A stretch of DNA of 64,000 nucleotides from NCBI GenBank assembly GCA_905182525.1, contig CAJJBV010000002.1, positions 62,001 through 126,000 of the forward strand. Direction: 5' to 3'. The notes beneath the pieces were generated by a model, which ran no database searches, was not told where the DNA came from, and was given only the letters and a program-made list of their open reading frames with translations. Shown here in pieces: positions 1 to 64,000 of this stretch (position 1 is its first letter; every line of letters begins with the position of its first letter). The translations under genes and the position numbers were made by a program. This DNA comes from Cryomorphaceae bacterium. Its GTDB lineage: Bacteria > Bacteroidota > Bacteroidia > Flavobacteriales_D > Parvicellaceae.

Positions 1-48
1 GGGTTTTCAAAAAATATTTTAATCAATCAATCAATAGCGATTACAGAA

Positions 49-56
49 TAGCTTTG
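49..56 (+). promoter_or_regulatory. Possible Bacteroidota -7 promoter box
   Basis: The octamer TAGCTTTG matches the Bacteroidota -7 consensus TAnnTTTG and lies 58 bases before the first start codon. No convincing -33 TTTG was seen at the expected 19-21 base spacing, so this is a weak call. Confidence 0.3.
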
Positions 57-114
57 TACGTAAAATGATTACGTTGTAGTTTCTCATCTTTGGTGTGTAT
101 TAAAATTATCACTA

Positions 115-441
115 ATGACAACAAAGAAACATTCTAAAATCAACTTCCAAGTAAATTATATTATTTACGAAAAAAATGATACTGCAATTTTACTTGATGG
201 TGCTTTTTATATTAACGACAAAGCCTACTTTACTTCAATTCCCTTAAACTTAGTACGTTTTAGTTACCTATGTGAAAAAACCATTGGATTTAAAAAGACT
301 AATATTATTTGGAATAATCTTCTTAATAATAATGACCAAGTTTCAGAAATTGCACCTAAAAACTTCTTAGGAAACGATTTAATTATTTCTACAAATGAGT
401 CATTCTTAAACCAACAATTATTTAAATTAAAAACAGCATAA
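115..441 (+). CDS. Hypothetical protein, 108 aa
   Basis: I do not recognise this protein. It is a soluble-looking, Asn/Lys/Ile-rich chain of 108 residues with no signal peptide or membrane segment. Composition and codon use match its neighbours and it starts with ATG. The next gene begins one base after its stop codon, so the two are probably one transcript and may act together. That next gene carries a HIRAN-like domain, which weakly hints at a nucleic-acid-related role. No function is assigned. Confidence 0.6.
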   Translation: MTTKKHSKINFQVNYIIYEKNDTAILLDGAFYINDKAYFTSIPLNLVRFSYLCEKTIGFKKTNIIWNNLLNNNDQVSEIAPKNFLGNDLIISTNESFLNQQLFKLKTA

Positions 442-442
442 A

Positions 443-784
443 ATGAAAACAATAGCAATTACAAAAAATCTAGAAGTTATGTTACCTAAAATGGGGATAA
501 TGACTCATTTAGTAGAATTAACAAGACACGATTACATATATGTAAAAGATCGTCTTAAAATAAATGATATTTTAAGTATAGAATCTGATAATAGTAGATT
601 CTGGGAGCAGAATTCTTTAGCCATATTTTACAAAGGATTTAAACTAGGCTATCTAAATAGTTCAATAAATAACGTTGTCCAAAAAATGATTAATAAATTT
701 GGTGATGTACATATAACATTGAAAAACAAACCTATTGGAAATAACCCTTTTGAAGGGGTTGATATTTTAATTCAAATAGGGTAA
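443..784 (+). CDS. Stand-alone HIRAN-domain-like protein
   Basis: A 113-residue protein. From about residue 20 to the end it fits the HIRAN pattern: a Gly/Asp-rich hydrophobic start, a segment resembling the NxxAIAV strand (NSLAIFYKGFKLGYL), then a helix and a final I-x-I-x-I strand. HIRAN domains bind 3' DNA ends in HLTF/Rad5 helicases and also occur alone in bacteria, where their role is unclear. It is probably co-transcribed with the unknown gene just upstream. The following gene is convergent and its stop abuts this one without a spacer. The fold match is by eye, so the assignment is moderate. Confidence 0.6.
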   Translation: MKTIAITKNLEVMLPKMGIMTHLVELTRHDYIYVKDRLKINDILSIESDNSRFWEQNSLAIFYKGFKLGYLNSSINNVVQKMINKFGDVHITLKNKPIGNNPFEGVDILIQIG

Positions 785-1993
785 TTATTTTAACAACCAA
801 ATCGCTGGATTTACAGTATTTAATCCCTCAGCAAGAATTCTCCAAATTTCAAAATGGGCTTCTGAAATACCTGATTCTTTAGCTAGTAGTCTACCAACTT
901 TAGTTCTAACTTTAATTCGGTCTCCCTTTTTAACATAAACTTCTTTTAGATTTGCATATACAGTTCTATATTCACCGTGACTTACCATAACTACTTTACC
1001 TGCTCCAGGAATAATTAAAACACTAGTTACTTCCCCTCCAAATACTGCTCTAACGTTTGCATTTTTCGAAGTTGTAATATCTATTCCATTATTGTCTACA
1101 GTAGCAGTAGTAACCAAATGATGTTGGTGTTTGCCGTATTTACTAGTGATCTCCCCCTTTTCTACAGGCCAAATTAATCTCCCTTTATTTTTATTAAAAT
1201 TTTTGGACAATGCTATCCCTTCAGGAGTAGCATCAAACTTAGATTTTTTTAATTTTTCTAAAGCTCGAATTTCATCTTCAATAGCTTTTTTAACAGCTTT
1301 TGCAATTTCTCTTCTTTTAAGGTTACTCTTTTCTAATTCTTTGGCTAAATTTTCTTCATTATTTTTTATTTTATTTAATGACACTAGTTGGGCATTCTTA
1401 TCAACCAGGTAATTAACTTTCTCATCTTTTTTAATTTTGAGAAGATTTTTTTTATTTATAATTTCTTTTCCAAACTCTTCTTTTTTTAACTTAAGGTTAA
1501 TTTGAGTTTTCTTGATTCTATCAATTTGTTTTAAACGATAGTCTTTATAATGTTGAATATATTTCATCCTATGGAAGGCCTCTGAAAAAGTAGAAGATGA
1601 AACAATATAGAGGAATTTATAGTTGGGATCTCTATTTTTAAAAGCATACAATAACATTTTTTCATATTCTTCTTTTAGAATTTTGTTAGTATTACTTAAT
1701 GAATTTATCTGTCTATTAACTTTATTTATTTTCTCATCCATTTTCCTTAACTGAAAATTATAATTATCAATAAGCTTTTGACGATAATTAATCTGTTTGT
1801 CAACAATATTAATTTCACTAAGTGTGAGTTTTTTTGTTGCACGAGTCTGCTTAATTAAATCTTTTGTATGATTAATTTTCTCAATTAAATTTTTTTCTTG
1901 CTTTTTAAGTAAAGCACTTTTCTTCTGACCAAAAAAAATGGAAGGAATAAAAAAAATAAAAAAAGCAGATATATAGATTAATTTACTGTTCAT
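785..1993 (-). CDS. EnvC-like murein hydrolase activator (degenerate M23/LytM)
   Basis: A 402-residue secreted protein: signal peptide about 1-22, a long Lys/Glu-rich coiled coil about 24-265, and a C-terminal LytM (peptidase M23) domain about 285-400. This is the layout of EnvC/NlpD-type amidase activators. The zinc sites look lost: the usual H-x-G-x-D reads NNGID, and the HxH near the end reads EAH at about residue 378-380. It therefore probably activates a cell-wall amidase rather than cutting peptidoglycan itself. It is the last gene of an operon with the DUF4292 lipoprotein and TPR protein and overlaps the upstream gene by 11 bases. Confidence 0.85.
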   Translation of the reverse strand: MNSKLIYISAFFIFFIPSIFFGQKKSALLKKQEKNLIEKINHTKDLIKQTRATKKLTLSEINIVDKQINYRQKLIDNYNFQLRKMDEKINKVNRQINSLSNTNKILKEEYEKMLLYAFKNRDPNYKFLYIVSSSTFSEAFHRMKYIQHYKDYRLKQIDRIKKTQINLKLKKEEFGKEIINKKNLLKIKKDEKVNYLVDKNAQLVSLNKIKNNEENLAKELEKSNLKRREIAKAVKKAIEDEIRALEKLKKSKFDATPEGIALSKNFNKNKGRLIWPVEKGEITSKYGKHQHHLVTTATVDNNGIDITTSKNANVRAVFGGEVTSVLIIPGAGKVVMVSHGEYRTVYANLKEVYVKKGDRIKVRTKVGRLLAKESGISEAHFEIWRILAEGLNTVNPAIWLLK

Positions 1994-2825
1994 TTAAATT
2001 TATTGATTTGTATTCCCCATCAACATAATTAAATGGAAATTTTTGAGGTAAATTAAACTTAATATTTTTATAGTGTATTTTAAGTTCATAATTGGCATCT
2101 AAGGTATTTACCATAATCTCAATATCCATTGGAACAATTTCATTCGCTATATCTTTCCAGTTTTTATAAGTAACATTAATTTCAGATCCACTTAACGGAT
2201 ATATAATATTTATTCTTTTACATTTATATGTAAATGGATCTATCCATGACTGATAAATATAATCTGTTGTTTTTTTTGTTTTATTATTTGTAATTCTTTT
2301 TGTTTTTCTTTTCCTATGAGACAGTAAATGATACTCATTGTTTTTTACTTGTAGTATAAATTTATTATCCATATAGTTCATAAATGATCCACCAACTATT
2401 ATTTCCTGTAGCAAGTCATAAGAAAGTGATATATTAATATTTTTTTCTAATTCATCAAGTGATCCCTCATAATATAATTTTTCAGGATAATCAAGAGTCA
2501 TTTTTAAATAATTCTCTTTAAAATAGCCCCGATAAATTTTTTTTTTAAATTTTGTGATATTAAGCCAAATTATACTGTCAATTTTTGATCTTATATTAAT
2601 TTCAACTTCTTGTTCTTCTTCATTATTTATGGTAATAATAGAGTTTCCTCTTGCTTTTAGCCAGTCAATATTTGGTTCATGGGCTTTTATAGAATCAAGA
2701 AGTTTTTTTTCATGTAAAACTTTTACAATTCTTCCTTCATCTATATCCTTTATGGTGATACAAGAAAAGCAGATAATTAGCAAAAAACAACTAAGTAAAA
2801 TATTATTCAATAAATTTATTTTCAC
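1983..2825 (-). CDS. DUF4292 family lipoprotein
   Basis: A 280-residue protein with a lipoprotein signal (hydrophobic stretch ending in FSC near residue 22) and the beta-rich body of DUF4292, a Bacteroidota family of unknown function related to LolA-like folds. It starts with GTG. It overlaps the TPR gene upstream by 23 bases and the EnvC-like gene downstream by 11, so translation is likely coupled. The order flippase, dut, TPR, DUF4292, EnvC-like is conserved in flavobacteria, as I recall, and points to an outer-envelope or septal wall job. Confidence 0.8.
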   Translation of the reverse strand: MKINLLNNILLSCFLLIICFSCITIKDIDEGRIVKVLHEKKLLDSIKAHEPNIDWLKARGNSIITINNEEEQEVEINIRSKIDSIIWLNITKFKKKIYRGYFKENYLKMTLDYPEKLYYEGSLDELEKNINISLSYDLLQEIIVGGSFMNYMDNKFILQVKNNEYHLLSHRKRKTKRITNNKTKKTTDYIYQSWIDPFTYKCKRINIIYPLSGSEINVTYKNWKDIANEIVPMDIEIMVNTLDANYELKIHYKNIKFNLPQKFPFNYVDGEYKSINLNEQ

Positions 2826-4494
2826 TTATTTTTTGAATTAATTTTTTTGAGTAGTTTCCTGTTTTTTTAGACTTATTCCAAAACACATTTGCCTCATCAA
2901 TCTTTTTCAATTTATATAGCACGTCACCGTAATGTTCTAATATTTCACCAGACTGTCCATCACTATTAATAATAGCTTTAAATAGAAACTTTTCCGATTC
3001 AGAATATGCTCCTAATTGAAACATTACCCATCCGTAAGTATCTAAATAAGTGGAATTATTTGGAAATTTTGCAATCACTTTTAACATTAATTCTTCCGCT
3101 CTCTCAAGATTAGTTTTCCTTAAAGCTAAATAGTAGCTATAATTATTTAACAAAATAAAATTATTTGAATCTAAAGCTATAGACATTTCATAATAATCAA
3201 ACGAAATTTTAAATTTTTCTTTTCCATAGTATGAATTACCAATTTCCTGTAAAAAATTACTCTCCAAAAAATTGTCATCAAATACTAAATCCTTGCCTTT
3301 TAATAATTCTTTAAGTGCTTTAGCGTATTCCTTTTTTCTATTTAAGGCAATACCTATAGCCAAAAAAGGGAAAGGTTGATTTGGGTGACTTTCTATTGCC
3401 ATCTTAGCATCATTAATAGTAATATCAAATTTATTTCTTGATAATGTTGAGGTAATTAACTTAGACCAAGCATTGAAAGGTGAAGGATTGATTTTTAAGG
3501 ATTCTCTTATGTAGTAACATGCAGTATCTTCTTCTCTTAAAAGCATTTTGAAATCTCCCATCAGAAGCAAAACATCGCTATTTTTTGAATCAATAGATAG
3601 AAAACTTTGAGCGAGATTACATACTTCAGATATATTATATGGACTACTTTTGTCGTAAGATATTTGCATTAAAATTTGTTTTTTTAAATTTATTTCAATA
3701 CTGTTTGAATTCATTACTAAAAGCAATTCCTTATAACCTTTTTTATATTCTTTATTTTTATAATAATGTTGAAATAATGAAAGCCTTACCAACCCGTTTG
3801 AAGAATCAATAGAAAGCATTTTATTTAATATAGCTTTGGCTAATTCTGATTTTTTGGCATTTTCATAATATTCCGCCAATAACCCTAAGCGGCTTATACT
3901 TTCTGGTTCATTCGATATTAAATTTTCAAGTTCAATAACAGCCTTTTTCTTGTTTTTTAAGAAAAGATAAATTTGATGTTTTTGAATAGAGATTTCTTCT
4001 TTTATTCCGATTTTTTTTTCAATAACATCTAATACCTTAATGGCCTTTTTATAAGAATTATTATTTAATAGTTCTTCTGTTAAGGAAAATAAGTAAGATA
4101 TTTTTTCAGGTTTAGAAACCACTAATTTTGAAAAACTTTCAGCACTTTTTTTATGATTGTTAATTTTTTTGTAAAGCACAGCCAAGTTGGCTAAATACCA
4201 CTCATTTTCAGGGGATAAAATAACAGCTTTATTTGCATATTCTAATGCTTTTTGAGGTTGATCTAAGCTTATATATAACCCTGACAATTCGAAATTAACA
4301 ACTCCACTCTCAGGATTCAATAAAAGGCATTTTTTATAGATAGAGTCAGCAGCATATATATCACCGCTAATTTTTGCACCTGTAGCTTGAATAAGATATT
4401 TTGTAAATTCCCGTTCATCAAAACTTCCACTTTCTTGAGCATTTATATTAAGAACTCCAAAAATGAAATAAAATAACCCTAATAGTCTTGTCAT
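2803..4494 (-). CDS. Secreted tetratricopeptide-repeat protein
   Basis: A 563-residue protein with an N-terminal signal peptide (about 1-19, ending NINAQ) followed by TPR helices over nearly the whole length, for example the PQKALEYANKAVILSP unit. TPR arrays act as protein-binding scaffolds; here it should sit in the periplasm or on the inner face of the outer membrane. It starts with ATG 17 bases after dut and overlaps the DUF4292 gene by 23 bases. Its partner is probably among the following two envelope genes, which is inference from gene order. Confidence 0.8.
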   Translation of the reverse strand: MTRLLGLFYFIFGVLNINAQESGSFDEREFTKYLIQATGAKISGDIYAADSIYKKCLLLNPESGVVNFELSGLYISLDQPQKALEYANKAVILSPENEWYLANLAVLYKKINNHKKSAESFSKLVVSKPEKISYLFSLTEELLNNNSYKKAIKVLDVIEKKIGIKEEISIQKHQIYLFLKNKKKAVIELENLISNEPESISRLGLLAEYYENAKKSELAKAILNKMLSIDSSNGLVRLSLFQHYYKNKEYKKGYKELLLVMNSNSIEINLKKQILMQISYDKSSPYNISEVCNLAQSFLSIDSKNSDVLLLMGDFKMLLREEDTACYYIRESLKINPSPFNAWSKLITSTLSRNKFDITINDAKMAIESHPNQPFPFLAIGIALNRKKEYAKALKELLKGKDLVFDDNFLESNFLQEIGNSYYGKEKFKISFDYYEMSIALDSNNFILLNNYSYYLALRKTNLERAEELMLKVIAKFPNNSTYLDTYGWVMFQLGAYSESEKFLFKAIINSDGQSGEILEHYGDVLYKLKKIDEANVFWNKSKKTGNYSKKLIQKISENKFIE

Positions 4495-4511
4495 TATTTT
4501 ATATAATAGAG

Positions 4512-4952
4512 TTATTTATTGCCAGTACTTCCAAAACCTTTTTCTCCCCTTTCGCTAATTGATATTTCTGAAACTTCAATAAAATTAAGTGGTTCATATT
4601 TTGCCAAAACCATTTGTGCAATTCTGTCCCCATTATTTATCTCAAATAATTCATTAGATAAATTTACTAAAAGAACTCCAATTTCTCCACGGTAGTCAGA
4701 ATCAATAGTTCCTGGACTATTAATTACCGCAATCCCATTTTTGATTGCGAGCCCACTTCTTGGTCTAATTTGAACTTCATAACCCATCGGAATTTCCATT
4801 TTAATTCCAGTAGGTATCAACTTTCTTTCCATTGATTTTAGAATTATTTTATCATCCTTAATAAAGGCTCTTAAATCTGCACCAGCTGAACCAGCTGATC
4901 CCAAGTTAGGATTTGGATTATTAGAATTATTTACAATTTTGATAGAAATCAT
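4512..4952 (-). CDS. dut: dUTP diphosphatase
   Basis: Hydrolyses dUTP to dUMP and diphosphate, keeping uracil out of DNA and feeding dTMP synthesis. The 146-residue trimer-type enzyme shows all five motifs in order: AGADLRA (about 24), PRSGLA (about 63), the GTIDSDYRGEIGV loop with the catalytic Asp (about 80), GDRIAQMVL (about 108), and the C-terminal RGEKGFGSTG arm (about 134). Length is normal for the family. It lies between the flippase (11 bases) and the TPR gene, the usual flavobacterial order. Confidence 0.96.
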   Translation of the reverse strand: MISIKIVNNSNNPNPNLGSAGSAGADLRAFIKDDKIILKSMERKLIPTGIKMEIPMGYEVQIRPRSGLAIKNGIAVINSPGTIDSDYRGEIGVLLVNLSNELFEINNGDRIAQMVLAKYEPLNFIEVSEISISERGEKGFGSTGNK

Positions 4953-4963
4953 TTTAAACTTTT

Positions 4964-6481
4964 TTAAAGCATTATTTTTTTAGGTCTTTCCAAGAAATAT
5001 ACTAGAACTAGGTAGGTCAACACAAGAAATATATGAAAACAATATTCATTAAAACTGTAATTTATATTGGCGTTAAAATCTAGGCTAACCCAGTAAATCA
5101 AACCGCCAACTAAAAAATAGATAAAAATTTTCTTCAAATCATAAGGGACTTTGTAATGAAATTGGCCAGTGAAATAGCTAATTATTACCATTGACCCGTA
5201 ACATACTAATGTAGCATAAGCAGATGCTTCATATCCATACTTTGGTATAAATATAAAATTAATTAAAAGTGTAATTAAAACTCCAATAATTGAAATAATT
5301 GCTCCATATATAGTTTTTTGAGAAAGCTTGTACCAAATTGACAAGCTTGTATATATCCCTAGACATATATTAGCTGCTAATAAAATAGGAACAACTTTTA
5401 ATCCACTCCAGTATATAGGATTAGGTATGAAGTATTTAAATAAGTGAAGAAATAAAGTCATTACTAAAAAAGTAAAAACAAGAACAATAACAAAATAGTT
5501 CATCACCTTAGCTAGTGTCTCTTTAGAGTTTTTATCAGATTGATTTTTAAAAAAGAAGGGTTCAGATGCATATCTAAATGCCTGTATAAACATACTTACT
5601 ATCATAGTTATTTTATAATTAGCACCATAAATTCCATTTTGAGAAAGCGCCATACTTAGCGCCTGATTTTCAGTTTTAGCTTCACCATTTTCTAGATATT
5701 GATTAAATAATAATGACTTCAGCATTGCTCTATCTAAAGTTTCGTTAATTACATAGGCCAGCCCAACCAATAACATTGGAGAGGCATACTTAATCATTTG
5801 TTTTAAAATCGTAAAATCAAAAGACCCTTTAAAATTCATTATAGGAATTAAGACACTAAATTTTATAATACTTGCAATTAGATTAGAAATGAATACATAT
5901 CCAATACCAATTTCTGGATTATAAAGATATTTAAGAATCCAGTTTTGCTCCCCGTTTTCGTAAGCCTCTTTACAATATATAAGGAAAAATAAATTTAGGA
6001 AAATATTCACAGCAACATTTAGAATATTTACTAAAGCAAATTTCTTTGCTTTTTCTTCCAATCTTAATTTAGCTAACGGAATAGAGGAAATAGCATCTAA
6101 ACTTACAATTAAACTAAACCATATTATATACTCTTTATGATTAGGGTATTTTAACCAATCTGCAATATTCTCTGCAAAAATACTAGACATAGCAACAAAA
6201 AGAGCTGAAGTACATACTAATGAATATAAAGTGTTGGAATAGATGTTTAATCTATTTTGCTTGTTAATAGTTGAGAATCTAAAAAATGCAGTTTCCATTC
6301 CGTAAGTCAAAACAACTACTAGAAAAGCTACATATGCATACATTTCTGTAATAATACCATATTGCTCGTTTGAAAATTGAAGAGCATATAATGGGGTCAA
6401 TAAAAAGTTTAAAAATCTGCCAATTATACTGCTAGTACCATAAATAGCCGTTTGATTTATTAATTTTTTTATTGAGCTCAA
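4964..6481 (-). CDS. Oligosaccharide flippase / polysaccharide biosynthesis protein
   Basis: A 505-residue integral membrane protein with about 12-14 predicted helices, starting with the MOP/RfbX-type N terminus (KKLINQTAIYGTSSIIGRFL). Members flip lipid-linked sugars across the inner membrane. The start is TTG; no in-frame ATG precedes the conserved N terminus. It begins three bases after the crotonase gene stop, heading the dut-TPR-DUF4292-EnvC operon. The sugar carried is unknown, and no glycosyltransferases lie next to it. Confidence 0.88.
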   Translation of the reverse strand: MSSIKKLINQTAIYGTSSIIGRFLNFLLTPLYALQFSNEQYGIITEMYAYVAFLVVVLTYGMETAFFRFSTINKQNRLNIYSNTLYSLVCTSALFVAMSSIFAENIADWLKYPNHKEYIIWFSLIVSLDAISSIPLAKLRLEEKAKKFALVNILNVAVNIFLNLFFLIYCKEAYENGEQNWILKYLYNPEIGIGYVFISNLIASIIKFSVLIPIMNFKGSFDFTILKQMIKYASPMLLVGLAYVINETLDRAMLKSLLFNQYLENGEAKTENQALSMALSQNGIYGANYKITMIVSMFIQAFRYASEPFFFKNQSDKNSKETLAKVMNYFVIVLVFTFLVMTLFLHLFKYFIPNPIYWSGLKVVPILLAANICLGIYTSLSIWYKLSQKTIYGAIISIIGVLITLLINFIFIPKYGYEASAYATLVCYGSMVIISYFTGQFHYKVPYDLKKIFIYFLVGGLIYWVSLDFNANINYSFNEYCFHIFLVLTYLVLVYFLERPKKIML

Positions 6482-6484
6482 AAT

Positions 6485-7255
6485 TTAAAAGTTAGGTTTT
6501 CTTTTTTCCAAGAAAGCGTTGGTTCCTTCAATAAATTCATCACTTTGAAAACAGTTGCTAAATGAGTCTATTTCAACTTCAAATCCGTTTATTTCAGAAT
6601 TAAAACCTGCATTTATTGATTTTAATGCGGCAGATATCGCTTTGGGTGAATTTTTAATAATTTGATTTGCAATTTTATAGCACTTTGACATTAAATTTTC
6701 TTGAGTTTCTAAATAATTTACTAGTTTATATTCAAGGGCTTGTTCAGCACTAATCATTTTACCGGTAGTAATCATTTCAAATGCTTTTCCTTTCCCTACT
6801 AATTGAGCAAGCCTTTGAGTTCCGCCATAACCTGGAATTACCCCTAGACTAACCTCGGGAAGACCCATTTTTGCATTTTCTGAAGCAAGTCTTATATGAC
6901 AAGCCATAGCTAACTCTAGCCCTCCTCCAAGTGCAAACCCATTAATAGCAGCAATAATTGGTTTGGAATAATTTTCTATAAAATCAAATAATTTTTTTTG
7001 CCCATTTCTTGCAAGTTTTTCACCTTCTTTTTTTGAATAACTTGAAAACTCTTTAATATCAGCCCCTGCTACAAAAGCTTTATTACCAGATCCTGTTATT
7101 ATTACAACTTTAATTTCTTTGTCGTTATTAAAATCATTAAGTATTAAATGAAGCTCTTCAATTGTCTCATTATTAAGTGCATTTAACTGATCTGGACGAT
7201 TTACACTTAATAAGGCAATACCGTCATCAGTTTTAGCTTGGATATTTTTCATCAT
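6485..7255 (-). CDS. Enoyl-CoA hydratase (crotonase family)
   Basis: A 256-residue crotonase-fold enzyme that adds water to 2-enoyl-CoA in fatty-acid or amino-acid breakdown. It shows the oxyanion-hole signature AFVAGADIKEF (about 61-71), the GGGLELA segment with the first catalytic Glu (about 113), and LPEVSLGVIPGYGGTQ with the second Glu (about 133). Both catalytic glutamates are present, supporting true hydratase activity. The N terminus has two consecutive Met codons and either could start. No other beta-oxidation gene is nearby. Confidence 0.92.
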   Translation of the reverse strand: MMKNIQAKTDDGIALLSVNRPDQLNALNNETIEELHLILNDFNNDKEIKVVIITGSGNKAFVAGADIKEFSSYSKKEGEKLARNGQKKLFDFIENYSKPIIAAINGFALGGGLELAMACHIRLASENAKMGLPEVSLGVIPGYGGTQRLAQLVGKGKAFEMITTGKMISAEQALEYKLVNYLETQENLMSKCYKIANQIIKNSPKAISAALKSINAGFNSEINGFEVEIDSFSNCFQSDEFIEGTNAFLEKRKPNF

Positions 7256-7331
7256 TATTGTAGATATACTTATAAATTTAGGATTTATAAACCATAAAAC
7301 TCAAAGATAGAAAGTCTTTTAAGGAACAATT

Positions 7332-7535
7332 TCACATTTTATTTAAAAACTTTGATTTAAATAGACGGATAATACCTAAGCCAACCCAATAAATAAAGAT
7401 TAAGAAAAAAGATTCTTTTAGTATGTTAAAAATTAAATTTCCAAAAAATCCGGAAATGAATATTAAATTGTATGCTTTATAAAGAATTATTAAAAGCGTA
7501 AATAAAAGATGTATGAAAAGTGATTTTTTCCCCAA
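7332..7535 (-). CDS. Small hypothetical membrane protein
   Basis: A 67-residue, very hydrophobic protein with two likely membrane helices (about 6-28 and 36-58) and basic ends, reading from a TTG start. I do not recognise it. It follows a small lipoprotein gene by 11 bases and may share its transcript. Short length and a TTG start leave some doubt that it is translated. Confidence 0.45.
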   Translation of the reverse strand: MGKKSLFIHLLFTLLIILYKAYNLIFISGFFGNLIFNILKESFFLIFIYWVGLGIIRLFKSKFLNKM

Positions 7536-7546
7536 TTTAAAATAAA

Positions 7547-7915
7547 TTACAAAACGTAAATTATTTTTTCTGTAGTTGTCAATTCTTGAATATTTATTAC
7601 GCCCATGAATACGTTGTCAATTTCAATATCTAAGACTATAAATCCACTTTGACCCTCGTTAAAAGAGTCGCTAAAGTCAAAGCTTGCAGAACCATTTGAA
7701 AGAGTGTTTTTTGTTATGTCAAATTTTGATGATCCTGAAGCGTCAACATAAAAAAGGCGAACACTAGAATTTACAAGAGGATCATTAGAAACGCTCTTTA
7801 GTACTTTCACAACAGCTATAGTATCTTTTTTTTTGTAGCAAGAGTTAATAGAAAAAAAACATAAAATCAAACTCCCTAAAATAAAAGACCTATGAAATGT
7901 TTTTATATAACTCAT
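7547..7915 (-). CDS. Small hypothetical lipoprotein
   Basis: A 122-residue protein with a lipoprotein signal ending in INSC (about residue 26) followed by Lys-rich residues. The body is beta-rich and resembles a small immunoglobulin-like or carboxypeptidase-regulatory-like fold (VLKSVSNDPLVNSSVRLFYVDASG), a common shape in Bacteroidota surface lipoproteins. Function is unknown. The 120 bases upstream, shared with the divergent cyclophilin gene, must hold both promoters. Confidence 0.65.
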   Translation of the reverse strand: MSYIKTFHRSFILGSLILCFFSINSCYKKKDTIAVVKVLKSVSNDPLVNSSVRLFYVDASGSSKFDITKNTLSNGSASFDFSDSFNEGQSGFIVLDIEIDNVFMGVINIQELTTTEKIIYVL

Positions 7916-8039
7916 TTAATATTAATTATAATATATTAATTTATTAAATTGCAAGATAATAAATTACATTCTAATTTAGAATTATGTCTGTTTAAAAACT
8001 TTTATTTTAAATTAATTTTAATAAATACGTATAGTTCAA

Positions 8040-8741
8040 ATGTTCAAAAATCTTAATATTATCTCTTTCGTGCTTTTTAGCTTATTATTTTGCAGTTGCT
8101 CAGTGATTAAGAACAAGAATAAGATTTCTAATGAAGTTCACGTAGAAATGCAAACTTCAAAAGGTTCAATAATCTTTAAACTGTACAATCAAACACCATT
8201 ACACAGAGATAATTTTATAAAATTAGTAGAAGAAAATTTTTACGATGGAGTTACTTTTCATAGAATTATTAAAGATTTTATGGCTCAGGCTGGTGATCCA
8301 AACTCTAAAGATGAAAGTTTTAAAGGTCAGCTAGGTCAAAACAGTAAGGGAGAGACAATTCCTGCGGAATTTTCTAATAATTTATTTCATAAAAAAGGGG
8401 CATTAGCTGCAGCAAGGATGGGAGATAATGTAAATCCTGAAAAGAAATCTAGCGGTAGCCAATTCTATATAGTTCAGGGAAAAAAACATTCTTTAAAACA
8501 ATTGAGCCAGATGGAAAATAGAATTAATCAAAATCAAGAAAATGTATTTTCATTTTCAGAGTCCGCTAAAAAATTATATCAAGAAATTGGAGGAACTCCT
8601 TTTTTGGATAATGGATATACTGTTTTTGGAGAAGTTATAAAAGGGATAGAAATCATTGACAAAATATGTTCTGTTGAGACTTCAAATGGAAATAAACCAA
8701 TAAATAATGTAACTATTTTATCTGCAAGAATTATCAATTAA
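8040..8741 (+). CDS. Cyclophilin-type peptidyl-prolyl isomerase, lipoprotein
   Basis: Catalyses cis-trans isomerisation of Xaa-Pro bonds to aid folding of exported proteins. The 233-residue chain has a lipoprotein signal (lipobox FCSC, about residue 20) and a cyclophilin domain from about 35: [21 protein letters not shown] with the catalytic Arg and the FMAQ motif, GSQFYIVQG, and the closing [16 protein letters not shown]. An insertion of about 35 residues after FYIVQG is typical of Bacteroidota members. pheS starts one base after its stop, so they are co-transcribed. Confidence 0.93.
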
Positions 8742-8742
8742 T

Positions 8743-9759
8743 ATGTTTGAAGAGATAAATAATATCAATATAGAAGTTCAGAATTTTCAAAGTAAATCTT
8801 TAGAAGAAATAGATCAGTTTAGAATTTCTTATTTAGGAAAGAAAGGAAAGATTACTCTATTATTTAATAATTTTAAGTTGATTCCTGTTGAACAAAAAAA
8901 AGAGTTTGGTGCTCGCTTAAATATCCTTAAAAGTTCGGCCTTAGAAAAAATAAATTTATTAAAATCTTCCTTAAAAGACCATTCTAAATCAAAAAAAACA
9001 GATACGGATTACACCATTCCTGGACAACCTACGAACTTTGGATCTAGACATCCAATTACTTTAATTAGAGACAGAATTATAAATGTTTTTTCTCATATTG
9101 GATTTTCAATTTCTGAAGGGCCAGAAGTTGAAGATGATTGGCATAATTTTACTGCTTTAAATTTTCCTGAAGAACATCCCGCAAGAGACATGCAAGACAC
9201 TTTTTTCATTACTGATGATATTGCTTTAAGAACTCACACTTCTTCTGTTCAAGTAAGAGTTATGGAGAATAGCAAACCTCCAATTAGGACAATTTCACCA
9301 GGTAGAGTATATAGAAATGAAGCCATTTCTGCTAGAGCCCATTGTTTTTTTCATCAAGTTGAAGGCCTTTACATAGATAAAAATGTTTCTTTTGGAGATA
9401 TGAAGCAAACTCTTTTATATTTCACAAAATCATTGTTTGGACCAGATACAAAAATTCGTCTTCGCCCATCTTATTTTCCTTTTACAGAACCCTCTGCAGA
9501 AGTTGATGTTTCATGTACAATATGTAGTCAAAAAGGGTGTAATGTTTGTAAATATTCAGGCTGGCTTGAAATCATGGGTTGCGGAATGGTTGATCCAAAT
9601 GTTCTGGAAAATTGTAATATAGATTCCAATATTTACAGTGGGTATGCATTTGGAATGGGCGTTGAAAGAATAGCACAGTTAATTTATCAAGTAAACGACT
9701 TGAGACTATATTCTGAGAATGATTTAAGATTTATAAAACAATTTAGATCTGAGATTTAA
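8743..9759 (+). CDS. pheS: Phenylalanine--tRNA ligase alpha subunit
   Basis: Charges tRNA-Phe together with the beta subunit PheT, which is not in this window. The 338-residue length is normal. Class II motifs are visible: motif 2 around residues 185-210 ([21 protein letters not shown]) and motif 3 near the end ([16 protein letters not shown]), with the THTSSVQVR segment between. The N-terminal coiled arm (about 1-85) binds tRNA. A CxxC pair region ([12 protein letters not shown], about 258-269) is typical of many bacterial PheS. Its stop codon is shared with the convergent M42 gene through TTAA. Confidence 0.96.
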
Positions 9760-10811
9760 AAAAATTCTTGGTGTTCCCAATTATTTTTATCCATATTTAA
9801 CAGACAAATATTTAAAAGATCTATACAACTTTTAACATCTTTTTTATGAACCATTTCTATAACTTGATGTATATGCCTAGTTGGAATTGAGAAAGCACCA
9901 GCAATAGACCCTCCTGGAGTCATTCTTTGAATACTTGCTGTATCTGTTCCTCCTGCTGTTAAAATTTCGTTTTGCCAAGATATCTTGTTGGTATTAGCTG
10001 TTTCCTGCATGAACTTAACCATTCTAGTATCACAAATTGTACTAGCATCCATAATTTTAATTCCCACTCCATCTCCTAAAGATGTTATTTTTTCATCCTC
10101 ACTTGCTCCTGGCACATCATATGCTATTGTAGTATCTAAGCCAAACCCAAAATCTGGTTTTATTTTTTGAGTAGCGACTTGAGCCCCTCTTATGCCAACT
10201 TCTTCTTGAACTGTAAAAACAGCATAAGTATCAAATGCTGGGGTTCTTAAATTTTTTAATGTTTCTATTAAAATAAATACGGCTATTCGATTATCTAAAC
10301 TTTTACAATTTATACAGTCTCCCATTTCAATAAGTGCTCTTTCTCTTGTAACAGAATCACCAACAGAAATTATTTTTCTTACTTCTTTAACGTCAAGACC
10401 AAGATCAATATAATAATCATTAATTTTTGGAACTTTATTTTTTTCTTCTGGAGTCATTACATGAATAGGTTTTGAACCCATTACACCAATAACATCTTTT
10501 TTACCATGGACAATTACTCTCTGGGATGTCAAGGTCTTAGGGTCAAAGCCACCAAGAGGATGGAATTTCAAAAACCCCTTTGGAGTAATATGAGTTACAA
10601 TAAAACCTATTTCATCCATATGAGCTCCTATCATTACAGATTTTTTAGAATTTTTACCTTTTTTTAAGGCAATAACATTACCCATATTGTCAATTTCAAT
10701 ATTATCAACGTGGCTTTTTATTTCTTTTAAGACCAAGCTTCTAACTCGGTTTTCAAACCCTGGGGCACCTGCTGTTTCACAGATTTTTTTAAGTAAATTA
10801 ACATTAATCAT
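9756..10811 (-). CDS. M42 family metallopeptidase
   Basis: A 351-residue cytosolic aminopeptidase of the TET/glutamyl-aminopeptidase family, binding two metals and usually forming a dodecamer. Ligands are in place: GAHMDEIG (about residue 64), SLDNR (about 174), the catalytic pair in [10 protein letters not shown] (about 205), GLDTT (about 227) and IPTRHIHQ near 317. It trims peptides released by other proteases. It starts two bases after pyk and ends in a 4-base convergent overlap with pheS. Confidence 0.92.
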
Positions 10812-10813
10812 AA

Positions 10814-12238
10814 TTAATCTATATAACTTAATTTGAGCATATTAGTTTTTCCATTTTCACCTAAAGGTATACTTGCGGTATTGATTATTAAATCACCACT
10901 TTCAGCATAGCCCTTCTCTTTAAGTAAGTTTTTAATATCTGCAATAGTATGATCCGTACTTATTGTTTTATCATAATAGAATGAACTCACCCCCCAGACT
11001 AGGGATAATGTACTTAGTAGTTTTTCATTGCTAGAAAACACAAAAATTTCAGATTTAGGTCTCTGGCTTGAAATTTTATAAGCTGTATAACCAGAGTGAG
11101 TCATTGTAATTATTGCTTTTGCTTCAACTCTTTGAGCAAGTCTACAGACATTAAAACAAATTGAATCTGTTATGAATCTTTCGTTGTTTTTTTTTGGTAG
11201 CGTTTCTCTAACATAAATATTGGAATAATTTATTTCAACCTCATTAATAATTCTTGACATTATTTTAATCACCTCAATAGGATGTTTTCCAACAGAAGTC
11301 TCACCGCTGAGCATTACAGCATCTGCACCATCCATTACAGCATTTGCAACATCATTCACCTCTGCTCTGTTAGGAGTGATATTATCCATCATACTTTCCA
11401 TCATTTGGGTAGCTATAATTACAGGCTTAGCTAAGTCTTGAGCGAGTGCTACTATCCGTTTTTGAATTAGAGGAACAGATTCAAGTGGAATCTCAACACC
11501 TAAATCTCCTCTAGCTACCATCACAGCATCAGTTTCACTTAATATTCCCTCTAAGTCGGTAACAGCTTCTGGCTTTTCAATTTTAGCAATTATTTTAGCA
11601 TTTCCATTATTGCTATTAATAAGATGTCTTAGCTCAATTACTTCCCTTGCAGATCTTACAAAAGAAAATCCAATCCAGTCTACTTCATGTTCTAATGCTA
11701 TAACTAAATCGGCTTTATCTTTTTTAGTAAGGCTGGAAATATTGATATTAGTATCTGGCAAATTGAGACCTTTTTTTGAAAATAATAATCCACCCGCAAC
11801 TACTTTAGTTTTTACAGTATCTTTTAAATTAGTCTCTAAAACTTCAAGGTGAATTTTCCCATCATCCAACAAAACTTTTTCTCCAACTTTCACATCTTTA
11901 GGAATTCGATCTATAAAAATTTGAGCTGCAGAACTAAAGTTATGATCTTCTAGAGTAGTTAAAATAAATTCCTGATTATTTTCTAATAAAAGCCCTTCTT
12001 TTGGCATATCTCCAATTCTAATTTTCGGTCCTTGAAGATCTGCTAATATTGCCGAATGTGTTCCCAGTTCTTTGTCTAAAAGCCTGATTTTTTTTATCGC
12101 ATCTATATGATCTTGATGACTTCCGTGAGAGAAGTTTACTCTGAAAACATTTACCCCCTCTTTAATCATGGACTTTAAAACTTCCCCTTCAGAACATGAA
12201 GGTCCAATAGTTGCAACGATTTTTGTTCTTTTACTCAT
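10814..12238 (-). CDS. pyk: Pyruvate kinase
   Basis: Transfers phosphate from phosphoenolpyruvate to ADP, the last step of glycolysis. The 474-residue enzyme shows the N-terminal FRVNFSHGSH and ADLQGPKIRIG motifs, the active-site segment IIAKIEKPEAV, the MVARGDLGVEIPLE loop (about residue 250) and the MMESM motif, with a complete C-terminal regulatory domain. It follows the IPExxxVDY gene by three bases, a pairing conserved across Bacteroidota. Confidence 0.97.
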   Translation of the reverse strand: MSKRTKIVATIGPSCSEGEVLKSMIKEGVNVFRVNFSHGSHQDHIDAIKKIRLLDKELGTHSAILADLQGPKIRIGDMPKEGLLLENNQEFILTTLEDHNFSSAAQIFIDRIPKDVKVGEKVLLDDGKIHLEVLETNLKDTVKTKVVAGGLLFSKKGLNLPDTNINISSLTKKDKADLVIALEHEVDWIGFSFVRSAREVIELRHLINSNNGNAKIIAKIEKPEAVTDLEGILSETDAVMVARGDLGVEIPLESVPLIQKRIVALAQDLAKPVIIATQMMESMMDNITPNRAEVNDVANAVMDGADAVMLSGETSVGKHPIEVIKIMSRIINEVEINYSNIYVRETLPKKNNERFITDSICFNVCRLAQRVEAKAIITMTHSGYTAYKISSQRPKSEIFVFSSNEKLLSTLSLVWGVSSFYYDKTISTDHTIADIKNLLKEKGYAESGDLIINTASIPLGENGKTNMLKLSYID

Positions 12239-12241
12239 TTT

Positions 12242-12661
12242 CTAAAATATTAAATTTTCTTTTGATTTTAATTGCTCGACAATAACATTATGGGCAGTTA
12301 ACACAAACGGTATTTCTCTAAGTTTTTTTAAATAATAATCATATTTTTTTTTCTCCGCTGATTTCACCATCAGAAAAAAATCAACATGAGACTTTTCAGG
12401 AATTAACCATGTTCCTTCAAACTTATTTCCAATTAAATAATATTCATCAGAATTAAAATCATTAACAAATGAAAAAACTGGAAAACTTGCATTTTGTTTT
12501 GATTTTTTATTAAAAATCAGTTCAATATCTTCACCAGACTTAGAGAGGTTCAAATCTAATGTGCTATTAACAGCCCAACATAGCCTGTAATCTTTTTCGT
12601 GGCAGCTTATGCCAAGAAGACTAAAATCAAATTCATATACTTCTTCTAAAAGATGTTTCAT
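12242..12661 (-). CDS. IPExxxVDY family protein
   Basis: A 139-residue soluble protein carrying the family signature IPEKSHVDF at about residues 85-93, here with Phe in place of the final Tyr. The family is confined to Bacteroidota, has no established biochemical function, and nearly always precedes pyruvate kinase, as it does here (three-base gap). A link to metabolic control or early translation has been suggested only from gene neighbourhood. It follows gatA by six bases. Confidence 0.88.
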   Translation of the reverse strand: MKHLLEEVYEFDFSLLGISCHEKDYRLCWAVNSTLDLNLSKSGEDIELIFNKKSKQNASFPVFSFVNDFNSDEYYLIGNKFEGTWLIPEKSHVDFFLMVKSAEKKKYDYYLKKLREIPFVLTAHNVIVEQLKSKENLIF

Positions 12662-12667
12662 TAATAA

Positions 12668-14083
12668 TCAATTTTTAGGCATTAATAAACTTGAAATTTC
12701 AAATAGCTTTTCTTCTTCAAATCTTCCTGCCATTAATTGTATTCCAAATGGAAGTGAATTACTATGTTTGCCTAGTGGTAAAGAAATTGCGGGAAGACCA
12801 GCAATATTTGCATGAACAGTAAATATATCTTGTAAATACATTGAAATAGGATCCTTAATTTCGCCAATATTAAAAGCTGTTGTTGGAGTTGTAGGGAGCA
12901 GGAGAACATGATTTCTTTTCAACATTTGTTCTGTTTTTTCTTTGATTAACCTTCTTACCTTTTGAGCTTTTGTAAAGTATGCATCATAATAACCAGAGCT
13001 TAATACAAAATTACCAAGCATAATTCTTCTTTTAACTTCAATTCCGAACCCCTCGGACCTAGATTTTTCATAGGTGCTGTTTATATCTTTAGCATCTTTT
13101 GTTCGATAACCAAAGTGAGCTCCATCATATCTTGCAAGATTAGAACTTGCCTCTGCGGTTGTTAGAACATAATAGGTTGGCACAAGGTATTTTAAAAAAG
13201 GAAATTTCAAGTATTCTATTTTATGTCCTTTATTCTCTAATTCATCAATTAAAGATTTTATTTTTGTGGAGACTTCAACATCTAATTTTTCAAAATTTAG
13301 ATATTCTTCAGGTATCCCAATATTAAACTTTTTATTTGAAATTTTAATAGTTTTATTATTTGCAGGACGGGACGAAACTGTACTGTCAAAATTATCGTTT
13401 CCACTCATGATGCTAATAAAAATATTCGCATCCTGAACAGTTTTAGAAAAAACACCAATTTGATCAAAACTAGAACCATAAGCAATCAACCCGTTTCTTG
13501 ATATTCTTCCGTAAGTGGGCTTTACTCCAACAACCCCACAAAAAGAGGCGGGTTGTCTAATAGACCCACCAGTATCTGAACCTAGAGCAATATTGCACAA
13601 CCCTTCAGCTACAGCAGCAGCAGAACCTCCTGAAGAGCCTCCAGGAACTTTATTTTCTCCGTTTGGATTTTTAACCGGACCATAAAAACTATTTTCGTTA
13701 GAACTGCCCATTGCAAATTCATCACAATTTAACCTTCCAATTATTATAGCATCTTCATTAATTATTTTTTCAACTGCAGTTGCAGAAAACATAGATTTAA
13801 AACCTTGAAGAATTCTAGACGAGGCAGTTAATGTATGATCTTTATAACATATATTATCCTTCAGTCCTACAAATGCACCAACTAATAAACCACTTTTATT
13901 TTTAATGATTTTTTTTTGAATTTCCTCTGCTTTTAATAAAGCTTCTTTTTCAAATATCTCAATAAATGCATTAGTCTTTGAAGTTTTTATTCTTGAAATA
14001 TATTCTTGGCAAATATCAACCAATGTAGTATTACCGCTATTAATAAGTTTTTGAATGTCCGTTAAAGACTCTGGTATATCCAA
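12668..14083 (-). CDS. gatA: Asp-tRNA(Asn)/Glu-tRNA(Gln) amidotransferase subunit A
   Basis: Glutaminase/amidase subunit of GatCAB, which converts mischarged Glu-tRNA(Gln) or Asp-tRNA(Asn) to the amidated forms. The 471-residue amidase-signature enzyme shows the catalytic Lys in VGLKDN (about residue 74), the glycine-serine loop GGSSGGSAAAVA with the cis-Ser (about 149), and the nucleophile Ser in SDTGGSIRQP (about 173). The start is TTG, two bases after tatA. GatC lies 16 kb away at 30267, and gatB is not in this window. Confidence 0.95.
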   Translation of the reverse strand: MDIPESLTDIQKLINSGNTTLVDICQEYISRIKTSKTNAFIEIFEKEALLKAEEIQKKIIKNKSGLLVGAFVGLKDNICYKDHTLTASSRILQGFKSMFSATAVEKIINEDAIIIGRLNCDEFAMGSSNENSFYGPVKNPNGENKVPGGSSGGSAAAVAEGLCNIALGSDTGGSIRQPASFCGVVGVKPTYGRISRNGLIAYGSSFDQIGVFSKTVQDANIFISIMSGNDNFDSTVSSRPANNKTIKISNKKFNIGIPEEYLNFEKLDVEVSTKIKSLIDELENKGHKIEYLKFPFLKYLVPTYYVLTTAEASSNLARYDGAHFGYRTKDAKDINSTYEKSRSEGFGIEVKRRIMLGNFVLSSGYYDAYFTKAQKVRRLIKEKTEQMLKRNHVLLLPTTPTTAFNIGEIKDPISMYLQDIFTVHANIAGLPAISLPLGKHSNSLPFGIQLMAGRFEEEKLFEISSLLMPKN

Positions 14084-14085
14084 TC

Positions 14086-14262
14086 TTAATCTTTTTTATC
14101 AGATTCCTCTTCGTTTTTAGTAGCCTCTTTAAACTCCTTAACTCCTTTTCCCAATCCTCTCATTAGTTCAGGAATTTTTTTCCCACCAAAAAGTAACAGT
14201 ACAACTATCAGAATTATAATTATTTGCGGCGGGCCTATTATCCCTAATAAAATTGTGTTCAT
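14086..14262 (-). CDS. tatA: Sec-independent translocase subunit TatA
   Basis: A 58-residue protein. It has one membrane helix at about residues 3-26, a short Gly-containing hinge ([17 protein letters not shown]), the amphipathic helix, and an acidic/basic tail ending EESDKKD. This is the complete TatA/TatE pattern, including the [12 protein letters not shown] signature. TatA pores move folded twin-arginine proteins through the inner membrane together with TatC, which is not in this window. The gatA start codon lies two bases after its stop; this tatA-gatA pairing is common in flavobacteria. ATG start at 14262. Confidence 0.92.
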
Positions 14263-14298
14263 TTTAATTTATTTAAAGCAAATTTACAAAATGTTTTC

Positions 14299-14730
14299 TT
14301 AAAGTCTAACTCCAACTATTGCAGTTACACAACCAATAATATCTTCAGAACTAGCTAAATTGTTATTTGATTCCTTTTTTGGAGCAATTAAACTTATTAT
14401 TAGTTTCTGAGTATTACTTACTTTAAAATCATATGAAGTACTTCCATTTCCATGATTATCGTAAAAAAGTTGTCGGTTTAAATTTCTAACTGTTAACTGC
14501 AAATCACCTAACAATATATCAGAACACGATGAAATTCTATAATTTTGACCTTCGTAAAAAATTGCAACAAATTGAAATTTTTTCCCCTCGGACAGTTCTA
14601 ATGCACTTGTTTGACCAGTATGCATATAACCATCACCGATAGTTTTGATACATTTTTTAGAAAGACCTTTACACTGACAAAAAAAGGTAAAACTTAGTAT
14701 TATAAACGTAATGCTAAAAATATATTTCAT
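14299..14730 (-). CDS. Hypothetical secreted protein
   Basis: A 143-residue protein with an N-terminal signal (about 1-20, FFCQCKG, possibly a lipobox Cys) and a compact beta-rich body containing GDGYMHTGQTSALELSEGKKFQF. Two pairs of cysteines may form disulfides. I do not know the family's function; similar small secreted proteins occur in Bacteroidota. It sits downstream of polA after a gap of about 110 bases and 36 bases upstream of tatA. Confidence 0.6.
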   Translation of the reverse strand: MKYIFSITFIILSFTFFCQCKGLSKKCIKTIGDGYMHTGQTSALELSEGKKFQFVAIFYEGQNYRISSCSDILLGDLQLTVRNLNRQLFYDNHGNGSTSYDFKVSNTQKLIISLIAPKKESNNNLASSEDIIGCVTAIVGVRL

Positions 14731-14841
14731 AAATTTTAAGAACAGTTACTTAAAAAAGTGAGTATTCAATATCCACACAAATTAAGATTAAAATTACCAC
14801 AAACCACCATTTTTTTACAATTTCTACAGAAACCAAATGTA

Positions 14842-17580
14842 TTAATGTGCAATTAACCAATTTTCTCCACTCCCAATTTCAACCTCTAACGGAACATTAA
14901 AAGTAACAGCACTCATCATCTGTTTTCGAACAAGGTTTTTTAATTCCAATTTTTCTTCAATTACCATGTCCAAAACCAGTTCGTCATGAACTTGTAATAA
15001 AAGTTTTGATTCCATTTTAGAGCTCAAGATTTCCTTATGAATATTTACCATAGCAATTTTTATAATGTCCGCTGCGGTTCCCTGAATTGGAGCATTTATT
15101 GCATTTCTTTCATCGAACCCTTTCATAGTTGCATTTCCACTATTAATATTTGGCAAAAATCTTTTTCTCTTAAAAATTGTTTCAACGTATCCGTTTTCTC
15201 TAGCAAATGAAATGTTAGAGTCCATATATTCTTTAATTTTCGGGAATTCTAAAAAATAATTATCAATAATTTCTTTAGCCTCTGATCTTTTAACGTTGAG
15301 TCTTTGAGATAAGCCAAATGCTGAAATTCCATAAATGATTCCAAAATTCACCATTTTGGCTTTATTTCTCATTTCTCTTGTTACATCTTCTAATACTACA
15401 TGAAAAATTTTAGAAGCAGTTTCAGTATGAATATCGCGACCACTAGTAAACGCATTAATCATGGATTTGTCTTCGCTAAGACCTGCAATTATTCTTAGTT
15501 CTATTTGAGAGTAATCCGCACACATTAAAAGTCGGCGATCATCAGAAGCACAAAAAGCTTTTCTTATTTCTTTTCCTAGCTCTGTTCGTATAGGAATATT
15601 TTGAAGATTAGGTTTGTTTGAGCTTAATCTTCCAGTAGAAGTCACAGTTTGCATATAATTAGTGTGAATTTTATTTGTTAAAGGGGAGATTAATTTTGGA
15701 AGCGCATCTACATATGTGGAAAGTAATTTTTTTCTAGTTCTGTAGCTTAAAATATCATCTATAATTGGATGAGAACCGCTTAATTTATTTAGAGTAGGTT
15801 CATCGGTTTTAAATTGTCCTGTTTTAGTTTTTTTTGCTTTTGGGTCTAGATTTAGCTCCCCAAAAACAACTTCACCAAGCTGCTTAGGAGAGTCTATATT
15901 AAATTCATGTCCACTAAAGTTATATATAGACTGCTCTAAATTAGCTAAGCTGACATTTAACTTTTTAGAAAATTCTTTTAAAGATTCTATATTAATTTTG
16001 ATTCCTTCGACTTCCATATCGTGAAGAACTTTTAAAAGAGGAATTTCAATATCATAAAACAGTGGTTCTAAATCAAGTTCCTTTAACTGTTTCTTAAATT
16101 TCAAGTAGAGTTGAAAAGTTAAATCAGCGTCTTCAGATGCATAATCTTTTAATTCTTCAAGATCTACATCTTCCATTTTTTTTGTTGGCTTAGTTTTACT
16201 TCCAATTAAAGATTCTATTGCTATTGGGTTATAATTTAAAATAGTTCTTGATAACTGATCTAAGCTATGTCTTTTCTCAGGATCTATTAAATAGTGAGCT
16301 ATCATTGTGTCAAAACAATGTTCATTCACTTGAACACCATATTTATTAAGTATTCCATAGTCATATTTTAAATTATGAGCAATCTTTAAAGTTTTGGAAT
16401 TAAAAAACTCTTTATATAATTTAATTAATGACTCATCTTTAGAAACATCACAGTAAAATGCTTTGTTTTTAGAATATGAAAATGAAATTCCTAATAATTT
16501 TGCTTCATTAATTTCAAGAGAGGTTGTTTCTGTGTCAAATGCAACAGCTTCTTTTGAAACTAAGCTAAGGACGAATAACTCGTGTTCTTCTTTACTTTTA
16601 ATTAATTGGTAGTTAGTATTTTTTGAAGAAAAGCTTTGAAAATCAGATGATGTCGTATTTTCAACTTCATTAATTGCAAATAAATCCATCTGTTTTTCTT
16701 GGAAAATTGGTTTGCCAAGAATTCTTTTTCCTAATTGATTAAACTCTAATTCTTTAAGAATTTTAATTAAGGAATCTTCATTAATTTTTTTTCTTTCGTA
16801 TTGAGAAGAATTAAACTCAACTGGACAATCAAGAATAATTGTAGCTAATTGTTTAGAGATTAAACCTTGATCTGCAAAATTCTCAACATTTTCTTTTTGT
16901 TTGCCTTTCAAATCCTGAGTATTGGCTAATAAATTTTCTACACTACCATAAATACCTATCAGTTTTTTGGCGGTTTTTTCTCCTATTCCTGGAATTCCAG
17001 GGATATTATCCACAGCATCTCCCCAAAGACCTAAAATATCAATTACTTGTTCTGGCCTTTCAACTTCAAATTTTTCACAAACTTCTTTGACTCCGAGTAT
17101 TTCACTTGGATTGCCGCTTCTTCCAGGTTTATAGATAAATATATTTTCACTAACCAGTTGACCAAAATCTTTATCTGGAGTCATCATAAAAACTTTATAA
17201 CCTTGTTTTTCTGCTTGCTTAGAAAGAGTTCCAATTAAATCATCTGCTTCAAATCCCGAAACCATTTCTGTTGGAATGTTCATTGAATTTAGAATGTCAA
17301 AAATGTAAGGGATAGATTTCCTAATATCTTCTGGCATTTCTTGTCTGTTTGCTTTATATTCTGAAAAGACTTCTTCTCTATTTGATCCACCTGGAGGGTC
17401 AAAAACTACACCTAAATGCGTAGGTTTATGGTTATTTATTACTTCTAATAAACTATTACAAAAACCAAATATTGCAGAGGTATTAAGCCCCTTAGAATTT
17501 ATTCTTGGATTATTTATAAATGCAAAATGAGCTCTATATATTAAAGCATATGCATCCAATAAAAATAGCTTCTTCTCCAT
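14842..17580 (-). CDS. polA: DNA polymerase I
   Basis: The 912-residue polymerase has all three activities by motif. A 5'-3' exonuclease domain covers about 1-300 (GFEADDLIG; the helix-hairpin-helix GIPGIGEKTA). A 3'-5' proofreading domain covers about 320-510 with its acidic residues kept (AFDTETTSLE, HNLKYDYG, SEDADLT). The polymerase domain has motif A (CADYSQIELR), motif B (KMVNFGIIYG) and motif C (QVHDELVLD). It removes RNA primers and fills gaps. It starts one base before the stop of the upstream M28 gene. Confidence 0.97.
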   Translation of the reverse strand: MEKKLFLLDAYALIYRAHFAFINNPRINSKGLNTSAIFGFCNSLLEVINNHKPTHLGVVFDPPGGSNREEVFSEYKANRQEMPEDIRKSIPYIFDILNSMNIPTEMVSGFEADDLIGTLSKQAEKQGYKVFMMTPDKDFGQLVSENIFIYKPGRSGNPSEILGVKEVCEKFEVERPEQVIDILGLWGDAVDNIPGIPGIGEKTAKKLIGIYGSVENLLANTQDLKGKQKENVENFADQGLISKQLATIILDCPVEFNSSQYERKKINEDSLIKILKELEFNQLGKRILGKPIFQEKQMDLFAINEVENTTSSDFQSFSSKNTNYQLIKSKEEHELFVLSLVSKEAVAFDTETTSLEINEAKLLGISFSYSKNKAFYCDVSKDESLIKLYKEFFNSKTLKIAHNLKYDYGILNKYGVQVNEHCFDTMIAHYLIDPEKRHSLDQLSRTILNYNPIAIESLIGSKTKPTKKMEDVDLEELKDYASEDADLTFQLYLKFKKQLKELDLEPLFYDIEIPLLKVLHDMEVEGIKINIESLKEFSKKLNVSLANLEQSIYNFSGHEFNIDSPKQLGEVVFGELNLDPKAKKTKTGQFKTDEPTLNKLSGSHPIIDDILSYRTRKKLLSTYVDALPKLISPLTNKIHTNYMQTVTSTGRLSSNKPNLQNIPIRTELGKEIRKAFCASDDRRLLMCADYSQIELRIIAGLSEDKSMINAFTSGRDIHTETASKIFHVVLEDVTREMRNKAKMVNFGIIYGISAFGLSQRLNVKRSEAKEIIDNYFLEFPKIKEYMDSNISFARENGYVETIFKRKRFLPNINSGNATMKGFDERNAINAPIQGTAADIIKIAMVNIHKEILSSKMESKLLLQVHDELVLDMVIEEKLELKNLVRKQMMSAVTFNVPLEVEIGSGENWLIAH

Positions 17581-18594
17581 TTAAATATTGTATAAGTAAG
17601 TTAATACTGTTTGACCAACAGCTTTTAATGTCTGAGGGTCAATTATTTCTAAATTATCTTTATGGGTATGGTGAAAATGACCAAAATCAAATCTATTTGT
17701 AGATTGACTAATATCATAATGTATAATATCCATAGTTGGAATTTGAGCAATTTGATTTATATAAGTATGATCATCTGTTAAGGGGGGAGCGATTTTTTTC
17801 TTAAAATAATTACCATAACCTAAATACTTGCCGAGTTTCCAAAGTTTATTTAGATGATAGCCAGCATATTGTCTTGAAATTTCTTCTTTTGGGAATACAG
17901 CATCTTTTGCACCAACCATGTCTAATAAAATTCCAAATTCAGGTTTTTGATAATCCTTAGAAATATTGTAACTCCAATATTGAGATCCTAGACACCAGGT
18001 ATCATTAGATGTTTGCAAATCTGAAAAGCTAGAATTATAATTTGGGGCACCATAGTCTTCAACATCAAAAAATATAATTTCTAAACCAATTTCTATGCTA
18101 TCCTTTTCTACAACTCTTGCAATTTCTAGTAAAACACCAACTCCACTAGCTCCATCATTTGCCCCAACTATTGGTTGATTTATATTAAAAGTATCTCGGT
18201 CAGCAAAAGGTCTTGTATCCCAGTGAGCACAAAGCATTATTTTTTTTTTAGCTTTTTCATTAAAGCTCCCAATTATGTTTCTGACGGGCAACTTAGCTCC
18301 GTTAAATGCAGTCACTACACCAATTTGCTCTCTAACATTGAATCCTAATGATGATAATTTTGTCACAATCCAGTCTCCACACTTTTTATGACCTATGGTA
18401 TTTGGAACTCTTGGGCCATAATATACTTGTTTGGCTATAAATTTATATGCGCTGTCTTGATTAAAGACCCCACTTTTATTCCATTTTTCAATTTTTTTTT
18501 CAATTTTTTTTGTTGACGTTACTTCACTATTGCAACTTGGCATTGTTAAAAAAAAAACTAATATTATAAAAAAGTTGTGTATTAAAATCTTCAT
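17581..18594 (-). CDS. M28-family lipoprotein, probable glutaminyl cyclase
   Basis: A zinc-dependent M28-fold protein. I place the start at the ATG at 18594, giving 337 residues, because it opens directly on a lipoprotein signal (lipobox PSC near residue 20); an in-frame start 45 bases upstream only adds a non-signal leader. Metal-site segments are CAHWDTRPFADRD, GANDGASGVG, FFDVEDYG and DDHTYINQ. The combination HWDTRP, VEDYG and WCLGSQYW resembles the periplasmic glutaminyl cyclases of Porphyromonas and relatives. These cyclise N-terminal Gln exposed after signal peptide cleavage. A plain aminopeptidase role is the alternative. Confidence 0.85.
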   Translation of the reverse strand: MKILIHNFFIILVFFLTMPSCNSEVTSTKKIEKKIEKWNKSGVFNQDSAYKFIAKQVYYGPRVPNTIGHKKCGDWIVTKLSSLGFNVREQIGVVTAFNGAKLPVRNIIGSFNEKAKKKIMLCAHWDTRPFADRDTFNINQPIVGANDGASGVGVLLEIARVVEKDSIEIGLEIIFFDVEDYGAPNYNSSFSDLQTSNDTWCLGSQYWSYNISKDYQKPEFGILLDMVGAKDAVFPKEEISRQYAGYHLNKLWKLGKYLGYGNYFKKKIAPPLTDDHTYINQIAQIPTMDIIHYDISQSTNRFDFGHFHHTHKDNLEIIDPQTLKAVGQTVLTYLYNI

Positions 18595-18682
18595 TATATT
18601 TCTATATAAATATTCAATAGCTAAAATAACCAACTTCACGATAAATATCTCTTTAATTCTGTTAAATTCAATTTAATAATAT

Positions 18683-18714
18683 TTTAAATAAGAGATCATT
18701 TAGCATTATATTTG
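18683..18714 (+). promoter_or_regulatory. Candidate Bacteroidota promoter for the histidine kinase gene
   Basis: TATATTTG at 18707-18714 fits the -7 box TAnnTTTG, and TTTA at 18683-18686 lies 20 bases upstream, close to the -33 spacing. The kinase ATG at 18721 follows the box by six bases, so the transcript would have almost no leader. Confidence 0.45.
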
Positions 18715-18720
18715 TTTTGA

Positions 18721-20235
18721 ATGAAGTTATATTCTAAAAAACAGCGTTGGAAGAAAGTACTATTCTTAGCTGGTATGGGGATAATTGGAATAATTTTTTG
18801 GTTAACTTCTATACTCGTTTCTAATTTAAAAGAATCTGAATTAGAAAAAATACACTTTTGGAGTGGAGCAATCAAAAAGAAAGCAGAGCTTGTCAGATTA
18901 ACCAATATTGCTTTTCAAGAGTTGGCTCAAAATGAGTCTAATAACGTTTATTTATGGGCTCGAGCTACTAAGGAATTTCAGAAATCTTTAAATGATTTTG
19001 GGTTGGCTTTAGAGATTATTCAAAACAATAAAAACATCCCGTTGATTTTAACAGATAATCAAGGGCAGTATGTTTCTCACAAAAACATTAAGCTACTTGA
19101 TAACTCAGAGCTCATCCAAAAGCAATTACTTTCAGACTCAATAATTTTAAAATGGACAGATTATAATGAACCCATAGAGTTTAATTATTACCAAGATAGA
19201 ATTCAAAAAATATACTACTCAAATTCCTCAAAATATTTCCAATTACAAGATCAGCGTGATTCACTTTTGAACTCTTTCTCTCTTGAAATAATGAATAATA
19301 TAGCTCAACTTCCAGTTGTTTTTTGGAGCAAAACAGGAGACTCTTTAATTTCTTCCAATGTTATAAACTCTACGATGAATAGTGGCGAAATAAAACAAAT
19401 TATTCAAAGTATGACTAAGGATAATTTTCCAGTAGAAATTGATCTTGGCAATGATCATCGTGGAGTAATATACTTTAGTAACTCTAAAATATTATTTTGG
19501 TTACAATTATTTCCTATTGTTACAATTCTTATAATTACTCTTTTTCTATTAGTTTCTTACCTCTCATTTAGTTCTTTTAGGCGTTCAGAGCAAAACCAAG
19601 TGTGGGCAGGAATGGCCAAAGAAACTGCTCATCAATTAGGAACCCCTCTTTCTTCACTTTTTGGATGGATTACATTATTAAAGGAAAGCGGAAAAGAAAA
19701 TTCTGAAGCACTAATTGAAATGGAAAAAGATATTGAAAGGCTGTCCATTGTAACGGAGCGGTTTTCTAAAATTGGATCGTCAGTAGAGCTTATTGAAACG
19801 GATATTATTCAATTCTTTAAAATTTATATTGACTACATGAAGAAAAGGATTCCTAAGACGGTATCGTTAACGACTGAATTTAAAACAGAAAAACTTTTGG
19901 CTAACATTAATGCTCCTTTATTTAGCTGGGTAATTGAAAACATTATTAAAAATGCTGCTGATGCAATGGATGGAAATGGGGAAATTATATTGTATTCAGA
20001 AAGAGATCAAAATAATATTATAATTAAAATAAAGGATAACGGAAAAGGGATTCCTTTAGCTGTCCAAAAAACAATTTTTCAACCAGGATTTACAACTAAA
20101 GAAAGAGGATGGGGACTGGGGCTATCTTTAGCTAAAAGAATAGTTGAAGGTCACCATAATGGAAAAATATATGTTGCTTCAAGTAAAATAAATTCAGGGA
20201 CAGTTTTAGAAATAATATTACCTGCAATAAATTAA
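18721..20235 (+). CDS. Sensor histidine kinase
   Basis: A 504-residue membrane kinase. Membrane helices at about 15-36 and 255-280 enclose a periplasmic sensor of about 215 residues. The dimerisation/phosphoacceptor helix carries His in KETAHQLGTPLSSL (about 303), followed by a full HATPase_c domain: N box ENIIKNAADAM, G1 DNGKGIP, F box FQPGFTTK and G2 GWGLGLSLAKRIV. No response regulator lies beside it, so it is an orphan and its signal is unknown. Transcription is divergent from the M28 gene. Confidence 0.93.
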   Translation: MKLYSKKQRWKKVLFLAGMGIIGIIFWLTSILVSNLKESELEKIHFWSGAIKKKAELVRLTNIAFQELAQNESNNVYLWARATKEFQKSLNDFGLALEIIQNNKNIPLILTDNQGQYVSHKNIKLLDNSELIQKQLLSDSIILKWTDYNEPIEFNYYQDRIQKIYYSNSSKYFQLQDQRDSLLNSFSLEIMNNIAQLPVVFWSKTGDSLISSNVINSTMNSGEIKQIIQSMTKDNFPVEIDLGNDHRGVIYFSNSKILFWLQLFPIVTILIITLFLLVSYLSFSSFRRSEQNQVWAGMAKETAHQLGTPLSSLFGWITLLKESGKENSEALIEMEKDIERLSIVTERFSKIGSSVELIETDIIQFFKIYIDYMKKRIPKTVSLTTEFKTEKLLANINAPLFSWVIENIIKNAADAMDGNGEIILYSERDQNNIIIKIKDNGKGIPLAVQKTIFQPGFTTKERGWGLGLSLAKRIVEGHHNGKIYVASSKINSGTVLEIILPAIN

Positions 20236-20270
20236 TTTTTAGTCACTACTACTTTGAAGCCAATAGTTGT

Positions 20271-20278
20271 TACTTTTG
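20271..20278 (+). promoter_or_regulatory. Possible -7 promoter box for the ALDH7 gene
   Basis: TACTTTTG matches TAnnTTTG and lies 25 bases before the aldehyde dehydrogenase start. The only TTTG upstream (20253-20256) is closer than the usual -33 spacing, so support is limited. Confidence 0.3.
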
Positions 20279-20303
20279 TTTTTTTGTAATTATAAATAAT
20301 CAT

Positions 20304-21839
20304 ATGGATATTAAAAAGACTTTAATCTCATTAGGAATTGAATCAACTAACTCAGGGGCTTCAATAGGTGGTAATTGGTTAAATACTAACGGTGAAAAAA
20401 TAATTTCTTACTCTCCTGTAGATGGCAAGGAAATTGGTAGTATTATTTCAGCAAGTGAGCAAGATTATCATCAATGTATAGACTCAGCAGTAGAAGCATT
20501 TTCAAATTGGAGAATGATGCCAGCGCCTCATAGAGGTGAAATCGTTAGACAATTTGGCGAAGCATTAAGGGCTAAAAAAGAAGATTTAGGCGCCTTAGTT
20601 TCTTATGAAATGGGGAAGTCATATCAAGAAGGTTTAGGTGAAGTCCAGGAAATGATTGACATATGTGATTTTGCAGTGGGACTATCAAGACAACTTCATG
20701 GACTAACAATGCACTCTGAAAGACCATTACATAGAATGTATGAACAATATCATCCATTAGGTATTGTTGGTATAATTTCAGCATTTAATTTTCCGGTGGC
20801 AGTTTGGGCCTGGAATACTGCTTTGGCATGGATATGTGGAGATGTTTGTATTTGGAAACCATCTGAAAAAGCTCCTCTTTGCGGAGTAGCTTGTCAAAAA
20901 ATTATTGCTGAAGTTTTGGAAAACAACAAACTCCATGGAGGAATTTCTACTATAGTTATTGGCGGAGCAGAAATCGGGAAATTAATGTCTTCTGATAAAA
21001 GAATACCATTAATCTCTGCCACTGGATCTACAAGGATGGGAAAATCAGTTGGTGAAGTTGTTGGAGGAAGATTAGGGAAATCACTTTTAGAACTAGGTGG
21101 TAATAATGCTGTTATACTCACCCCTAATGCTGATTTAAAAATGGTTATTCCAGCATTGGTTTTCGGAGCTGTAGGAACCACAGGACAAAGATGTACTTCA
21201 ACAAGAAGATTAATAATTCATCAAAGTATTTATAACGATGTTAAGGCAGCCTTAGTAAACGCATATGGGCAATTAAAAATAGGAAATCCTTTAGATGAAT
21301 CTAATCATGTTGGACCGTTAATCGACCAAGAAGCTGTTAAAATGTATTTAAATGCAATTGAAAATGCAAAACAAGAAGGTGGAAACGTAATTGTTGAAGG
21401 TGGTCAACTTAAAGGAGAAGGATATGAGAGTAATTGTTATGTTAAGCCAGTAATTATTGAAGCAGAAAATAGTTTTAAAATAGTACAGCACGAAACTTTT
21501 GCACCAATTTTATATTTGATAAAATACAACGGAGATGCCAATGAAGCTATTGCACTTCAGAACGATGTTCCTCAGGGTTTATCATCTGCAATTATGACTA
21601 CTGATATGAGAGAGCAGGAAGCATTTTTATCACATCAAGGGTCAGATTGTGGAATTGCTAATGTGAATATAGGAACTTCAGGCGCTGAAATAGGAGGAGC
21701 TTTTGGTGGAGAAAAAGAAACTGGAGGCGGTAGAGAATCTGGTTCTGATGCTTGGAAAGTCTATATGAGAAGGCAAACTAACACTATAAATTGGGGAACA
21801 TCTTTACCTTTAGCACAGGGAATAAAATTTGAACTTTAA
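20304..21839 (+). CDS. Aldehyde dehydrogenase, ALDH7 (aminoadipate-semialdehyde) type
   Basis: A 511-residue NAD-dependent aldehyde dehydrogenase. The Rossmann-side motif GSTRMGKSVGE, the catalytic Glu in LELGGNNA (about 264) and nucleophile Cys in TGQRCTSTRR (about 298) are present. The C-terminal run from GGAFGGEKETGGGRESGSDA onward is characteristic of the ALDH7/antiquitin branch, which oxidises 2-aminoadipate 6-semialdehyde (piperideine-6-carboxylate) in lysine catabolism. It stands alone, with no other lysine degradation gene nearby. It shares its stop codon with trpS through TTAA. Confidence 0.92.
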   Translation: MDIKKTLISLGIESTNSGASIGGNWLNTNGEKIISYSPVDGKEIGSIISASEQDYHQCIDSAVEAFSNWRMMPAPHRGEIVRQFGEALRAKKEDLGALVSYEMGKSYQEGLGEVQEMIDICDFAVGLSRQLHGLTMHSERPLHRMYEQYHPLGIVGIISAFNFPVAVWAWNTALAWICGDVCIWKPSEKAPLCGVACQKIIAEVLENNKLHGGISTIVIGGAEIGKLMSSDKRIPLISATGSTRMGKSVGEVVGGRLGKSLLELGGNNAVILTPNADLKMVIPALVFGAVGTTGQRCTSTRRLIIHQSIYNDVKAALVNAYGQLKIGNPLDESNHVGPLIDQEAVKMYLNAIENAKQEGGNVIVEGGQLKGEGYESNCYVKPVIIEAENSFKIVQHETFAPILYLIKYNGDANEAIALQNDVPQGLSSAIMTTDMREQEAFLSHQGSDCGIANVNIGTSGAEIGGAFGGEKETGGGRESGSDAWKVYMRRQTNTINWGTSLPLAQGIKFEL

Positions 21840-22813
21840 ATATTATATCCTAATGTTTTTCTAAATCTATTTAAGGTGGTATTTGCCACCTTTTTTGCTT
21901 TTTCTGCACCTTTAATTAAGACGGATTCAACCTCAGATGGATTATTTAAATAGTAATTAAACTTTTCTCTTTGTGGAGCAAATGAATTCACTAACTCATC
22001 AACAAGCTCTTTTTTTGCGTGCCCCCAGCCATACCCTCCAGCTTTTAAATTTTCTTTCATTTTTAAGCTTTTTTCAGATGAAGCTATAAGTTGAAATAAT
22101 TGGTAAACAGTAGAACTTTGAGGATCTTTAGGAGCTTCTAAAGGGGTGTCATCGGTAATGATATTCTTATTAATAATTTTTTTAATTTGTTTTGGATCTT
22201 GAAAAAGATCTATTGTATTTTCTCTGGATTTACTCATTTTTTCCCCATCTGTCCCTGGAATTAATTGTGTATTTTCTTGCAATTTAACTTCTGGAATTAC
22301 AAATATTTCCCCGTATTTATTATTAACTCTAGAGGCTACATCTCTAGTCATTTCTAGATGCTGGAGCTGATCTTTTCCAACGGGAACATAATTAGCATCA
22401 TACAATAATATATCTGAAGCCATTAACATTGGATAGGTAAAAAGTCCCGAATTAATATCTTCTAAACGGTCTGATTTATCTTTAAAAGAATGGGCTAGCT
22501 TTAATCTTTGATATGGAAAAAAACAGTTTAAATACCATGCGAGTTCAGTACACTCTGGGACATCAGACTGCCTGTAAAAAGTAGTTTTATTTGGATCTAG
22601 ACCACATGCTAACCAAGCGGCTGCAACCTGCAAAGTGTTTTCACTAAGAGTTTTTGGATTCTTAATTTGTGTTAAAGAGTGAAGGTCTGCGATAAAAAGA
22701 AAAGAATCATTTTCGGGATTATTTGCTAATTCAATAGCTGGAATAATTGCACCTAGTATATTTCCCATGTGAGGTCTTCCTGTGCTTTGTACGCCAGTTA
22801 AAATTCTTGACAT
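21836..22813 (-). CDS. trpS: Tryptophan--tRNA ligase
   Basis: Class I synthetase of 325 residues that charges tRNA-Trp. The HIGH-like segment TGRPHMGNILGAI is at about residues 11-23 and the KMSKS loop (GEKMSKSREN) at about 193. Length and domain order are normal. The 3' end of the gene encodes, on the opposite strand, the hairpin that probably terminates the convergent aldehyde dehydrogenase transcript. Confidence 0.96.
   Translation of the reverse strand: MSRILTGVQSTGRPHMGNILGAIIPAIELANNPENDSFLFIADLHSLTQIKNPKTLSENTLQVAAAWLACGLDPNKTTFYRQSDVPECTELAWYLNCFFPYQRLKLAHSFKDKSDRLEDINSGLFTYPMLMASDILLYDANYVPVGKDQLQHLEMTRDVASRVNNKYGEIFVIPEVKLQENTQLIPGTDGEKMSKSRENTIDLFQDPKQIKKIINKNIITDDTPLEAPKDPQSSTVYQLFQLIASSEKSLKMKENLKAGGYGWGHAKKELVDELVNSFAPQREKFNYYLNNPSEVESVLIKGAEKAKKVANTTLNRFRKTLGYNI
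21873..21896 (+). terminator. Rho-independent terminator for the ALDH7 gene
   Basis: Stem AAGGTGG (21873-21879), loop TATTTG, stem CCACCTT, then a run of T. It lies 33 bases past the ALDH7 stop and wholly inside the 3' coding end of trpS. Confidence 0.8.
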
Positions 22814-22863
22814 TTTAATTTTTTAGTATGATTTAGTAAATATAATTTGAATTTAGATAATTA

Positions 22864-23097
22864 CTAAAACCATTTTAAAATCTTTTTTCCAAATAACGAA
22901 AAAACTAATTTTAACCACCATAATAAAAGTAGTGGAAAAACTAATATTACTAATTTATTATATTCTAATGCCTTAAATAATTCAAAATGCATTAGGTGCA
23001 TGATTGCTCTCGTCATTCCACATCCGTAGCATTCTAAATCAAAAAAAACAACTGAAAAACAAGCACTTTGTCCTTGGTCAAAATAGTCAGCTGGCAA
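22864..23097 (-). CDS. DUF2752 membrane protein, start disrupted
   Basis: Contains the DUF2752 signature C-x-G-C-G-M-T-R-A (CYGCGMTRAIMHL) followed by a second membrane helix. The stated start is a TTG; the open frame runs upstream to 23166 and encodes the family's first membrane helix, but contains no ATG. An ATG at 23170 is one base out of frame, and the two frames meet across a run of four A. That ATG overlaps the end of the TM2 remnant, as expected for the ancestral start. So this is probably a real gene carrying a one-base insertion near its start, or a homopolymer error. Function of the family is unknown. Confidence 0.6.
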   Translation of the reverse strand: MPADYFDQGQSACFSVVFFDLECYGCGMTRAIMHLMHFELFKALEYNKLVILVFPLLLLWWLKLVFSLFGKKILKWF

Positions 23098-23159
23098 AAA
23101 GAATAAAGATAGAGAAGTTATTATTAGCTCTATAATAATAAAGAATTTTAGATTAATTA

Positions 23160-23475
23160 TTAATTTTCATATCTATCAGTAAGTAATTTTATTAAATTAA
23201 TTATAAGACATATTTCATATAATCCAACTGTAAATAGCTATAAGAAACCCTTTCCAATTTGACCTAAGTAAAATTTGTGAGCACCCAATGCTCCAACTAA
23301 TAAAAGTAAAATTAAAGCAACTGTTTTTTTTGTCCTGAAACAGGAGCTTTTTACCAGACTTGACAAGCGTTTTAATAGCTTCTTTTAATTCTTTTTTATT
23401 AGATTAAATTCTTTTTTTAAATCTTTTATTGAAACAGGAGCATTAATATTAATAATCTTATTAGATTTATTTCAT
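23160..23475 (-). pseudogene. Decayed TM2-domain gene
   Basis: The minus strand encodes a clear TM2 domain: a hydrophobic helix, then GALGAHKFYLGQIGKGFL, then a TAG stop (23238-23240), and then in the same frame LFTVGLYEICLIINLIKLL up to a TAA at 23160. Upstream pieces (for example KELKEAIKTLVKSGKK) sit in other frames, so at least two frame shifts and one nonsense codon separate the parts. TM2 genes often neighbour DUF2752 genes in Bacteroidota, which supports the identification. This explains most of the 565 bases between 23098 and 23662; the rest is AT-rich with nothing recognisable. Confidence 0.75.
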
Positions 23476-23662
23476 TAATTAATAAACTATTTAGTTTATT
23501 TTTATGTGGATAGTTCTAAATTCTTAAATGTATATTTAAGTATTATTTATTATCCAATCTCTAATTAAACATTTATTTACATATTTAATTTTCTTTTTAA
23601 TTTCAATTAAAGGAGAGACTCAATTAATTTATAGAAAAGTTAATGATATTTCAATTGAAATT

Positions 23663-24463
23663 ATGTCCTTTAACTTTCGAAATGCTGATTCATTAATTAA
23701 CATAATTGAAAAAGAGTCTAGAAATGATTATTTATTTATTCAATTAAAAACTAATTATTATTGGTGGATTTTAATTACTGGAAACGATAATGAAAATATT
23801 AGGGCTTTAATTCAATCTAATGCTAAAAACACTCTCTCTAATACTAGAATATACAACGACACTAAAAGAGAATGTTTTTGGAGCTCTGAGTTCAGTCACT
23901 TTATTTCTCATGGTTATTTAACAAGGTTACACACTTTATCTAAAAACTATTTGCAATTACTTTCTCATTCTAAAAGCATGTTAAATATTATTGAGAAAAC
24001 ACTAATTAAAGTTGATGATTGCGATTGTTTTAAATTTACAACTGGTTTATTTCATTACTTCATTGAATATGCAAGAAATGAAAGTAATTTTTTTAAAGCA
24101 GGTTTATTGTTTTATCCAGAATCTAATTCAGGATACGGTATTAAGTTATTAAATGAAGCTGCTAAAAGCGAAAATTTAATAATTAGTGCTGAAGCAAATT
24201 ATTTTTTAGCAAGAATATATCATGATAATGAACAGAAAATAAATAGGGCTATTTATCATTACAATATTTTAACAAAATTATATCCTAATAATTTAATTTA
24301 TTTATACTACGAACTAAATGCAATGATTAAAGCCAACTATTCAGAGGAGGTTTTACTAGAAAAAAAACAAAAAGCAATGCTGTCAATTAATAATAATTCA
24401 CAATTAGTTTTGAATCAATCCAATTATTTTAAAAATATTTTTGAGGAAATAAAATTTGAATAA
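23663..24463 (+). CDS. Hypothetical TPR-like protein, start codon apparently lost
   Basis: A 266-residue, helix-rich protein with a TPR-like C-terminal half (AEANYFLARIYHDNEQKINRAIYHYNILTKLYP). The ATG given is probably not the ancestral start. The frame is open back to 23540 and those codons encode a typical signal peptide (hydrophobic LFTYLIFFLISIKGETQ), but with no ATG, GTG or TTG in a suitable place. Either a rare start such as ATT is used or the start was lost. It adjoins two other damaged genes. Function unknown. Confidence 0.5.
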   Translation: MSFNFRNADSLINIIEKESRNDYLFIQLKTNYYWWILITGNDNENIRALIQSNAKNTLSNTRIYNDTKRECFWSSEFSHFISHGYLTRLHTLSKNYLQLLSHSKSMLNIIEKTLIKVDDCDCFKFTTGLFHYFIEYARNESNFFKAGLLFYPESNSGYGIKLLNEAAKSENLIISAEANYFLARIYHDNEQKINRAIYHYNILTKLYPNNLIYLYYELNAMIKANYSEEVLLEKKQKAMLSINNNSQLVLNQSNYFKNIFEEIKFE

Positions 24464-24555
24464 ATAGTATTTAAAGTAGGTGTATTAACGTATAATCACA
24501 TAATTATTTATGATTTATGATAAATATGTTATAAATTAATTAAAAATTAAATATA

Positions 24556-25107
24556 ATGTTAAAAATCTTTAGAAATAATTATCTCTCAAAAACACTAAGT
24601 ATCTTCTTAGCATTCAACGTAATAATACTAACTTCAAGTTTTAGTTTTGTCCCGAAAAAAGTTAAAATTCCTGCTGGAACATTAGTAACTTTAAGATTAA
24701 TACAAAGTGTAAGCTCTACCGATTGTAGTGAAGGTGATATAGTTAATTTATCTGTTTTATATGATGTTAAATCCAATGACAAAACATTGATTACAGCTGG
24801 AACAAGAGCAACTGGTATAGTTTCTTTATGTACTGCTTCGAAAGGCCAAGGTAAGCCCGGAGAAGTAGGAGTTGATATTTCAAATTTAAGAATAAATGGT
24901 TCTACAATCCCATTATCTAGTTCGCCTATAAAAAATAAAGGAGAGGATAAAACTACTTTAGCATGGGGTATTGGAATAGGGGCCTGTGTTTTATTATTTG
25001 GGATTGGAATAGTAGCAGTATTTTTTATTAAGGGCGGAGACGGAGTGCTGAAATCAGGGAAAATTATTGAAGGTAATGTTGTTACGGATACAGAAATTAA
25101 TCTCTAA
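24556..25107 (+). CDS. Secreted/membrane-anchored hypothetical protein
   Basis: A 183-residue protein with an N-terminal signal or anchor (about 12-30). A beta domain follows that starts IPAGTLVTLRLIQSVSS, continues through GDIVNLSV and AGTRATGIVS, and is a widespread periplasmic pattern of unknown role. A second membrane helix (about 135-160) precedes a short tail. It is transcribed toward the YidD operon and its stop codon overlaps the last gene of that operon by four bases. Whether it belongs functionally with that operon is unknown. Confidence 0.65.
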   Translation: MLKIFRNNYLSKTLSIFLAFNVIILTSSFSFVPKKVKIPAGTLVTLRLIQSVSSTDCSEGDIVNLSVLYDVKSNDKTLITAGTRATGIVSLCTASKGQGKPGEVGVDISNLRINGSTIPLSSSPIKNKGEDKTTLAWGIGIGACVLLFGIGIVAVFFIKGGDGVLKSGKIIEGNVVTDTEINL

Positions 25108-25943
25108 TTATTATTATCTAGATTAATAATATTATTCAGATCAATTATTGTCTTATTTGTAATCAACTTGTTTTTTTCTTCAGCAAAATTAATGGCATTT
25201 ATTACACCTCCTATGTAATATCGTTGATAGTAAGGGAACACGCTAAGTATTGCGTCTATAAAGGAATATCTAATAGAGATTATTGTAAACACAGATAGAG
25301 CTGTTGTTGTTAGTAAAAGTGAGTTTAGTCCTGAACTAAAATTGCCTGAATATACCTGACCGGACCCAGGGAGAACCATGCTTAAAGTAGAAGCTACTTT
25401 TGGATTTGTTCTTCTAATCTTTTTTTCTAAACGAGAAAATGAGCTTTCAACTTGATTAATATTTGAGTCTGAAAACTCATTAATTTTCAAAAAATATTTT
25501 TTTGACGACTCAATGTCTCCCTTGTACAAATAAATAATAAATAAATAATAATTTTTTCTGGATTTAAAGTAATTATTAATTTCTTTTATATTTAAAATTT
25601 CAATTACAGCATATTCGTATTTCTCTTGTGACATATAACATTTTGCCATTTCAAAACACACCTCATTTTTCAGACTATCTTTTGTAAGAAGATTATATAT
25701 TAACGAGTAGTGAACTAATGCATTATCATAGGATTTTGTTTTATAGTAACTATCTGCTAGGTAATTTAAATTTGTAATATTATCAGACTCAAAAAAAGCA
25801 ATTCTCTTAAAGTAAGGAATACATAGATCATAATTTTCTGACTCAAAATTATTTGATGCAAATTGAAAAGATTCAGTCTGGTTTTGACTTGTCAAACTTA
25901 CAGATGATAAAAAACTAATTAAATATATTATCCAATTTTTCAT
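25104..25943 (-). CDS. TPR protein with C-terminal PGSGxxYxG membrane domain (copy 2)
   Basis: A 279-residue protein: signal peptide about 1-20, TPR-like helices about 25-175, then LPGSGQVYSGNFSSGLNSLLL (about 192-212) leading into a hydrophobic membrane region. The same layout appears in the gene just upstream, so the two are distant paralogues. The PGSG-x-x-Y-x-G segment resembles that of DUF5683-type proteins. It is the last gene of the operon and overlaps its predecessor by 29 bases. Function unknown; envelope location is inferred. Confidence 0.65.
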   Translation of the reverse strand: MKNWIIYLISFLSSVSLTSQNQTESFQFASNNFESENYDLCIPYFKRIAFFESDNITNLNYLADSYYKTKSYDNALVHYSLIYNLLTKDSLKNEVCFEMAKCYMSQEKYEYAVIEILNIKEINNYFKSRKNYYLFIIYLYKGDIESSKKYFLKINEFSDSNINQVESSFSRLEKKIRRTNPKVASTLSMVLPGSGQVYSGNFSSGLNSLLLTTTALSVFTIISIRYSFIDAILSVFPYYQRYYIGGVINAINFAEEKNKLITNKTIIDLNNIINLDNNN

Positions 25944-26691
25944 TTAAATGCTTTTGTAATTTTTTATTTCTAGTTTTAGCTGATTTATAAGATCCATGTA
26001 TATTCCCAAGATAAAAACTTAATCCTGCAAATGAATAAACCCATCCAAAACCACTTTTAACACCTCTCTTTTTAAATCCCCTGTAAGACAAATAAGAATT
26101 CAATCCAACAAATAAAAAAGAAATAATTCCATCTTTTTTATACCCTGCATATAACTTTCCAGAACCAGGCAATATTGATGAAGCTATTCCAGCTATAATT
26201 GGGCTCTTTTTCTTATACATATTTCTATATAACAATGCACTTTTTAATTTAGGAAAATCTTCTAATTTGGCTGACTGAATTAAACTATCGTCTAAAATAT
26301 TTAATGACAGTTTTAATTTCATACATGTCTGAGAATTACAATTAGATAATTCTTTAAAAAGAGTATCAAAATTTCTATTTAAAAAAAGTAATTTCAGATA
26401 TTCATCTAAAACTTCTTTATTATATTCATTTTGACTTAATGATTTATAAGATGAAATTCCTTTTGAGTAATTTTTTGATTTATTGGCTGAAATCAAATAT
26501 TTTTTGAGAATGATATTATCATCATTTAACAGCTTTGAATATTCATTCATTGCTAGTTCATAATCGAAATTATTAAATAAATAATTAGCATATTTCAAAG
26601 TATTTTCTGAACTGAAATAATTATCTGATTGTCCAATATAGGAGAATACGCATATAAAAAGTGATAATATTAAATTACAAAACCGGATCAT
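25915..26691 (-). CDS. TPR protein with C-terminal PGSGxxYxG membrane domain (copy 1)
   Basis: A 258-residue protein with a signal peptide (about 1-20), weak TPR-like helices to about 150, and the segment LPGSGKLYAGYKKDGIISFLF (about 172-192) followed by a membrane region and a basic tail. It overlaps the YidD gene by 17 bases and the next TPR gene by 29 bases, so translation is probably coupled. The fixed association with a YidD-like protein suggests work on membrane proteins or the outer envelope, which is inference. Confidence 0.65.
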   Translation of the reverse strand: MIRFCNLILSLFICVFSYIGQSDNYFSSENTLKYANYLFNNFDYELAMNEYSKLLNDDNIILKKYLISANKSKNYSKGISSYKSLSQNEYNKEVLDEYLKLLFLNRNFDTLFKELSNCNSQTCMKLKLSLNILDDSLIQSAKLEDFPKLKSALLYRNMYKKKSPIIAGIASSILPGSGKLYAGYKKDGIISFLFVGLNSYLSYRGFKKRGVKSGFGWVYSFAGLSFYLGNIHGSYKSAKTRNKKLQKHLNEKLDNIFN

Positions 26692-27046
26692 ACAGTAGAT
26701 TAGATGTTTTATGAATATGGTAATCCTTTCTGTTTAATCCGTTACACCTTGTAAGTCTATCAAAAGTGTTAAATAAGCCTTTTAAAAATCCTAATTTTTG
26801 AAAAGACTGAGTTCCGTATACAGAACAAGATGGATAAAAATTACAATCTCCGGAATCCTGAGATGAAATAAATTTTTTATAAAATGAAAACAATCCATAG
26901 GATGTGCTTTTGTCTTTTTTAACATTATAACTAGTAATAACATTTTCTTCATTCAAACTTTGAGAAAAAGTAATGTCTTCTTTATTCTGAGCAAAAGAAA
27001 AGTTAATCAGAAAAATAAAACTCAGAACTATAATTTTTTTGGTCAT
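26675..27046 (-). CDS. YidD-family protein with signal peptide
   Basis: A 123-residue protein (ATG at 27046; a TTG one codon earlier is less likely). A signal peptide (about 1-19, ending NFSFAQ) and a linker precede a YidD domain: FYKKFIS, the Cys-containing CNFYPSCSVYG, the helix FQKLGFLKGLFNTFDRLTRC and N. YidD normally is a short cytosolic-side protein that assists YidC insertion; the export signal and about 30-residue linker here are additions. It overlaps the upstream gene by 44 bases and the downstream gene by 17. Confidence 0.82.
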   Translation of the reverse strand: MTKKIIVLSFIFLINFSFAQNKEDITFSQSLNEENVITSYNVKKDKSTSYGLFSFYKKFISSQDSGDCNFYPSCSVYGTQSFQKLGFLKGLFNTFDRLTRCNGLNRKDYHIHKTSNLLYDPVL

Positions 27047-27689
27047 CAAAATTATTGATTTTTATATTTTTATATGTAGTTATTTTGTACTCAGGTTTAT
27101 CATTAATAAACGCAATTTGAGTGATTTTAGATGGTATCATTAAGCCGTCAATATTAGTATAATCTTCAAAAAACTGTTTGCTAATAATAGACCCATCTGG
27201 ATGAAAACTTACAAGGCCAAATATTAATTTGTTTTTCTGACTCATTATAATTTTTCCCGACCTGTACTTTTTATTTTTAAACTTTGGCTCCCAAGTGGTA
27301 ATAATTTGGTCTTGGTCATTTTTAGTTTTAACCAGCTCATAAGAGCTAGAATTTAAACCATAATATTCCATTTGGCTATTTAACACTAAATTAAAAATAT
27401 TAAATTTTAAACCAGTTGTACTTTTATAATTTTCCACAACCTTATCATCAATTAACCTGTATACCATTGAATCGGTATATATCAAAACCTCCCTATTAGG
27501 AAACTTGATAGAATAATACATTGACGCTAGATTTTTATCGTAATACATTTTACCTGTTGTAATTCTGCTTGTCGAATCAATTTCCTTAATTGTAATTTCA
27601 GATTCAATTCTTGAAAATACTTTTTGTCCAATATATAAGAGCGGAGACAGAAATATTACAGAAAATAGTGTTAGTCTTAGAAATTTCAT
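27003..27689 (-). CDS. Secreted LolA-like hypothetical protein
   Basis: A 228-residue protein with a signal peptide (about 1-21). Its beta-rich body reads like a LolA/outer-membrane lipoprotein-sorting fold: repeated short strands, TGKMYYDKNLASMYYSIKFP, and a closing basic strand near IPSKITQIAF. The fold call is by eye only. Its ATG lies directly after the T-tract of a hairpin terminator, with no normal leader. It overlaps the YidD gene by 44 bases. A damaged second copy lies at 28363-28801. Confidence 0.65.
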   Translation of the reverse strand: MKFLRLTLFSVIFLSPLLYIGQKVFSRIESEITIKEIDSTSRITTGKMYYDKNLASMYYSIKFPNREVLIYTDSMVYRLIDDKVVENYKSTTGLKFNIFNLVLNSQMEYYGLNSSSYELVKTKNDQDQIITTWEPKFKNKKYRSGKIIMSQKNKLIFGLVSFHPDGSIISKQFFEDYTNIDGLMIPSKITQIAFINDKPEYKITTYKNIKINNFDDQKNYSSEFYFSD

Positions 27690-27690
27690 A

Positions 27691-27716
27691 AAAAAAAAGC
27701 TCGATTATTCGAGCTT
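27691..27716 (-). terminator. Hairpin terminator between small secreted gene and LolA-like gene (copy 1)
   Basis: Perfect 8-base inverted repeat AAGCTCGA / TCGAGCTT with a TTAT loop, followed on the minus strand by eight T. The LolA-like gene's ATG (27689) comes one base after the T-tract, so the structure could act as an attenuator for the YidD operon. Confidence 0.85.
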
Positions 27717-27736
27717 ATAGATTTAATTTATAATTT

Positions 27737-28189
27737 TTAATAATAATAATTATAATCCAACACGAGAGCTACTACCAATGCAATAACATCAAGTGCTATA
27801 GCGGATCCACAACCAATCCAGTAAGATTTTTTCTGGGATTGTTCTTTATCATTATTAGTAGCAACCACAAAAAGTCCTACTGGCCAGCAACAGAATCCCC
27901 AAGCAAAAGCTCCCCAATCCATATCGTCACTGGTAAAAGCGTTACGAACCATAAGGGAGGATTTATAGTTGGTGTCAAAAGAACTATTTAGAAGATTATT
28001 ATTTATAATTTTTCTATTTATTTCATCAATAGTAGAATTTTGATTTTGTGCTATTATATTTTCCACAACTTCTAAATCTGATAATTCAGTATTAATTTCA
28101 GAAAGGTCGTAAGAAAATAAATCAACATTAGATGCACTAGCTTTAAATATAAAAGCAAATGCTAAAACAACTGTAAAAATTCTTTTCAT
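27737..28189 (-). CDS. Small secreted WGFCCWP protein (copy 1)
   Basis: A 150-residue protein: signal peptide about 1-19, an acidic helical middle, then the hydrophobic, Cys-containing core DMDWGAFAWGFCCWPVGLFVVATN (given here only as its key parts DMDWGAF, WGFCCWP, GLFVV) at about residues 91-113, and a second hydrophobic helix to the end. The first 107 residues or so are nearly identical to the copy at 28864, but the tails differ. It heads a minus-strand unit ending in a hairpin terminator. Function unknown; the core may insert into a membrane. Confidence 0.65.
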   Translation of the reverse strand: MKRIFTVVLAFAFIFKASASNVDLFSYDLSEINTELSDLEVVENIIAQNQNSTIDEINRKIINNNLLNSSFDTNYKSSLMVRNAFTSDDMDWGAFAWGFCCWPVGLFVVATNNDKEQSQKKSYWIGCGSAIALDVIALVVALVLDYNYYY

Positions 28190-28362
28190 AATTTTTATTA
28201 ATGTAAATTAAATATAATAAAAAAATCTTGTTTACTAACAAATAATTTAATTTAAAATTTTCGTTGGTTTCTTAATGATGTTTTAAATTTTACTCAATGC
28301 TGGATTCTCTTGCAGATTTTTTTCAGATTAATTAATAATATATCTTAATATACAACATAATT

Positions 28363-28801
28363 TTTTTAGACCTGTACTTTTTATTTTTAAACTTTGGCTC
28401 CCAAGTATTAATAATTTGATCTTGGTCATTTTTAGTTTTAACCAGCTCATAAGAGCTAGAATTTAAACCATAATATTCCATTTGGCTATTTAATACTAAA
28501 TTAAAAATATTAAATTTGAAGCCATTTGTACTTTTATAATTTTCAGCAATTTTATCATCAATTAACCTTTATATCATTAAATCTGTATATACTACAACTT
28601 CATTACTGGGAAACTTGATAGAATAATATATTGCCCCAAAATTCTTATCATAGAACATTTTACTTGTTGTAATTCTACTTGTTGAATCAACTTCTTTAAT
28701 TGTAATTCCCCTTTCAATTCTTGAAAATGCTTTTTGAAGTCGAACCCTTTAGGGTCAAACATAAACATTACAGAAAATAGTATAAATCTAAGAAATTTTA
28801 T
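28363..28801 (-). pseudogene. Truncated second copy of the LolA-like gene
   Basis: Aligns along its length with the intact gene at 27003-27689, but it is broken four ways. The start codon is ATA (28799-28801) instead of ATG. The frame shifts near 28735 where unrelated bases replace the signal-peptide end. A codon for Tyr became TAA near 28570. The 3' third is missing beyond about 28370. It is a clear relic of the tandem duplication and cannot give a working protein. Confidence 0.85.
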
Positions 28802-28831
28802 AAAAAAAAAAGCTCGAATAATCGAGCTTTT
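28802..28831 (-). terminator. Hairpin terminator after small secreted gene (copy 2)
   Basis: Same stem as copy 1, AAGCTCGA / TCGAGCTT, with an ATAA loop and a run of T on the minus strand. The loop changed but both stem arms are unchanged between copies. Confidence 0.85.
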
Positions 28832-28863
28832 CATTAAGTGATTTATTATTTAATAAAGGTTAT

Positions 28864-29295
28864 TTACCCTGCAGTGGCAACATATGAAATTACTTGAACA
28901 ATTAAACCTGTGAGCCAACCAACAAAAAATGAAGTTTTTTGAGCTTTTTCTTTGTCTTTATTTGTCACAACAACAAAAAACCCAACAGGCCAGCAACAGA
29001 ATCCCCAAGCAAAAGCTCCCCAATCCATATCGTCACTGGTAAAAGCATTACGGGACATAAGAGAAGATTTATAGTTGGTGTCAAAAGAACTATTTAGAAA
29101 ATTATTATTTATAATTTTTCTATTTACCTCCTCAATTGTAGAATTTTGATTTTGTGCTATTACATTTTCCACAACTTCTAAATCTGATAATTCAGTATTA
29201 ATTTCAGAAAGGTCGTAAGAAAATAAATCAGCGTTTGATGCACTAGCGTTAAATACAAAAGCTAATGCTAAAATAAGTGTAGATATTCTTTTCAT
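28864..29295 (-). CDS. Small secreted WGFCCWP protein (copy 2)
   Basis: A 143-residue paralogue of the 27737 gene. Signal peptide, acidic middle and the DMDWGAF...WGFCCWPVG core match almost residue for residue; after about residue 110 the sequence departs (KAQKTSFFVGWLTGLIVQ) and ends in a different hydrophobic helix. It is followed by its own hairpin terminator. The 244 bases upstream (29296-29539) hold the duplicated ACTCAATGCTGGATT segment and otherwise nothing I recognise. Function unknown. Confidence 0.65.
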   Translation of the reverse strand: MKRISTLILALAFVFNASASNADLFSYDLSEINTELSDLEVVENVIAQNQNSTIEEVNRKIINNNFLNSSFDTNYKSSLMSRNAFTSDDMDWGAFAWGFCCWPVGFFVVVTNKDKEKAQKTSFFVGWLTGLIVQVISYVATAG

Positions 29296-29539
29296 AATTT
29301 TATTTTTTATTAATTAAACTAATATATAAAAAAAAATCTTTTTAATTATGTTTTAATTTTACTCAATGCTGGATTTTCTGACTATTTTCATAAATACTTA
29401 AAATATGTTTATTGAGTTAATGTTCTCCTTTTCTGTCTTTTATTCCCCAAAAATTGCCACTATTAAAGTTAAAAGGTATATTTTTTTCATATTTTTGTTT
29501 TTATAATTAATATTTAAGAATACAATATAATTTTTTTTT

Positions 29540-30283
29540 TTGAAACAACTCTTCTCTACGTCATATTATTTATATTTTGGATTTGTGTACTTACTTTTTT
29601 GTTTGTTATTATGGCTACCAATTATTGTATTTGTAAGAGGCAAAAACAAATATGAAGCGGCTAGAAAAATTAAATTATTTTGGTCGAAATGGATGTCATT
29701 TTTGATTGGAATAAAAACAGAAATTAAATTTCGTTCTAACCCAGACCCTAAATTAAGCTATGTAATATGCGCCAATCATAAATCTTATTTAGACATCGTT
29801 TTAATGTATTTGGTTATAGATCAAGACTTTTCGTTTTTAGGGAAATCGGAATTATTAAAATGGCCGGTAATAAATATTTTCTTTAAAGAGTTAATTGATA
29901 TTCCTGTATATAGAGACAGTAAAACAAGGGCTTCCGAATGTTTAATTTTAGCTGAAAATGAAATTAGAAAAGGAAGATCTGTAGTCTTTTTTCCAGAAGG
30001 TGGTTGGGATAATTCAGAAAAGGGGATGAGAAGGTTTAAAAATGGAGCTTTTAAGCTTGCAATTGATACTCAATGTTCAATTTTGCCTGTTACATTTAAA
30101 AATAACTACGATCTATTTACAGATCATAAAGATTTTTCTGGAAACTCTAAGCCTGGACTAGCTAAAGTTATTGTCCACGATTCTATATCTACAGATAATT
30201 TAACTCGTGAAGATTTAGTAGATTTGAGAGATAAAACATATGAAGTTATTAAAACTGAGATAGAATATGAAAATCGATATTAA
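29540..30283 (+). CDS. plsC: 1-acyl-sn-glycerol-3-phosphate acyltransferase
   Basis: Adds the second acyl chain in phosphatidic acid synthesis at the inner membrane. The 247-residue protein has an N-terminal membrane helix (about 8-30), the catalytic HX4D box NHKSYLD (about 79) and the FPEGGWD block that corresponds to FPEGTxS (about 152). The start is a TTG at the end of an eleven-T run; no in-frame ATG lies upstream. It overlaps gatC by 17 bases. Confidence 0.88.
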   Translation: MKQLFSTSYYLYFGFVYLLFCLLLWLPIIVFVRGKNKYEAARKIKLFWSKWMSFLIGIKTEIKFRSNPDPKLSYVICANHKSYLDIVLMYLVIDQDFSFLGKSELLKWPVINIFFKELIDIPVYRDSKTRASECLILAENEIRKGRSVVFFPEGGWDNSEKGMRRFKNGAFKLAIDTQCSILPVTFKNNYDLFTDHKDFSGNSKPGLAKVIVHDSISTDNLTREDLVDLRDKTYEVIKTEIEYENRY

Positions 30284-30560
30284 AGTAATTGAAAAGCTAT
30301 CCGCTTTGTCAAAATTAAAGTTTAGTGAAAAAGAAACTAATTTAATTTCCAAGGACCTTTCTAAAATGCTAGATTTTATTAATAAGTTGAAAGAAGTTGA
30401 CACTGCAGGTGTTGAGCCTTTGATTCACATGAACGAAGAAATTAATAACTGGAGAGAAGACCAATTAGATCAAATGTTAGGCCAAACTAAAGCTTTGGAG
30501 AACAGCCCTGTGAAAGATGGCACATATTTTAAAATACCTAAAGTCTTGGATAAAAATTAG
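30267..30560 (+). CDS. gatC: Asp-tRNA(Asn)/Glu-tRNA(Gln) amidotransferase subunit C
   Basis: The small stabilising subunit of GatCAB, 97 residues. It shows the GatC pattern KLSALSKLKFSEKE, a helix LSKMLDFINKLKEVDT, VEPLIH, and the C-terminal REDQ ... P.KDGTYFKIPKVL. It overlaps plsC by 17 bases and is therefore translated with it. GatA is encoded separately at 12668. Its stop is shared with the convergent bacilliredoxin gene through TTAG. Confidence 0.92.
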   Translation: MKIDIKVIEKLSALSKLKFSEKETNLISKDLSKMLDFINKLKEVDTAGVEPLIHMNEEINNWREDQLDQMLGQTKALENSPVKDGTYFKIPKVLDKN

Positions 30561-30970
30561 CAGTGCTCCTTAAAAGCTTCTTTAAGGTTGTCAGCAATCA
30601 TTTCTGCTGGTCTGCCTTCAATATGATGTCTCTCTATAAAATGAACTAATTTACCATCCTTAAAAAGCGCCATACTTGGCGAAGATGGGGGGTAGGGAAG
30701 ACAGTATTTTCTAACTTGATTTGTAGCCTCATTATGAAATCCTGCAAAAACTGTTAAAATTTCATCTGGCTTAACTTTGCTCTCAACTGCCATTTTAGCG
30801 GCAGGTCTTGCATTTCTTGCAGCGCAGCCACATACTGAATTAATGACTACTAATTTTGTTCCTTCAGAAGAATTTAAGTGGTTGTCAACTTCTTCTGGGG
30901 ATGTTAATTCTTTAAACCCTTTAGATGTTAAATCTTCTCTAAATGGGGCTACTACTTCTGGTGGATACAT
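30557..30970 (-). CDS. BrxA/BrxB family bacilliredoxin
   Basis: A 137-residue thioredoxin-fold protein with the family's CGC active site (NSVCGCAARNARP, about residues 46-58) and the conserved N terminus MYPPEVVAPFRE. In Bacillus these proteins remove bacillithiol from oxidised proteins; Bacteroidota members share the fold, and whether this cell makes bacillithiol cannot be told here. It stands alone, convergent with gatC. Confidence 0.92.
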   Translation of the reverse strand: MYPPEVVAPFREDLTSKGFKELTSPEEVDNHLNSSEGTKLVVINSVCGCAARNARPAAKMAVESKVKPDEILTVFAGFHNEATNQVRKYCLPYPPSSPSMALFKDGKLVHFIERHHIEGRPAEMIADNLKEAFKEHC

Positions 30971-31042
30971 TTTTTTATTTTTATTGAAATTACTTAATAA
31001 TTTAATTAAGAATTCATTTAATATGTTAAAGTTTTTAAAAAG

Positions 31043-31483
31043 TTATCTTTTTTGATTAAAAAAAGTTTGTATTAAACTGCCACACTCATTTTCCATAACT
31101 GACCCTAGAACCTTGGTTTTTGGATGAAGAATATTTTCTTTTATTCTAGTAAATCCTCTTTTTCTGTCATGAGCCCCAAATACGATTGTTCCAATTCTAG
31201 TCCAAAATGTAGCTCCTGCACACATAGTACAGGGTTCAAGAGTTACGTAAAGAGTACATTCATTAAGATATTTGTTTTGAAGAAAGTTACTGGCAGAAGT
31301 TAAAACTTGCATTTCTGCATGGGCAGTAAAATCGATTAGTTTTTCACAAAGATTGTGGCCTTTAGCTATAATTTTGTTTTGGTGAACTATAATCGCTCCT
31401 ACCGGAACTTCATCATTGTCAAAAGCAATCTGAGCCTGAGTTAATGCAATTCTCATAAAATATTCGTGGCCGAACATATTCAT
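31043..31483 (-). CDS. tadA: tRNA-specific adenosine deaminase
   Basis: Converts A34 to inosine in the tRNA-Arg(ACG) anticodon. The 146-residue zinc enzyme has HAEMQVL (about 54) with the catalytic His-Ala-Glu and PCTMCAGA (about 82), the PCxxC zinc pair. Length is normal. It is divergent from the superoxide dismutase gene. Confidence 0.93.
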   Translation of the reverse strand: MNMFGHEYFMRIALTQAQIAFDNDEVPVGAIIVHQNKIIAKGHNLCEKLIDFTAHAEMQVLTSASNFLQNKYLNECTLYVTLEPCTMCAGATFWTRIGTIVFGAHDRKRGFTRIKENILHPKTKVLGSVMENECGSLIQTFFNQKR

Positions 31484-31522
31484 TTTAAGTATGTTTTTTC
31501 AAATTTAATAACAAATTTTCAA

Positions 31523-31530
31523 TAGCTTTG
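31523..31530 (+). promoter_or_regulatory. Candidate -7 promoter box for superoxide dismutase
   Basis: TAGCTTTG matches TAnnTTTG and lies 34 bases before the sod start. A T-rich stretch (31494-31500) sits about 22 bases upstream where a -33 element would be expected. Confidence 0.4.
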
Positions 31531-31564
31531 AAAAATAAATATTAATGAATTAAAACCAATAAAT

Positions 31565-32167
31565 ATGCCTTTTGAATTACCAAATTTAGATTATAGTTAT
31601 GATGCCTTAGAGCCTCATATAGACAAAAGAACAATGGAGATACACCATGGCAAACATCATGCTGGATATACCTCTAAGCTAAATGCTGCTTTAGAAGGAA
31701 CTGGTCATGAAGAAAAATCTATAGATGATTTAATGAGCACCATGGATGTAAATAATGGAGCGATAAGAAATAATGGCGGTGGATATTTCAACCATTGTTT
31801 ATTCTGGAAATCAATGTCTTCAAATGGTGGAGGATTACCTTCAGGATCATTATCTGCTGCAATTGACAGGGATTTTGGCTCATACGAGAATTTTAAAAAT
31901 GCTTTTTCTAAAGCAGCTGCTACTCAATTTGGCTCTGGTTGGGCATGGTTGTGCGTTCACGACGGTGGTAAATTAGAAGTTTGCGCCACTGCAAATCAAG
32001 ATAATCCATTAATGCCTGGTATTGGTTGTGGCGGAAAACCAATTTTAGGAATTGATGTTTGGGAACATGCATATTATTTAAATTATCAAAATAGAAGACC
32101 TGATTATATTGAAGCTTTTTTTAATGTTCTTAACTGGGAAGAAGTTCAAAAAAGATTTGATAGTTAA
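31565..32167 (+). CDS. Superoxide dismutase [Fe/Mn]
   Basis: Dismutes superoxide in the cytosol. The 200-residue enzyme has the four metal ligands: His in MEIHHGKHH (about 27), His in GYFNHCLFW (about 76), and Asp and His in [11 protein letters not shown] (about 162 and 166). The GGG...G and GSGWAWL signatures are present. No signal peptide. A strong hairpin terminator follows. Fe versus Mn preference is not decided here. Confidence 0.95.
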
Positions 32168-32186
32168 TATTTTGCCAATATTAAAA

Positions 32187-33098
32187 TTAAGCCACTTTGT
32201 GTGGCTTTTTTTGTTTTTTAAAAAAAGCATTTAATAAGATAGAACCAACGACAATAAAAGAACCAAAATAAAAATTAAGACTCATAAACTCAGAGTCTTT
32301 GAATATTAAAAGCGCGAATATTATAGCATATATAGGTTCTAAATTAACAGACAGATTTACTGTATATGGGGCTATAAATTTCATTACGTAAACCCCAAGT
32401 AAAAAAGCAAAAGAAGTACATACTATTCCAAGTATTAATAGCCAAAAAAACTGAAAAGTATCAATTGAAAGTTCGTTAATTTTAATATCTCCATTCAAAC
32501 AAAAAAGAATTGTGATTACCCAAAACCCTCCCATTAACTCATAAAAAGATATTATAGCTGAATCATTTTCTTTTACCAAGACGCTATTAATTACAGAGAA
32601 AAAAGCAGCCAGAAAAGCAGCTGTTAAAGCTAGAATAATAGCTTTGAAGTATTGAGGTTCATTCTCATAATTTAAATCATTTATTATTATGGCTACTCCT
32701 AAAATGACCAAAAGCCCTGTAAATAATTCTTTAACATCTATCTTTTTTCTGTAAATAATAAACTCAGCAAATGATGTGAAAAAGGCAGTAGTTGACATAA
32801 AAACTAAGGCAATTGAAACATTCGATAACGCAATTGCTTCAAAAAAACAGTACCAATGCATCGCAATTAAAACCCCATTTCCTAAAAGCTTAAAGAGTGT
32901 TTTTTTAGAGACAACTAAACTTTCTCTTTTTAAAATAAGATATAAAAATAAAGCAACCCACGCTATAAGCATTCTCCAAAAAACAATTTCTTCTGCAGTT
33001 AACCCGCTTATAAACAGTAATTTACCTATTATCCCAGTAAAACCCCAAATAAGAATTGTAAAATGGAGAATAAAATGATATCGGTATTTATCTAACAA
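32187..33098 (-). CDS. EamA/DMT family transporter
   Basis: A 303-residue drug/metabolite-type transporter with ten predicted helices in two EamA halves (about 8-140 and 150-295). Family members export or import amino acids, sugars or other small metabolites; the substrate is unknown. The start is TTG: an in-frame stop lies just upstream and no ATG precedes the first helix. Its C-terminal codons are the template of the convergent sod terminator. Confidence 0.85.
   Translation of the reverse strand: MLDKYRYHFILHFTILIWGFTGIIGKLLFISGLTAEEIVFWRMLIAWVALFLYLILKRESLVVSKKTLFKLLGNGVLIAMHWYCFFEAIALSNVSIALVFMSTTAFFTSFAEFIIYRKKIDVKELFTGLLVILGVAIIINDLNYENEPQYFKAIILALTAAFLAAFFSVINSVLVKENDSAIISFYELMGGFWVITILFCLNGDIKINELSIDTFQFFWLLILGIVCTSFAFLLGVYVMKFIAPYTVNLSVNLEPIYAIIFALLIFKDSEFMSLNFYFGSFIVVGSILLNAFFKKQKKPHKVA
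32189..32216 (+). terminator. Rho-independent terminator of superoxide dismutase
   Basis: Stem AAGCCAC, loop TTTGT, stem GTGGCTT, then a T-run. It starts 22 bases after the sod stop and overlaps the last codons of the convergent EamA gene. Confidence 0.88.
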
Positions 33099-33237
33099 TT
33101 TTTAAAAATTTTCTTTGTCAATACATTAACTTTTAATTGCATTTTAAAACGCACTAAAGTATTAAAGTTTATCCAAGAAGATTTTATCAATAGAATTAAT
33201 TGTTGGAATTTCTGTAACTTAGCCAACTTTATAATAT

Positions 33238-34889
33238 ATGAATAGTTTAAAATATATAATCTACATCATTGCAATTTTTTTATTTTTCTTAACATGTAAA
33301 AAAAGAGAGAAGCTTGATTTGTCAACTATACAGACTTATCATCACATTGCTATTCCATTAGTTAACGCCCAAATAGGGATTGATGAATTATTAAAAAAAG
33401 ACACAGGTGGTTTAGTAACTACAAATCCACAAACTGGTGAAATTTTATTGGCTTATGAAAGTTCTGCAATGTCAATTGATGCTTCTGAAATAATAGACAT
33501 AATAGACCAAACATTTTCAGCTTCTATCCCTGCTGGCCCCACTTCTATAATTCCAGTTGGCAGTTCTATAGATACTACAATAACATTTAATCAATCATTT
33601 GTTGTGCCAAATGGTGAAGAGTTAGATTCCATAGATTTTTCTCTGGTGTTCTTGATTATTCAATTACCAATAATTTACGCCATGAAGTAGAAGTTACAAT
33701 TAAAATCCCATCACTTGTTTCAAAATTCTACCAATTCTTACTGTATTTTACTACGTAGATTCTATTGGACATCCTACAGGAAATAGTAAAAACAGGACAA
33801 ACTAGCTCTTGAGTAATTATATATTTGATTTAACACAAGGACCACAGGGGTTTAGGATATAATCAAATTGCTTGTTGAATTTATTCAGTTAAAATTAAAG
33901 GTTCTGGAGCTTCTGTAACATCTGCAGATGATTTAAAATTGTTTTATCGATGGAATGGTTTAGAATTTGCTAGAATTGATGGAGATCTTAAATATCAAAA
34001 GTTTGATTTGGGCTCTTCACCTGTAACATTAGCTATTTTTAATCTTTCTGATGGTGCTTTTGATTTTTCACTTACTAATCCTAAAATTGAGCATACAATT
34101 GTAAATAGTTTTGGATTTTCTGCAAATATGGGAATGGATTCGATGTATTATGAAGATTTGTCTGGAATTAAAATTGATGATATTAAGTATGATTCAACAG
34201 GGTTATCTCCTAAAATAGCCCCATTTTATTTTCCCTCAATACAACAACCTATTAACGCTTTTGATAGCGCAACAACTATTATTTTTATGGACAATACGAA
34301 TAGTTCCATATCATCTTTAATTAATGCTACTCCAAAAACTATTATAAGTAAGCCATTTGTTGAAATAAATCCAGACCCAACAGCTTCAAATAATAATTAT
34401 ATTTTGAGTTCTAGTAAAATTTCTGTTTCAACTGAAATAACATTGCCTTTAGTAGGTTATGCCAAGGGTTGGGTAATGCAAGATACAATTCCTTTTAATG
34501 CAAAAGTTGATGAATTATTTAGCTCTGAAACTAGCATAGATTCTGCAATTATTAAGTTTACAACCACCAACTACTTTCCTCTTGATGTTAAGATAGATTT
34601 AATACTTTTAGATAGTACAGGTTTAAATCCAATTGATACGATAGCTTCTAGATGAATTGATTATTGAATCTGGAGTAATTGATGCAAATGGGAAGATAAC
34701 TACTGCACAAGCAGTTACTACAATACCGTGTGATGGAACTTGTGTAGATAATTTAAATAACACTAGATTTATTGTTCTAAGACTTTCTATTGGTACAACT
34801 GGGTGTTAGCTAGTCAATCAGTTAAAATATATGAAGATTATAAAATTGAACTTGACATAGCATTATTGATTTCAGGTAGAATGTTTTAA
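33238..34889 (+). pseudogene. Broken large lipoprotein gene upstream of DUF5723
   Basis: A lipoprotein signal (LTCKKR, about residue 20) opens an intact first part to 33690. Related text then continues in other frames: HEVEVTIKIPSL near 33690, then YIFDLTQGPQGF, then the long open stretch 33939-34655, then VTTIPCDG and finally SVKIYEDYKIELDIA ending at 34889. At least four frame changes are needed to join them, giving a protein of about 550 residues. The end overlaps the DUF5723 start in TAATG, as in an intact operon. Function unknown. Either a pseudogene or a badly indel-affected stretch. Confidence 0.8.
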
Positions 34890-36682
34890 TGAGGTTGTTA
34901 ATTTTCATATCTAGCATTTTTTTACTGATTAAATCCTATGCCCAGCAAGATTTTATTTTATACCACATGCCGTCTATTCCTCAAATAACGCAGGTTGACC
35001 CAGCATCTATTCCAGATTCAAAACTTAATATTGGATTGCCAATAATTTCAAGTATTTATGGATCAGCTTTCAATACAGGATTTTCTTTAGGGGATATATT
35101 TTACAAAAATGAAAATGGTATTGTTATGCCAGATGTTGAGAATGCAATTTCTAAAATGAGATCTGAAAACTTTTTAATTCTAAACGCTAGCACAGATTTA
35201 CTTTTTGTTGGATTTAAAAAAGGAGACGATTATTACTCATTTAATATTACAGAAAAAATAGATTTTACATTTAACTATCCCCAGGATTTAATCACTTTAT
35301 TAATGGAAGGAAATGGAAATAACCTTTTGGGGAAAAGAGCGTCTTTAGATGGATTAGGATTTGATTTTACTCACTGGAGAGAATACGCAATTCATTGGGT
35401 ACATAATGATGAAGAGCGTCATTTTTCTTATGGGGCTAGACTAAAGTATTTATATGGTATGGAAAACTTTACTACAGATGTTAGTGTTATGGGAATTGAG
35501 ACAAATGCAAATACTCATGCGCTAGACTTTGATGTCTCTCTAGATTTTAGATCATCTGGTATTCCTATGGTTATGTTGGGATCAGACACTGCAATTGGTG
35601 GTTTGAATACAGATGATACAGATCAGATGGAAAGAGCTGGGTTTGCCGAAGGTTCTATTAGAAATTATTTATTTAATAGGAATAACAAAGGAGTAGGTAT
35701 TGATTTTGGATTTAACTACCGTTTAAGTGACAAACTTCTTTTAGAAGGGTCAATTTTAGATTTAGGCTTTATAAATTGGAATGATTATACTGCTAATTCT
35801 CAGCTAAAACAGTGGAATTATAGTTATAGTGGAATTGGAAATCCAATACCTGTTCTTGGAAGTGAATCCACTTCAAGTGTTAGCTTTTTAAAAGATGTTT
35901 TAGAAGACTCTACAGAAGGATCTTTATTAAATAGTTACGCGTACTCCAATCCAAGTTACTCAACTGCTCTCAGAACTAAAATATATGCATCTCTTGAATA
36001 TACGGTGGATCATAATAATTTTGTTTCACTAAGTTTATATTCTTCATTTGTAAGAGGAAAGTGGAGAAGAGGTTTAGGCTTAGCTTACAACTATCATTTA
36101 GGGCATAACTTTGCTGCAACAGCTAGTTATTCAATTTATAATAGAAGTTATTCTAATGTAGGATTGGGCGTAACTGTAAACTTTGGCCCCTTAGAAATAT
36201 ATTGCCTAACAGACAATATTCTTTCTTTTGGTATGCTTAGACAAGAATCTAATTCTTCCTCATCATCAGGCTTTACTGTTGATAACAGAAAAGTTAAAAA
36301 TGGACAAATTCATTTTGGTATAAATTTAGCTTTTGGAAGACCAAAGAAAGAAAAAGTAGATGAGCCAGAGGATGATGAAAACAGGGCAAAAGCAGTTAGT
36401 GATGATTCCCCCAAGGCAGCTACTACAACTAAAAAAAGTTCTGGTATTAAAACAGTACTGCCAACAGGAGAAGTAGAATCCCCAGGAAGAACCAATTACA
36501 ATTCTAAAGGAAATTCTTCACAAAAAGAAAAATCCCAAAAAAATAAAAAATCTTCTAAGAAATCTAGCTACAATAATAAAACAGAAAAAAAAGAAAATTC
36601 TAGAAAAGGAGAATTGAAAACTAAGGTTCAAGAAACAGCTCCTAAGAGTAGTACACTTAGAAAAGTCACAAGAAAATTATAG
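34889..36682 (+). CDS. DUF5723 family outer-membrane-like protein
   Basis: A 597-residue secreted protein with a signal peptide (about 1-18) and a long beta-rich body that resembles an outer-membrane beta barrel, matching DUF5723 (FILYHMPSIPQ near the N terminus, later DFGFNYRLSDKLLLEGSILDLG). From about residue 490 a low-complexity Lys/Ser/Glu tail begins (EKSQKNKKSSKKSSY), which is unusual and probably disordered. It is translationally coupled to the broken lipoprotein gene before it. Role unknown. Confidence 0.8.
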   Translation: MRLLIFISSIFLLIKSYAQQDFILYHMPSIPQITQVDPASIPDSKLNIGLPIISSIYGSAFNTGFSLGDIFYKNENGIVMPDVENAISKMRSENFLILNASTDLLFVGFKKGDDYYSFNITEKIDFTFNYPQDLITLLMEGNGNNLLGKRASLDGLGFDFTHWREYAIHWVHNDEERHFSYGARLKYLYGMENFTTDVSVMGIETNANTHALDFDVSLDFRSSGIPMVMLGSDTAIGGLNTDDTDQMERAGFAEGSIRNYLFNRNNKGVGIDFGFNYRLSDKLLLEGSILDLGFINWNDYTANSQLKQWNYSYSGIGNPIPVLGSESTSSVSFLKDVLEDSTEGSLLNSYAYSNPSYSTALRTKIYASLEYTVDHNNFVSLSLYSSFVRGKWRRGLGLAYNYHLGHNFAATASYSIYNRSYSNVGLGVTVNFGPLEIYCLTDNILSFGMLRQESNSSSSSGFTVDNRKVKNGQIHFGINLAFGRPKKEKVDEPEDDENRAKAVSDDSPKAATTTKKSSGIKTVLPTGEVESPGRTNYNSKGNSSQKEKSQKNKKSSKKSSYNNKTEKKENSRKGELKTKVQETAPKSSTLRKVTRKL

Positions 36683-36760
36683 ATTAATAAATTTCTTATC
36701 TATTTTTTTTGTGGTAATATGTTAATATTTTAAATTTGCATTTTACCACAACTATTTATT

Positions 36761-37402
36761 TTGTCTAGACTACTTAAATACCGCGCTGAAACTGAGAAAT
36801 TTTTCAAAGATTATTTGCCAGATGAAATGTTTATTAAATTACATTCAACTGACAGAATTCTCTTTCGAAAGTTTAGAGAAAACCGTAAAATAATTGAGTC
36901 AAAAGAAAAAGAAATTTTAATTCTTCAAGATCAAATTAAAAAACACACGAAACAAGTAAAAAAACTCAAAACCCAAATTGGTAATTCTCAAAAAGATTCT
37001 TCTTTGAAAGGAAAGATGATAGCTGCAGAAAAAAAATTACTTGTGTTTAGTAATGTTTATAGATTTAATTTATCAATAGGTTTAAGATATTCCAATATTA
37101 AAATTCGGAACGAGATAAATGCTAAATTTTATTTAAGAATTACCGCATATAATAAAGAATTTAAAAATTTATACATAGGGGGATATAGTAAAGTAAAGGC
37201 CTTATTAAAAGAAATACACAATAATTCTTTTGAGAATTATAATGAAAAGCAATTAAAATCGGAATTAATTCTACTGTATTCTGTTTACATAAGAAATTTT
37301 ATTTGGAATAATAGCCGGGAAGTTTTTTTTGAAAGTAAACATAGCGTTGAAACTTTAAAAAAATGGGCTAAAGATTTAGGAAATGATATTTATAGATGGT
37401 AA
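36761..37402 (+). CDS. Hypothetical coiled-coil protein
   Basis: A 213-residue, very basic cytosolic protein from a TTG start, with a Lys/Glu-rich coiled coil at about 40-85 and a helical C-terminal half. I do not recognise the family. A 77-residue gene follows after ten bases. The high Lys content could suit nucleic-acid binding, but nothing in the sequence shows it. Confidence 0.55.
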   Translation: MSRLLKYRAETEKFFKDYLPDEMFIKLHSTDRILFRKFRENRKIIESKEKEILILQDQIKKHTKQVKKLKTQIGNSQKDSSLKGKMIAAEKKLLVFSNVYRFNLSIGLRYSNIKIRNEINAKFYLRITAYNKEFKNLYIGGYSKVKALLKEIHNNSFENYNEKQLKSELILLYSVYIRNFIWNNSREVFFESKHSVETLKKWAKDLGNDIYRW

Positions 37403-37412
37403 ATAATAATAA

Positions 37413-37646
37413 ATGCAAAAAATAAAATTAATTTGGGATTTTAGGGGCACTAATACTTTGCAAATGGCTACTCATTATAATAAGCATATAAAGGAATTTT
37501 TTGAATCGAAAAATATTGATTTAATTGACTCAGGACATGAAATAATTAACGAAAGTCATCATATTTCTTTTGCTATAGTAAAAAAGGAAGATGTGAATTT
37601 GGTAAAGCAAGTTCTTAAACCCCAAAGAGCATTTTTATTAAAATAA
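37413..37646 (+). CDS. Small hypothetical protein
   Basis: A 77-residue soluble protein (KIKLIWDFRGTNTLQMATHYNK at the N terminus, so named in part only) with a predicted alpha/beta fold, containing paired His residues (ESHHISFAIV). It appears to be a conserved small Bacteroidota protein by its regular pattern, but I cannot name it. It lies ten bases after the coiled-coil gene, probably on one transcript. Confidence 0.6.
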   Translation: MQKIKLIWDFRGTNTLQMATHYNKHIKEFFESKNIDLIDSGHEIINESHHISFAIVKKEDVNLVKQVLKPQRAFLLK

Positions 37647-37726
37647 TAATGTTTTTAAGTTTGTAAAAATCAACATTTTTAAAGAAACTATTATAAATTT
37701 TAGTAACTTTCTTTTAAAATCTTAAT

Positions 37727-39025
37727 ATGAAAAATATATTAATTACTCTTATTCTTACTATACCAATCCTTGGATTTGCACAAGGTTTTCAGAGCACATT
37801 TGGAGGAGACAGTCTTGATATAGGCAACTCAGTTCAGCAAACTACGGACGGAGGATATATTATTACTGGATCTACAGGATCTTATGGAAATGGAGATTCG
37901 GATGTATATCTTTTAAAAACAGATGCTAACGGGGATTCACTCTGGGCTAAAACCTTTGGTGGAGCAAATGAAGATTTTGGGAGTTCCTTAGAGTTAACTT
38001 TAGACGGAGGATATATTATTGTTGGAAGGACAACATATGGAAATTTAGATAAGGATGTCTATCTTATTAAAACAGATGCTAATGGAGATTCTCTCTGGAC
38101 TAAAACCTATGGAGGATCAAGTGTTGATTTTGGTCTTTTTGTGGTACAAACGTCGGACGGAGGATATATTATTACAGGAACTACAGAATCTTTTGGAAAT
38201 GGAGGTAGAGACATTTATCTTATAAAAACAGATGCTAATGGAGATTCGTTGTGGACTAAAACCTTTGGAGGATCAGTTTTTGATGTGGGTAATTGCGTAC
38301 AACAAACTACAGATGGCGGATATATTATTATGGGCGGAACTGATTCTTTTGGAAATGGGGATAGAGATGCTTATTTAATTAAAACTGATGGAAATGGAGT
38401 AGAGCAATGGAATCAAACTTTTGGAGGAACAGCTTATGACGTTGGAAATAGCGTACAACAAACTACAGATGGAGGGTATATTATTACAGGAAGAACAGGT
38501 TCTTATGGACCTGGAGATAAGGATGTTTATCTCATAAAAACAGACGGGAATGGCGATTCATTATGGACTAAAACCTTTGGAGGATCAGCTTTTGATTTAG
38601 GAACTTCTGTAAAACAAACACCTGATGGAGGTTATATTATTTCAGGAGGAACAAATTCGTTTGGAAATGGAGAAAGAGATGTTTATCTAATTAAAACAGA
38701 CGGCAATGGGACAGAACTATGGAACAAAACTTTTGGAGGGTCAAGTGTTGATATTGCTAATTCTTTACAGCTAACATCAGACGGAGGATATATAATTATT
38801 GGGTTTACAGAATATCCAGGAAACGGTGACAGAGATTTACTTCTAATTAAAACAAATGGCAATGGAAATATCACCTCTATATTTGATGTTCCAACTCCAA
38901 ACCCAAATCGAAAATTGGAAAGGATAGTTGATTTATTAGGAAGAGAAATTAAACCCCAACCTAACACATTATTTATTGAAATATATGATGATGGAACAAT
39001 AACCAAAAAAATTGTAGTTGAATAA
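37727..39025 (+). CDS. Seven-repeat secreted protein with T9SS-type C-terminal signal
   Basis: A 432-residue protein with a signal peptide (about 1-18) followed by seven repeats of about 52 residues, each with the pattern DGGYII-G-T--GNGD-D-YLIKTD-NGDSLW-KTFGG. These probably form blades of a beta-propeller. The C terminus (LERIVDLLGREI ... IEIYDDGTITKKIVV) matches a type IX secretion type A sorting domain. So the protein should be secreted through the outer membrane and attached at the surface. Ligand unknown. Confidence 0.85.
   Translation: MKNILITLILTIPILGFAQGFQSTFGGDSLDIGNSVQQTTDGGYIITGSTGSYGNGDSDVYLLKTDANGDSLWAKTFGGANEDFGSSLELTLDGGYIIVGRTTYGNLDKDVYLIKTDANGDSLWTKTYGGSSVDFGLFVVQTSDGGYIITGTTESFGNGGRDIYLIKTDANGDSLWTKTFGGSVFDVGNCVQQTTDGGYIIMGGTDSFGNGDRDAYLIKTDGNGVEQWNQTFGGTAYDVGNSVQQTTDGGYIITGRTGSYGPGDKDVYLIKTDGNGDSLWTKTFGGSAFDLGTSVKQTPDGGYIISGGTNSFGNGERDVYLIKTDGNGTELWNKTFGGSSVDIANSLQLTSDGGYIIIGFTEYPGNGDRDLLLIKTNGNGNITSIFDVPTPNPNRKLERIVDLLGREIKPQPNTLFIEIYDDGTITKKIVVE
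37800..38870 (+). repeat. Seven tandem 156-base coding repeats
   Basis: The repeats of the T9SS protein are visible at DNA level, with recurring GGAGGATATATTATTA and AAAACAGATG words about every 156 bases. They are part of the coding sequence, not a CRISPR array or satellite. Confidence 0.85.
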
Positions 39026-39178
39026 ATTTCCTTAACTGTATACCTCATGTTCGATTTCAGTACTAAATTTTTCTTTTACTTATTTTAATTAATTAAAAAG
39101 AATTTTGTCATTAATGTCCATAAACTATAACTACTTATCATTAAAAAAATTAAATTAACATTATATAAAATAAAAATC

Positions 39179-39517
39179 ATGAAAAAAACGATTAATATAC
39201 TGGTGCTGATGCTTTTGATTTCTTTTAATTCAAATGCTCAGAATAACTATCAAATTAAAAGAGCTACTTCATTTTCTGAATATGCTACAACTCAGTTAAA
39301 ATTGACTAAAGAAGATCAAAAATTTCTTTACGATACTTTTATTGCCAAATTTGTAAAACAACAAGAAAAAATTAAAGGAAATGATTTGTCTGATGAAGAA
39401 AAAAAACAAGTTTATAAGGCATCTAGAAAAGAGCTGGTTAAAACTTTAAATGGAAGATTTGATTCTGAAAAAACTAAAGCAATATTGGCTGCTGTTAAAG
39501 AAATTAGAAACAAATAA
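39179..39517 (+). CDS. Small secreted hypothetical protein
   Basis: A 112-residue protein with a clear signal peptide (about 1-20, ending NSNAQ) and a helical, Lys-rich mature part (QLKLTKEDQKFLYDTFIAKF), resembling small periplasmic helical proteins of flavobacteria. Function unknown. A hairpin terminator follows 31 bases after its stop. Confidence 0.65.
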   Translation: MKKTINILVLMLLISFNSNAQNNYQIKRATSFSEYATTQLKLTKEDQKFLYDTFIAKFVKQQEKIKGNDLSDEEKKQVYKASRKELVKTLNGRFDSEKTKAILAAVKEIRNK

Positions 39518-39547
39518 AATATACTATAGTTAGTTTTAACATCCTTA

Positions 39548-39580
39548 AATCCTCAAAGTTAAAGTTGGGGATTTTTTTTG
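39548..39580 (+). terminator. Rho-independent terminator
   Basis: Stem AATCCTCA / TGGGGATT (one T-G wobble) enclosing a ten-base loop, followed by eight T. It ends the 39179 transcript. Confidence 0.75.
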
Positions 39581-39692
39581 CTCTAATTGCTAATCTATAA
39601 TCTTTCAACCTTTATAACAAGGGGGTATATTAAACTAAAAGAGCTATTTAATTTTATAAATATCCTGCTATTTCATTAGTTCTCAAGAAAGA

Positions 39693-42600
39693 TTAAAAAA
39701 TTCTATTTTCTTTTTCTATTTTTATTTTTTCATCTTGAGAAAACACCATATAGTCAGCATTATTTCTTATTTCTTCTTCTAAATTTAACCCTTTTTCTTT
39801 TGCTTTATTTTTTATAGCTCTTAACCATTCTGGTGAACATTTAATTTCCTCAATAAATTTCTCAACTCGTTCGTCCCTCAATGCCATTTGATCAAAAGAA
39901 ATAGTTGAATTTTTAAATCCTGGAGAACCTTGCTTTAAATAATTAATAATCCAATTTTTCTCATTATTGTTATCAAGGTTTGGATATTTAAGCCTTATAC
40001 TTATTCCAGATTGCTTATAGTTCTCTGGCCAATTAGTCATTTTTTGGTGCTCAACTAGGTCAATCAAAGTCATTTGACCATCATATAGTAATAACTTTCT
40101 TCCGCTTAAAAGTAATTCATCTCCTAGTCCCGGTCTATAGTTATGAACTCTTGGAAAACTCTTGGAAAACTTGGAATCTTTATTGGCTATTACAACATAC
40201 TCTTTTGATTTCAAAATGAATTTTTCAGGAAAGGAATAGTTTAGATGTTTTTCATTTCTAAGAGTCCAGCCACTCAAGTCAATATCAATAGAAGAATAGT
40301 TATAAAGTTCAACCCACTGAACAAACCCATCAGAAACAGAGTTGGAGCCATAGATTTCATTAATTACTATTTTGGGAATGTCGTGCTTTCTTGAAATAGT
40401 AAGATTTGCACCTAATTCTTTGTAGCTATTGTCAATTTTAATTCTTGCTGGTGACTGTTTTGACAATTTCAAGTTGAAATTTTCCACGTCGGTGAATCTC
40501 GGATTTCCTATTATATTTCCTTTGCCTTTTAACATCACCGAATCAGATATTGAATATTGAACAGTAGCTTTAGAGAGAGAATCTATACATATAGCATCTT
40601 TTTTAATTTGTGAAAAAATGCAGTTTGAAATGTTGGCTATGCTACCGCCTGCTTTTGAATTTTTTTCATAAACAGCAACGCCATATTTATTTGCATAAAA
40701 AGTATTATAATCTATTTTGGCAATGGAGTTGCGATCTTTAATTCCAACTCCCATATTACATCCGTATATTACATTATTATTAATATTAACACTTGATCCT
40801 TGACCGACTGAAATACCCTTGTCTGAAATATTCATAATCAAATTCTTTTCAATTAATATATTTTGTGAATTCTCTCCAATATCTATGGCATCACTATTTG
40901 TACCCCGAAACCCGTAAATAGTATTTCCTCTAATAATTCCATTTTCAACTTCGTCATAATCAATACCATCTGTATCAGGATAATCATTTCCAAGAATAGT
41001 ACAGTTTTCTACACGTGCATTTTTTGTATGCTTTATATTAATAAAGTCGCATGTTTTTGGCGAACTCATTGTTGAGTTTTTTATTGAAATAGTGCCTTCC
41101 TCACTGTAAAATGGAAAAAAGCTACTATTTATATTTACATGGTTTAATGAAATATCAGATTTTAATGGGTTATACTTGCTTTGTATTTTAGTTTGTTATT
41201 GTGCCATGTAGCCTGTATTAAACTTGTATAGTTTATTTCTACTTTTGAGGTGGCATTATCAATGCAAATGGCTCCCCATTCATTTACACCTGATGGGTTA
41301 TTGGGCGAAATTAATATTGGTTCGCTTTCAGACCCGTTGCATTTTAGCCCGCCATGTATTTCTATTGAACAATGTTTTCCCATGAAAATTTGCACTCCCT
41401 TTTCGATTATTAAATCAACCCCTTTTTCAACCACCACATCACAAGTAGCATAATAAGGAGAGTTTTTTTTTGATAGTGTGGTATTTGCTGAAATTAAGCA
41501 TGGTATTTTTGAGTGTTTATTGTCTCTAAAAACAGCTATTATTTTAGTGTCTTTTTGAGGAATGAATTCCAATTTAGGCCTTTCTATTCTTTCACCATTA
41601 ATATCCCAATAAAGAAACTTTTTCCCTGGATCTGGAATGGGGGTTAATTTTATTGGAAGATTTTTAAAATAGTCCCCTTTGTGGATAATGTTATTTAGGG
41701 GTATCGAATTAATTTTGACATTGCCATCTTTACAGTTAATTTGAATATTTACCAATTCCTTAAGATCAAACTTCTTCATTAAGTTAGTTCTTACTGTTTT
41801 AGGTCTTTTTTTTGCAAATTCTCTCATTACATCAATTTCTTGATCCCAAAGTTCCATTGTAGGAGGAATGATGAATTTTACTGTTGAATCCCAGGGGCTA
41901 TCAAAAAAACTTTCTTTCCATCGTTCAATATGACTAGGCATTTCATATTTACGTTGACTTTTAAAATCCTCAATTACCTTTATAACTCTATCTGTTTTAT
42001 ATATTATATTTAAAGATGCAGCAAATTGCTGAATGAATTTCTCCTCAAAATCATCAAATTCTAACATTTTTCTTAGAAGAACAGTAGCCAATGACATATT
42101 TGCTTTTTTTGATGAAGTATGTGTAGGAGCGGTAGCATATTCTATCATGTTAAAATCCCATTTTGCTCCATTCCCAAAGGAATAATCCATGTCAACTAAT
42201 ACCCATTTCCATTTTGCACCTTCTTTTTTCTCTTTCCAAAATTTAATATTCCAGGCTGGCCAATCAATATTTGCTCCGAATATTTCTGCAATATTATAAT
42301 CTATATAATTGTCAATATCTATAAGCTCCTTAACATATTGATAGTTTAAAGGATTTGACTTATCACATTGTTTAATATAGTCATGGAGTTTTTTGAAATC
42401 TTCATCATCTCCATTATTTATATCTAGCCAGCAGTTTTGTAAGTAATCAAATTTATTAGTTGCTAGGTTGTGATTATTGCCGATGAAGCTACTATTTGTT
42501 TTTTCACGAATATTATACATTCCCCAATACTTACCGTTTAAATATACGATTGCAGGCCTATAATTAGGATGATCAATATTTATATAATTGTCTAGTAATT

Positions 42601-43723
42601 TAAGAGCAAATCCATCTCTAAACATTGAAGAATATTTGTCGGGATGTCCGCCTGCTCTTAATAAAATAGAAGGGTATTCATGCAGTCTAGAATCTTTGAA
42701 AAATTGGTGTTTTAATGTCGATTCTCCATATTTATCATTAGCCTCTAGGACTATCGCCTTTTGGTCAAAATACTTTGCGATATTACCACTAATTTTCATA
42801 TCTACTTTTTGATTAATTACTTGCTTAGAATCTTCAAAAAACTCCAAATTAGCAAGTCGTTTTATTCGTTGTAAGCTATTACTATAAATTCCATTTTCTG
42901 AGTTCCATAATGCGTTTTCGTCTGCTACAATTGAAATAATAGGACCTTTCTTTGATAAGTTAATAAAGTAGGTATTTGTAAGGATTTCACTGATTAATTT
43001 ACCCTCTTCAATTGCTACTGCTCTAATCACACTTGTTTTATTGATTTTAATTGGTGTTTTATACAATAATGAATTCCTGTTTGGCCGATTGCCGTTTAAT
43101 GTATACCTAATTTCGCATTTCTCAATTTTAGATGAAAGCTCTATAGTTTGTTTGTTTTCATACATTCCACCATCGATGGAAAAAATAGGCTTGGAACTAT
43201 GAATTAAATTTCTTGTGGCTATTTTATTATCATTTGAACTGCCCATTGTAGGCTCATCATAATACGCCCAATTATCGCTTGCATCATGGATTCTTCCATA
43301 AGAGACATTAATACTTTGTTGAAAATAGTTGACTTTATCAATTATTATTTTTTCTTCCGAAAACAAAAGAAGGCATCCTCCACTGCTATTTAGTTTGAAA
43401 TTAGTATGGTTAAGAGTATCTAATTTATCTGCCCAAATCAAAAAATGTTCATAGGGAGCTAACCTTGTTTTTTTTGGGATTTTCCATTTTGAAGGCTTAT
43501 TGTACTTGTTTGTTAAATAATAACCGCTAATATCAACAGGATAATCAAAGCCATTAAATAATTCTATGCAATCTACCTGCTTATGAGAAAGAGGATCCGC
43601 AATATCACTATTATTTGAAGACAAAATCTCATTAATATAAACACCTGGTGTTACATGTTTTTTTTTGCAACTAAAAAATAAAAAACAAAATAATTGTTAT
43701 GTGATCGAATTGCGAAATAACAT
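39693..43723 (-). pseudogene. Large surface lipoprotein with lamin-tail, CotH kinase and beta-helix domains, disrupted
   Basis: Reads as one protein of roughly 1,350 residues split in two. Order: lipoprotein signal (FFSCKKKH), lamin-tail domain (VYINEILSSN), a chitobiase-type beta domain, a CotH kinase domain (NGKYWGMYNIREK; DMDYSFGNG), a parallel beta-helix, a second lamin-tail domain, and a C-terminal ERVEKF...LEEEIR module. Breaks: TAA at 43697-43699 inside the signal peptide after the ATG at 43723, and a one-base shift near 41190, after which the frame runs through KYNPLKSDISLNH to 39693. The open parts are 41162-43624 and 39693-41069. CotH kinases phosphorylate secreted proteins. Confidence 0.8.
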
Positions 43724-43838
43724 TTAAGGCTAGTTTTTTCTAGTTATAAAAGTAATAATAAAGGAACTTGTTAGAGTCAATAAGCTTTTTAAATAGTATA
43801 ACGCCTAATAGTTTTCATAATCCCTAAGAAAACAGGTT

Positions 43839-44768
43839 CTAATTGGCTCCAATAAAGCTGAGATAATTCTTTAGTGGAACAAACTCCCATTTTAGCTTTC
43901 TTAGTTTAGGGTTATATTCGAATTCTAGTAAAAACTCATTATTAAGATTCTTAATATATTTATATTTTTTAATATTATTTGGGTTCTTCAAAATACTATT
44001 ATTTATTCCGCATCCTAAGTATTGAATACCTACCTCATCTTTCCATTCGTAACGTTTTGCTTTTTGACCAAAATCACCAGCTAGCACAATCACTTCAACT
44101 CCTTTTTCTTTAATTTCCTTTAAAATAGGCCAAATAGTATGTCTAAAACCTAGATGCCCATTATCATGTTTCGAACAATTAAATTGATTTCTGTCAGATT
44201 GATCATAATTTGAGTAATACTTTAAAGTTGTATCTATATCACCCCAAAAAGCTAAATGACTCAGCAGTATGAATTGACTTGATTGCTTAATTGTGTCTGC
44301 GATAGATTGTAAAACATTAATTTGATTCTTAATTAATTTACAGCTTTTTGGCAAGCCTGTTTTCTGTTCACTTACATAGCTAGCGTTAAAGACTTGAAAG
44401 ATTACATTTTTATGGTTGTAAATATATTCTAGTGGACGTTTTGTATGTTTTGGAATCCAATGAGCATTCCCGCTTTTTGTGTCGTGGTTACCAACTGCCC
44501 AAAGCACTTTTTCGTAGTTAATATTTAATTGTTCTTTTAAGTAATTAAGGTTTGATTCTTTTTGCGTAGTATTTCCTAAAATATCTCCACCAATTAAAAC
44601 CATTTCATATCCAGATAAATCTTTTGCTTCAATTCTCTCATCTAGTTTTTCATTGTTGCCCCATTGGTAGGTGTGAGATAAAAATATCCAACGCTCTTTT
44701 TTACTTTGACAAGCAGCAAAAAAGAACATGAAAACGAGAAAAAATAATAGCGTTTTAAAAATTCGCAT
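43839..44768 (-). CDS. Calcineurin-like metallophosphoesterase lipoprotein
   Basis: A 309-residue protein with a lipoprotein signal (AACQSKK, about residue 20). Phosphoesterase motifs: LIGGDILG (GD), the canonical GNHD (about 93), LLSHLAF in place of GHxH, and AGDFG. The first D-x-H motif reads SHTYQ, so one metal site may be altered. Such enzymes act on phosphoesters outside the cytoplasm. It lies between two CotH-type kinase genes on the same strand, suggesting a linked phosphorylation/dephosphorylation role; this is inference. Confidence 0.8.
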   Translation of the reverse strand: MRIFKTLLFFLVFMFFFAACQSKKERWIFLSHTYQWGNNEKLDERIEAKDLSGYEMVLIGGDILGNTTQKESNLNYLKEQLNINYEKVLWAVGNHDTKSGNAHWIPKHTKRPLEYIYNHKNVIFQVFNASYVSEQKTGLPKSCKLIKNQINVLQSIADTIKQSSQFILLSHLAFWGDIDTTLKYYSNYDQSDRNQFNCSKHDNGHLGFRHTIWPILKEIKEKGVEVIVLAGDFGQKAKRYEWKDEVGIQYLGCGINNSILKNPNNIKKYKYIKNLNNEFLLEFEYNPKLRKLKWEFVPLKNYLSFIGAN

Positions 44769-44823
44769 AGATACTTTTTAAGTATAGTTTATAAAAAAAG
44801 ATATAAGATTACAATTTGTAAAA

Positions 44824-46992
44824 TCATTTTATTTTTTTAGAGGGAGGAAATTTGCTTACTGTTATTTTCATCAAAGAATCTTTTTTAATCGATGTTTTAA
44901 AATAAATTTCTTTCGGTTTGAAATCAAAATTTTTAATTATAATGTTTGACTCATCTAAATAAGAATTAATAAAAAACGAACTTTTAAATGCAATAAATCC
45001 ACTATTTTTAATTGAATAACCAACTACTTCAGCTCTAGAAAAAAGGAAATTTTCAAATTGAAGAGTTGAAGAGTTTGTCTTAGATTCAACAGTGTTAACA
45101 TTCAAAGAAACTTTACTAAAGATTACATCCTGTTTATTATCATTAAAATTATTCTTCTCTTTTTTTATTGGATTTAAACTTTCTTGGATTGACTTTTCAT
45201 AACCTTTTTTATTTGTTTTCTCATTTTTGTTTTCATTGAAAATCATAAATAGAGCATTTCTTCTTATTTCTTCTTCTAATTCAACTCCGTTTTCTTTTGC
45301 TTTCTTTTTAACAGCATTTAACCATTTTACAGATGTTTTAATAGCTACAATAAATTTTTCTACTCGTTTGTTTTTATTAATTATTTGATCAAGTTTTTCT
45401 CTTACATTTTTACTACTAACTAAAAAATAATTTTTGTCTAATTTATCCATAGGATACTCGTAATTTAATAATAATTCAATTCGTTCAATTTCTGATTTAA
45501 TATTTAAAATAAAGCTTTTTAAATATTTTTCATTAGAAAACTCTTTTAGATAATTAAAATAAAGATTTGTGAATTTTGACGATAAAAAAAGTGTATTTAA
45601 AAGCGTAAAATCATTGTCATTTTTTAGAATAATTAATTTTAATTTTTTCAAATCTGGATGATTGGTAAAACAATCATATCCAATCGGCTCTAAACATTCT
45701 TTAACAGGATTAAAATAATTTCGTTGATTATGCCAAGCTAATCCATGACTAGATTTTGATATGTCGCAAATCGCAAGAAATTTAGCCATTTTGTCAATTT
45801 CTATATATTCTTCAATATTTTTATCCTTATTTCTATACTTTTCCATTTGACTTTTGGCTACAATAAACTGATTGAGCAAAACTTTATCTTTCAAAGTCTT
45901 ATTTTTGCTAAATGGAAGTATTTCTGCAGATTGTATATAGGGGTATTTCTTAAATTCTCCTGTATTTTTTAAATAAAACTGTGCTTGCCAAAACCCACTT
46001 TCATCAAATTTAACTATAGGTCCCTCACTTCTTTTTCGATACTCTAATAGCCTTTTATCAAAATGTTCTTCTACTGCATAAACACCCATGTTTTTTCCAT
46101 TTATATATACCACCTTAAATCTATATCTGGTCGTTAAAACATCTTCTTTTTCAAACAAGCGGTGCACAAACCATTCTTTCATAAAAGATCTTGTAGATGG
46201 ATCTTGAATTGAAAACTTTTTCATGCCAAGAAATGTTTTATTGCCAACTATTTTAATTCTATAAGACCACTTATCGCTACTTTTAAGGTGGTCAACCCAG
46301 TCCCCTTTAATCCTTATTGAAATAGGACATTCCTTCCCTTCTAAACTAATACTTGCCTTAAAATAGGATTTAATGTCATCGCTTATGATGTCCTGCTCAA
46401 TTGCTTTTTCTCTTAATCGAACTATATTTTTCATTACATTCTTTGGAATATTGATCCTTAAAATGTCTTTTTCTGAAGTTATGTCGGGTTTTTTATTGTT
46501 GCGAAAACAATCGATTTTTAGATCGTCAAAATAAAGGGCGTAATTTTCAGGGTTCCATATGTAAACATTTACTGCTTCAAAAGCTTGTTTAGCAACAAAG
46601 CTACATTTCATTTGCTCCCATTGTCCATCTTCATTTACAATATGTCCAGAGCTTTCATATTGAAACTTAATTTCTGAAGCTATGACTAATTTCCCACCAT
46701 TTATTCCTTTTCTACGCCAAACAGAAGCGTAAATAACATCGCCTTTTTTTATATGATTAAATTTGTAACTTGGACCATATGGATGTTTTTCACCTAGTTT
46801 AAAACCATATAGCCCTGTTCTGCTAAAGTCTTTAGATCTACATGATGAATTAGGTAAAAATTTTCCATCTTCTTTAAAGTTGATTCCACTAATGTTCTCA
46901 CCACTACACTCTAAGTGAAAATGCTTTAACTCTTCATTATTAGATACACACGAACAGACAAATAATATAAATGAGAAATAAATAAATTTCAT
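44824..46992 (-). CDS. CotH kinase-like surface lipoprotein
   Basis: A 722-residue lipoprotein (signal with FVCSC near 15). An N-terminal jelly-roll, carbohydrate-binding-like domain (about 20-165, YFDDLKIDCF) precedes a CotH-type kinase domain: RIKGDWVDHL, LGMKKFSIQDP, INGKNMGVYAVEEHFD, HNQRNYFNP and IGYDCF. A module near 556-600 (KRVEKFI...LEEEIRR) is nearly the same as the C terminus of the 39693 gene. A beta-rich tail follows. It probably heads the minus-strand unit with the phosphoesterase and the other CotH gene. Confidence 0.8.
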   Translation of the reverse strand: MKFIYFSFILFVCSCVSNNEELKHFHLECSGENISGINFKEDGKFLPNSSCRSKDFSRTGLYGFKLGEKHPYGPSYKFNHIKKGDVIYASVWRRKGINGGKLVIASEIKFQYESSGHIVNEDGQWEQMKCSFVAKQAFEAVNVYIWNPENYALYFDDLKIDCFRNNKKPDITSEKDILRINIPKNVMKNIVRLREKAIEQDIISDDIKSYFKASISLEGKECPISIRIKGDWVDHLKSSDKWSYRIKIVGNKTFLGMKKFSIQDPSTRSFMKEWFVHRLFEKEDVLTTRYRFKVVYINGKNMGVYAVEEHFDKRLLEYRKRSEGPIVKFDESGFWQAQFYLKNTGEFKKYPYIQSAEILPFSKNKTLKDKVLLNQFIVAKSQMEKYRNKDKNIEEYIEIDKMAKFLAICDISKSSHGLAWHNQRNYFNPVKECLEPIGYDCFTNHPDLKKLKLIILKNDNDFTLLNTLFLSSKFTNLYFNYLKEFSNEKYLKSFILNIKSEIERIELLLNYEYPMDKLDKNYFLVSSKNVREKLDQIINKNKRVEKFIVAIKTSVKWLNAVKKKAKENGVELEEEIRRNALFMIFNENKNEKTNKKGYEKSIQESLNPIKKEKNNFNDNKQDVIFSKVSLNVNTVESKTNSSTLQFENFLFSRAEVVGYSIKNSGFIAFKSSFFINSYLDESNIIIKNFDFKPKEIYFKTSIKKDSLMKITVSKFPPSKKIK

Positions 46993-47083
46993 TAGAAAAT
47001 CAATTGTAAACTTAAAAATTTATTCAACAGTGGTGGTTTATTTTTATTATACGGTTAACATTACACCTTAAACTTTTCTTACA

Positions 47084-47278
47084 TCAACTTTCAAGATAAA
47101 ATAAATCATCTACTCGACAATCCAATTCTTTTGAAAGTTTCAAACACAATAGTATAGAGGGATGAAATCTGTTATTTTCAATGGAGTTTATTGTTTGTCT
47201 AGAAACACCAATTTTTTTTGAAATATCTTCTTGTGTATATCCAGACTTTGTTCGATATAACTTTAAATTATTTTTCAT
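47084..47278 (-). CDS. Xre-family helix-turn-helix regulator
   Basis: A 64-residue DNA-binding protein consisting of one HTH_3 domain (YTQEDISKKIGVSRQTINSIE, about 14-34) and nothing more, as in YozG-type repressors. It overlaps the preceding membrane-protein gene by four bases (ATGA), a pairing in which the membrane protein is thought to control the regulator. Its targets are unknown; autoregulation is likely by analogy. Confidence 0.88.
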   Translation of the reverse strand: MKNNLKLYRTKSGYTQEDISKKIGVSRQTINSIENNRFHPSILLCLKLSKELDCRVDDLFYLES

Positions 47279-47734
47279 GAGTTATAGTGTTTGAATAGTC
47301 TGAATTTAAATATTAAATTAAATAAGAGAATTATTAAAAATAAGTTGAACACCAATACATACATATAGTTAATATTAAAAACTAAAAATGTAGATATAAT
47401 TATTAACCCAAAACTTATAAAGAGAGATAAGGACAAACTTTCTAATCTAATTCTTGAAATTAATTCATCTTCTATTTTCTCTTTACTAAAAGAGTTTATT
47501 AATCCTGAAACAATAATTAATAGGGTAAAAATTTCGTCACCTAAACCATTTTCTATCCACCCAAAACCTGTTCTGTTCTGATCCAAACCACTCATATGAA
47601 AAAATTGAAAAAACGTTGACAACAAAAATGTCTTGTATTCTTTCTGTTAACAATAAAAATAATCCGATTGGTATTGACAAATAAAAAACCACACCACTTG
47701 TTTTTTTAAACTTATTACTAAATAAATAACTCAT
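47275..47734 (-). pseudogene. Membrane protein partner of the Xre regulator, frameshifted
   Basis: The N-terminal part starts at the ATG at 47734 (MSYLFSNKFKK) with one membrane helix. It continues in a second frame from about 47610, holding GLDQNRTGFGWIENGLGDEIF and three more helices to 47275. The overlap of frames at 47537-47625 encodes the same bases twice, so a single-base indel near 47600 in a T/A-rich run separates them. The joined protein would be about 150 residues. It matches the small four-helix proteins that usually precede HTH regulators of this size. Confidence 0.75.
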
Positions 47735-47818
47735 ATTATAATTTTTAAATTTCAACAAATGTAAAGTATTTTTTACATAATGACAAAAAAACTTTACATT
47801 TAATCAAAAACGGACTTT

Positions 47819-48055
47819 TTATTTTAACTCCTCAATGATAGGTTGAGACACCTCTACGATATCTTTTCTATTCATTCTTTCTTCACGAATTAAACCTTTC
47901 TTATAAATGGAGTGAACATGGTTGTTTTTAAAGGTACTTCCTCGGGGTGTTTTTAATCCCTCCTCGTTGAAGATTTTAGATATCTTTCTATACCCAATAG
48001 GGGTAAGAAAATACTCTTTATATTCACAAATTCGTTGAATAAATACTGTTGATAT
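47819..48055 (-). pseudogene. Remnant of a recombinase-like gene
   Basis: An open frame of 78 codons without a good start encodes PIGYRKISKIFNEEGLKTPRG, then FKNNHVHSIYKKGLIREERM. This is the pattern of the helix-turn-helix end of serine recombinases (GYRKIAxxLNExGxxTPRG). Nothing of the catalytic domain is found upstream, so only the 3' end remains. The surrounding 47759-48146 bases hold nothing else I recognise. It may mark an old mobile-element site. Confidence 0.55.
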
Positions 48056-48146
48056 TCACTATAATTTGACTCCCAAATTTAGTGGTAGTTATTGAACATG
48101 AGAATCTTATGATGAGTTTAAGGGGTAAGGATAACCGTTTGTTTCT

Positions 48147-49987
48147 CTACTCCACTGTAACTGACTTCGCTAGGTTTCTAGGCTGATCAACATTACAACC
48201 TCTCATAAGGGCTATGTGATAACTTAAAAGTTGAAGTGGAACTGTAGCAAGTAGTGGGACTAAAAGTTCATCACAATGAGGAATTTCTATATAGTGATCT
48301 GCAATTTTTTTAACTTCAGTATCTCCTTGACTTACAATAGCAACAATCTTTCCTTTTCTCGCTTTAACTTCTTGAATATTTGATACAATTTTTTCATAAC
48401 TAGAATCCTTAGTTGCAATTACAAAAACAGGCATTTCTTCATCAATTAATGCAATTGGCCCATGTTTCATTTCTGCTGCTGGATATCCTTCGGCATGTAT
48501 GTAGGAAATTTCTTTGAGTTTTAAAGCACCTTCTAATGCTAATGGGAAATTTATGCCCCTCCCCAAATAAAGTGCGTTACTAGACTTTGATATATTTTAG
48601 CAATTTTTTCAATTAAATCATTTTGCTTTAAAACAATTTCTAATTTTTCATGAATTGTACTCATTTCAACAAGAAGCCTGTTGAATCTTTTGTTAGAAAT
48701 AGTCCCTTTTCTTTTGCCAATCATCATGGACATTAAAGTAAGAATAGTCACTTGAGCTGTGAACGCTTTGGTTGATGCTACTCCAATTTCAGGACCTGCG
48801 TGGGTATAAGAGCCACAATGTGTTTCTCTAGAAATTGAACTTCCAACGACGTTGCATATTCCGATAAGAGTTGCTTTTCTTTCTTTAGCTAACTTAATTG
48901 CTGCTAATGTATCTGCAGTTTCACCAGATTGTGATATGGCAATAACTACATCATCTTCATTAATTATAGGATTTCTATACCTGAATTCAGAGGCATATTC
49001 AACTTCAACTGGAATTCTGGCAATTTCTTCAAAAAGATATTCTCCAACCAGTCCTGCGTGCCATGAAGTCCCGCACGCAATAAATATTAATCTTTTAGCA
49101 TTAACTAATTTTTCTTCATAATCTGATATTCCACCTAAAACTACATTTCCTTTTGAAATACTGATTCTTCCCCTCATTGAGTCTAAAATAGACTGTGGCT
49201 GCTCATAGATTTCTTTAAGCATAAAATGATCATACCCCCCTTTTTCAAGTGTTTCCAAATGCATTTCTAGTTCTTGAATGTAAGGAGTCTTAGTTTGGTT
49301 TTCTATAGTCTTGAGTTTAAATCCATTTTTCAAACTTATTTGAGCAATTTCACCATCTTCAAGATAAACTACATTTTTAGTATATTCTATTATTGGTGTT
49401 GCATCTGAAGCACAAAAGTATTCCCCTTCACCAATTCCAACTACTAATGGACTTGATTTCCTAGCGGCAATTAATTCATCAGGATATTCATTACTTATAA
49501 CTACTATTGCGTAAGCTCCGATCACTTCATTTAGAGCTAATCTTACAGCATCAAATAAATTATGCTTACTATTTTTATAAATTTCTTCAATTAAATGAAC
49601 CAATACTTCTGTGTCAGTTTCACTTTTAAATTTGTGACCTCTAAGCTCTAATTCTTCTTTAAGAATAGAATAATTTTCAATAATTCCATTGTGAACTAGA
49701 CTTATTTTTTTATCACCAGACTGATGAGGATGTGCATTTACATTATTTGGAAGTCCATGGGTTGCCCATCTAGTATGGCCAATAGCAAGATTCCCATTAA
49801 CATCTTTATCTTTTGTAAAATCAATTAGATCTTGAACCTTACCCTTTTGTTTAAAGACCTTTACAGATTTTTCTTTAACAATAGCCACACCAGAACTATC
49901 ATACCCTCTATACTCTAATCTTTGAAGTCCCTTTATGACTATTTCATAGGCGTTTTTAGGCCCCAAGTAAGCTACGATACCGCACAT
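48147..49987 (-). CDS. glmS: Glutamine--fructose-6-phosphate aminotransferase, interrupted by a frameshift
   Basis: Makes glucosamine-6-phosphate, the entry to UDP-GlcNAc and cell wall. The start MCGIVAYLG carries the N-terminal catalytic Cys, and the glutaminase domain runs to about residue 240 ([18 protein letters not shown]). Two SIS domains follow ([17 protein letters not shown]). Near 48590 the frame shifts: one reading ends VTHFIWGGA, and the other continues as [20 protein letters not shown] to [11 protein letters not shown]. Joined, the length is about 613 residues, normal for the family. As glmS is usually essential, a sequence indel is more likely than real loss. Confidence 0.92.
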
Positions 49988-49992
49988 AGATA

Positions 49993-51354
49993 TTAATATT
50001 TAGTGTAAGAAATAATTACTTTTGCCTTATCCTTTTTAGTGGAATTCATGCCGTTTAAAACAACCCTATTAGCAGTTATTCCACTGCCGTTAGGAAAAAT
50101 CTTTAAAGTATCATTAAGGATTTTTTCTGCTATAATTTCATTCAGGTGTCTAGTTATATTAAAATTGTAATTTTTATTTAAAGGGTCAAAAACCCCACCT
50201 TGATTTCCCTCAAATAAATCAGGAAGAAACTCATAATTTCCATCAACACTTCTTCTTGAAATAAATAAAGCAGATGGAGATGGGAAGTCGTCATATAAAT
50301 AATCTTCAAAAGGTAATTTTATTTCAGCTTTATTAATAATGATTTGCTTACCAATTAAAGAATCTAACCCAGGAATTATCAATCTGCCATTTACACCACC
50401 TAATGATTGTATATAAAACTGATTTTGACCATTAGCTGGATTATTCACCAAAGACTCTATAACAGTACCTGAGTAATTATGTGCAACATTATGAAAATAC
50501 GCACAGTTACTATTTATATTAAAGTCAAAATCTAGGGTGTCATGTTCAGAGGGAATTCCACTTGTGTCTCTATAAAACAATTTGATTTTTGAATAGGAAT
50601 TAAGTAAATCAATGTAATATAGTCCTCCGTTGACACTATTAGTAGTTGAAATTTTAATACCCTTAAAAAAAGATAAAAATTCATTAGCTCCGTCATTCCC
50701 GTTTAGAACAGAACTTCCAGATTCATTTATTATTGGATTTGCAAATTCTTCAATATTTAATGGGATTCTTAAAATAGCTTTATCAACTAAAACACCTGCA
50801 AAATAACCAGGAAAAAGAGGGTCAGATTTAATGCTACCAGATTCTGATAAGTTAACTGCTTTTGTACTTAAAAAAGTTTTATTGTTATAGGTAGAATCTT
50901 TGAAAATATCCTCATCCAATACTTCAACAAAAAATTCCTGCTTTTCAATTTTCCCATAAGAGCCATCAATTGCTAAATACATCACCACTGAATCTACAAC
51001 TATATCACCAAGACTTCCACTAGCAGGTGTAAAGTCATAGGCTTGTTCTATTCTAATTTGACTTACAATAGATGCATTTACTTCTCCAAAAACAGGATCT
51101 ATATAGTTTCCAAGAGGGCTAGGACCGTTTAGCTCATCAGTATTTATACTGTCAGAAATCACAGAAAAAGAAATCACAGAAAAAGTATCACAATATATTG
51201 CAGCAACACTACTAGATTCTGGATCAACCTCTAAACCAAACTCTTTATTTTTTTTACAAGAGTTAATACCAACTATATAAAATAGAAAAACTATAGTTAA
51301 AAATAAATTTTGTGATTTTTTGAGCAATACCAATTGGCTAAGCAAGGACTCCAT
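49993..51354 (-). CDS. DUF4270 family lipoprotein
   Basis: A Bacteroidota outer-envelope lipoprotein of about 450 residues (ATG at 51354, chosen because it opens on a signal with lipobox INSC; a start 42 bases earlier is possible). The rest is beta-rich with Asn/Ser-rich strands typical of DUF4270, a family of unknown role. It overlaps the starch-synthase-like gene by 17 bases and is followed by glmS after five bases, the usual flavobacterial order. Confidence 0.85.
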   Translation of the reverse strand: MESLLSQLVLLKKSQNLFLTIVFLFYIVGINSCKKNKEFGLEVDPESSSVAAIYCDTFSVISFSVISDSINTDELNGPSPLGNYIDPVFGEVNASIVSQIRIEQAYDFTPASGSLGDIVVDSVVMYLAIDGSYGKIEKQEFFVEVLDEDIFKDSTYNNKTFLSTKAVNLSESGSIKSDPLFPGYFAGVLVDKAILRIPLNIEEFANPIINESGSSVLNGNDGANEFLSFFKGIKISTTNSVNGGLYYIDLLNSYSKIKLFYRDTSGIPSEHDTLDFDFNINSNCAYFHNVAHNYSGTVIESLVNNPANGQNQFYIQSLGGVNGRLIIPGLDSLIGKQIIINKAEIKLPFEDYLYDDFPSPSALFISRRSVDGNYEFLPDLFEGNQGGVFDPLNKNYNFNITRHLNEIIAEKILNDTLKIFPNGSGITANRVVLNGMNSTKKDKAKVIISYTKY

Positions 51355-52162
51355 TTTCGCTGAGCACTTTATCGTAAAAATCTTGATGAGCTTCAATTAT
51401 CTGTTCTTCTTCCTGATGCTCTAGAAGCGGTTTTTTTAAAGATTTAACAAGTTCCTTTAATACAATATCAATTTCAGAACTACAAAACCCTACTGCGTCA
51501 CTCCATTGTATTCCGATTTCATGTAGTTTGTTAACTCCAATTGAACCTTTAATATCTAGCTCTGAAACAGGAATGTTATCAAACTCTAGTTTTTCTTCTA
51601 AATTTTTAGAAAACTTAATTTTTTCGTCCCTATTATAAATACTGTAAATTACTTTAGCACCCGAAAAATGAGGATCATTTGAATAAATAGATTTTAAGTA
51701 CACAGGCATTAATGCTGTCATCCAACCATGGCAATGAACAATATCTGGCATCCAGCCAAGTTTTTTAACAGTTTCCAAAACCCCTCTACAAAAAAACATT
51801 GATCTTTCATCATTGTCCTTGAAATATTTTCCGCTAGCGTCTTTAAAAAGAAATTTCTTCTTAAAATATTCCTCATTATCTATAAAATAAACTTGAATTC
51901 TTATTTGAGGAATTGAGGCTACTTTAATAATTAGTGGATGATCGTAATCATTTACAATTAAATTCATTCCAGAAAGTCTAATCACCTCATGTAATTGATG
52001 CCTACGCTCATTAATCACCCCAAACCTTGGCATGAAGATTCTAATTTCCTTATCAGATTCATGAACACCTTGAGCAACTTTTCTAACAAGACTTGATATT
52101 TCAGATTCTATTAAAAACGGATCGATTTCTTGGGTGACATAAAGAATTTTACTTTTTTCCAT
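51338..52162 (-). CDS. Glycogen/starch synthase N-terminal-lobe protein
   Basis: About 274 residues from the ATG at 52162 (MEKSKILYVTQEIDPF). It matches only the GT5 N-terminal lobe of glycogen synthase (the V-x-G-L-x-D-x-V region appears as ISSLVRKVA; DIVHCHGWMTALMPVYLK at about 130). The second, nucleotide-sugar-binding lobe is absent, as in the short Bacteroidota family located before DUF4270. It is therefore unlikely to make glycogen by itself; its role is unknown. It overlaps DUF4270 by 17 bases. Confidence 0.85.
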   Translation of the reverse strand: MEKSKILYVTQEIDPFLIESEISSLVRKVAQGVHESDKEIRIFMPRFGVINERRHQLHEVIRLSGMNLIVNDYDHPLIIKVASIPQIRIQVYFIDNEEYFKKKFLFKDASGKYFKDNDERSMFFCRGVLETVKKLGWMPDIVHCHGWMTALMPVYLKSIYSNDPHFSGAKVIYSIYNRDEKIKFSKNLEEKLEFDNIPVSELDIKGSIGVNKLHEIGIQWSDAVGFCSSEIDIVLKELVKSLKKPLLEHQEEEQIIEAHQDFYDKVLSENGVLA

Positions 52163-52197
52163 AACTACGTATCTCTTTCCTAAAAAATAATGAGTTG

Positions 52198-52205
52198 CAA
52201 AAATA
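52198..52205 (-). promoter_or_regulatory. Candidate -7 box for the starch-synthase-like operon
   Basis: On the minus strand the octamer reads TATTTTTG, fitting TAnnTTTG, 36 bases before the ATG at 52162. No clear TTTG is seen at -33 spacing. It lies in the 101-base divergent region shared with panC. Confidence 0.35.
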
Positions 52206-52263
52206 TAAAAAAAAAACACATAAAACCAACATTTATAGTAGCTTTAATTTAGTTTTATAACTA

Positions 52264-53089
52264 ATGCAAATAGTAAATGAAATCCAGGAATTAAATAAAG
52301 CTTTAGCTTTAATATCTAAATCTTCTATTGGATTTGTCCCAACAATGGGGTTTTTACATCAAGGTCATTGCTCATTAATTAAGGCTTCAAAGAAAAAAAC
52401 AAATTTTACGATTGTCACAATATTTATAAACCCTACTCAGTTTACCAATAAATCTGACATTGAAAATTATCCTGTTAGTTTAGAACAAGATTTATTTATA
52501 CTTAATAAAGAAGGAGTTGATCTTGTATTTTGCCCTAATTTTCAAAACTTATTTCTCAACGAAAAAATGATTGACATTTCTTTAGAACAATTAGATAAAG
52601 TTTTGGAAGGAAATGAAAGAAAGGGTCATTTTAAAGGAGTTATTAGAGTTATAAATATTTTTTTTAATCTAATTAATCCAAGTTTCGCATTCTTTGGTGA
52701 AAAAGACTACCAACAATATTTAATAGTAAAATATTTTGCAAATCATTTTTATCCGGAAATTAAAATTATACCTGGACCAACTCAAAGAGAACTAAGTGGC
52801 TTAGCGATGAGCTCTAGAAATAGTAGACTTTCGTTAAATGATTTTGAGAAATCGAAGGGGATATTTAAAGTTCTTACTTTTTGCAAAAGTAATTTTGAGT
52901 TTAATAAAAGAAAAGAGTTAGAAAAAACTTGTTTTGATATGTTGTCAAATTTCTCTACATCCTGAATATTTTGAAATTAGACATGCGGATGATTTGTTAA
53001 ATAATGGTAATCAAAATAGAAAATGGAGAGCATTTGCTGCTACAAGATTAGGTGGTGTTAGGTTAATTGATAATATTGCTATTAACTAA
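52264..53089 (+). CDS. panC: Pantothenate synthetase, frameshifted near the 3' end
   Basis: Joins pantoate and beta-alanine to make pantothenate with ATP. PTMGFLHQGHCSLI holds the HIGH-like site (about 24-37), with FINPTQF, GEKDYQQ and MSSRNSRL following. The first frame ends at 52965 with NFSTS and a stop. The expected C terminus, PEYFEIRHADDL to VRLIDNIAIN, continues in another frame to 53089. The break lies in AAATTT near 52955. Joined length is about 275 residues, normal for PanC. PanD, which often follows, is absent here. Confidence 0.9.
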
Positions 53090-53092
53090 CTG

Positions 53093-54049
53093 ATGAAAAA
53101 TAAATTGTTTAAAGTATTAAAAGTCTCCTTGCCAGTATCAATTGGGATATATCTTACTTGGTATTTTATATCAAATTCATCTGAATCAGAAAAAGATTAT
53201 TTTTTAAAATCATTATCTGAAGCTAATTATCTTTGGATTTTATTAGCTCTTGTTATCGCTTTTTTAAGCCACCTTAGCAGGGCTTACAGATGGAAATATT
53301 TACTTGAAACACTTGATTTAAAGCCTAAGCTGAGTCTAATGTATCACAGTGTTATGATTGGTTATATTATTAATTTAACAATTCCTAGATCGGGTGAGTT
53401 GGCAAGAGCAGCCTATTTTAGTAGATATCAAAAAACAAAACCAGATCAAATTTTTGGAACAATTGTCATTGAGAGAGTAGTTGACTTAATAATGTTTGCC
53501 TTAGTATTTTTTATTGCTTTTTTATTTCAAGCGGATCAAGAAAAATTTAATCAGTTCAGACAAATATCTACTAGCTCCTCAAATCCATTAATGTTACCCA
53601 TATTTATAGTTATTGGAGTGCTTTTAATCATTCTTTTAGTTGGTTTTAAAAAGGTAAGAATTAAAGCAATTAATTTTCTTAAAGGAATTACTCAGGGTGC
53701 TACTGCAATTTTAAGACTTAAGAATAAAACAGCATTTTTAATGCATACGCTATTTATTTGGTCTGGATATTTAGCTATGTTATGGATTACGGCACTAGCC
53801 CTTCCTGATCTTCAAAATATAACTATAAATGCAGTTTTTGCTTGTTTTATTGGGGGGACTATTGCCATCGGAGCAACACCTGGTGGAATAGGGCTTTACC
53901 CTATCATGGTTGCAGGAGCATTAATTGAAATGTATGGTTACGATGGTCAAATAGCTAAGTCTTTTGGTATGTTGATGTGGACTTCCCAGACTGCTTTCAT
54001 GATTTTATTGGGAATTATTTCACTAATTGCTATTAAAAAAGAAAATTAA
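53093..54049 (+). CDS. Lysylphosphatidylglycerol-synthase-like transmembrane protein
   Basis: A 318-residue membrane protein with about eight helices matching the UPF0104/LPG synthase TM domain: [39 protein letters not shown]. It lacks the cytosolic aminoacyl-transferase domain of MprF. Such proteins are thought to flip or handle lipids; the substrate is unknown. It starts three bases after panC and shares TTAA with the convergent aspS stop. Confidence 0.88.
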
Positions 54050-55803
54050 TCTTTCAATTTAGGAAGCTCAATTCCAAGTTCCTCAGTTTGTTGCTTGTCA
54101 AGATGAGAAGGTGCATCAATCATTGTGTCTCTTCCACTATTATTTTTTGGAAATGCAATAAAATCTCTAATATTATCTTTCCCACCAAATAAAGCACAAA
54201 GTCTATCAAATCCAAAAGCAATTCCACCATGAGGTGGAGCACCGTACTCAAAAGCACTCATTAAAAATCCAAACTGAGCTTCGGCCTCTTTTTTACTAAA
54301 ACCAAGAATCTCAAACATTTTTTCTTGGATATTTCTATCGTGAATTCTAATGGATCCACCCCCAACTTCTACTCCGTTAATAGCCAAATCATATGCATTA
54401 GCTCTAACTTTCTCTGGGTTGGTTTCCAACATTTCTAAATCACTTTTTTTTGGAGATGTAAAAGGATGATGCATAGCATGAAAAGAATTGGTTGTTTCAT
54501 CTTTTTCTAACAATGGAAAATCTACTACCCAAATAGGTTTAAAAATCTTTGAATCTCTAAGGCCAAGACGACTGCCCATTAACAATCTAAGCTCATTCAA
54601 TTGCGTTTGAACTGATGATTTTTTTCCGCTTAATATTAGAATTAAATCTCCGGGTTTCGAATTACATTTATTAACCCACTTAATTAAAGAACTTGAATCA
54701 TAAAACTTATCTACAGAGGATTTAAAAGTTTGATCTAGATTGTACTTTAGGTATACAAGACCTTTTGCACCTATCTGTGGTCTTTTAACCCAGTCAGATA
54801 ATTCATCCAGTTTTTTCCTGGAATATTCCGCACAACCAGGAACATTTATAGCAACAACAGATTCTGATTCATCAAAAACTTTAAAACCTTTACCTTTTGC
54901 AAGGTCGTCTAAGTAAGTTAATTCCATTTCAAATCTTATATCAGGCTTGTCAGAGCCGTATTTTTCTATGGCTTCATCATAAGAAATAATCGGAAAAGGA
55001 TCTTGGAATTCTATATTCAGAATTTTTTTGAAAAGAAATTTAATTAAGCCTTCGAAAGTTTCTAATACTTCTTGTTGATTAACAAAAGCCATTTCACAAT
55101 CAATTTGAGTAAATTCTGGCTGTCTATCAGACCTTAAATCTTCATCCCTAAAACATTTAACAATTTGAAAATAACGATCGTATCCACTTACCATTAGTAA
55201 TTGCTTAAATGTCTGAGGAGATTGTGGGAGCGCATAAAACTGTTGCTTATTCATTCTGCTAGGAACTACAAAATCACGAGCTCCTTCTGGAGTTGATTTT
55301 ATTAAATAAGGTGTTTCAATTTCTAAAAAACTATTTTGGTGAAAAAAATTTCGAATTTCAATACTCATTTCACTTCTTAAGGCTAAATTTTTTTGCAAAG
55401 GCCTTCTTCTTAAATCAAGAAACCTATATTTCATTCTTAGCTCTTCTCCACCATCAGTTTCATCTTCAATAGTAAATGGAGGTGTTTTGGACTTATTTAA
55501 AATAGTGAGTTTCTCTGCCTCAATCTCAATTTCTCCAGTATTAATTTTATGATTTTTATTACTTCGTTCTCTTACTATTCCTTCAATTTCTACGACCCAT
55601 TCTCTATTAAGATTTCTAGCTTTTTCAGATAATGACTTATTAAGCTCCTCATTAAAAGCTAGTTGAGTTATCCCGTATCGGTCTCTTAAATCTATAAAGG
55701 TCATTCCTCCAAGATCTCTAGACTTTTGTATCCAACCACATAATTTGACCTTTTGATCAATATTTTTGATTCTTAATTCTCCGTTGTTGTGCGTCCTGTA
55801 CAT
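54046..55803 (-). CDS. aspS: Aspartate--tRNA ligase
   Basis: Class IIb synthetase, 585 residues. Has an N-terminal OB-fold anticodon domain ([20 protein letters not shown]), motif 2 [18 protein letters not shown], the bacterial GAD insertion domain (about 285-405), and motif 3 near the end ([15 protein letters not shown]). Full length, start ATG. Whether it discriminates against tRNA-Asn is not clear; GatCAB is encoded in this genome. Confidence 0.96.
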
Positions 55804-55819
55804 TTTATAAAAATATAAC

Positions 55820-57367
55820 TTATAAAGATTGGTTCATTATCTCTTTAATTGCTCTTTTTACATCATCATCTTTATAAGTATTTAATATATATCTTGATTG
55901 ATCAGAATAATAATAGCTACTTAGTTCAACTTTGACACTCCACTCTAAATCAACTAATTCTTGATTATTAAATTGATCAATATTTTTTCCATTTTCTTCC
56001 AAATAGCTTTTTATCAGACTTAAATCAACTTTAAAATTATCATTAAAATCTTTAATGTTAGTAAAGTTCTGTGCCGGATTTCTTTCGAAATAATCAAAAC
56101 AAAAATCTCTCCAATTTCCTGTATAAATAGTATTATTAATTGCTTCACTATAATTTAAAGTATCTAATGGAGAATAAAGATCAGGGATTATTCCCCCTTT
56201 AAAAATACTATTGTCATTAAGTGAATCATTTTGAGTAAGTTCGCCACTTTCAATCCTTTCAAAAATATCATTATCGTAATCTATATTTTTACCATAAGGT
56301 TTTTGAATGCATTTTCCAGAAGGAGTATAGTATCTTGATGTAGTTATTCGTAGTTCAGAAGAATCAGGCAACATTATTGGTTGTTGAACTAACCCTTTAC
56401 CAAAAGTTCTTCTGCCTAAAATTATCCCTCTTTTATTATCTTGAATTGCGCCACTTACAATTTCACTTGCCGAAGCAGTTGAGCTATTAACTAAAATAAC
56501 TAATTTACCTTTTTCAAACAACCCATTCGAAGATGAATAAAAAGTTCTTTTTTTAGAATGTGCTCCTTCAGTATATACAATCAGCCTATCCTTTGATAAG
56601 AATTCATCAGCGATGTTTATAGCTTGATGAAGATAACCTCCACCATTAAATCTTAAATCAAAAATCAAGCTTTCCATTCCCTGTTTTTTTAAACTATAAA
56701 TTGCATTTTTAAATTCAAGGTCTGATGAATTGGAAAACGAACTTAATTTAATATATCCAATATTGTTTTCTAAAATAGTATATGCTGAAATTGATTTCAA
56801 GGGTATAGATCCTCGATAAATATTTTTTTCAACAATCTGTTTATTGGGTTTCAATACGGAAAGTTTCACTTTAGTTCCTACTTTACCCTTAAGTTTTTTT
56901 AAAACATCCTCATTTTTCAAACCATTACCTGCAATATTTTCACTGTTAATTTTAACAATTCTATCCCTTATTTCTAAGCCGGCACCTTCTGAGGGGCCAC
57001 CGATAATTACATCTACAACAGTTAATGTGTCTCTATAAATCATGAATCTTATTCCAATTCCACCAAAATGCCCAACTAGTGATTCATTAACTCTTTGTCT
57101 TTCTCTTGCTGGAATATATGAAGAGTGAGGATCGAGATCTTTTAGGATATTATTTATTGCTTTTTCTGCGAAATTATTTGGGTCTAAAGAATCAACATAA
57201 TTACTCAATAAGTTATCAATTACAACATCAACATTGCTAGTTCTATTAATTTGATTTTCGTTGAATAATATTTTGCCATGATTTATTCCAATCCAATATG
57301 TGAAAGCTGAAAATACTCCTAAAAGTAAAATACAAATCAATATTGAAATCTGACTGTTATTTCTCAA
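55820..57367 (-). CDS. S41 family C-terminal processing peptidase
   Basis: A 515-residue protease anchored or secreted by an N-terminal helix (about 7-27). A PDZ domain ([20 protein letters not shown]) precedes the S41 core with nucleophile Ser in STASASEIV (about 305) and general-base Lys in FGKGLVQQP (about 333). Such enzymes trim exported proteins in the periplasm. It lies 16 bases upstream of aspS and one base after the dCMP deaminase gene. Confidence 0.93.
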
Positions 57368-57368
57368 A

Positions 57369-57803
57369 TTAAAGGGGATTAATATGTTGAATTTCTACTC
57401 CTGCCTTTTCTAAAAAATCAAGCCCTTCGGGATCTTTATATTTTTTAGAATAGACAAGTCTTTTGATACCTGATTGATGAATTAATTTAGCACATTCTTT
57501 ACAAGGAGACAAAGTCAAGTAAAGTGTTGATTCATTACAACTATTAGTGCTTTTTGCTACTTTCAAAATTGCATTAGCTTCTGCGTGTAATACATACCAA
57601 TTAGTATTTCCATTCTCATCTTCACAATTATTATTAAACCCAGATGGTGTTCCATTAAACCCATCAGAAATAATCATATTGTTTTTAACAATAATAGCAC
57701 CTACTTTTTTTCTTTCACAATGAGATAGTTTACCCCATTCTAAAGCCATTTTTAAATAGGCTAAATCATATTTTAGTTGCTTTTCTATTTTCTTTGATTT
57801 AAT
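57369..57803 (-). CDS. dCMP deaminase family protein
   Basis: Converts dCMP to dUMP (or a related nucleotide deamination), feeding dTMP synthesis with dut. Zinc and catalytic motifs are VLHAEANAI (about 62 from the family start) and LSPCKECAKL. The start is unclear: the frame extends into the tRNA-Leu gene, an ATG at 57808 is followed by TAA and is out of frame, and the first in-frame ATG (57749) would cut off the conserved YDLAYLKMA helix. I used the ATT at 57803 as an approximate limit. It is followed by the S41 gene after one base. Confidence 0.85.
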   Translation of the reverse strand: MKSKKIEKQLKYDLAYLKMALEWGKLSHCERKKVGAIIVKNNMIISDGFNGTPSGFNNNCEDENGNTNWYVLHAEANAILKVAKSTNSCNESTLYLTLSPCKECAKLIHQSGIKRLVYSKKYKDPEGLDFLEKAGVEIQHINPL

Positions 57804-57810
57804 TACATAG

Positions 57811-57892
57811 TACCGAAGGTGGGAATCGAACCCACACGTCCTAAGACACACGAGTTTGAGTCGTGCGCGTCTACCAGTTCCGCCACTTCGGC
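57811..57892 (-). tRNA. tRNA-Leu(CAA)
   Basis: An 82-base class II tRNA. Acceptor arms pair (57886-57892 with 57812-57818, one G-T at the end), the anticodon loop is CTCAAAC with anticodon CAA (reads UUG), a long variable arm follows, and the T arm has TTCGATT between GTGGG and CCCAC. No encoded CCA. It sits directly upstream of the dCMP deaminase gene on the same strand. Confidence 0.95.
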
Positions 57893-57972
57893 AAGTAAGT
57901 TGCGAATTTAGCTTATGTTTTTATTCTAGCAAAATATATTTATGCTTCAATATATAAATCGTTTTATAATAA

Positions 57973-58003
57973 TTTATTATTTATGTAAATTCAATTACAT
58001 TTG
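57973..58003 (+). promoter_or_regulatory. Candidate Bacteroidota promoter of prs
   Basis: TACATTTG at 57996-58003 is a full TAnnTTTG match, with TTTA (57973-57976) 19 bases upstream as a -33-like element. The prs ATG at 58011 is only seven bases beyond, so the mRNA would be close to leaderless. Confidence 0.5.
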
Positions 58004-58010
58004 CACCCCA

Positions 58011-58949
58011 ATGTCACACAGAGTTAAAATATTAGCATGCTCTTCGTCAGAGCCCTTAGCCATAGAAATAGCTAAAAGTTATGGCCAGGCTTTGGGAGAA
58101 GTTGAGGTTCAAAAATTTAGCGATGGAGAATTTGGAGTTTCTATCAAAGAAACTGTTCGTGGTTGCGATGTTTTTATTATACAAAGTACAATTCCTCCAC
58201 AAGAAAATTTGATGGAAATGCTTCTTATGATTGATGCAGCTAAAAGAGCATCGGCCCATAAAATAGTTGCTGTTTTACCATATTTTGGTTGGGCTAGACA
58301 AGATCGTAAAGATCAACCTAGAGTTGCTATTGGGGCAAAATTGGTTGCTAACATGTTGGTTACTGCAGGTGTTGATAGAGTTATGACAATGGATTTACAC
58401 GCAGATCAAATTCAAGGTTTTTTTGAAGTTCCAGTTGACCACTTATATGCCTCTACACTTTTTGCTCCTTACTTAAAGACAAAAGATTTAGATAATTTAA
58501 TTATTGCTGCGCCTGACGCAGGTGGTTCTAAAAGAGCAAATGCTTACGCAAAATTTCTTAATGTTGATTTAGCTCTTTGCTACAAACAGAGAAAAAAAGC
58601 TAATGAAATTTCAGACATGACCATAATAGGAGATGTTAAAGGTAAAGACGTTGTTATTATCGATGATATGATTGATACAGCAGGAACTCTTACTAAATCT
58701 GCACAATTATTTATGGATTATGGTGCGAAATCTGTTTCAGCTTGTTGCACTCATCCAATACTTTCTGGCCCAGCTCATCAAAGGATAGAGGATAGCATAT
58801 TGCAAGAACTAATAGTGACAAACACTATTAAATTAAAAAAAGAAAATTCTAAAATTAAAGTACTTTCTGTTGCTGATCTTTTTTCTGAAATAATGAAGCA
58901 GCACATAAGTTTTAAATCCATTAGCAAACATTTTTTGTTTGGTAATTAA
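58011..58949 (+). CDS. prs: Ribose-phosphate pyrophosphokinase
   Basis: Makes PRPP from ribose-5-phosphate and ATP for nucleotide, histidine and tryptophan synthesis. I start at the ATG at 58011 (MSHRVKILACSSSEP, 312 residues, normal length) rather than an upstream frame extension, because it opens on the conserved N terminus just after a promoter-like box. Motifs: the KFSDGEFGV nucleotide loop, DLHADQIQGFF, and the PRPP loop VVIIDDMIDTAGTL. It starts the conserved set prs-rplY-pth. Confidence 0.96.
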   Translation: MSHRVKILACSSSEPLAIEIAKSYGQALGEVEVQKFSDGEFGVSIKETVRGCDVFIIQSTIPPQENLMEMLLMIDAAKRASAHKIVAVLPYFGWARQDRKDQPRVAIGAKLVANMLVTAGVDRVMTMDLHADQIQGFFEVPVDHLYASTLFAPYLKTKDLDNLIIAAPDAGGSKRANAYAKFLNVDLALCYKQRKKANEISDMTIIGDVKGKDVVIIDDMIDTAGTLTKSAQLFMDYGAKSVSACCTHPILSGPAHQRIEDSILQELIVTNTIKLKKENSKIKVLSVADLFSEIMKQHISFKSISKHFLFGN

Positions 58950-58971
58950 TTAATAAATAAAAACAACAAAT

Positions 58972-59632
58972 ATGAAAACAGTATCATTGAGCGGTTCTCC
59001 AAGAGAGAACGTAGGAAAAAAAGGTGCTAACTACTCTTAGAAAAGAGGGTAGCATTCCGGCAGTAGTTTATGGTGGAAAAGAACAATTACATTTTTCTAT
59101 TTTAGAGAATGAAGCGAAAAAGCTGGTATTTACTCCAAATGTCTATTTAATTGAAATAGATGTAAATGGAAAAAAGTTTAAAGCAATATTGCAAGAAACA
59201 CAAGTTCATCCAGTTACAGATAGAATTTTACATCTAGATTTTTTAGAAGTTAAGGAAAACTCTCCATTTAAGTTGAATCTTCCAGTTAGACTTGAAGGTT
59301 TTTCTAAAGGAGTTAGAAATGGTGGAAATTTAAGCCAGAATTTTAGAACTTTAAAAGTTATGGGCTTACTTAAAGATATGCCAGATGCTGTGAAAATTGA
59401 CATTACTCCACTTAAGATTGGTGAAAAAATTAGAGTCTTAGATTTAAATATTCCGGGACTTAAATTTTCTGATCCTGAAAATGCAGTAGTTGTAGGAGTT
59501 TTAACTGCTCGAGCAGTTATTGAAGAAGAAGAAGAAGAAGAAGAATCTGCTGAAGGAGCTGAAGGAGCTGAAGGAACTGAAGGTGCTGATTCAGAAAAGA
59601 AAAATTCTGAAGAACCCAAAAAAGATGAATAA
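58972..59632 (+). CDS. rplY: 50S ribosomal protein L25/CTC, frameshifted near the start
   Basis: Binds 5S rRNA (L25 domain, about 1-90) with a CTC/TL5 second domain (about 95-185). The ATG at 58972 gives MKTVSLSGSPRENVGKKGAN, then the frame breaks near 59030. The rest, RKEGSIPAVVYGG onward, lies in another frame to 59632. Removing one T near 59030 restores a single protein of about 219 residues. The tail is acidic, with a run of Glu followed by (EGA) repeats. Most likely a sequence indel in a real gene. Confidence 0.9.
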
Positions 59633-59647
59633 ATTATTGCTCCCATC

Positions 59648-60211
59648 ATGAAGTTTTTGATTGTTGGGCTTGGTAATCCTGGTTCTAAATATGAAAGTAC
59701 CAGACATAACATAGGATTTAAGGCATTAGATTATATTGCAAAACAATCTAGTGCCTTTTTTATATCCGAGAAACATGGTGAAGTCTCGTCATTTAAATAT
59801 AAAGGGAAAACTATCTTTTTACTTAAACCCAATACTTTTATGAATCTTTCAGGAACAGCAGTTAGATATTGGTTAATCAAACTTAAAATAGATATTAAAA
59901 ATCTTCTTGTATTAACTGATGATTTAAATCTTTCATTGGGCAGTATTAGAATGAAAAAACATGGATCAGATGGAGGCCACAATGGTTTAAAAGATATTTG
60001 CCAAGTGCTTGCAACTAATCAGTACCCAAGGCTAAGAATAGGTATTGGTAATAGCTTTACTAAAGGCAATCAAATAGACTATGTTTTAGGTGATTGGACA
60101 GCGGAAAATGAAATAATTATAAACCAGAAGTTGATCAAAATAAAAGAAATGGTATTAAGTTTTTGTTTTTCGGGAATTGAAAATACAATGAACACATTTA
60201 ATAATACTTAA
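59648..60211 (+). CDS. pth: Peptidyl-tRNA hydrolase
   Basis: Releases tRNA from stalled peptidyl-tRNAs. The 187-residue enzyme shows GLGNPGSKYESTRHNIGF with catalytic His (about 20), FMNLSGTAV with Asn (about 66), and DDLNLSLGSIRMKKHGSDGGHNGL (Asp about 93, given in part as DDLNLSLG and GGHNGL). Full length. It follows rplY by 15 bases; its stop abuts the convergent kinase gene without a gap. Confidence 0.96.
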   Translation: MKFLIVGLGNPGSKYESTRHNIGFKALDYIAKQSSAFFISEKHGEVSSFKYKGKTIFLLKPNTFMNLSGTAVRYWLIKLKIDIKNLLVLTDDLNLSLGSIRMKKHGSDGGHNGLKDICQVLATNQYPRLRIGIGNSFTKGNQIDYVLGDWTAENEIIINQKLIKIKEMVLSFCFSGIENTMNTFNNT

Positions 60212-60826
60212 TTAAAATAATCCATGGAGTTCAGCATCTATTCCTGAAATAATTTTCCCTAAATCTTCTTTATTTTCGTGAAAATTATTGTTGTCAACAT
60301 CAATGATTAAGATTTTCCCTTTATCATAAGTCGATATCCAAGCCTCATACCTTTCATTTAATCTCTTCAAGTAGTCTAGTCTAATGCTTTCTTCATATTC
60401 CCTTCCTCTTGTTTGTATATTCTGAACGAGTTTAGAAACAGAAGCCCTTAAATAAATTAATAAATCTGGAGCAGACACAAAAGATTCTATAAGATTAAAA
60501 AGACTAAAATAATTTTCAAAATCTCTTGTAGTCATTAGCCCCATGGAATGAAGATTTGGAGCGAAAATAAATGCATCTTCATATATTGTTCTGTCCTGAA
60601 TAACAGTTTTAGAACTATTTCTTATTTCCTGGGTTTGAGTAAACCTGCTGTTCAAATAATATATCTGCAAATTAAAAGACCACCTTTGCATTTCATCATA
60701 AAAGTCATTTAAATAAGGATTGTCATCTACATCTTCAAAATGTGTATCCCATTTATAGTGCTTGGCAAGTAGCCCTGTAAGTGTGGTTTTTCCAGCACCA
60801 ATATTTCCTGCAATAGCTATATGCAT
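60212..60826 (-). CDS. Deoxynucleoside kinase
   Basis: Phosphorylates deoxynucleosides for salvage. The 204-residue protein has the P-loop GNIGAGKTT (about 7-15), the DR motif in VIQDRTIYEDAFIF (about 74) and a lid segment near RGREYEESIRLDYL. Family is the dNK/dGK type common in Bacteroidota. Specificity is not clear from sequence. Convergent with pth. Confidence 0.92.
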   Translation of the reverse strand: MHIAIAGNIGAGKTTLTGLLAKHYKWDTHFEDVDDNPYLNDFYDEMQRWSFNLQIYYLNSRFTQTQEIRNSSKTVIQDRTIYEDAFIFAPNLHSMGLMTTRDFENYFSLFNLIESFVSAPDLLIYLRASVSKLVQNIQTRGREYEESIRLDYLKRLNERYEAWISTYDKGKILIIDVDNNNFHENKEDLGKIISGIDAELHGLF

Positions 60827-60902
60827 ATCCTTTAAATTTTAATAATCTAATGTAGAAAAATAGGAACTAAAAAGTGTAGTTGTTAATAACTTTTGTAATT
60901 AA

Positions 60903-61721
60903 CTAGTTTGGTATTATAATCAAATCTGCCTCAGATTTATTATTCAAAACTCCTATTAATTGATCTTGATATTGAGTGATTTTATAATACTTATTGGTTT
61001 TATAAATAGTGTCAATTTTAAAATCTAAATAATTATATTTAGTTAGAAAATCCCCATCATAACCCATTAAATTTTTTTCATTAATTATTAATCCTTTTTT
61101 TGCATTTATATTTATGATGTTAAGTAAAGAACCATATTGATCTAAAATAAATACTTGATCGGAAGTTACAGCGTATAATTTTTTGTTTTTTTCTTTCATT
61201 TTCAATATTGGAAAATTCATTTTTGGAAGAATAACAGAAAGATTACCACTCTTAAAAGTTATTTCTGACAAGTAATTTATTTTGATAATTTCGTTAACAT
61301 CTAAATCATAAAGCCATATACCATTATCAAAATTACTATTTGATATACAATTAGTTTGATAAAGTTCTAATTCATTTAATGAAATTTCACTTTTTTGAAG
61401 AGACAAAGTGTTATCTAAAGCCAATATTACACCTTGATCTTTATAAAACAGCAATGGTCTAAGTGGGTTACTTATATCTAGCTGAGTAATGTTTCCTAAT
61501 AATTTATTGCTATAATTATAAATCACCTCCCCTAAGGGGCTGTATTTTATAAGATTGTCCTTATTGATATGGTAAACGAATCCATACTGATCAATTTCTG
61601 TAATTTCACTTTTAGAAAAAATATTAAATTTCGTTTCGTTAATCTCTTGACAAATTATACTCTTACAGACTAAAAAAAGTATTGAAGTCTTAATTATTAA
61701 TATCCATTTCCAATATTTCAT
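60903..61721 (-). CDS. Hypothetical secreted protein, propeller-like
   Basis: A 272-residue protein with a signal peptide (about 1-24) and a mature part of repeated short beta strands (for example ITEIDQYGFVYHINKDNLIKY), resembling a beta-propeller of the type that follows GH3 genes in flavobacteria. Function unknown. It overlaps the GH3 gene by 32 bases, so they are co-translated. Confidence 0.7.
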   Translation of the reverse strand: MKYWKWILIIKTSILFLVCKSIICQEINETKFNIFSKSEITEIDQYGFVYHINKDNLIKYSPLGEVIYNYSNKLLGNITQLDISNPLRPLLFYKDQGVILALDNTLSLQKSEISLNELELYQTNCISNSNFDNGIWLYDLDVNEIIKINYLSEITFKSGNLSVILPKMNFPILKMKEKNKKLYAVTSDQVFILDQYGSLLNIININAKKGLIINEKNLMGYDGDFLTKYNYLDFKIDTIYKTNKYYKITQYQDQLIGVLNNKSEADLIIIPN

Positions 61722-63225
61722 TTATATATTGTTTAGTTGTGCTTAATCTTGGTATTTTATTTTGTCCACCCAATTTATTTTTACTCTTTAACCAACAGTA
61801 GAAGGTGTTTTTTTGAACTACTTTAATTACAGGAGCTTGAAGCGGGGAATTATTAATCCTTTTAGCTTTATAATCAATATTTGTTTTTTGTAGTTCATTA
61901 TCCAAAACCTTACTAAATCTAATTAAATCATTTGGTTTAGTTACGAATTCTATTACCCAATAGTGAAATCCTACTGACTTATTTGTAGTTTTTAAAAAAG
62001 GAGCCAATGTAAATTCGCCAACAATACAGCTACATTTTTCAGCAGCTTCTTTTATTGCTTTTTCTACATGCTGAATCATTAATTCTTCACCTGCCATATT
62101 TATAAATTGCTGTGTTCTTCCAATAACTTTTATTTTAAATGGCAATATAGATGTAAAAATTATTGTGTCCTCTAAACGGTATCTCCATAATCCCCCATTA
62201 GTAGAAATTACTAACTCATATGGGGTGTTTAGTTTAACATCCTCCAACCCTAATGTAATAGGTTGGCTATCTTCCCAGTGACTTTTAGAAATAAATTCAT
62301 AGTATATCCCATAGTCAAGCATTAAAAGCATATCATCTGAATTATTCTCGAACTGTAAACCAAAAAACCCCTCAGTTGCATTGTAGTTTTGATAAAAATT
62401 AATTTCTTTTTCAATTATTGATTCAAAACTTTTTTTATAGGGTTGAATATTCATGCCCCCATGAAGATATAGCTCCAGATTAGGCCATATTTCATGTATG
62501 TTGCTACATTTTTTTTCTTTAATAATTTCATTCATTATTACTAACACCCAAGAAGGAGCACCAGCAATTATTTGAACATCGTCTTTAGGAGAATTCTTAA
62601 CTACATATTTTAGTTTTTCTTCCCAGTTCTGGCTTAGTAGAAGTTTTATTTTTTTTGGGGAGCGTCTCCACTCACACCACCAAGGCAAATTTTTCATTAT
62701 AATAGCTGATAAGTCTCCTTCAACTGTTTTAGTATTCCCAGAGAATTTGTTTTCGTTGCCCCCAACTATTAAATGTTTCCCTTTGAAAAGTTGAGTATTT
62801 GGATTGTTTTTATAGTAAATTGATAATAAATCTTTACCACCTTTATAATGACACTCTTTTAAGGAATCTAAAGTTACTGGGATATTTTTGATGACATTAT
62901 TGGTTGTCCCAGATGACTGAGCAAAGAACTTTACTTTCCCAGGCCAAAGAATATTGGACTCTCCATTTTTAGCTCTTTCAATAAAAGGCAATAAATCATC
63001 ATATCTACTAAGTAAGACTCTATTTTTAAACTCTTTAGAATTCCTTAAATAATTGAAGCCATTTGATAGACCAAATTCTGTGTTTTTAGCAGTGTAAATT
63101 ATTTTTTTTAGAGCCTGATCCTGTACCTCTAAAGGAGATTTCATGAAATTTTCTATTTCAATCATTCTCTTTTTTAAGTATAAAGAAAATAGTTTATTTA
63201 GGGGTTTTCCAATTGATGAAATCAT
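61690..63225 (-). CDS. GH3 auxin-responsive-promoter family acyl-adenylating protein
   Basis: A 511-residue member of the GH3/adenylate-forming superfamily. It shows the ATP motif AQSSGTTNNVIKNIPVT (about 107-123), YNATEGFFGLQ (about 301) and the closing KVIGRTQQFINMAGE. In plants these join amino acids to hormones; the bacterial versions have no confirmed substrate. It overlaps the secreted propeller-like gene and lies just after a 33-residue membrane protein gene. Confidence 0.88.
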   Translation of the reverse strand: MISSIGKPLNKLFSLYLKKRMIEIENFMKSPLEVQDQALKKIIYTAKNTEFGLSNGFNYLRNSKEFKNRVLLSRYDDLLPFIERAKNGESNILWPGKVKFFAQSSGTTNNVIKNIPVTLDSLKECHYKGGKDLLSIYYKNNPNTQLFKGKHLIVGGNENKFSGNTKTVEGDLSAIIMKNLPWWCEWRRSPKKIKLLLSQNWEEKLKYVVKNSPKDDVQIIAGAPSWVLVIMNEIIKEKKCSNIHEIWPNLELYLHGGMNIQPYKKSFESIIEKEINFYQNYNATEGFFGLQFENNSDDMLLMLDYGIYYEFISKSHWEDSQPITLGLEDVKLNTPYELVISTNGGLWRYRLEDTIIFTSILPFKIKVIGRTQQFINMAGEELMIQHVEKAIKEAAEKCSCIVGEFTLAPFLKTTNKSVGFHYWVIEFVTKPNDLIRFSKVLDNELQKTNIDYKAKRINNSPLQAPVIKVVQKNTFYCWLKSKNKLGGQNKIPRLSTTKQYINEILEMDINN

Positions 63226-63237
63226 TGGAGAGTATTT

Positions 63238-63339
63238 TTATCCAAAGAATATTAGCCCTGTAATAATAATTAAAGCAATAGATACGTATATGTAACCAAT
63301 AATCCCTGTACTACCGTGAAAATTTTTATCTTCTGACAT
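63238..63339 (-). CDS. Small single-helix membrane protein, 33 aa
   Basis: A 33-residue reading frame with ATG at 63339: a short polar N terminus (MSEDKNFHGSTG) then one membrane helix (about 13-32) ending in FFG. It fills the gap between sppA and the GH3 gene (12 bases before GH3). Similar tiny membrane proteins occur at this position in relatives, as I recall, so it is probably real. Function unknown. Confidence 0.5.
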   Translation of the reverse strand: MSEDKNFHGSTGIIGYIYVSIALIIITGLIFFG

Positions 63340-63363
63340 TTTTTTTACAAATATATAATCATA

Positions 63364-64000
63364 TTAGAAAATTCTTATTTCAAATGGAAATATTGTTTGA
63401 AATTTATCTTCTATTGATCTGTTTTTTATTAAGCTGTTGAAATTATTATTAATGTTTTTAACATAATTCATAATCTCAGAACTGCTTTTGGTTTCTAAAT
63501 CTAGCGAAGATAAAATTTGTAATAATTCATCATTTTCAATTTTTGGGTAATGAACTAACTTAATTTCAGTTTTCTCTAAACCAACTTTGTTTGCTGCAAA
63601 TTTTATTGCTGATTGTAAATCTCCTATTTCGTCAACCAGTTCTAAGTCTAAGGCTTCCTTCCCAGACCAAACTCTACCCATTGCAACATTATGCACATCA
63701 CTTTTTTTAAGTCCATCTCTTCCAAATGCAACTTTTGAAATAAAGCTTTCATAAATCTCATCAACACCTTTCTGAATAGTTGATAATTCTTTTTTGTCAA
63801 GTGGGCTAAACATTGTCATAGCAGCATGATCATTTGTTTCTACTCTATCAAAAGTAATTCCAATTTTATTTTCAAGCATTCTTCCTAAATTAGGAATCAT
63901 TCCAAAAACTCCAATTGAACCAGTGATTGTATTTGGTTCTGCAAAAATCCTATCAGCTCCACAGGAAATATAATATCCTCCAGAAGCTGCCAAATCTCCC
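63364..64000 (-). CDS. sppA: Signal peptide peptidase SppA (S49), partial
   Basis: The C-terminal 212 or so residues of a S49 protease; the gene runs past the window end. The nucleophile Ser is seen in DLAASGGYYIS near 63980, followed by NTITGSIGVFG and the FISKVAFGRDGL and GRVWSGKEALDLELVDE blocks. It cleaves leftover signal peptides in the membrane. The catalytic Lys half lies outside this window. Confidence 0.92.
   Translation of the reverse strand, partial: GDLAASGGYYISCGADRIFAEPNTITGSIGVFGMIPNLGRMLENKIGITFDRVETNDHAAMTMFSPLDKKELSTIQKGVDEIYESFISKVAFGRDGLKKSDVHNVAMGRVWSGKEALDLELVDEIGDLQSAIKFAANKVGLEKTEIKLVHYPKIENDELLQILSSLDLETKSSSEIMNYVKNINNNFNSLIKNRSIEDKFQTIFPFEIRIF

Follow-up and report, generated by a model that had tools for sequence, protein, structure and literature searches.

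A conserved gene block around an exported YidD very probably encodes an undescribed cell-envelope machine in Bacteroidota

A minus-strand gene block from a Cryomorphaceae bacterium very probably encodes a real, undescribed cell-envelope machine. It lies in the window analysed here, a 64,000-nucleotide stretch (contig CAJJBV010000002.1, positions 62,001 to 126,000), where its genes follow one another in transcription order as two copies of a small WGFCCWP protein, a LolA-like protein, an exported YidD (sYidD) and two TPR/PGSG proteins, TPR1 and TPR2. The last four genes overlap by exactly 44, 17 and 29 bases, from which coupled translation of the four may be predicted; this block and its overlaps had been described in an initial annotation of the DNA, and each feature was re-found in the window sequence.

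Studies of YidD, a membrane protein insertion efficiency factor, have dealt with its helper role on the cytoplasmic side of the inner membrane, and the mechanism of the ordinary protein is itself poorly understood. The window sYidD (26675-27046, minus strand) joins a signal peptide to a YidD domain in 123 aa. It starts at an ATG one codon inside the listed TTG, with the N-terminus MTKKIIVLSFIFLINFSFAQ, and, judged from sequence alone, such an N-terminus and length are not those of a short, signal-less YidD. The domain matches Pfam YidD (PF01809; E=1.6e-17, 63.5 bits versus a cut-off of 27) and TIGR00278 (57.2 versus a cut-off of 40). Because an ordinary 74-aa YidD is encoded elsewhere in the same genome (G000:C2:311431), the exported protein is a second copy. 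YidD searches and the loci fetched from them show that many Bacteroidota have exported YidD proteins, about 130-160 aa long, and a simple heuristic finds signal-like hydrophobic N-termini in 43 of 57 sYidD loci. The YidD core motif is kept, two cysteines are present in all readable loci as an invariant Cys-x5-Cys, and the third YidD cysteine is substituted in many members. sYidD is thus like known YidD proteins in its above-cut-off domain and its core motif with Cys-x5-CysSer, and unlike them in its signal peptide, its status as a second copy and its operon with TPR/PGxG (and LolA-like) genes, which departs from the usual context. YidD is called a putative insertion efficiency factor in the part of PMC8082313 that cites work on the E. 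coli protein (Yu et al., 2011).

The searches covered Bacteroidota, with one narrow DNA-pattern scan reaching beyond the phylum. A TPR/PGxG partner is found in 56 of the 57 sYidD loci examined, a second TPR/PGxG gene lies 3' of TPR1 in most loci, and in three (L004, L008 and L066) sYidD and the TPR/PGxG protein are fused into one. Two families, f27 and f45, carry a second YidD in most sampled genomes, and all 22 of their fetched second-YidD loci have sYidD with a pair of TPR/PGxG genes after it. The remaining YidD loci fetched, which have no downstream TPR pair, were taken as ordinary YidD, a few of them not closely examined.

LolA-like relatives were first met beside sYidD in L060, L061 and L062. 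Searches with a LolA profile alone, run over 392 Bacteroidota genomes, five of which gave a match, and over the orders of three carriers, then added 19 complete loci from other families of the phylum (L086 and the 18 loci L116-L133). sYidD is the next gene downstream in all 19, and in 23 of 23 with the window counted, figures obtained with a seed profile built mostly from loci that had been found via sYidD. TPR1 and TPR2 follow in 22 of these 23, the exception being L133. Two weak LolA matches were left out of the members (L134/G233, E=4.9e-4; L102/G655, E=1.3e-5), as was a fragment at a contig end (L135/L089) from the count. For the DNA-pattern scan, an alignment of five LolA rows proved too divergent, and a three-row alignment returned Kapabacteria-type loci alone.

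This linkage bears on the simplest alternative, a duplicate of ordinary YidD that acquired a signal peptide and happens to lie beside unrelated exported genes. Exported YidD is patchy within the window's own order and the LolA search found no LolA-like gene in the other 38 genomes of the window's family, as such an origin would allow, but the constancy of sYidD at LolA loci and of TPR at sYidD loci, across many families, rules out chance clustering and leaves this account vanishingly improbable. The initial annotation had held the block to be more than fortuitous, a claim that would fall if sYidD occurred mostly without the LolA-like and TPR families; with TPR near-universal, LolA at 23 of the 57 loci and every LolA locus next to sYidD, it is borne out. 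The same annotation had treated five families as one set. Their linkage is indeed conserved, but the core is sYidD with TPR/PGxG, which is commoner without LolA, and LolA with a small hairpin protein is a module added to this core in fewer lineages.

Within the larger loci, offsets from sYidD are near-constant (about -740 bp for LolA, +440 bp for TPR1 and +1260 bp for TPR2), and the order LolA-like, sYidD, TPR1, TPR2 is kept across lineages. Since the LolA-like proteins of other loci are just 14-32% identical to that of the window, the conserved order points to selection and not to recent common descent. Strict order and spacing, the sYidD-TPR fusions and the invariant cysteine pair, which could form a periplasmic disulfide, are also what might be seen if TPR1, TPR2, the small hairpin protein and sYidD made up one stable envelope assembly, a scaffold or sensor in which sYidD is a structural subunit and inserts nothing. 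That arrangement is unlikely, given that the YidD core motif is retained instead of eroded and that a carrier-type LolA fold would be unexpected in a static assembly.

The two TPR proteins are exported and end in similar membrane segments. TPR1 (25915-26691, minus strand) carries a C-terminal PGxGKxYAG segment (LPGSGKLYAG) and is conserved in a 30-row alignment; in its AlphaFold model (pLDDT 88), TPR-like pairs of helices precede a long helical hairpin at the C-terminus, and a Foldseek search with TPR1 returned TPR repeats alone and nothing at E<=0.001. TPR2 (25104-25943, minus strand; TPR_2 E=8e-6) has a C-terminal PGxGQxYxG segment of DUF5683/TM2-like character (LPGSGQVYSG). DUF5683 (PF18935) matches TPR2 below threshold (E=0.003, 17.9 bits versus a cut-off of 26.7), does not match the window TPR1, and matches 3 of 30 TPR1 members at E<=0.01; the C-terminus of TPR1 gives a weak signal against the TM2 profile. 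The block proteins thus share with DUF5683 a PGxGxxYxG membrane segment, at sub-threshold scores, and differ in joining the segment to TPR repeats and in their link to sYidD. In many loci the sequence for the conserved TPR1 tail (FDxHIPLR-like) also codes, in another reading frame, for the TPR2 signal peptide (FCLICIFLC-like), with overlaps between the two genes of 56-77 bases in the cases checked.

The LolA-like protein (27003-27689, minus strand; exported, 228 aa) is recognised mainly by its predicted structure. Pfam LolA_like scores it below the cut-off (E=0.0022, 18.1 bits versus 30), PF03548 gives no match to the window protein at E<=1, and PF03548 matches one of 21 members (E=0.0023); by sequence it is therefore no Lol-pathway LolA above cut-off. 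An AlphaFold model (pLDDT 86) has its best PDB matches in Foldseek to 3buu (E=3.2e-11) and Porphyromonas gingivalis LolA3 (9tp6, E=3.1e-10), with Pseudomonas aeruginosa LolA (2w7q) at E=1.9e-9, and supports a LolA-type beta half-barrel fold. The protein shares this exported LolA-superfamily fold with the Lol system and the Bacteroidota LolA1/2/3-LolB set (PMC11885536; PMC13103446), in accounts of which YidD or TPR partners are not mentioned. It differs in its linkage to sYidD and TPR, in a block that holds no LolB, LolC, LolD or LolE, in its very low sequence identity, and in being additional to an ordinary LolA, which is encoded elsewhere in the genomes tested (the match is weak in G000).

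The fold invites the idea that the LolA-like protein carries lipid, pigment or lipoprotein between membranes, with sYidD, TPR1/2 and the TM2 protein described below as membrane-bound donor or acceptor. Extra Bacteroidota LolA copies do serve other cargo, e.g., lolA2/lolB2 in a flexirubin operon (PMC11885536), and sYidD has CATI/PEGA-type lipoprotein genes as neighbours in L066, L070 and L074 and close by in L061. A lipid or lipoprotein route is nonetheless somewhat unlikely: the block has no lipid enzyme and no LolB or LolCDE partner, the commoner core does without LolA, and the tested genomes already encode the ordinary protein.

Small exported proteins with a hydrophobic hairpin adjoin 22 of the 23 LolA loci and fall into three types, leaving L133 with no recognised small protein at its LolA locus. 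In 16 loci a small exported TM2-domain protein is encoded convergently just past TPR2, and 14 of 17 aligned block small proteins match Pfam TM2 (PF05154); of the seven TM2-type genomes tested, six have no TM2 match above cut-off other than the block gene. Compared with other TM2 proteins, those of the block are exported, are conserved over an N-terminal stretch and carry an FFMW tail at the C-terminus. The WGFC type, in two loci (the window and L132), sits 5' of LolA; the window protein beside the intact LolA gene (27737-28189, minus strand), small and exported with a C-terminal hydrophobic hairpin, aligns to its L132 homologue with a local score of 90, against a maximum of 64 in 2000 block shuffles. 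A third hairpin type, with the motif IGKD/VGKD...Y..A.T..Y, lies 5' of LolA in the remaining four (L061, L062, L084/L086 and L116). The expectation of the initial annotation that one small-protein family belongs to the block thus survives in part: a small exported hairpin protein is regularly present, but it is not a fixed family and elsewhere is mostly of the TM2-domain kind. The WGFCCWP protein was also considered as a plain TM2 protein and rejected, as PF05154 does not match 27737-28189 and a profile comparison with the TM2 set was not significant. Against that set its N-terminal stretch does not outscore shuffles, while the stretch of the related L132 protein does (0 of 1000); homology of WGFCCWP to the GKD hairpins is weak.

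The LolA tree, which has several long branches and is unsure in its fine details, resolves into three groups, namely the window with L132 and L133 (100/99), L061 with L062, L084 and L116 (99/97), and the TM2-type loci as the remainder. These groups match the small-protein types. Such agreement is expected of a carrier and its client and may reflect one; it may also be plain linked inheritance, which alone would give the same pattern.

Four biochemical themes, and no others, can be recognised in the block: the YidD factor, the LolA-type carrier fold, the TPR scaffolds with their TM2-like anchors, and the neighbouring hairpin protein. The simplest account of it is therefore a machine and its client. 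Specifically, the block may encode a machine that faces the periplasm and acts on small exported proteins with a hydrophobic helical hairpin, a tentative reading that falls somewhat short of probable. The small protein, whether of TM2, WGFC or GKD-hairpin type, would leave the cytoplasm through Sec by means of its signal peptide. sYidD, with its YidD domain on the periplasmic side, would meet the emerging hairpin, mirroring the encounter of ordinary YidD with nascent membrane proteins at the cytoplasmic face; the groove of the LolA-like protein could shield the hairpin or an attached lipid, by analogy with LolA and lipoproteins; and TPR1 and TPR2, held by their own TM2-like hairpins, would serve as receptor or scaffold in placing the product in a membrane. 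We infer from these parts that the proteins form a complex, that the small protein is its client and that a membrane is its destination. The delivery route for small hydrophobic proteins suggested in the initial annotation is plausible and matches the anatomy of the block. The fuller pathway, in which an extracytoplasmic YidD-type factor and a LolA-type carrier take small alpha-helical hairpin proteins (TM2 proteins or analogues) across the periplasm for insertion, possibly into the outer membrane, is doubtful. In the f27 and f45 loci sYidD and TPR are present but LolA is not, nor is any small hairpin protein recognised, so the core may serve a wider purpose, with a different or more general client possible.

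The exported-YidD system was not found in full-text literature searches, whose coverage of subscription papers is incomplete. With no described system found to have this set of parts, the gene system is rated new in kind, a rating that applies to the genes and not to their function. If the machine reading is true, an exported YidD, a LolA-like carrier, TPR/TM2-like anchors and TM2 proteins would constitute a new type of envelope biogenesis machine, and the block would supply a genetic context for exported TM2 proteins, the function of which is described as unknown (PMC3861447). It also offers a simple handle on the periplasmic handling of helical membrane segments.

In the window, the block occupies an accessory stretch (22814-29539) between trpS and an acyltransferase gene. 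These flanking genes are adjacent, with nothing between them, in four genomes of the same genus (L136, L137, L138 and L141), with a gap of 84-85 bp as measured in L136 and L137; because the flanks abut there and the LolA-like gene was found in none of the 38 other family genomes searched, the site is a variable one and the block an accessory island within it. At the same site, two further genomes of the genus (L139 and L140) carry a DUF2752-like gene and lipoproteins, some with a TM2-like C-terminus by eye. A tandem duplication (28357-29344 versus 27247-28234, 83.7% identity) covers the WGFCCWP gene and part of the LolA gene. The second, upstream WGFCCWP copy (28864-29295, minus strand) encodes a protein 78% identical to that of 27737-28189, and the duplicated LolA part (28357-28834, minus strand) is a decayed partial gene whose LolA profile match is interrupted by one TGA and two TAA stop codons.

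A patchy, accessory island with duplicated and decayed small-protein and LolA copies could also suggest a weapon, in which the small hairpin proteins are membrane-active and bacteriocin-like and the remaining genes form an export or immunity module. This is quite improbable, as the TM2 proteins show sequence conservation, the block often occurs as a single copy, and no recognisable secretion apparatus or defence gene occurs at the loci read.

A broken TM2 gene and a DUF2752 gene persist beside the window block, the former a remnant with an in-frame TAG (approximately 23190-23330, minus strand; PF05154 E=5.1e-12 at G000:C2:85190-85330). Convergent with TPR2, a possible accessory gene (24556-25107, plus strand) encodes a 183-aa exported protein with one C-terminal membrane segment, of a family that is also found directly 3' of the sYidD-TPR fusions in L004 and L008.

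The interval between trpS and the acyltransferase gene (window 22814-29539) is a variable insertion site in the window's genus: among the six same-genus loci compared (L136-L141), it is empty in four genomes and holds other cargo in two, namely genes for a TM2-like lipoprotein and DUF2752-like proteins. The window itself carries a TM2 gene that has decayed, its reading frame containing a TAG stop (23190-23330, minus strand); a DUF2752 gene (22864-23097) adjoins it.

At the TPR1/TPR2 junction of loci L117-L131, out-of-frame dual coding is conserved, the same bases specifying the TPR1 tail FDxHIPLR and the TPR2 signal peptide LICIFLC. One genome, G692, has two loci pairing LolA with the exported YidD (sYidD), L123 and L133, which differ in LolA clade; L133 lacks TPR genes.

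A CATI/PEGA-type lipoprotein gene lies immediately 5' of sYidD in L066, L070 and L074, whereas in L061 it is close by. Convergent with the sYidD-TPR1-TPR2 operon is a gene for an exported protein family of roughly 575-606 aa, present in all four window-order loci with unfused sYidD-TPR1-TPR2 (L003, L005, L006, L007) and split into two ORFs in L005. An AGTxVxL-type exported protein with one membrane segment repeatedly adjoins sYidD-TPR genes (window 24556-25107, plus strand; L004:8830-9357; L008:414-944).

Follow-up and report, generated by a model that had tools for sequence, protein, structure and literature searches.

Among the described systems closest to the locus reported here is the CotH kinase of Bacillus (PF08757; structures 5JD9 and 5JDA); the substitution D228Q abolishes the activity of the B. 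subtilis enzyme (PMC7821199). In the Gram-positives Streptococcus, Clostridium and Bifidobacterium, a CotH gene is also found next to pelDEADAFG, together with genes for VTC and DUF4956 (PMC7112168, PMC12345266). In S. intermedius, deletion of CotH or of the four-TM gene of this CotH-polyP polymerase cluster leads to less Pel and less aggregation, and the same source reports that the three-gene synteny was not found outside Pel loci (PMC12345266). The phosphoesterases of purple acid phosphatase and GpdQ type (PF00149) offer a further comparison, as does the Plasmodium protein GAP50 (3TGH). With regard to Bacteroidota, a literature search mostly at the level of listings returned no paper on the function of CotH-like proteins.

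In this study we analyzed a window of 64,000 nucleotides of a Cryomorphaceae contig, in which a CotH kinase-like gene (CotH1), a calcineurin-like phosphoesterase gene (MPE) and a second CotH kinase-like gene (CotH2) lie next to each other. The locus is most likely an accessory surface-glycan phospho-modification unit.

Layout of the locus and the split third gene

The locus had been noted earlier as three adjacent minus-strand lipoprotein genes, the last of them a CotH kinase fused to lamin-tail and beta-helix domains. The three proteins and all of these domains are indeed found, but the last gene is split over two ORFs in different reading frames (Table 1). CotH2 has a common CotH architecture; its first part is LTD - CHB_HEX/Fn3_assoc - CotH kinase, and its second part consists of a right-handed beta-helix, an LTD and a module of about 70 aa, which is common to CotH1 and the CotH2 tail and occurs in only these two copies in the whole genome. 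The frame break lies near 41165. More than one frame is also needed for 3 of 23 conserved ortholog groups in this window, including that of glmS, so that sequencing indels are a likely cause, with decay of CotH2 as the standing alternative; the frame breaks were rejected as proof of decay, as glmS and two other conserved window genes are equally broken. Lipoprotein-like signals were judged by eye for CotH1 and MPE. In CotH2 the sequence FLFFSC resembles a lipobox and shares the frame of the ORF, but it is immediately preceded by a stop codon, and a start codon is lacking there.

Table 1. Features of the locus, with positions counted in the window
Feature	Positions	Strand	Remarks
CotH1 ORF	44824-46992	minus	722 aa; Pfam CotH 50 bits (cut-off 23.8)
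MPE ORF	43839-44768	minus	309 aa; Pfam Metallophos 29.2 bits (cut-off 21.5)
CotH2, first part	41162-43624	minus	820 aa; Pfam LTD, CHB_HEX_C_1, Fn3_assoc, CotH (127 bits)
CotH2, second part, different frame	39693-41069	minus	458 aa; Pfam Beta_helix, LTD; shared module at C-terminus
His416 codon of CotH1	45745-45747	minus	Site of catalytic Asp228 in B. subtilis CotH; profile alignment to 5JD9
Asp440 codon of CotH1	45673-45675	minus	Counterpart of Asp251 in B. subtilis CotH; profile alignment to 5JD9
Shared module, CotH1 copy (residues 527-597)	45202-45414	minus	Also in CotH2 tail
Shared module, CotH2 copy (C-terminus)	39705-39917	minus	Also in CotH1
Spacer without a CotH1-family gene here	36683-36760	n/a	Occupied in 7 further genomes of the genus by their own copy

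With Pfam scores above the curated thresholds and further occurrences of the MPE-CotH1 pairing in other loci, we consider the locus to be beyond chance. NCBIfam gave no match above cut-off for CotH1, MPE or CotH2, no usable match to a kinase or phosphatase came from PDB sequence searches with the single proteins, the MPE profile and the CotH2-type profile, and promoter and terminator scans gave the same counts as in shuffled sequence.

The CotH kinase fold and its active site

CotH1 is built of a CBM-like domain (residues 22-165), a CotH kinase fold (170-544), the shared module and a low-confidence tail. The carbohydrate-binding-like domain described earlier is supported by the fold comparison, in which residues 22-163 match CBM16 with Z 11.3 as a beta-sandwich of CBM16/CBM22 type. 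Residues 170-544 match B. cereus CotH (5JD9) with Z 26.8 over 326 aligned residues at 19% identity, and profile and fold together place CotH1 in the CotH kinase family. Like the Bacillus kinase, it has equivalents of D251, Asn and Glu, the first being D440, which aligns to WDYD of 5JD9 and is kept in 60/60 family members. Unlike the Bacillus kinase, CotH1 has an N-terminal CBM-like domain, a Bacteroidota context that is probably at the cell surface, and a His at the D228 position; the catalytic Asp is absent there from CotH1 and from 60/60 family members, all of which have the His instead. This His416 is fixed throughout the same 60 members together with the active-site positions K229, D231, N422, E435 and D440. 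The relatives of CotH1 differ further from the Bacillus protein by a C-terminal beta-helix, which full-length relatives have and the window CotH1 lacks.

By sequence and profile comparison CotH2 has both Asp motifs (ANIDWPAWN...VDMDYSF), with the D-x4-N spacing as in 5JD9. The earlier note had named the catalytic Asp residues as a test of its proposal, and the outcome is split: they are complete in CotH2, and in CotH1 the D251 equivalent is kept but D228 is replaced by His. The proposal itself was a reversible surface protein phosphorylation in which CotH1 and CotH2 would phosphorylate secreted proteins and MPE would dephosphorylate them. Such a cycle would agree with the intact D-x4-N and DxD motifs of CotH2, with the linkage of MPE to CotH1 (20 of 70 loci, see below) and with CotH being a Ser/Thr kinase of coat proteins (PMC7821199), whereas the His of CotH1, the losses of metal ligands in MPE, the glycan-oriented neighbours and the missing linkage in close relatives make it unlikely.

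The phosphoesterase fold and its metal site

That the middle gene encodes a calcineurin-like phosphoesterase is borne out by its Metallophos profile score and by its fold, which compares to pig purple acid phosphatase (1ute) with Z 19.7 and to GpdQ with Z 18.9, so that profile and fold both assign MPE to the calcineurin-like / purple acid phosphatase superfamily. The canonical dimetal ligand set is DxH, GDxx, GNH, H and GHxH. MPE has the GD, GNHD and H motifs in common with the purple acid phosphatase and GpdQ types, but it lacks the Asp of DxH and has GDxG for GHxH; none of the 17 rows inspected has an Asp at the DxH position or a GHxH motif. What remains is strictly kept: the motifs H32, GGD, GNHD, H171 and GD232xG are invariant over 46 rows, with the residues H32, D62, N94, H95, D96, H171 and D232 found in 46/46 aligned rows. 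The best Foldseek match of MPE is GAP50 (E 3.2e-7), which differs in being a eukaryotic anchor protein and which is not known to have enzyme activity.

The missing dimetal ligands, the GAP50 match and the change of D228 to His would all suit CotH1 and MPE as pseudoenzymes that only bind, serving as a scaffold for a complex of surface glycan or secretion. We hold this to be improbable, since the pocket residues that are left do not vary even among deeply diverged members (60/60 for CotH1 and 46/46 for MPE), unlike typical decay, and real decay is illustrated within the genus by a 562-aa relative whose kinase region is truly lost.

Pairing of MPE and CotH1 across Bacteroidota

On a first reading of the 17 MPE-positive order relatives, among which CotH adjoins MPE only in G040, the linkage was taken as absent, and this was overturned by the phylum-wide set. 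In that set a CotH1-family gene lies within 5 kb of MPE in 20 of 70 MPE-family loci, which were drawn with a query alignment (A2) holding one CotH1-linked member and hence are not a random MPE sample, and of which one (L188) is the G040 locus and several others repeat genomes from the order search. None of the 70 loci has a CotH1-family gene solely at 5-10 kb. Mariniphaga anaerophila DSM 26910 carries such a pair in locus L173, with MPE at 13095-13976 and CotH1 at 15772-18744. The search returned 71 loci, with L221 left out because the gene caller gave no MPE ORF; a 115-aa match in L092 (E 0.0006) was also rejected as MPE, being by eye a ribosomal protein. On at least one side 35 of the 70 loci have less than 5 kb, and among those whose flanks reach 5 kb or more on each side the pairing is seen in 15 of 35. 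A rough chance expectation, assuming 1.5 copies per positive genome and genomes of 3 Mb, is 0.1 in 70.

Within the order, 117 of the 399 genomes have a CotH1 match, and among the 18 that are MPE-positive 17 do (Fisher p 5e-9, by a test that ignores relatedness and with weak ones among the CotH1 matches). However, no MPE was found in the locus of any of the 39 CotH1-family ORFs fetched as the best matches among the 117 positive genomes, some on short contigs. The conserved linkage of CotH and phosphoesterase genes proposed earlier is accordingly seen in part, from the MPE side across Bacteroidota but not from the CotH1 side in the order (0/39 CotH1-family ORFs), where 1/17 MPE-positive relatives has a CotH beside it. 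In 2 of 70 loci a CotH2-type gene comes after MPE in the same orientation, and CotH2-like proteins are common in the order, with 354 of 399 genomes matching at E 1e-20.

Genus context and the origin of CotH1

The window CotH1 groups with f8_g16 in the tree (support 100/100) and is a xenolog, whose transfer into this genome placed it at a variable site next to glmS. The usual CotH1-family copy of the genus is missing nearby in the window's genome; its place is known from the seven other genomes with a copy at the spacer (Table 1), G006 being seen at a contig edge. Gene content beside glmS on this side varies among G004, G005, G006, G008 and G009, and in G006 a CotH2-like gene is next to glmS without MPE or CotH1. 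MPE is absent from all 10 other genomes of the genus. The f8_g16 members, which are the closest kin of CotH1, have no MPE beside them, and joint inheritance of the trio from these kin was rejected on this ground.

An accessory hotspot beside glmS may also have gathered unrelated surface-protein genes, with CotH1, MPE and CotH2 not cooperating here. The variability of the spot, the G006 arrangement, the lack of MPE in the rest of the genus and beside the closest kin, and the commonness of CotH2-like proteins all point this way; the MPE-CotH1 pairing in 20 of 70 other loci, the private module of CotH1 and CotH2, and the two loci with MPE before a same-strand CotH2-type gene leave a chance assembly somewhat unlikely.

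Polyphosphate and glycan neighbours

A VTC polyphosphate polymerase is present in 12 of the 20 CotH1-linked MPE loci, mostly with DUF4956. Over all MPE loci VTC is found in 12 of 70 and DUF4956 in 14 of 70, both always together with CotH1. As in the Pel-linked clusters, many loci with a linked MPE have DUF4956, VTC or both next to the CotH1-family gene, and CotH1, VTC and DUF4956 are contiguous in some relatives. Unlike the Pel-linked clusters, these loci add MPE, a T9SS-tailed propeller gene and a beta-helix CotH, and no Pel family is among the 25 commonest Pfam families listed for the MPE-CotH1 neighbourhoods, which hold 98 further families. The contiguous trio was not found in the window's genome, where contig 6 carries VTC and DUF4956, behind a protein retaining only the beta-helix, and contig 2 carries CotH1. 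The genus of the window also has a lipoprotein-like inorganic pyrophosphatase. Near the MPE-CotH1 pair there are AlgX-like, MBOAT and GT2 genes. The context of CBM, beta-helix, VTC, DUF4956 and AlgX/MBOAT points to glycan chemistry rather than a protein cycle.

Discussion

We tentatively propose that CotH1 and MPE are recurrent partners in a surface system of Bacteroidota, one that adds and edits phosphate on a glycan of the cell surface or matrix or on a protein bound to such a glycan. By its CBM-like domain CotH1 would hold the glycan, and it would transfer phosphate via the CotH fold, with the fixed His replacing the catalytic Asp. MPE is probably a lipoprotein and combines a fold like that of purple acid phosphatase with a reduced metal site; its part would be the removal or processing of either the phosphate or the phosphate donor. 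CotH1 may cooperate with VTC and the membrane protein DUF4956, as they are encoded together in relatives. Against the pair as a phospho-modification unit stand the loss of D228, the ligand loss and GAP50 match of MPE, the order linkage of 0/39, and the location of VTC and DUF4956 outside the window, and no sequence feature of the locus names a substrate. It is also conceivable, though very unlikely, that VTC and DUF4956 make and export polyphosphate, that surface CotH1 uses polyphosphate or its product, not ATP, to phosphorylate a surface glycan, and that the phosphate is then cleared or recycled by MPE and, in this genus, by the lipoprotein-like pyrophosphatase.

CotH-like genes abound in the order, and the recurrent pairing with phosphoesterase, polyphosphate and polysaccharide acetylation genes gives them a concrete and testable role. 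Where CotH obtains its ATP within the spore coat is named as an unanswered question (PMC7821199); a polyphosphate-fed CotH1, if true, would answer where extracellular kinases obtain their phosphate donor.

Recurrence of the CotH1-MPE pair

The kinase-fold protein CotH1 and the calcineurin-like phosphoesterase MPE are coded side by side in the window with an intergenic gap of 55 bases, and an earlier note had suspected a functional pair, and had named linkage in relatives as a test. At the level of the order this linkage was hardly found: MPE is present in 18 of 399 genomes and a CotH1 match in 117, a CotH gene adjoins MPE in only one (G040) of the 17 other MPE-bearing genomes, and none of the 39 CotH1-family ORFs fetched with CotH1 from the best matches among the 117 positive genomes has MPE in its locus. 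At the phylum level, however, the suspicion was justified. The MPE alignment was searched against genome contigs of 84,980 species, one genome per species, which gave 71 loci, 70 of them with an MPE ORF; of the 70, 20 have a CotH1-family gene no more than 5 kb from MPE, and no locus has one only at 5-10 kb. Among the 35 loci in which both flanks reach 5 kb or more, the count with a CotH1-family gene this close is 15. The record names of the 20 linked loci are Saprospiraceae, Prolixibacteraceae, Mariniphaga, Bacteroidales, Flavobacteriales, Bacteroidetes and one Chlorobiota MAG. The association is therefore real and is a recurrent partnership at phylum scale, which was lost or split in most closer kin of the window genome.

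In two further loci (L191 and L201) a CotH2-type gene comes after MPE. The membrane protein DUF4956 and the polyphosphate polymerase VTC occur in 14 and 12 of the 70 MPE loci, both always with CotH1. In 20 of the 70 a propeller gene lies no more than 1.5 kb from MPE, ten of these also with CotH1, and the one propeller gene tested carries a T9SS tail; AlgX-like, MBOAT and GT2 genes are also among the neighbours.

Features of the CotH1-MPE-CotH2 locus and related sites (window positions unless a contig or locus is named)
Feature	Position	Strand	Description
CotH1	44824-46992	minus	First in transcription order; CotH by Pfam
MPE	43839-44768	minus	Second; Metallophos by Pfam
CotH2	41162-43624 + 39693-41069	minus	Third; Pfam CotH, LTD, CHB_HEX_C_1, beta-helix, LTD
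Shared module (~70 residues)	45202-45414 (CotH1); 39705-39917 (CotH2)		Covered by no Pfam family in the Pfam search
First neighbour gene	34889-36682		Homolog adjoins CotH1-family gene in the genus
Second neighbour gene	36761-37402		Homolog on the other side of that gene
Propeller-like gene	37727-39025	plus	Same cluster as MPE-adjoining propeller; in this genus also without MPE
HTH_3 regulator and small membrane-like protein just upstream	47087-47278; 47275-47625	minus	Between recombinase remnant and CotH1
Recombinase remnant	47822-48055	minus	Adjoins glmS; resembles serine recombinase C-terminal part; PF07508 20.1 bits, just under cut-off 21.1
Frame breaks	48150-49987; 33235-34886; 52177-53086		glmS and two other conserved genes
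L226 (own genome, contig 6)	7027-10650		VTC, DUF4956, lipoprotein-like inorganic pyrophosphatase behind broken beta-helix/ex-kinase gene
L075 (own genome, contig 5)	172-176 kb		More CotH matches, stops interrupting in several frames

Folds and catalytic residues

The CotH1 structure model has a mean pLDDT of 68.7, being mostly good over residues 22-541 and poor from 542 onward. In this predicted model, the part from residue 170 to 544 resembles the experimental B. cereus CotH structure 5JD9 (Z 26.8, 326 aligned, 19% identity), which is also found by sequence with the CotH1-family profile (E 2.6e-6). For residues 22-163 the matches are CBM16 modules (Z 11.3) as well as other carbohydrate-binding sandwiches. 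Concerning the catalytic Asp residues, on which the phosphorylation reading had been made to depend, the outcome is divided: the D-x4-N and DxD motifs are kept in CotH2 and Asp440 in CotH1, but D228 is exchanged for an invariant His in CotH1. In the profile alignment this His faces the Asp of NFDG of 5JD9; that Asp precedes the first WDYD Asp by 23 residues, a spacing equal to D228-D251 in B. subtilis, where CotH is inactivated by D228Q according to PMC7821199. His416, Asn422 and Asp440 are fixed in all 60 of the 60 distinct members compared, so that the family has a CotH fold in which one catalytic residue is replaced systematically and not by drift.

The MPE model is good (pLDDT 87.4, pTM 0.88), and VIA-align matches it best to purple acid phosphatase (Z 19.7), followed by GpdQ (Z 18.9), whereas the top Foldseek match is GAP50 (E 3.2e-7). 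The canonical metal-ligand set of the superfamily includes the DxH Asp and both GHxH histidines. Compared with this set, MPE lacks all three, an invariant Asp replacing the first GHxH histidine; its invariant residues over 46 rows include H32, D62, N94, H95, D96, H171 and D232, and one metal site may be left.

Origin of CotH1

Seven further genomes of the genus carry a CotH1-family gene next to a homolog of the first neighbour gene, and the homolog of the second is on its other side in six of them, the seventh (G006) meeting a contig edge. In the window 78 bases separate the two neighbour genes, and the CotH1-family gene is missing between them; the content between them and glmS varies from genome to genome. 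The window CotH1 itself is shown, on phylogenetic grounds, to be of foreign origin, grouping (100/100) with f8_g16, the group of its closest kin, outside the genus clade. Full-length relatives reach about 980 aa and carry a beta-helix at the C-terminus, and the window CotH1 ends where that beta-helix would start.

Nine other examined genus genomes have a VTC operon in which VTC and DUF4956 follow a lipoprotein-like protein of 557-562 aa. In eight of the nine it also includes an inorganic pyrophosphatase, the ninth (G004) ending at a contig edge. The 557-562-aa protein keeps the beta-helix, with the kinase region almost gone (seven copies compared, alignments seen for the first three); its gene is broken in the window genome (L226), the operon being intact in the nine others. 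The CotH1-family genes and these beta-helix proteins together indicate that kinase and beta-helix are in separate proteins in this genus, and the foreign kinase of the window genome is also without beta-helix.

State of CotH2 and the shared module

The genome comprises 2.19 Mb in six contigs (96% complete), and the window is part of contig 2. The three-gene make-up described before stands by Pfam, but CotH2 spans two frames, and its lipobox-like stretch, though in frame, has a stop directly before it and no start codon. Two frames are also needed by 3 of 23 window ortholog groups, namely glmS and two other conserved genes, which points to an indel-prone assembly; for this reason sequencing indels are a likely cause of the CotH2 break, gene decay being possible.

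The LTD-CHB_HEX-CotH architecture is common, with CotH2 matches in 354 of 399 order genomes at E 1e-20. The module copies of CotH1 and CotH2, 49% identical, are the only two in the whole genome, and the module is absent from CotH1 relatives in the alignments. A related tail ends a protein of G186 judged AlgX-like by eye (E 3e-9), and AlgX-like proteins near MPE in L156, L165, L168 and L197 give weak matches (E 0.001 to 0.01).

Discussion

The nearest tested relative is the S. intermedius Pel cluster, in which, according to PMC12345266, Pel and aggregation are reduced when CotH or its four-TM neighbour is lost. PMC7112168 describes genes for CotH, polyphosphate polymerase and DUF4956 beside pel, and PMC2879425 reports CotH together with VTC in C. 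perfringens. The authors of PMC12345266 state that they did not find this three-gene synteny away from Pel loci; the loci seen here in Bacteroidota are a candidate exception, with no Pel family among the 25 commonest of the 123 neighbour families.

We infer that the pair would act at the surface on a glycan, CotH1 adding phosphate and MPE removing or processing it. Three points speak against reading the pair as a ready protein kinase/phosphatase cycle: one catalytic residue of CotH1 is exchanged, MPE has a reduced metal site, and the genomic context is one of glycans. Our literature search brought up no paper that pairs CotH with a metallophosphoesterase.
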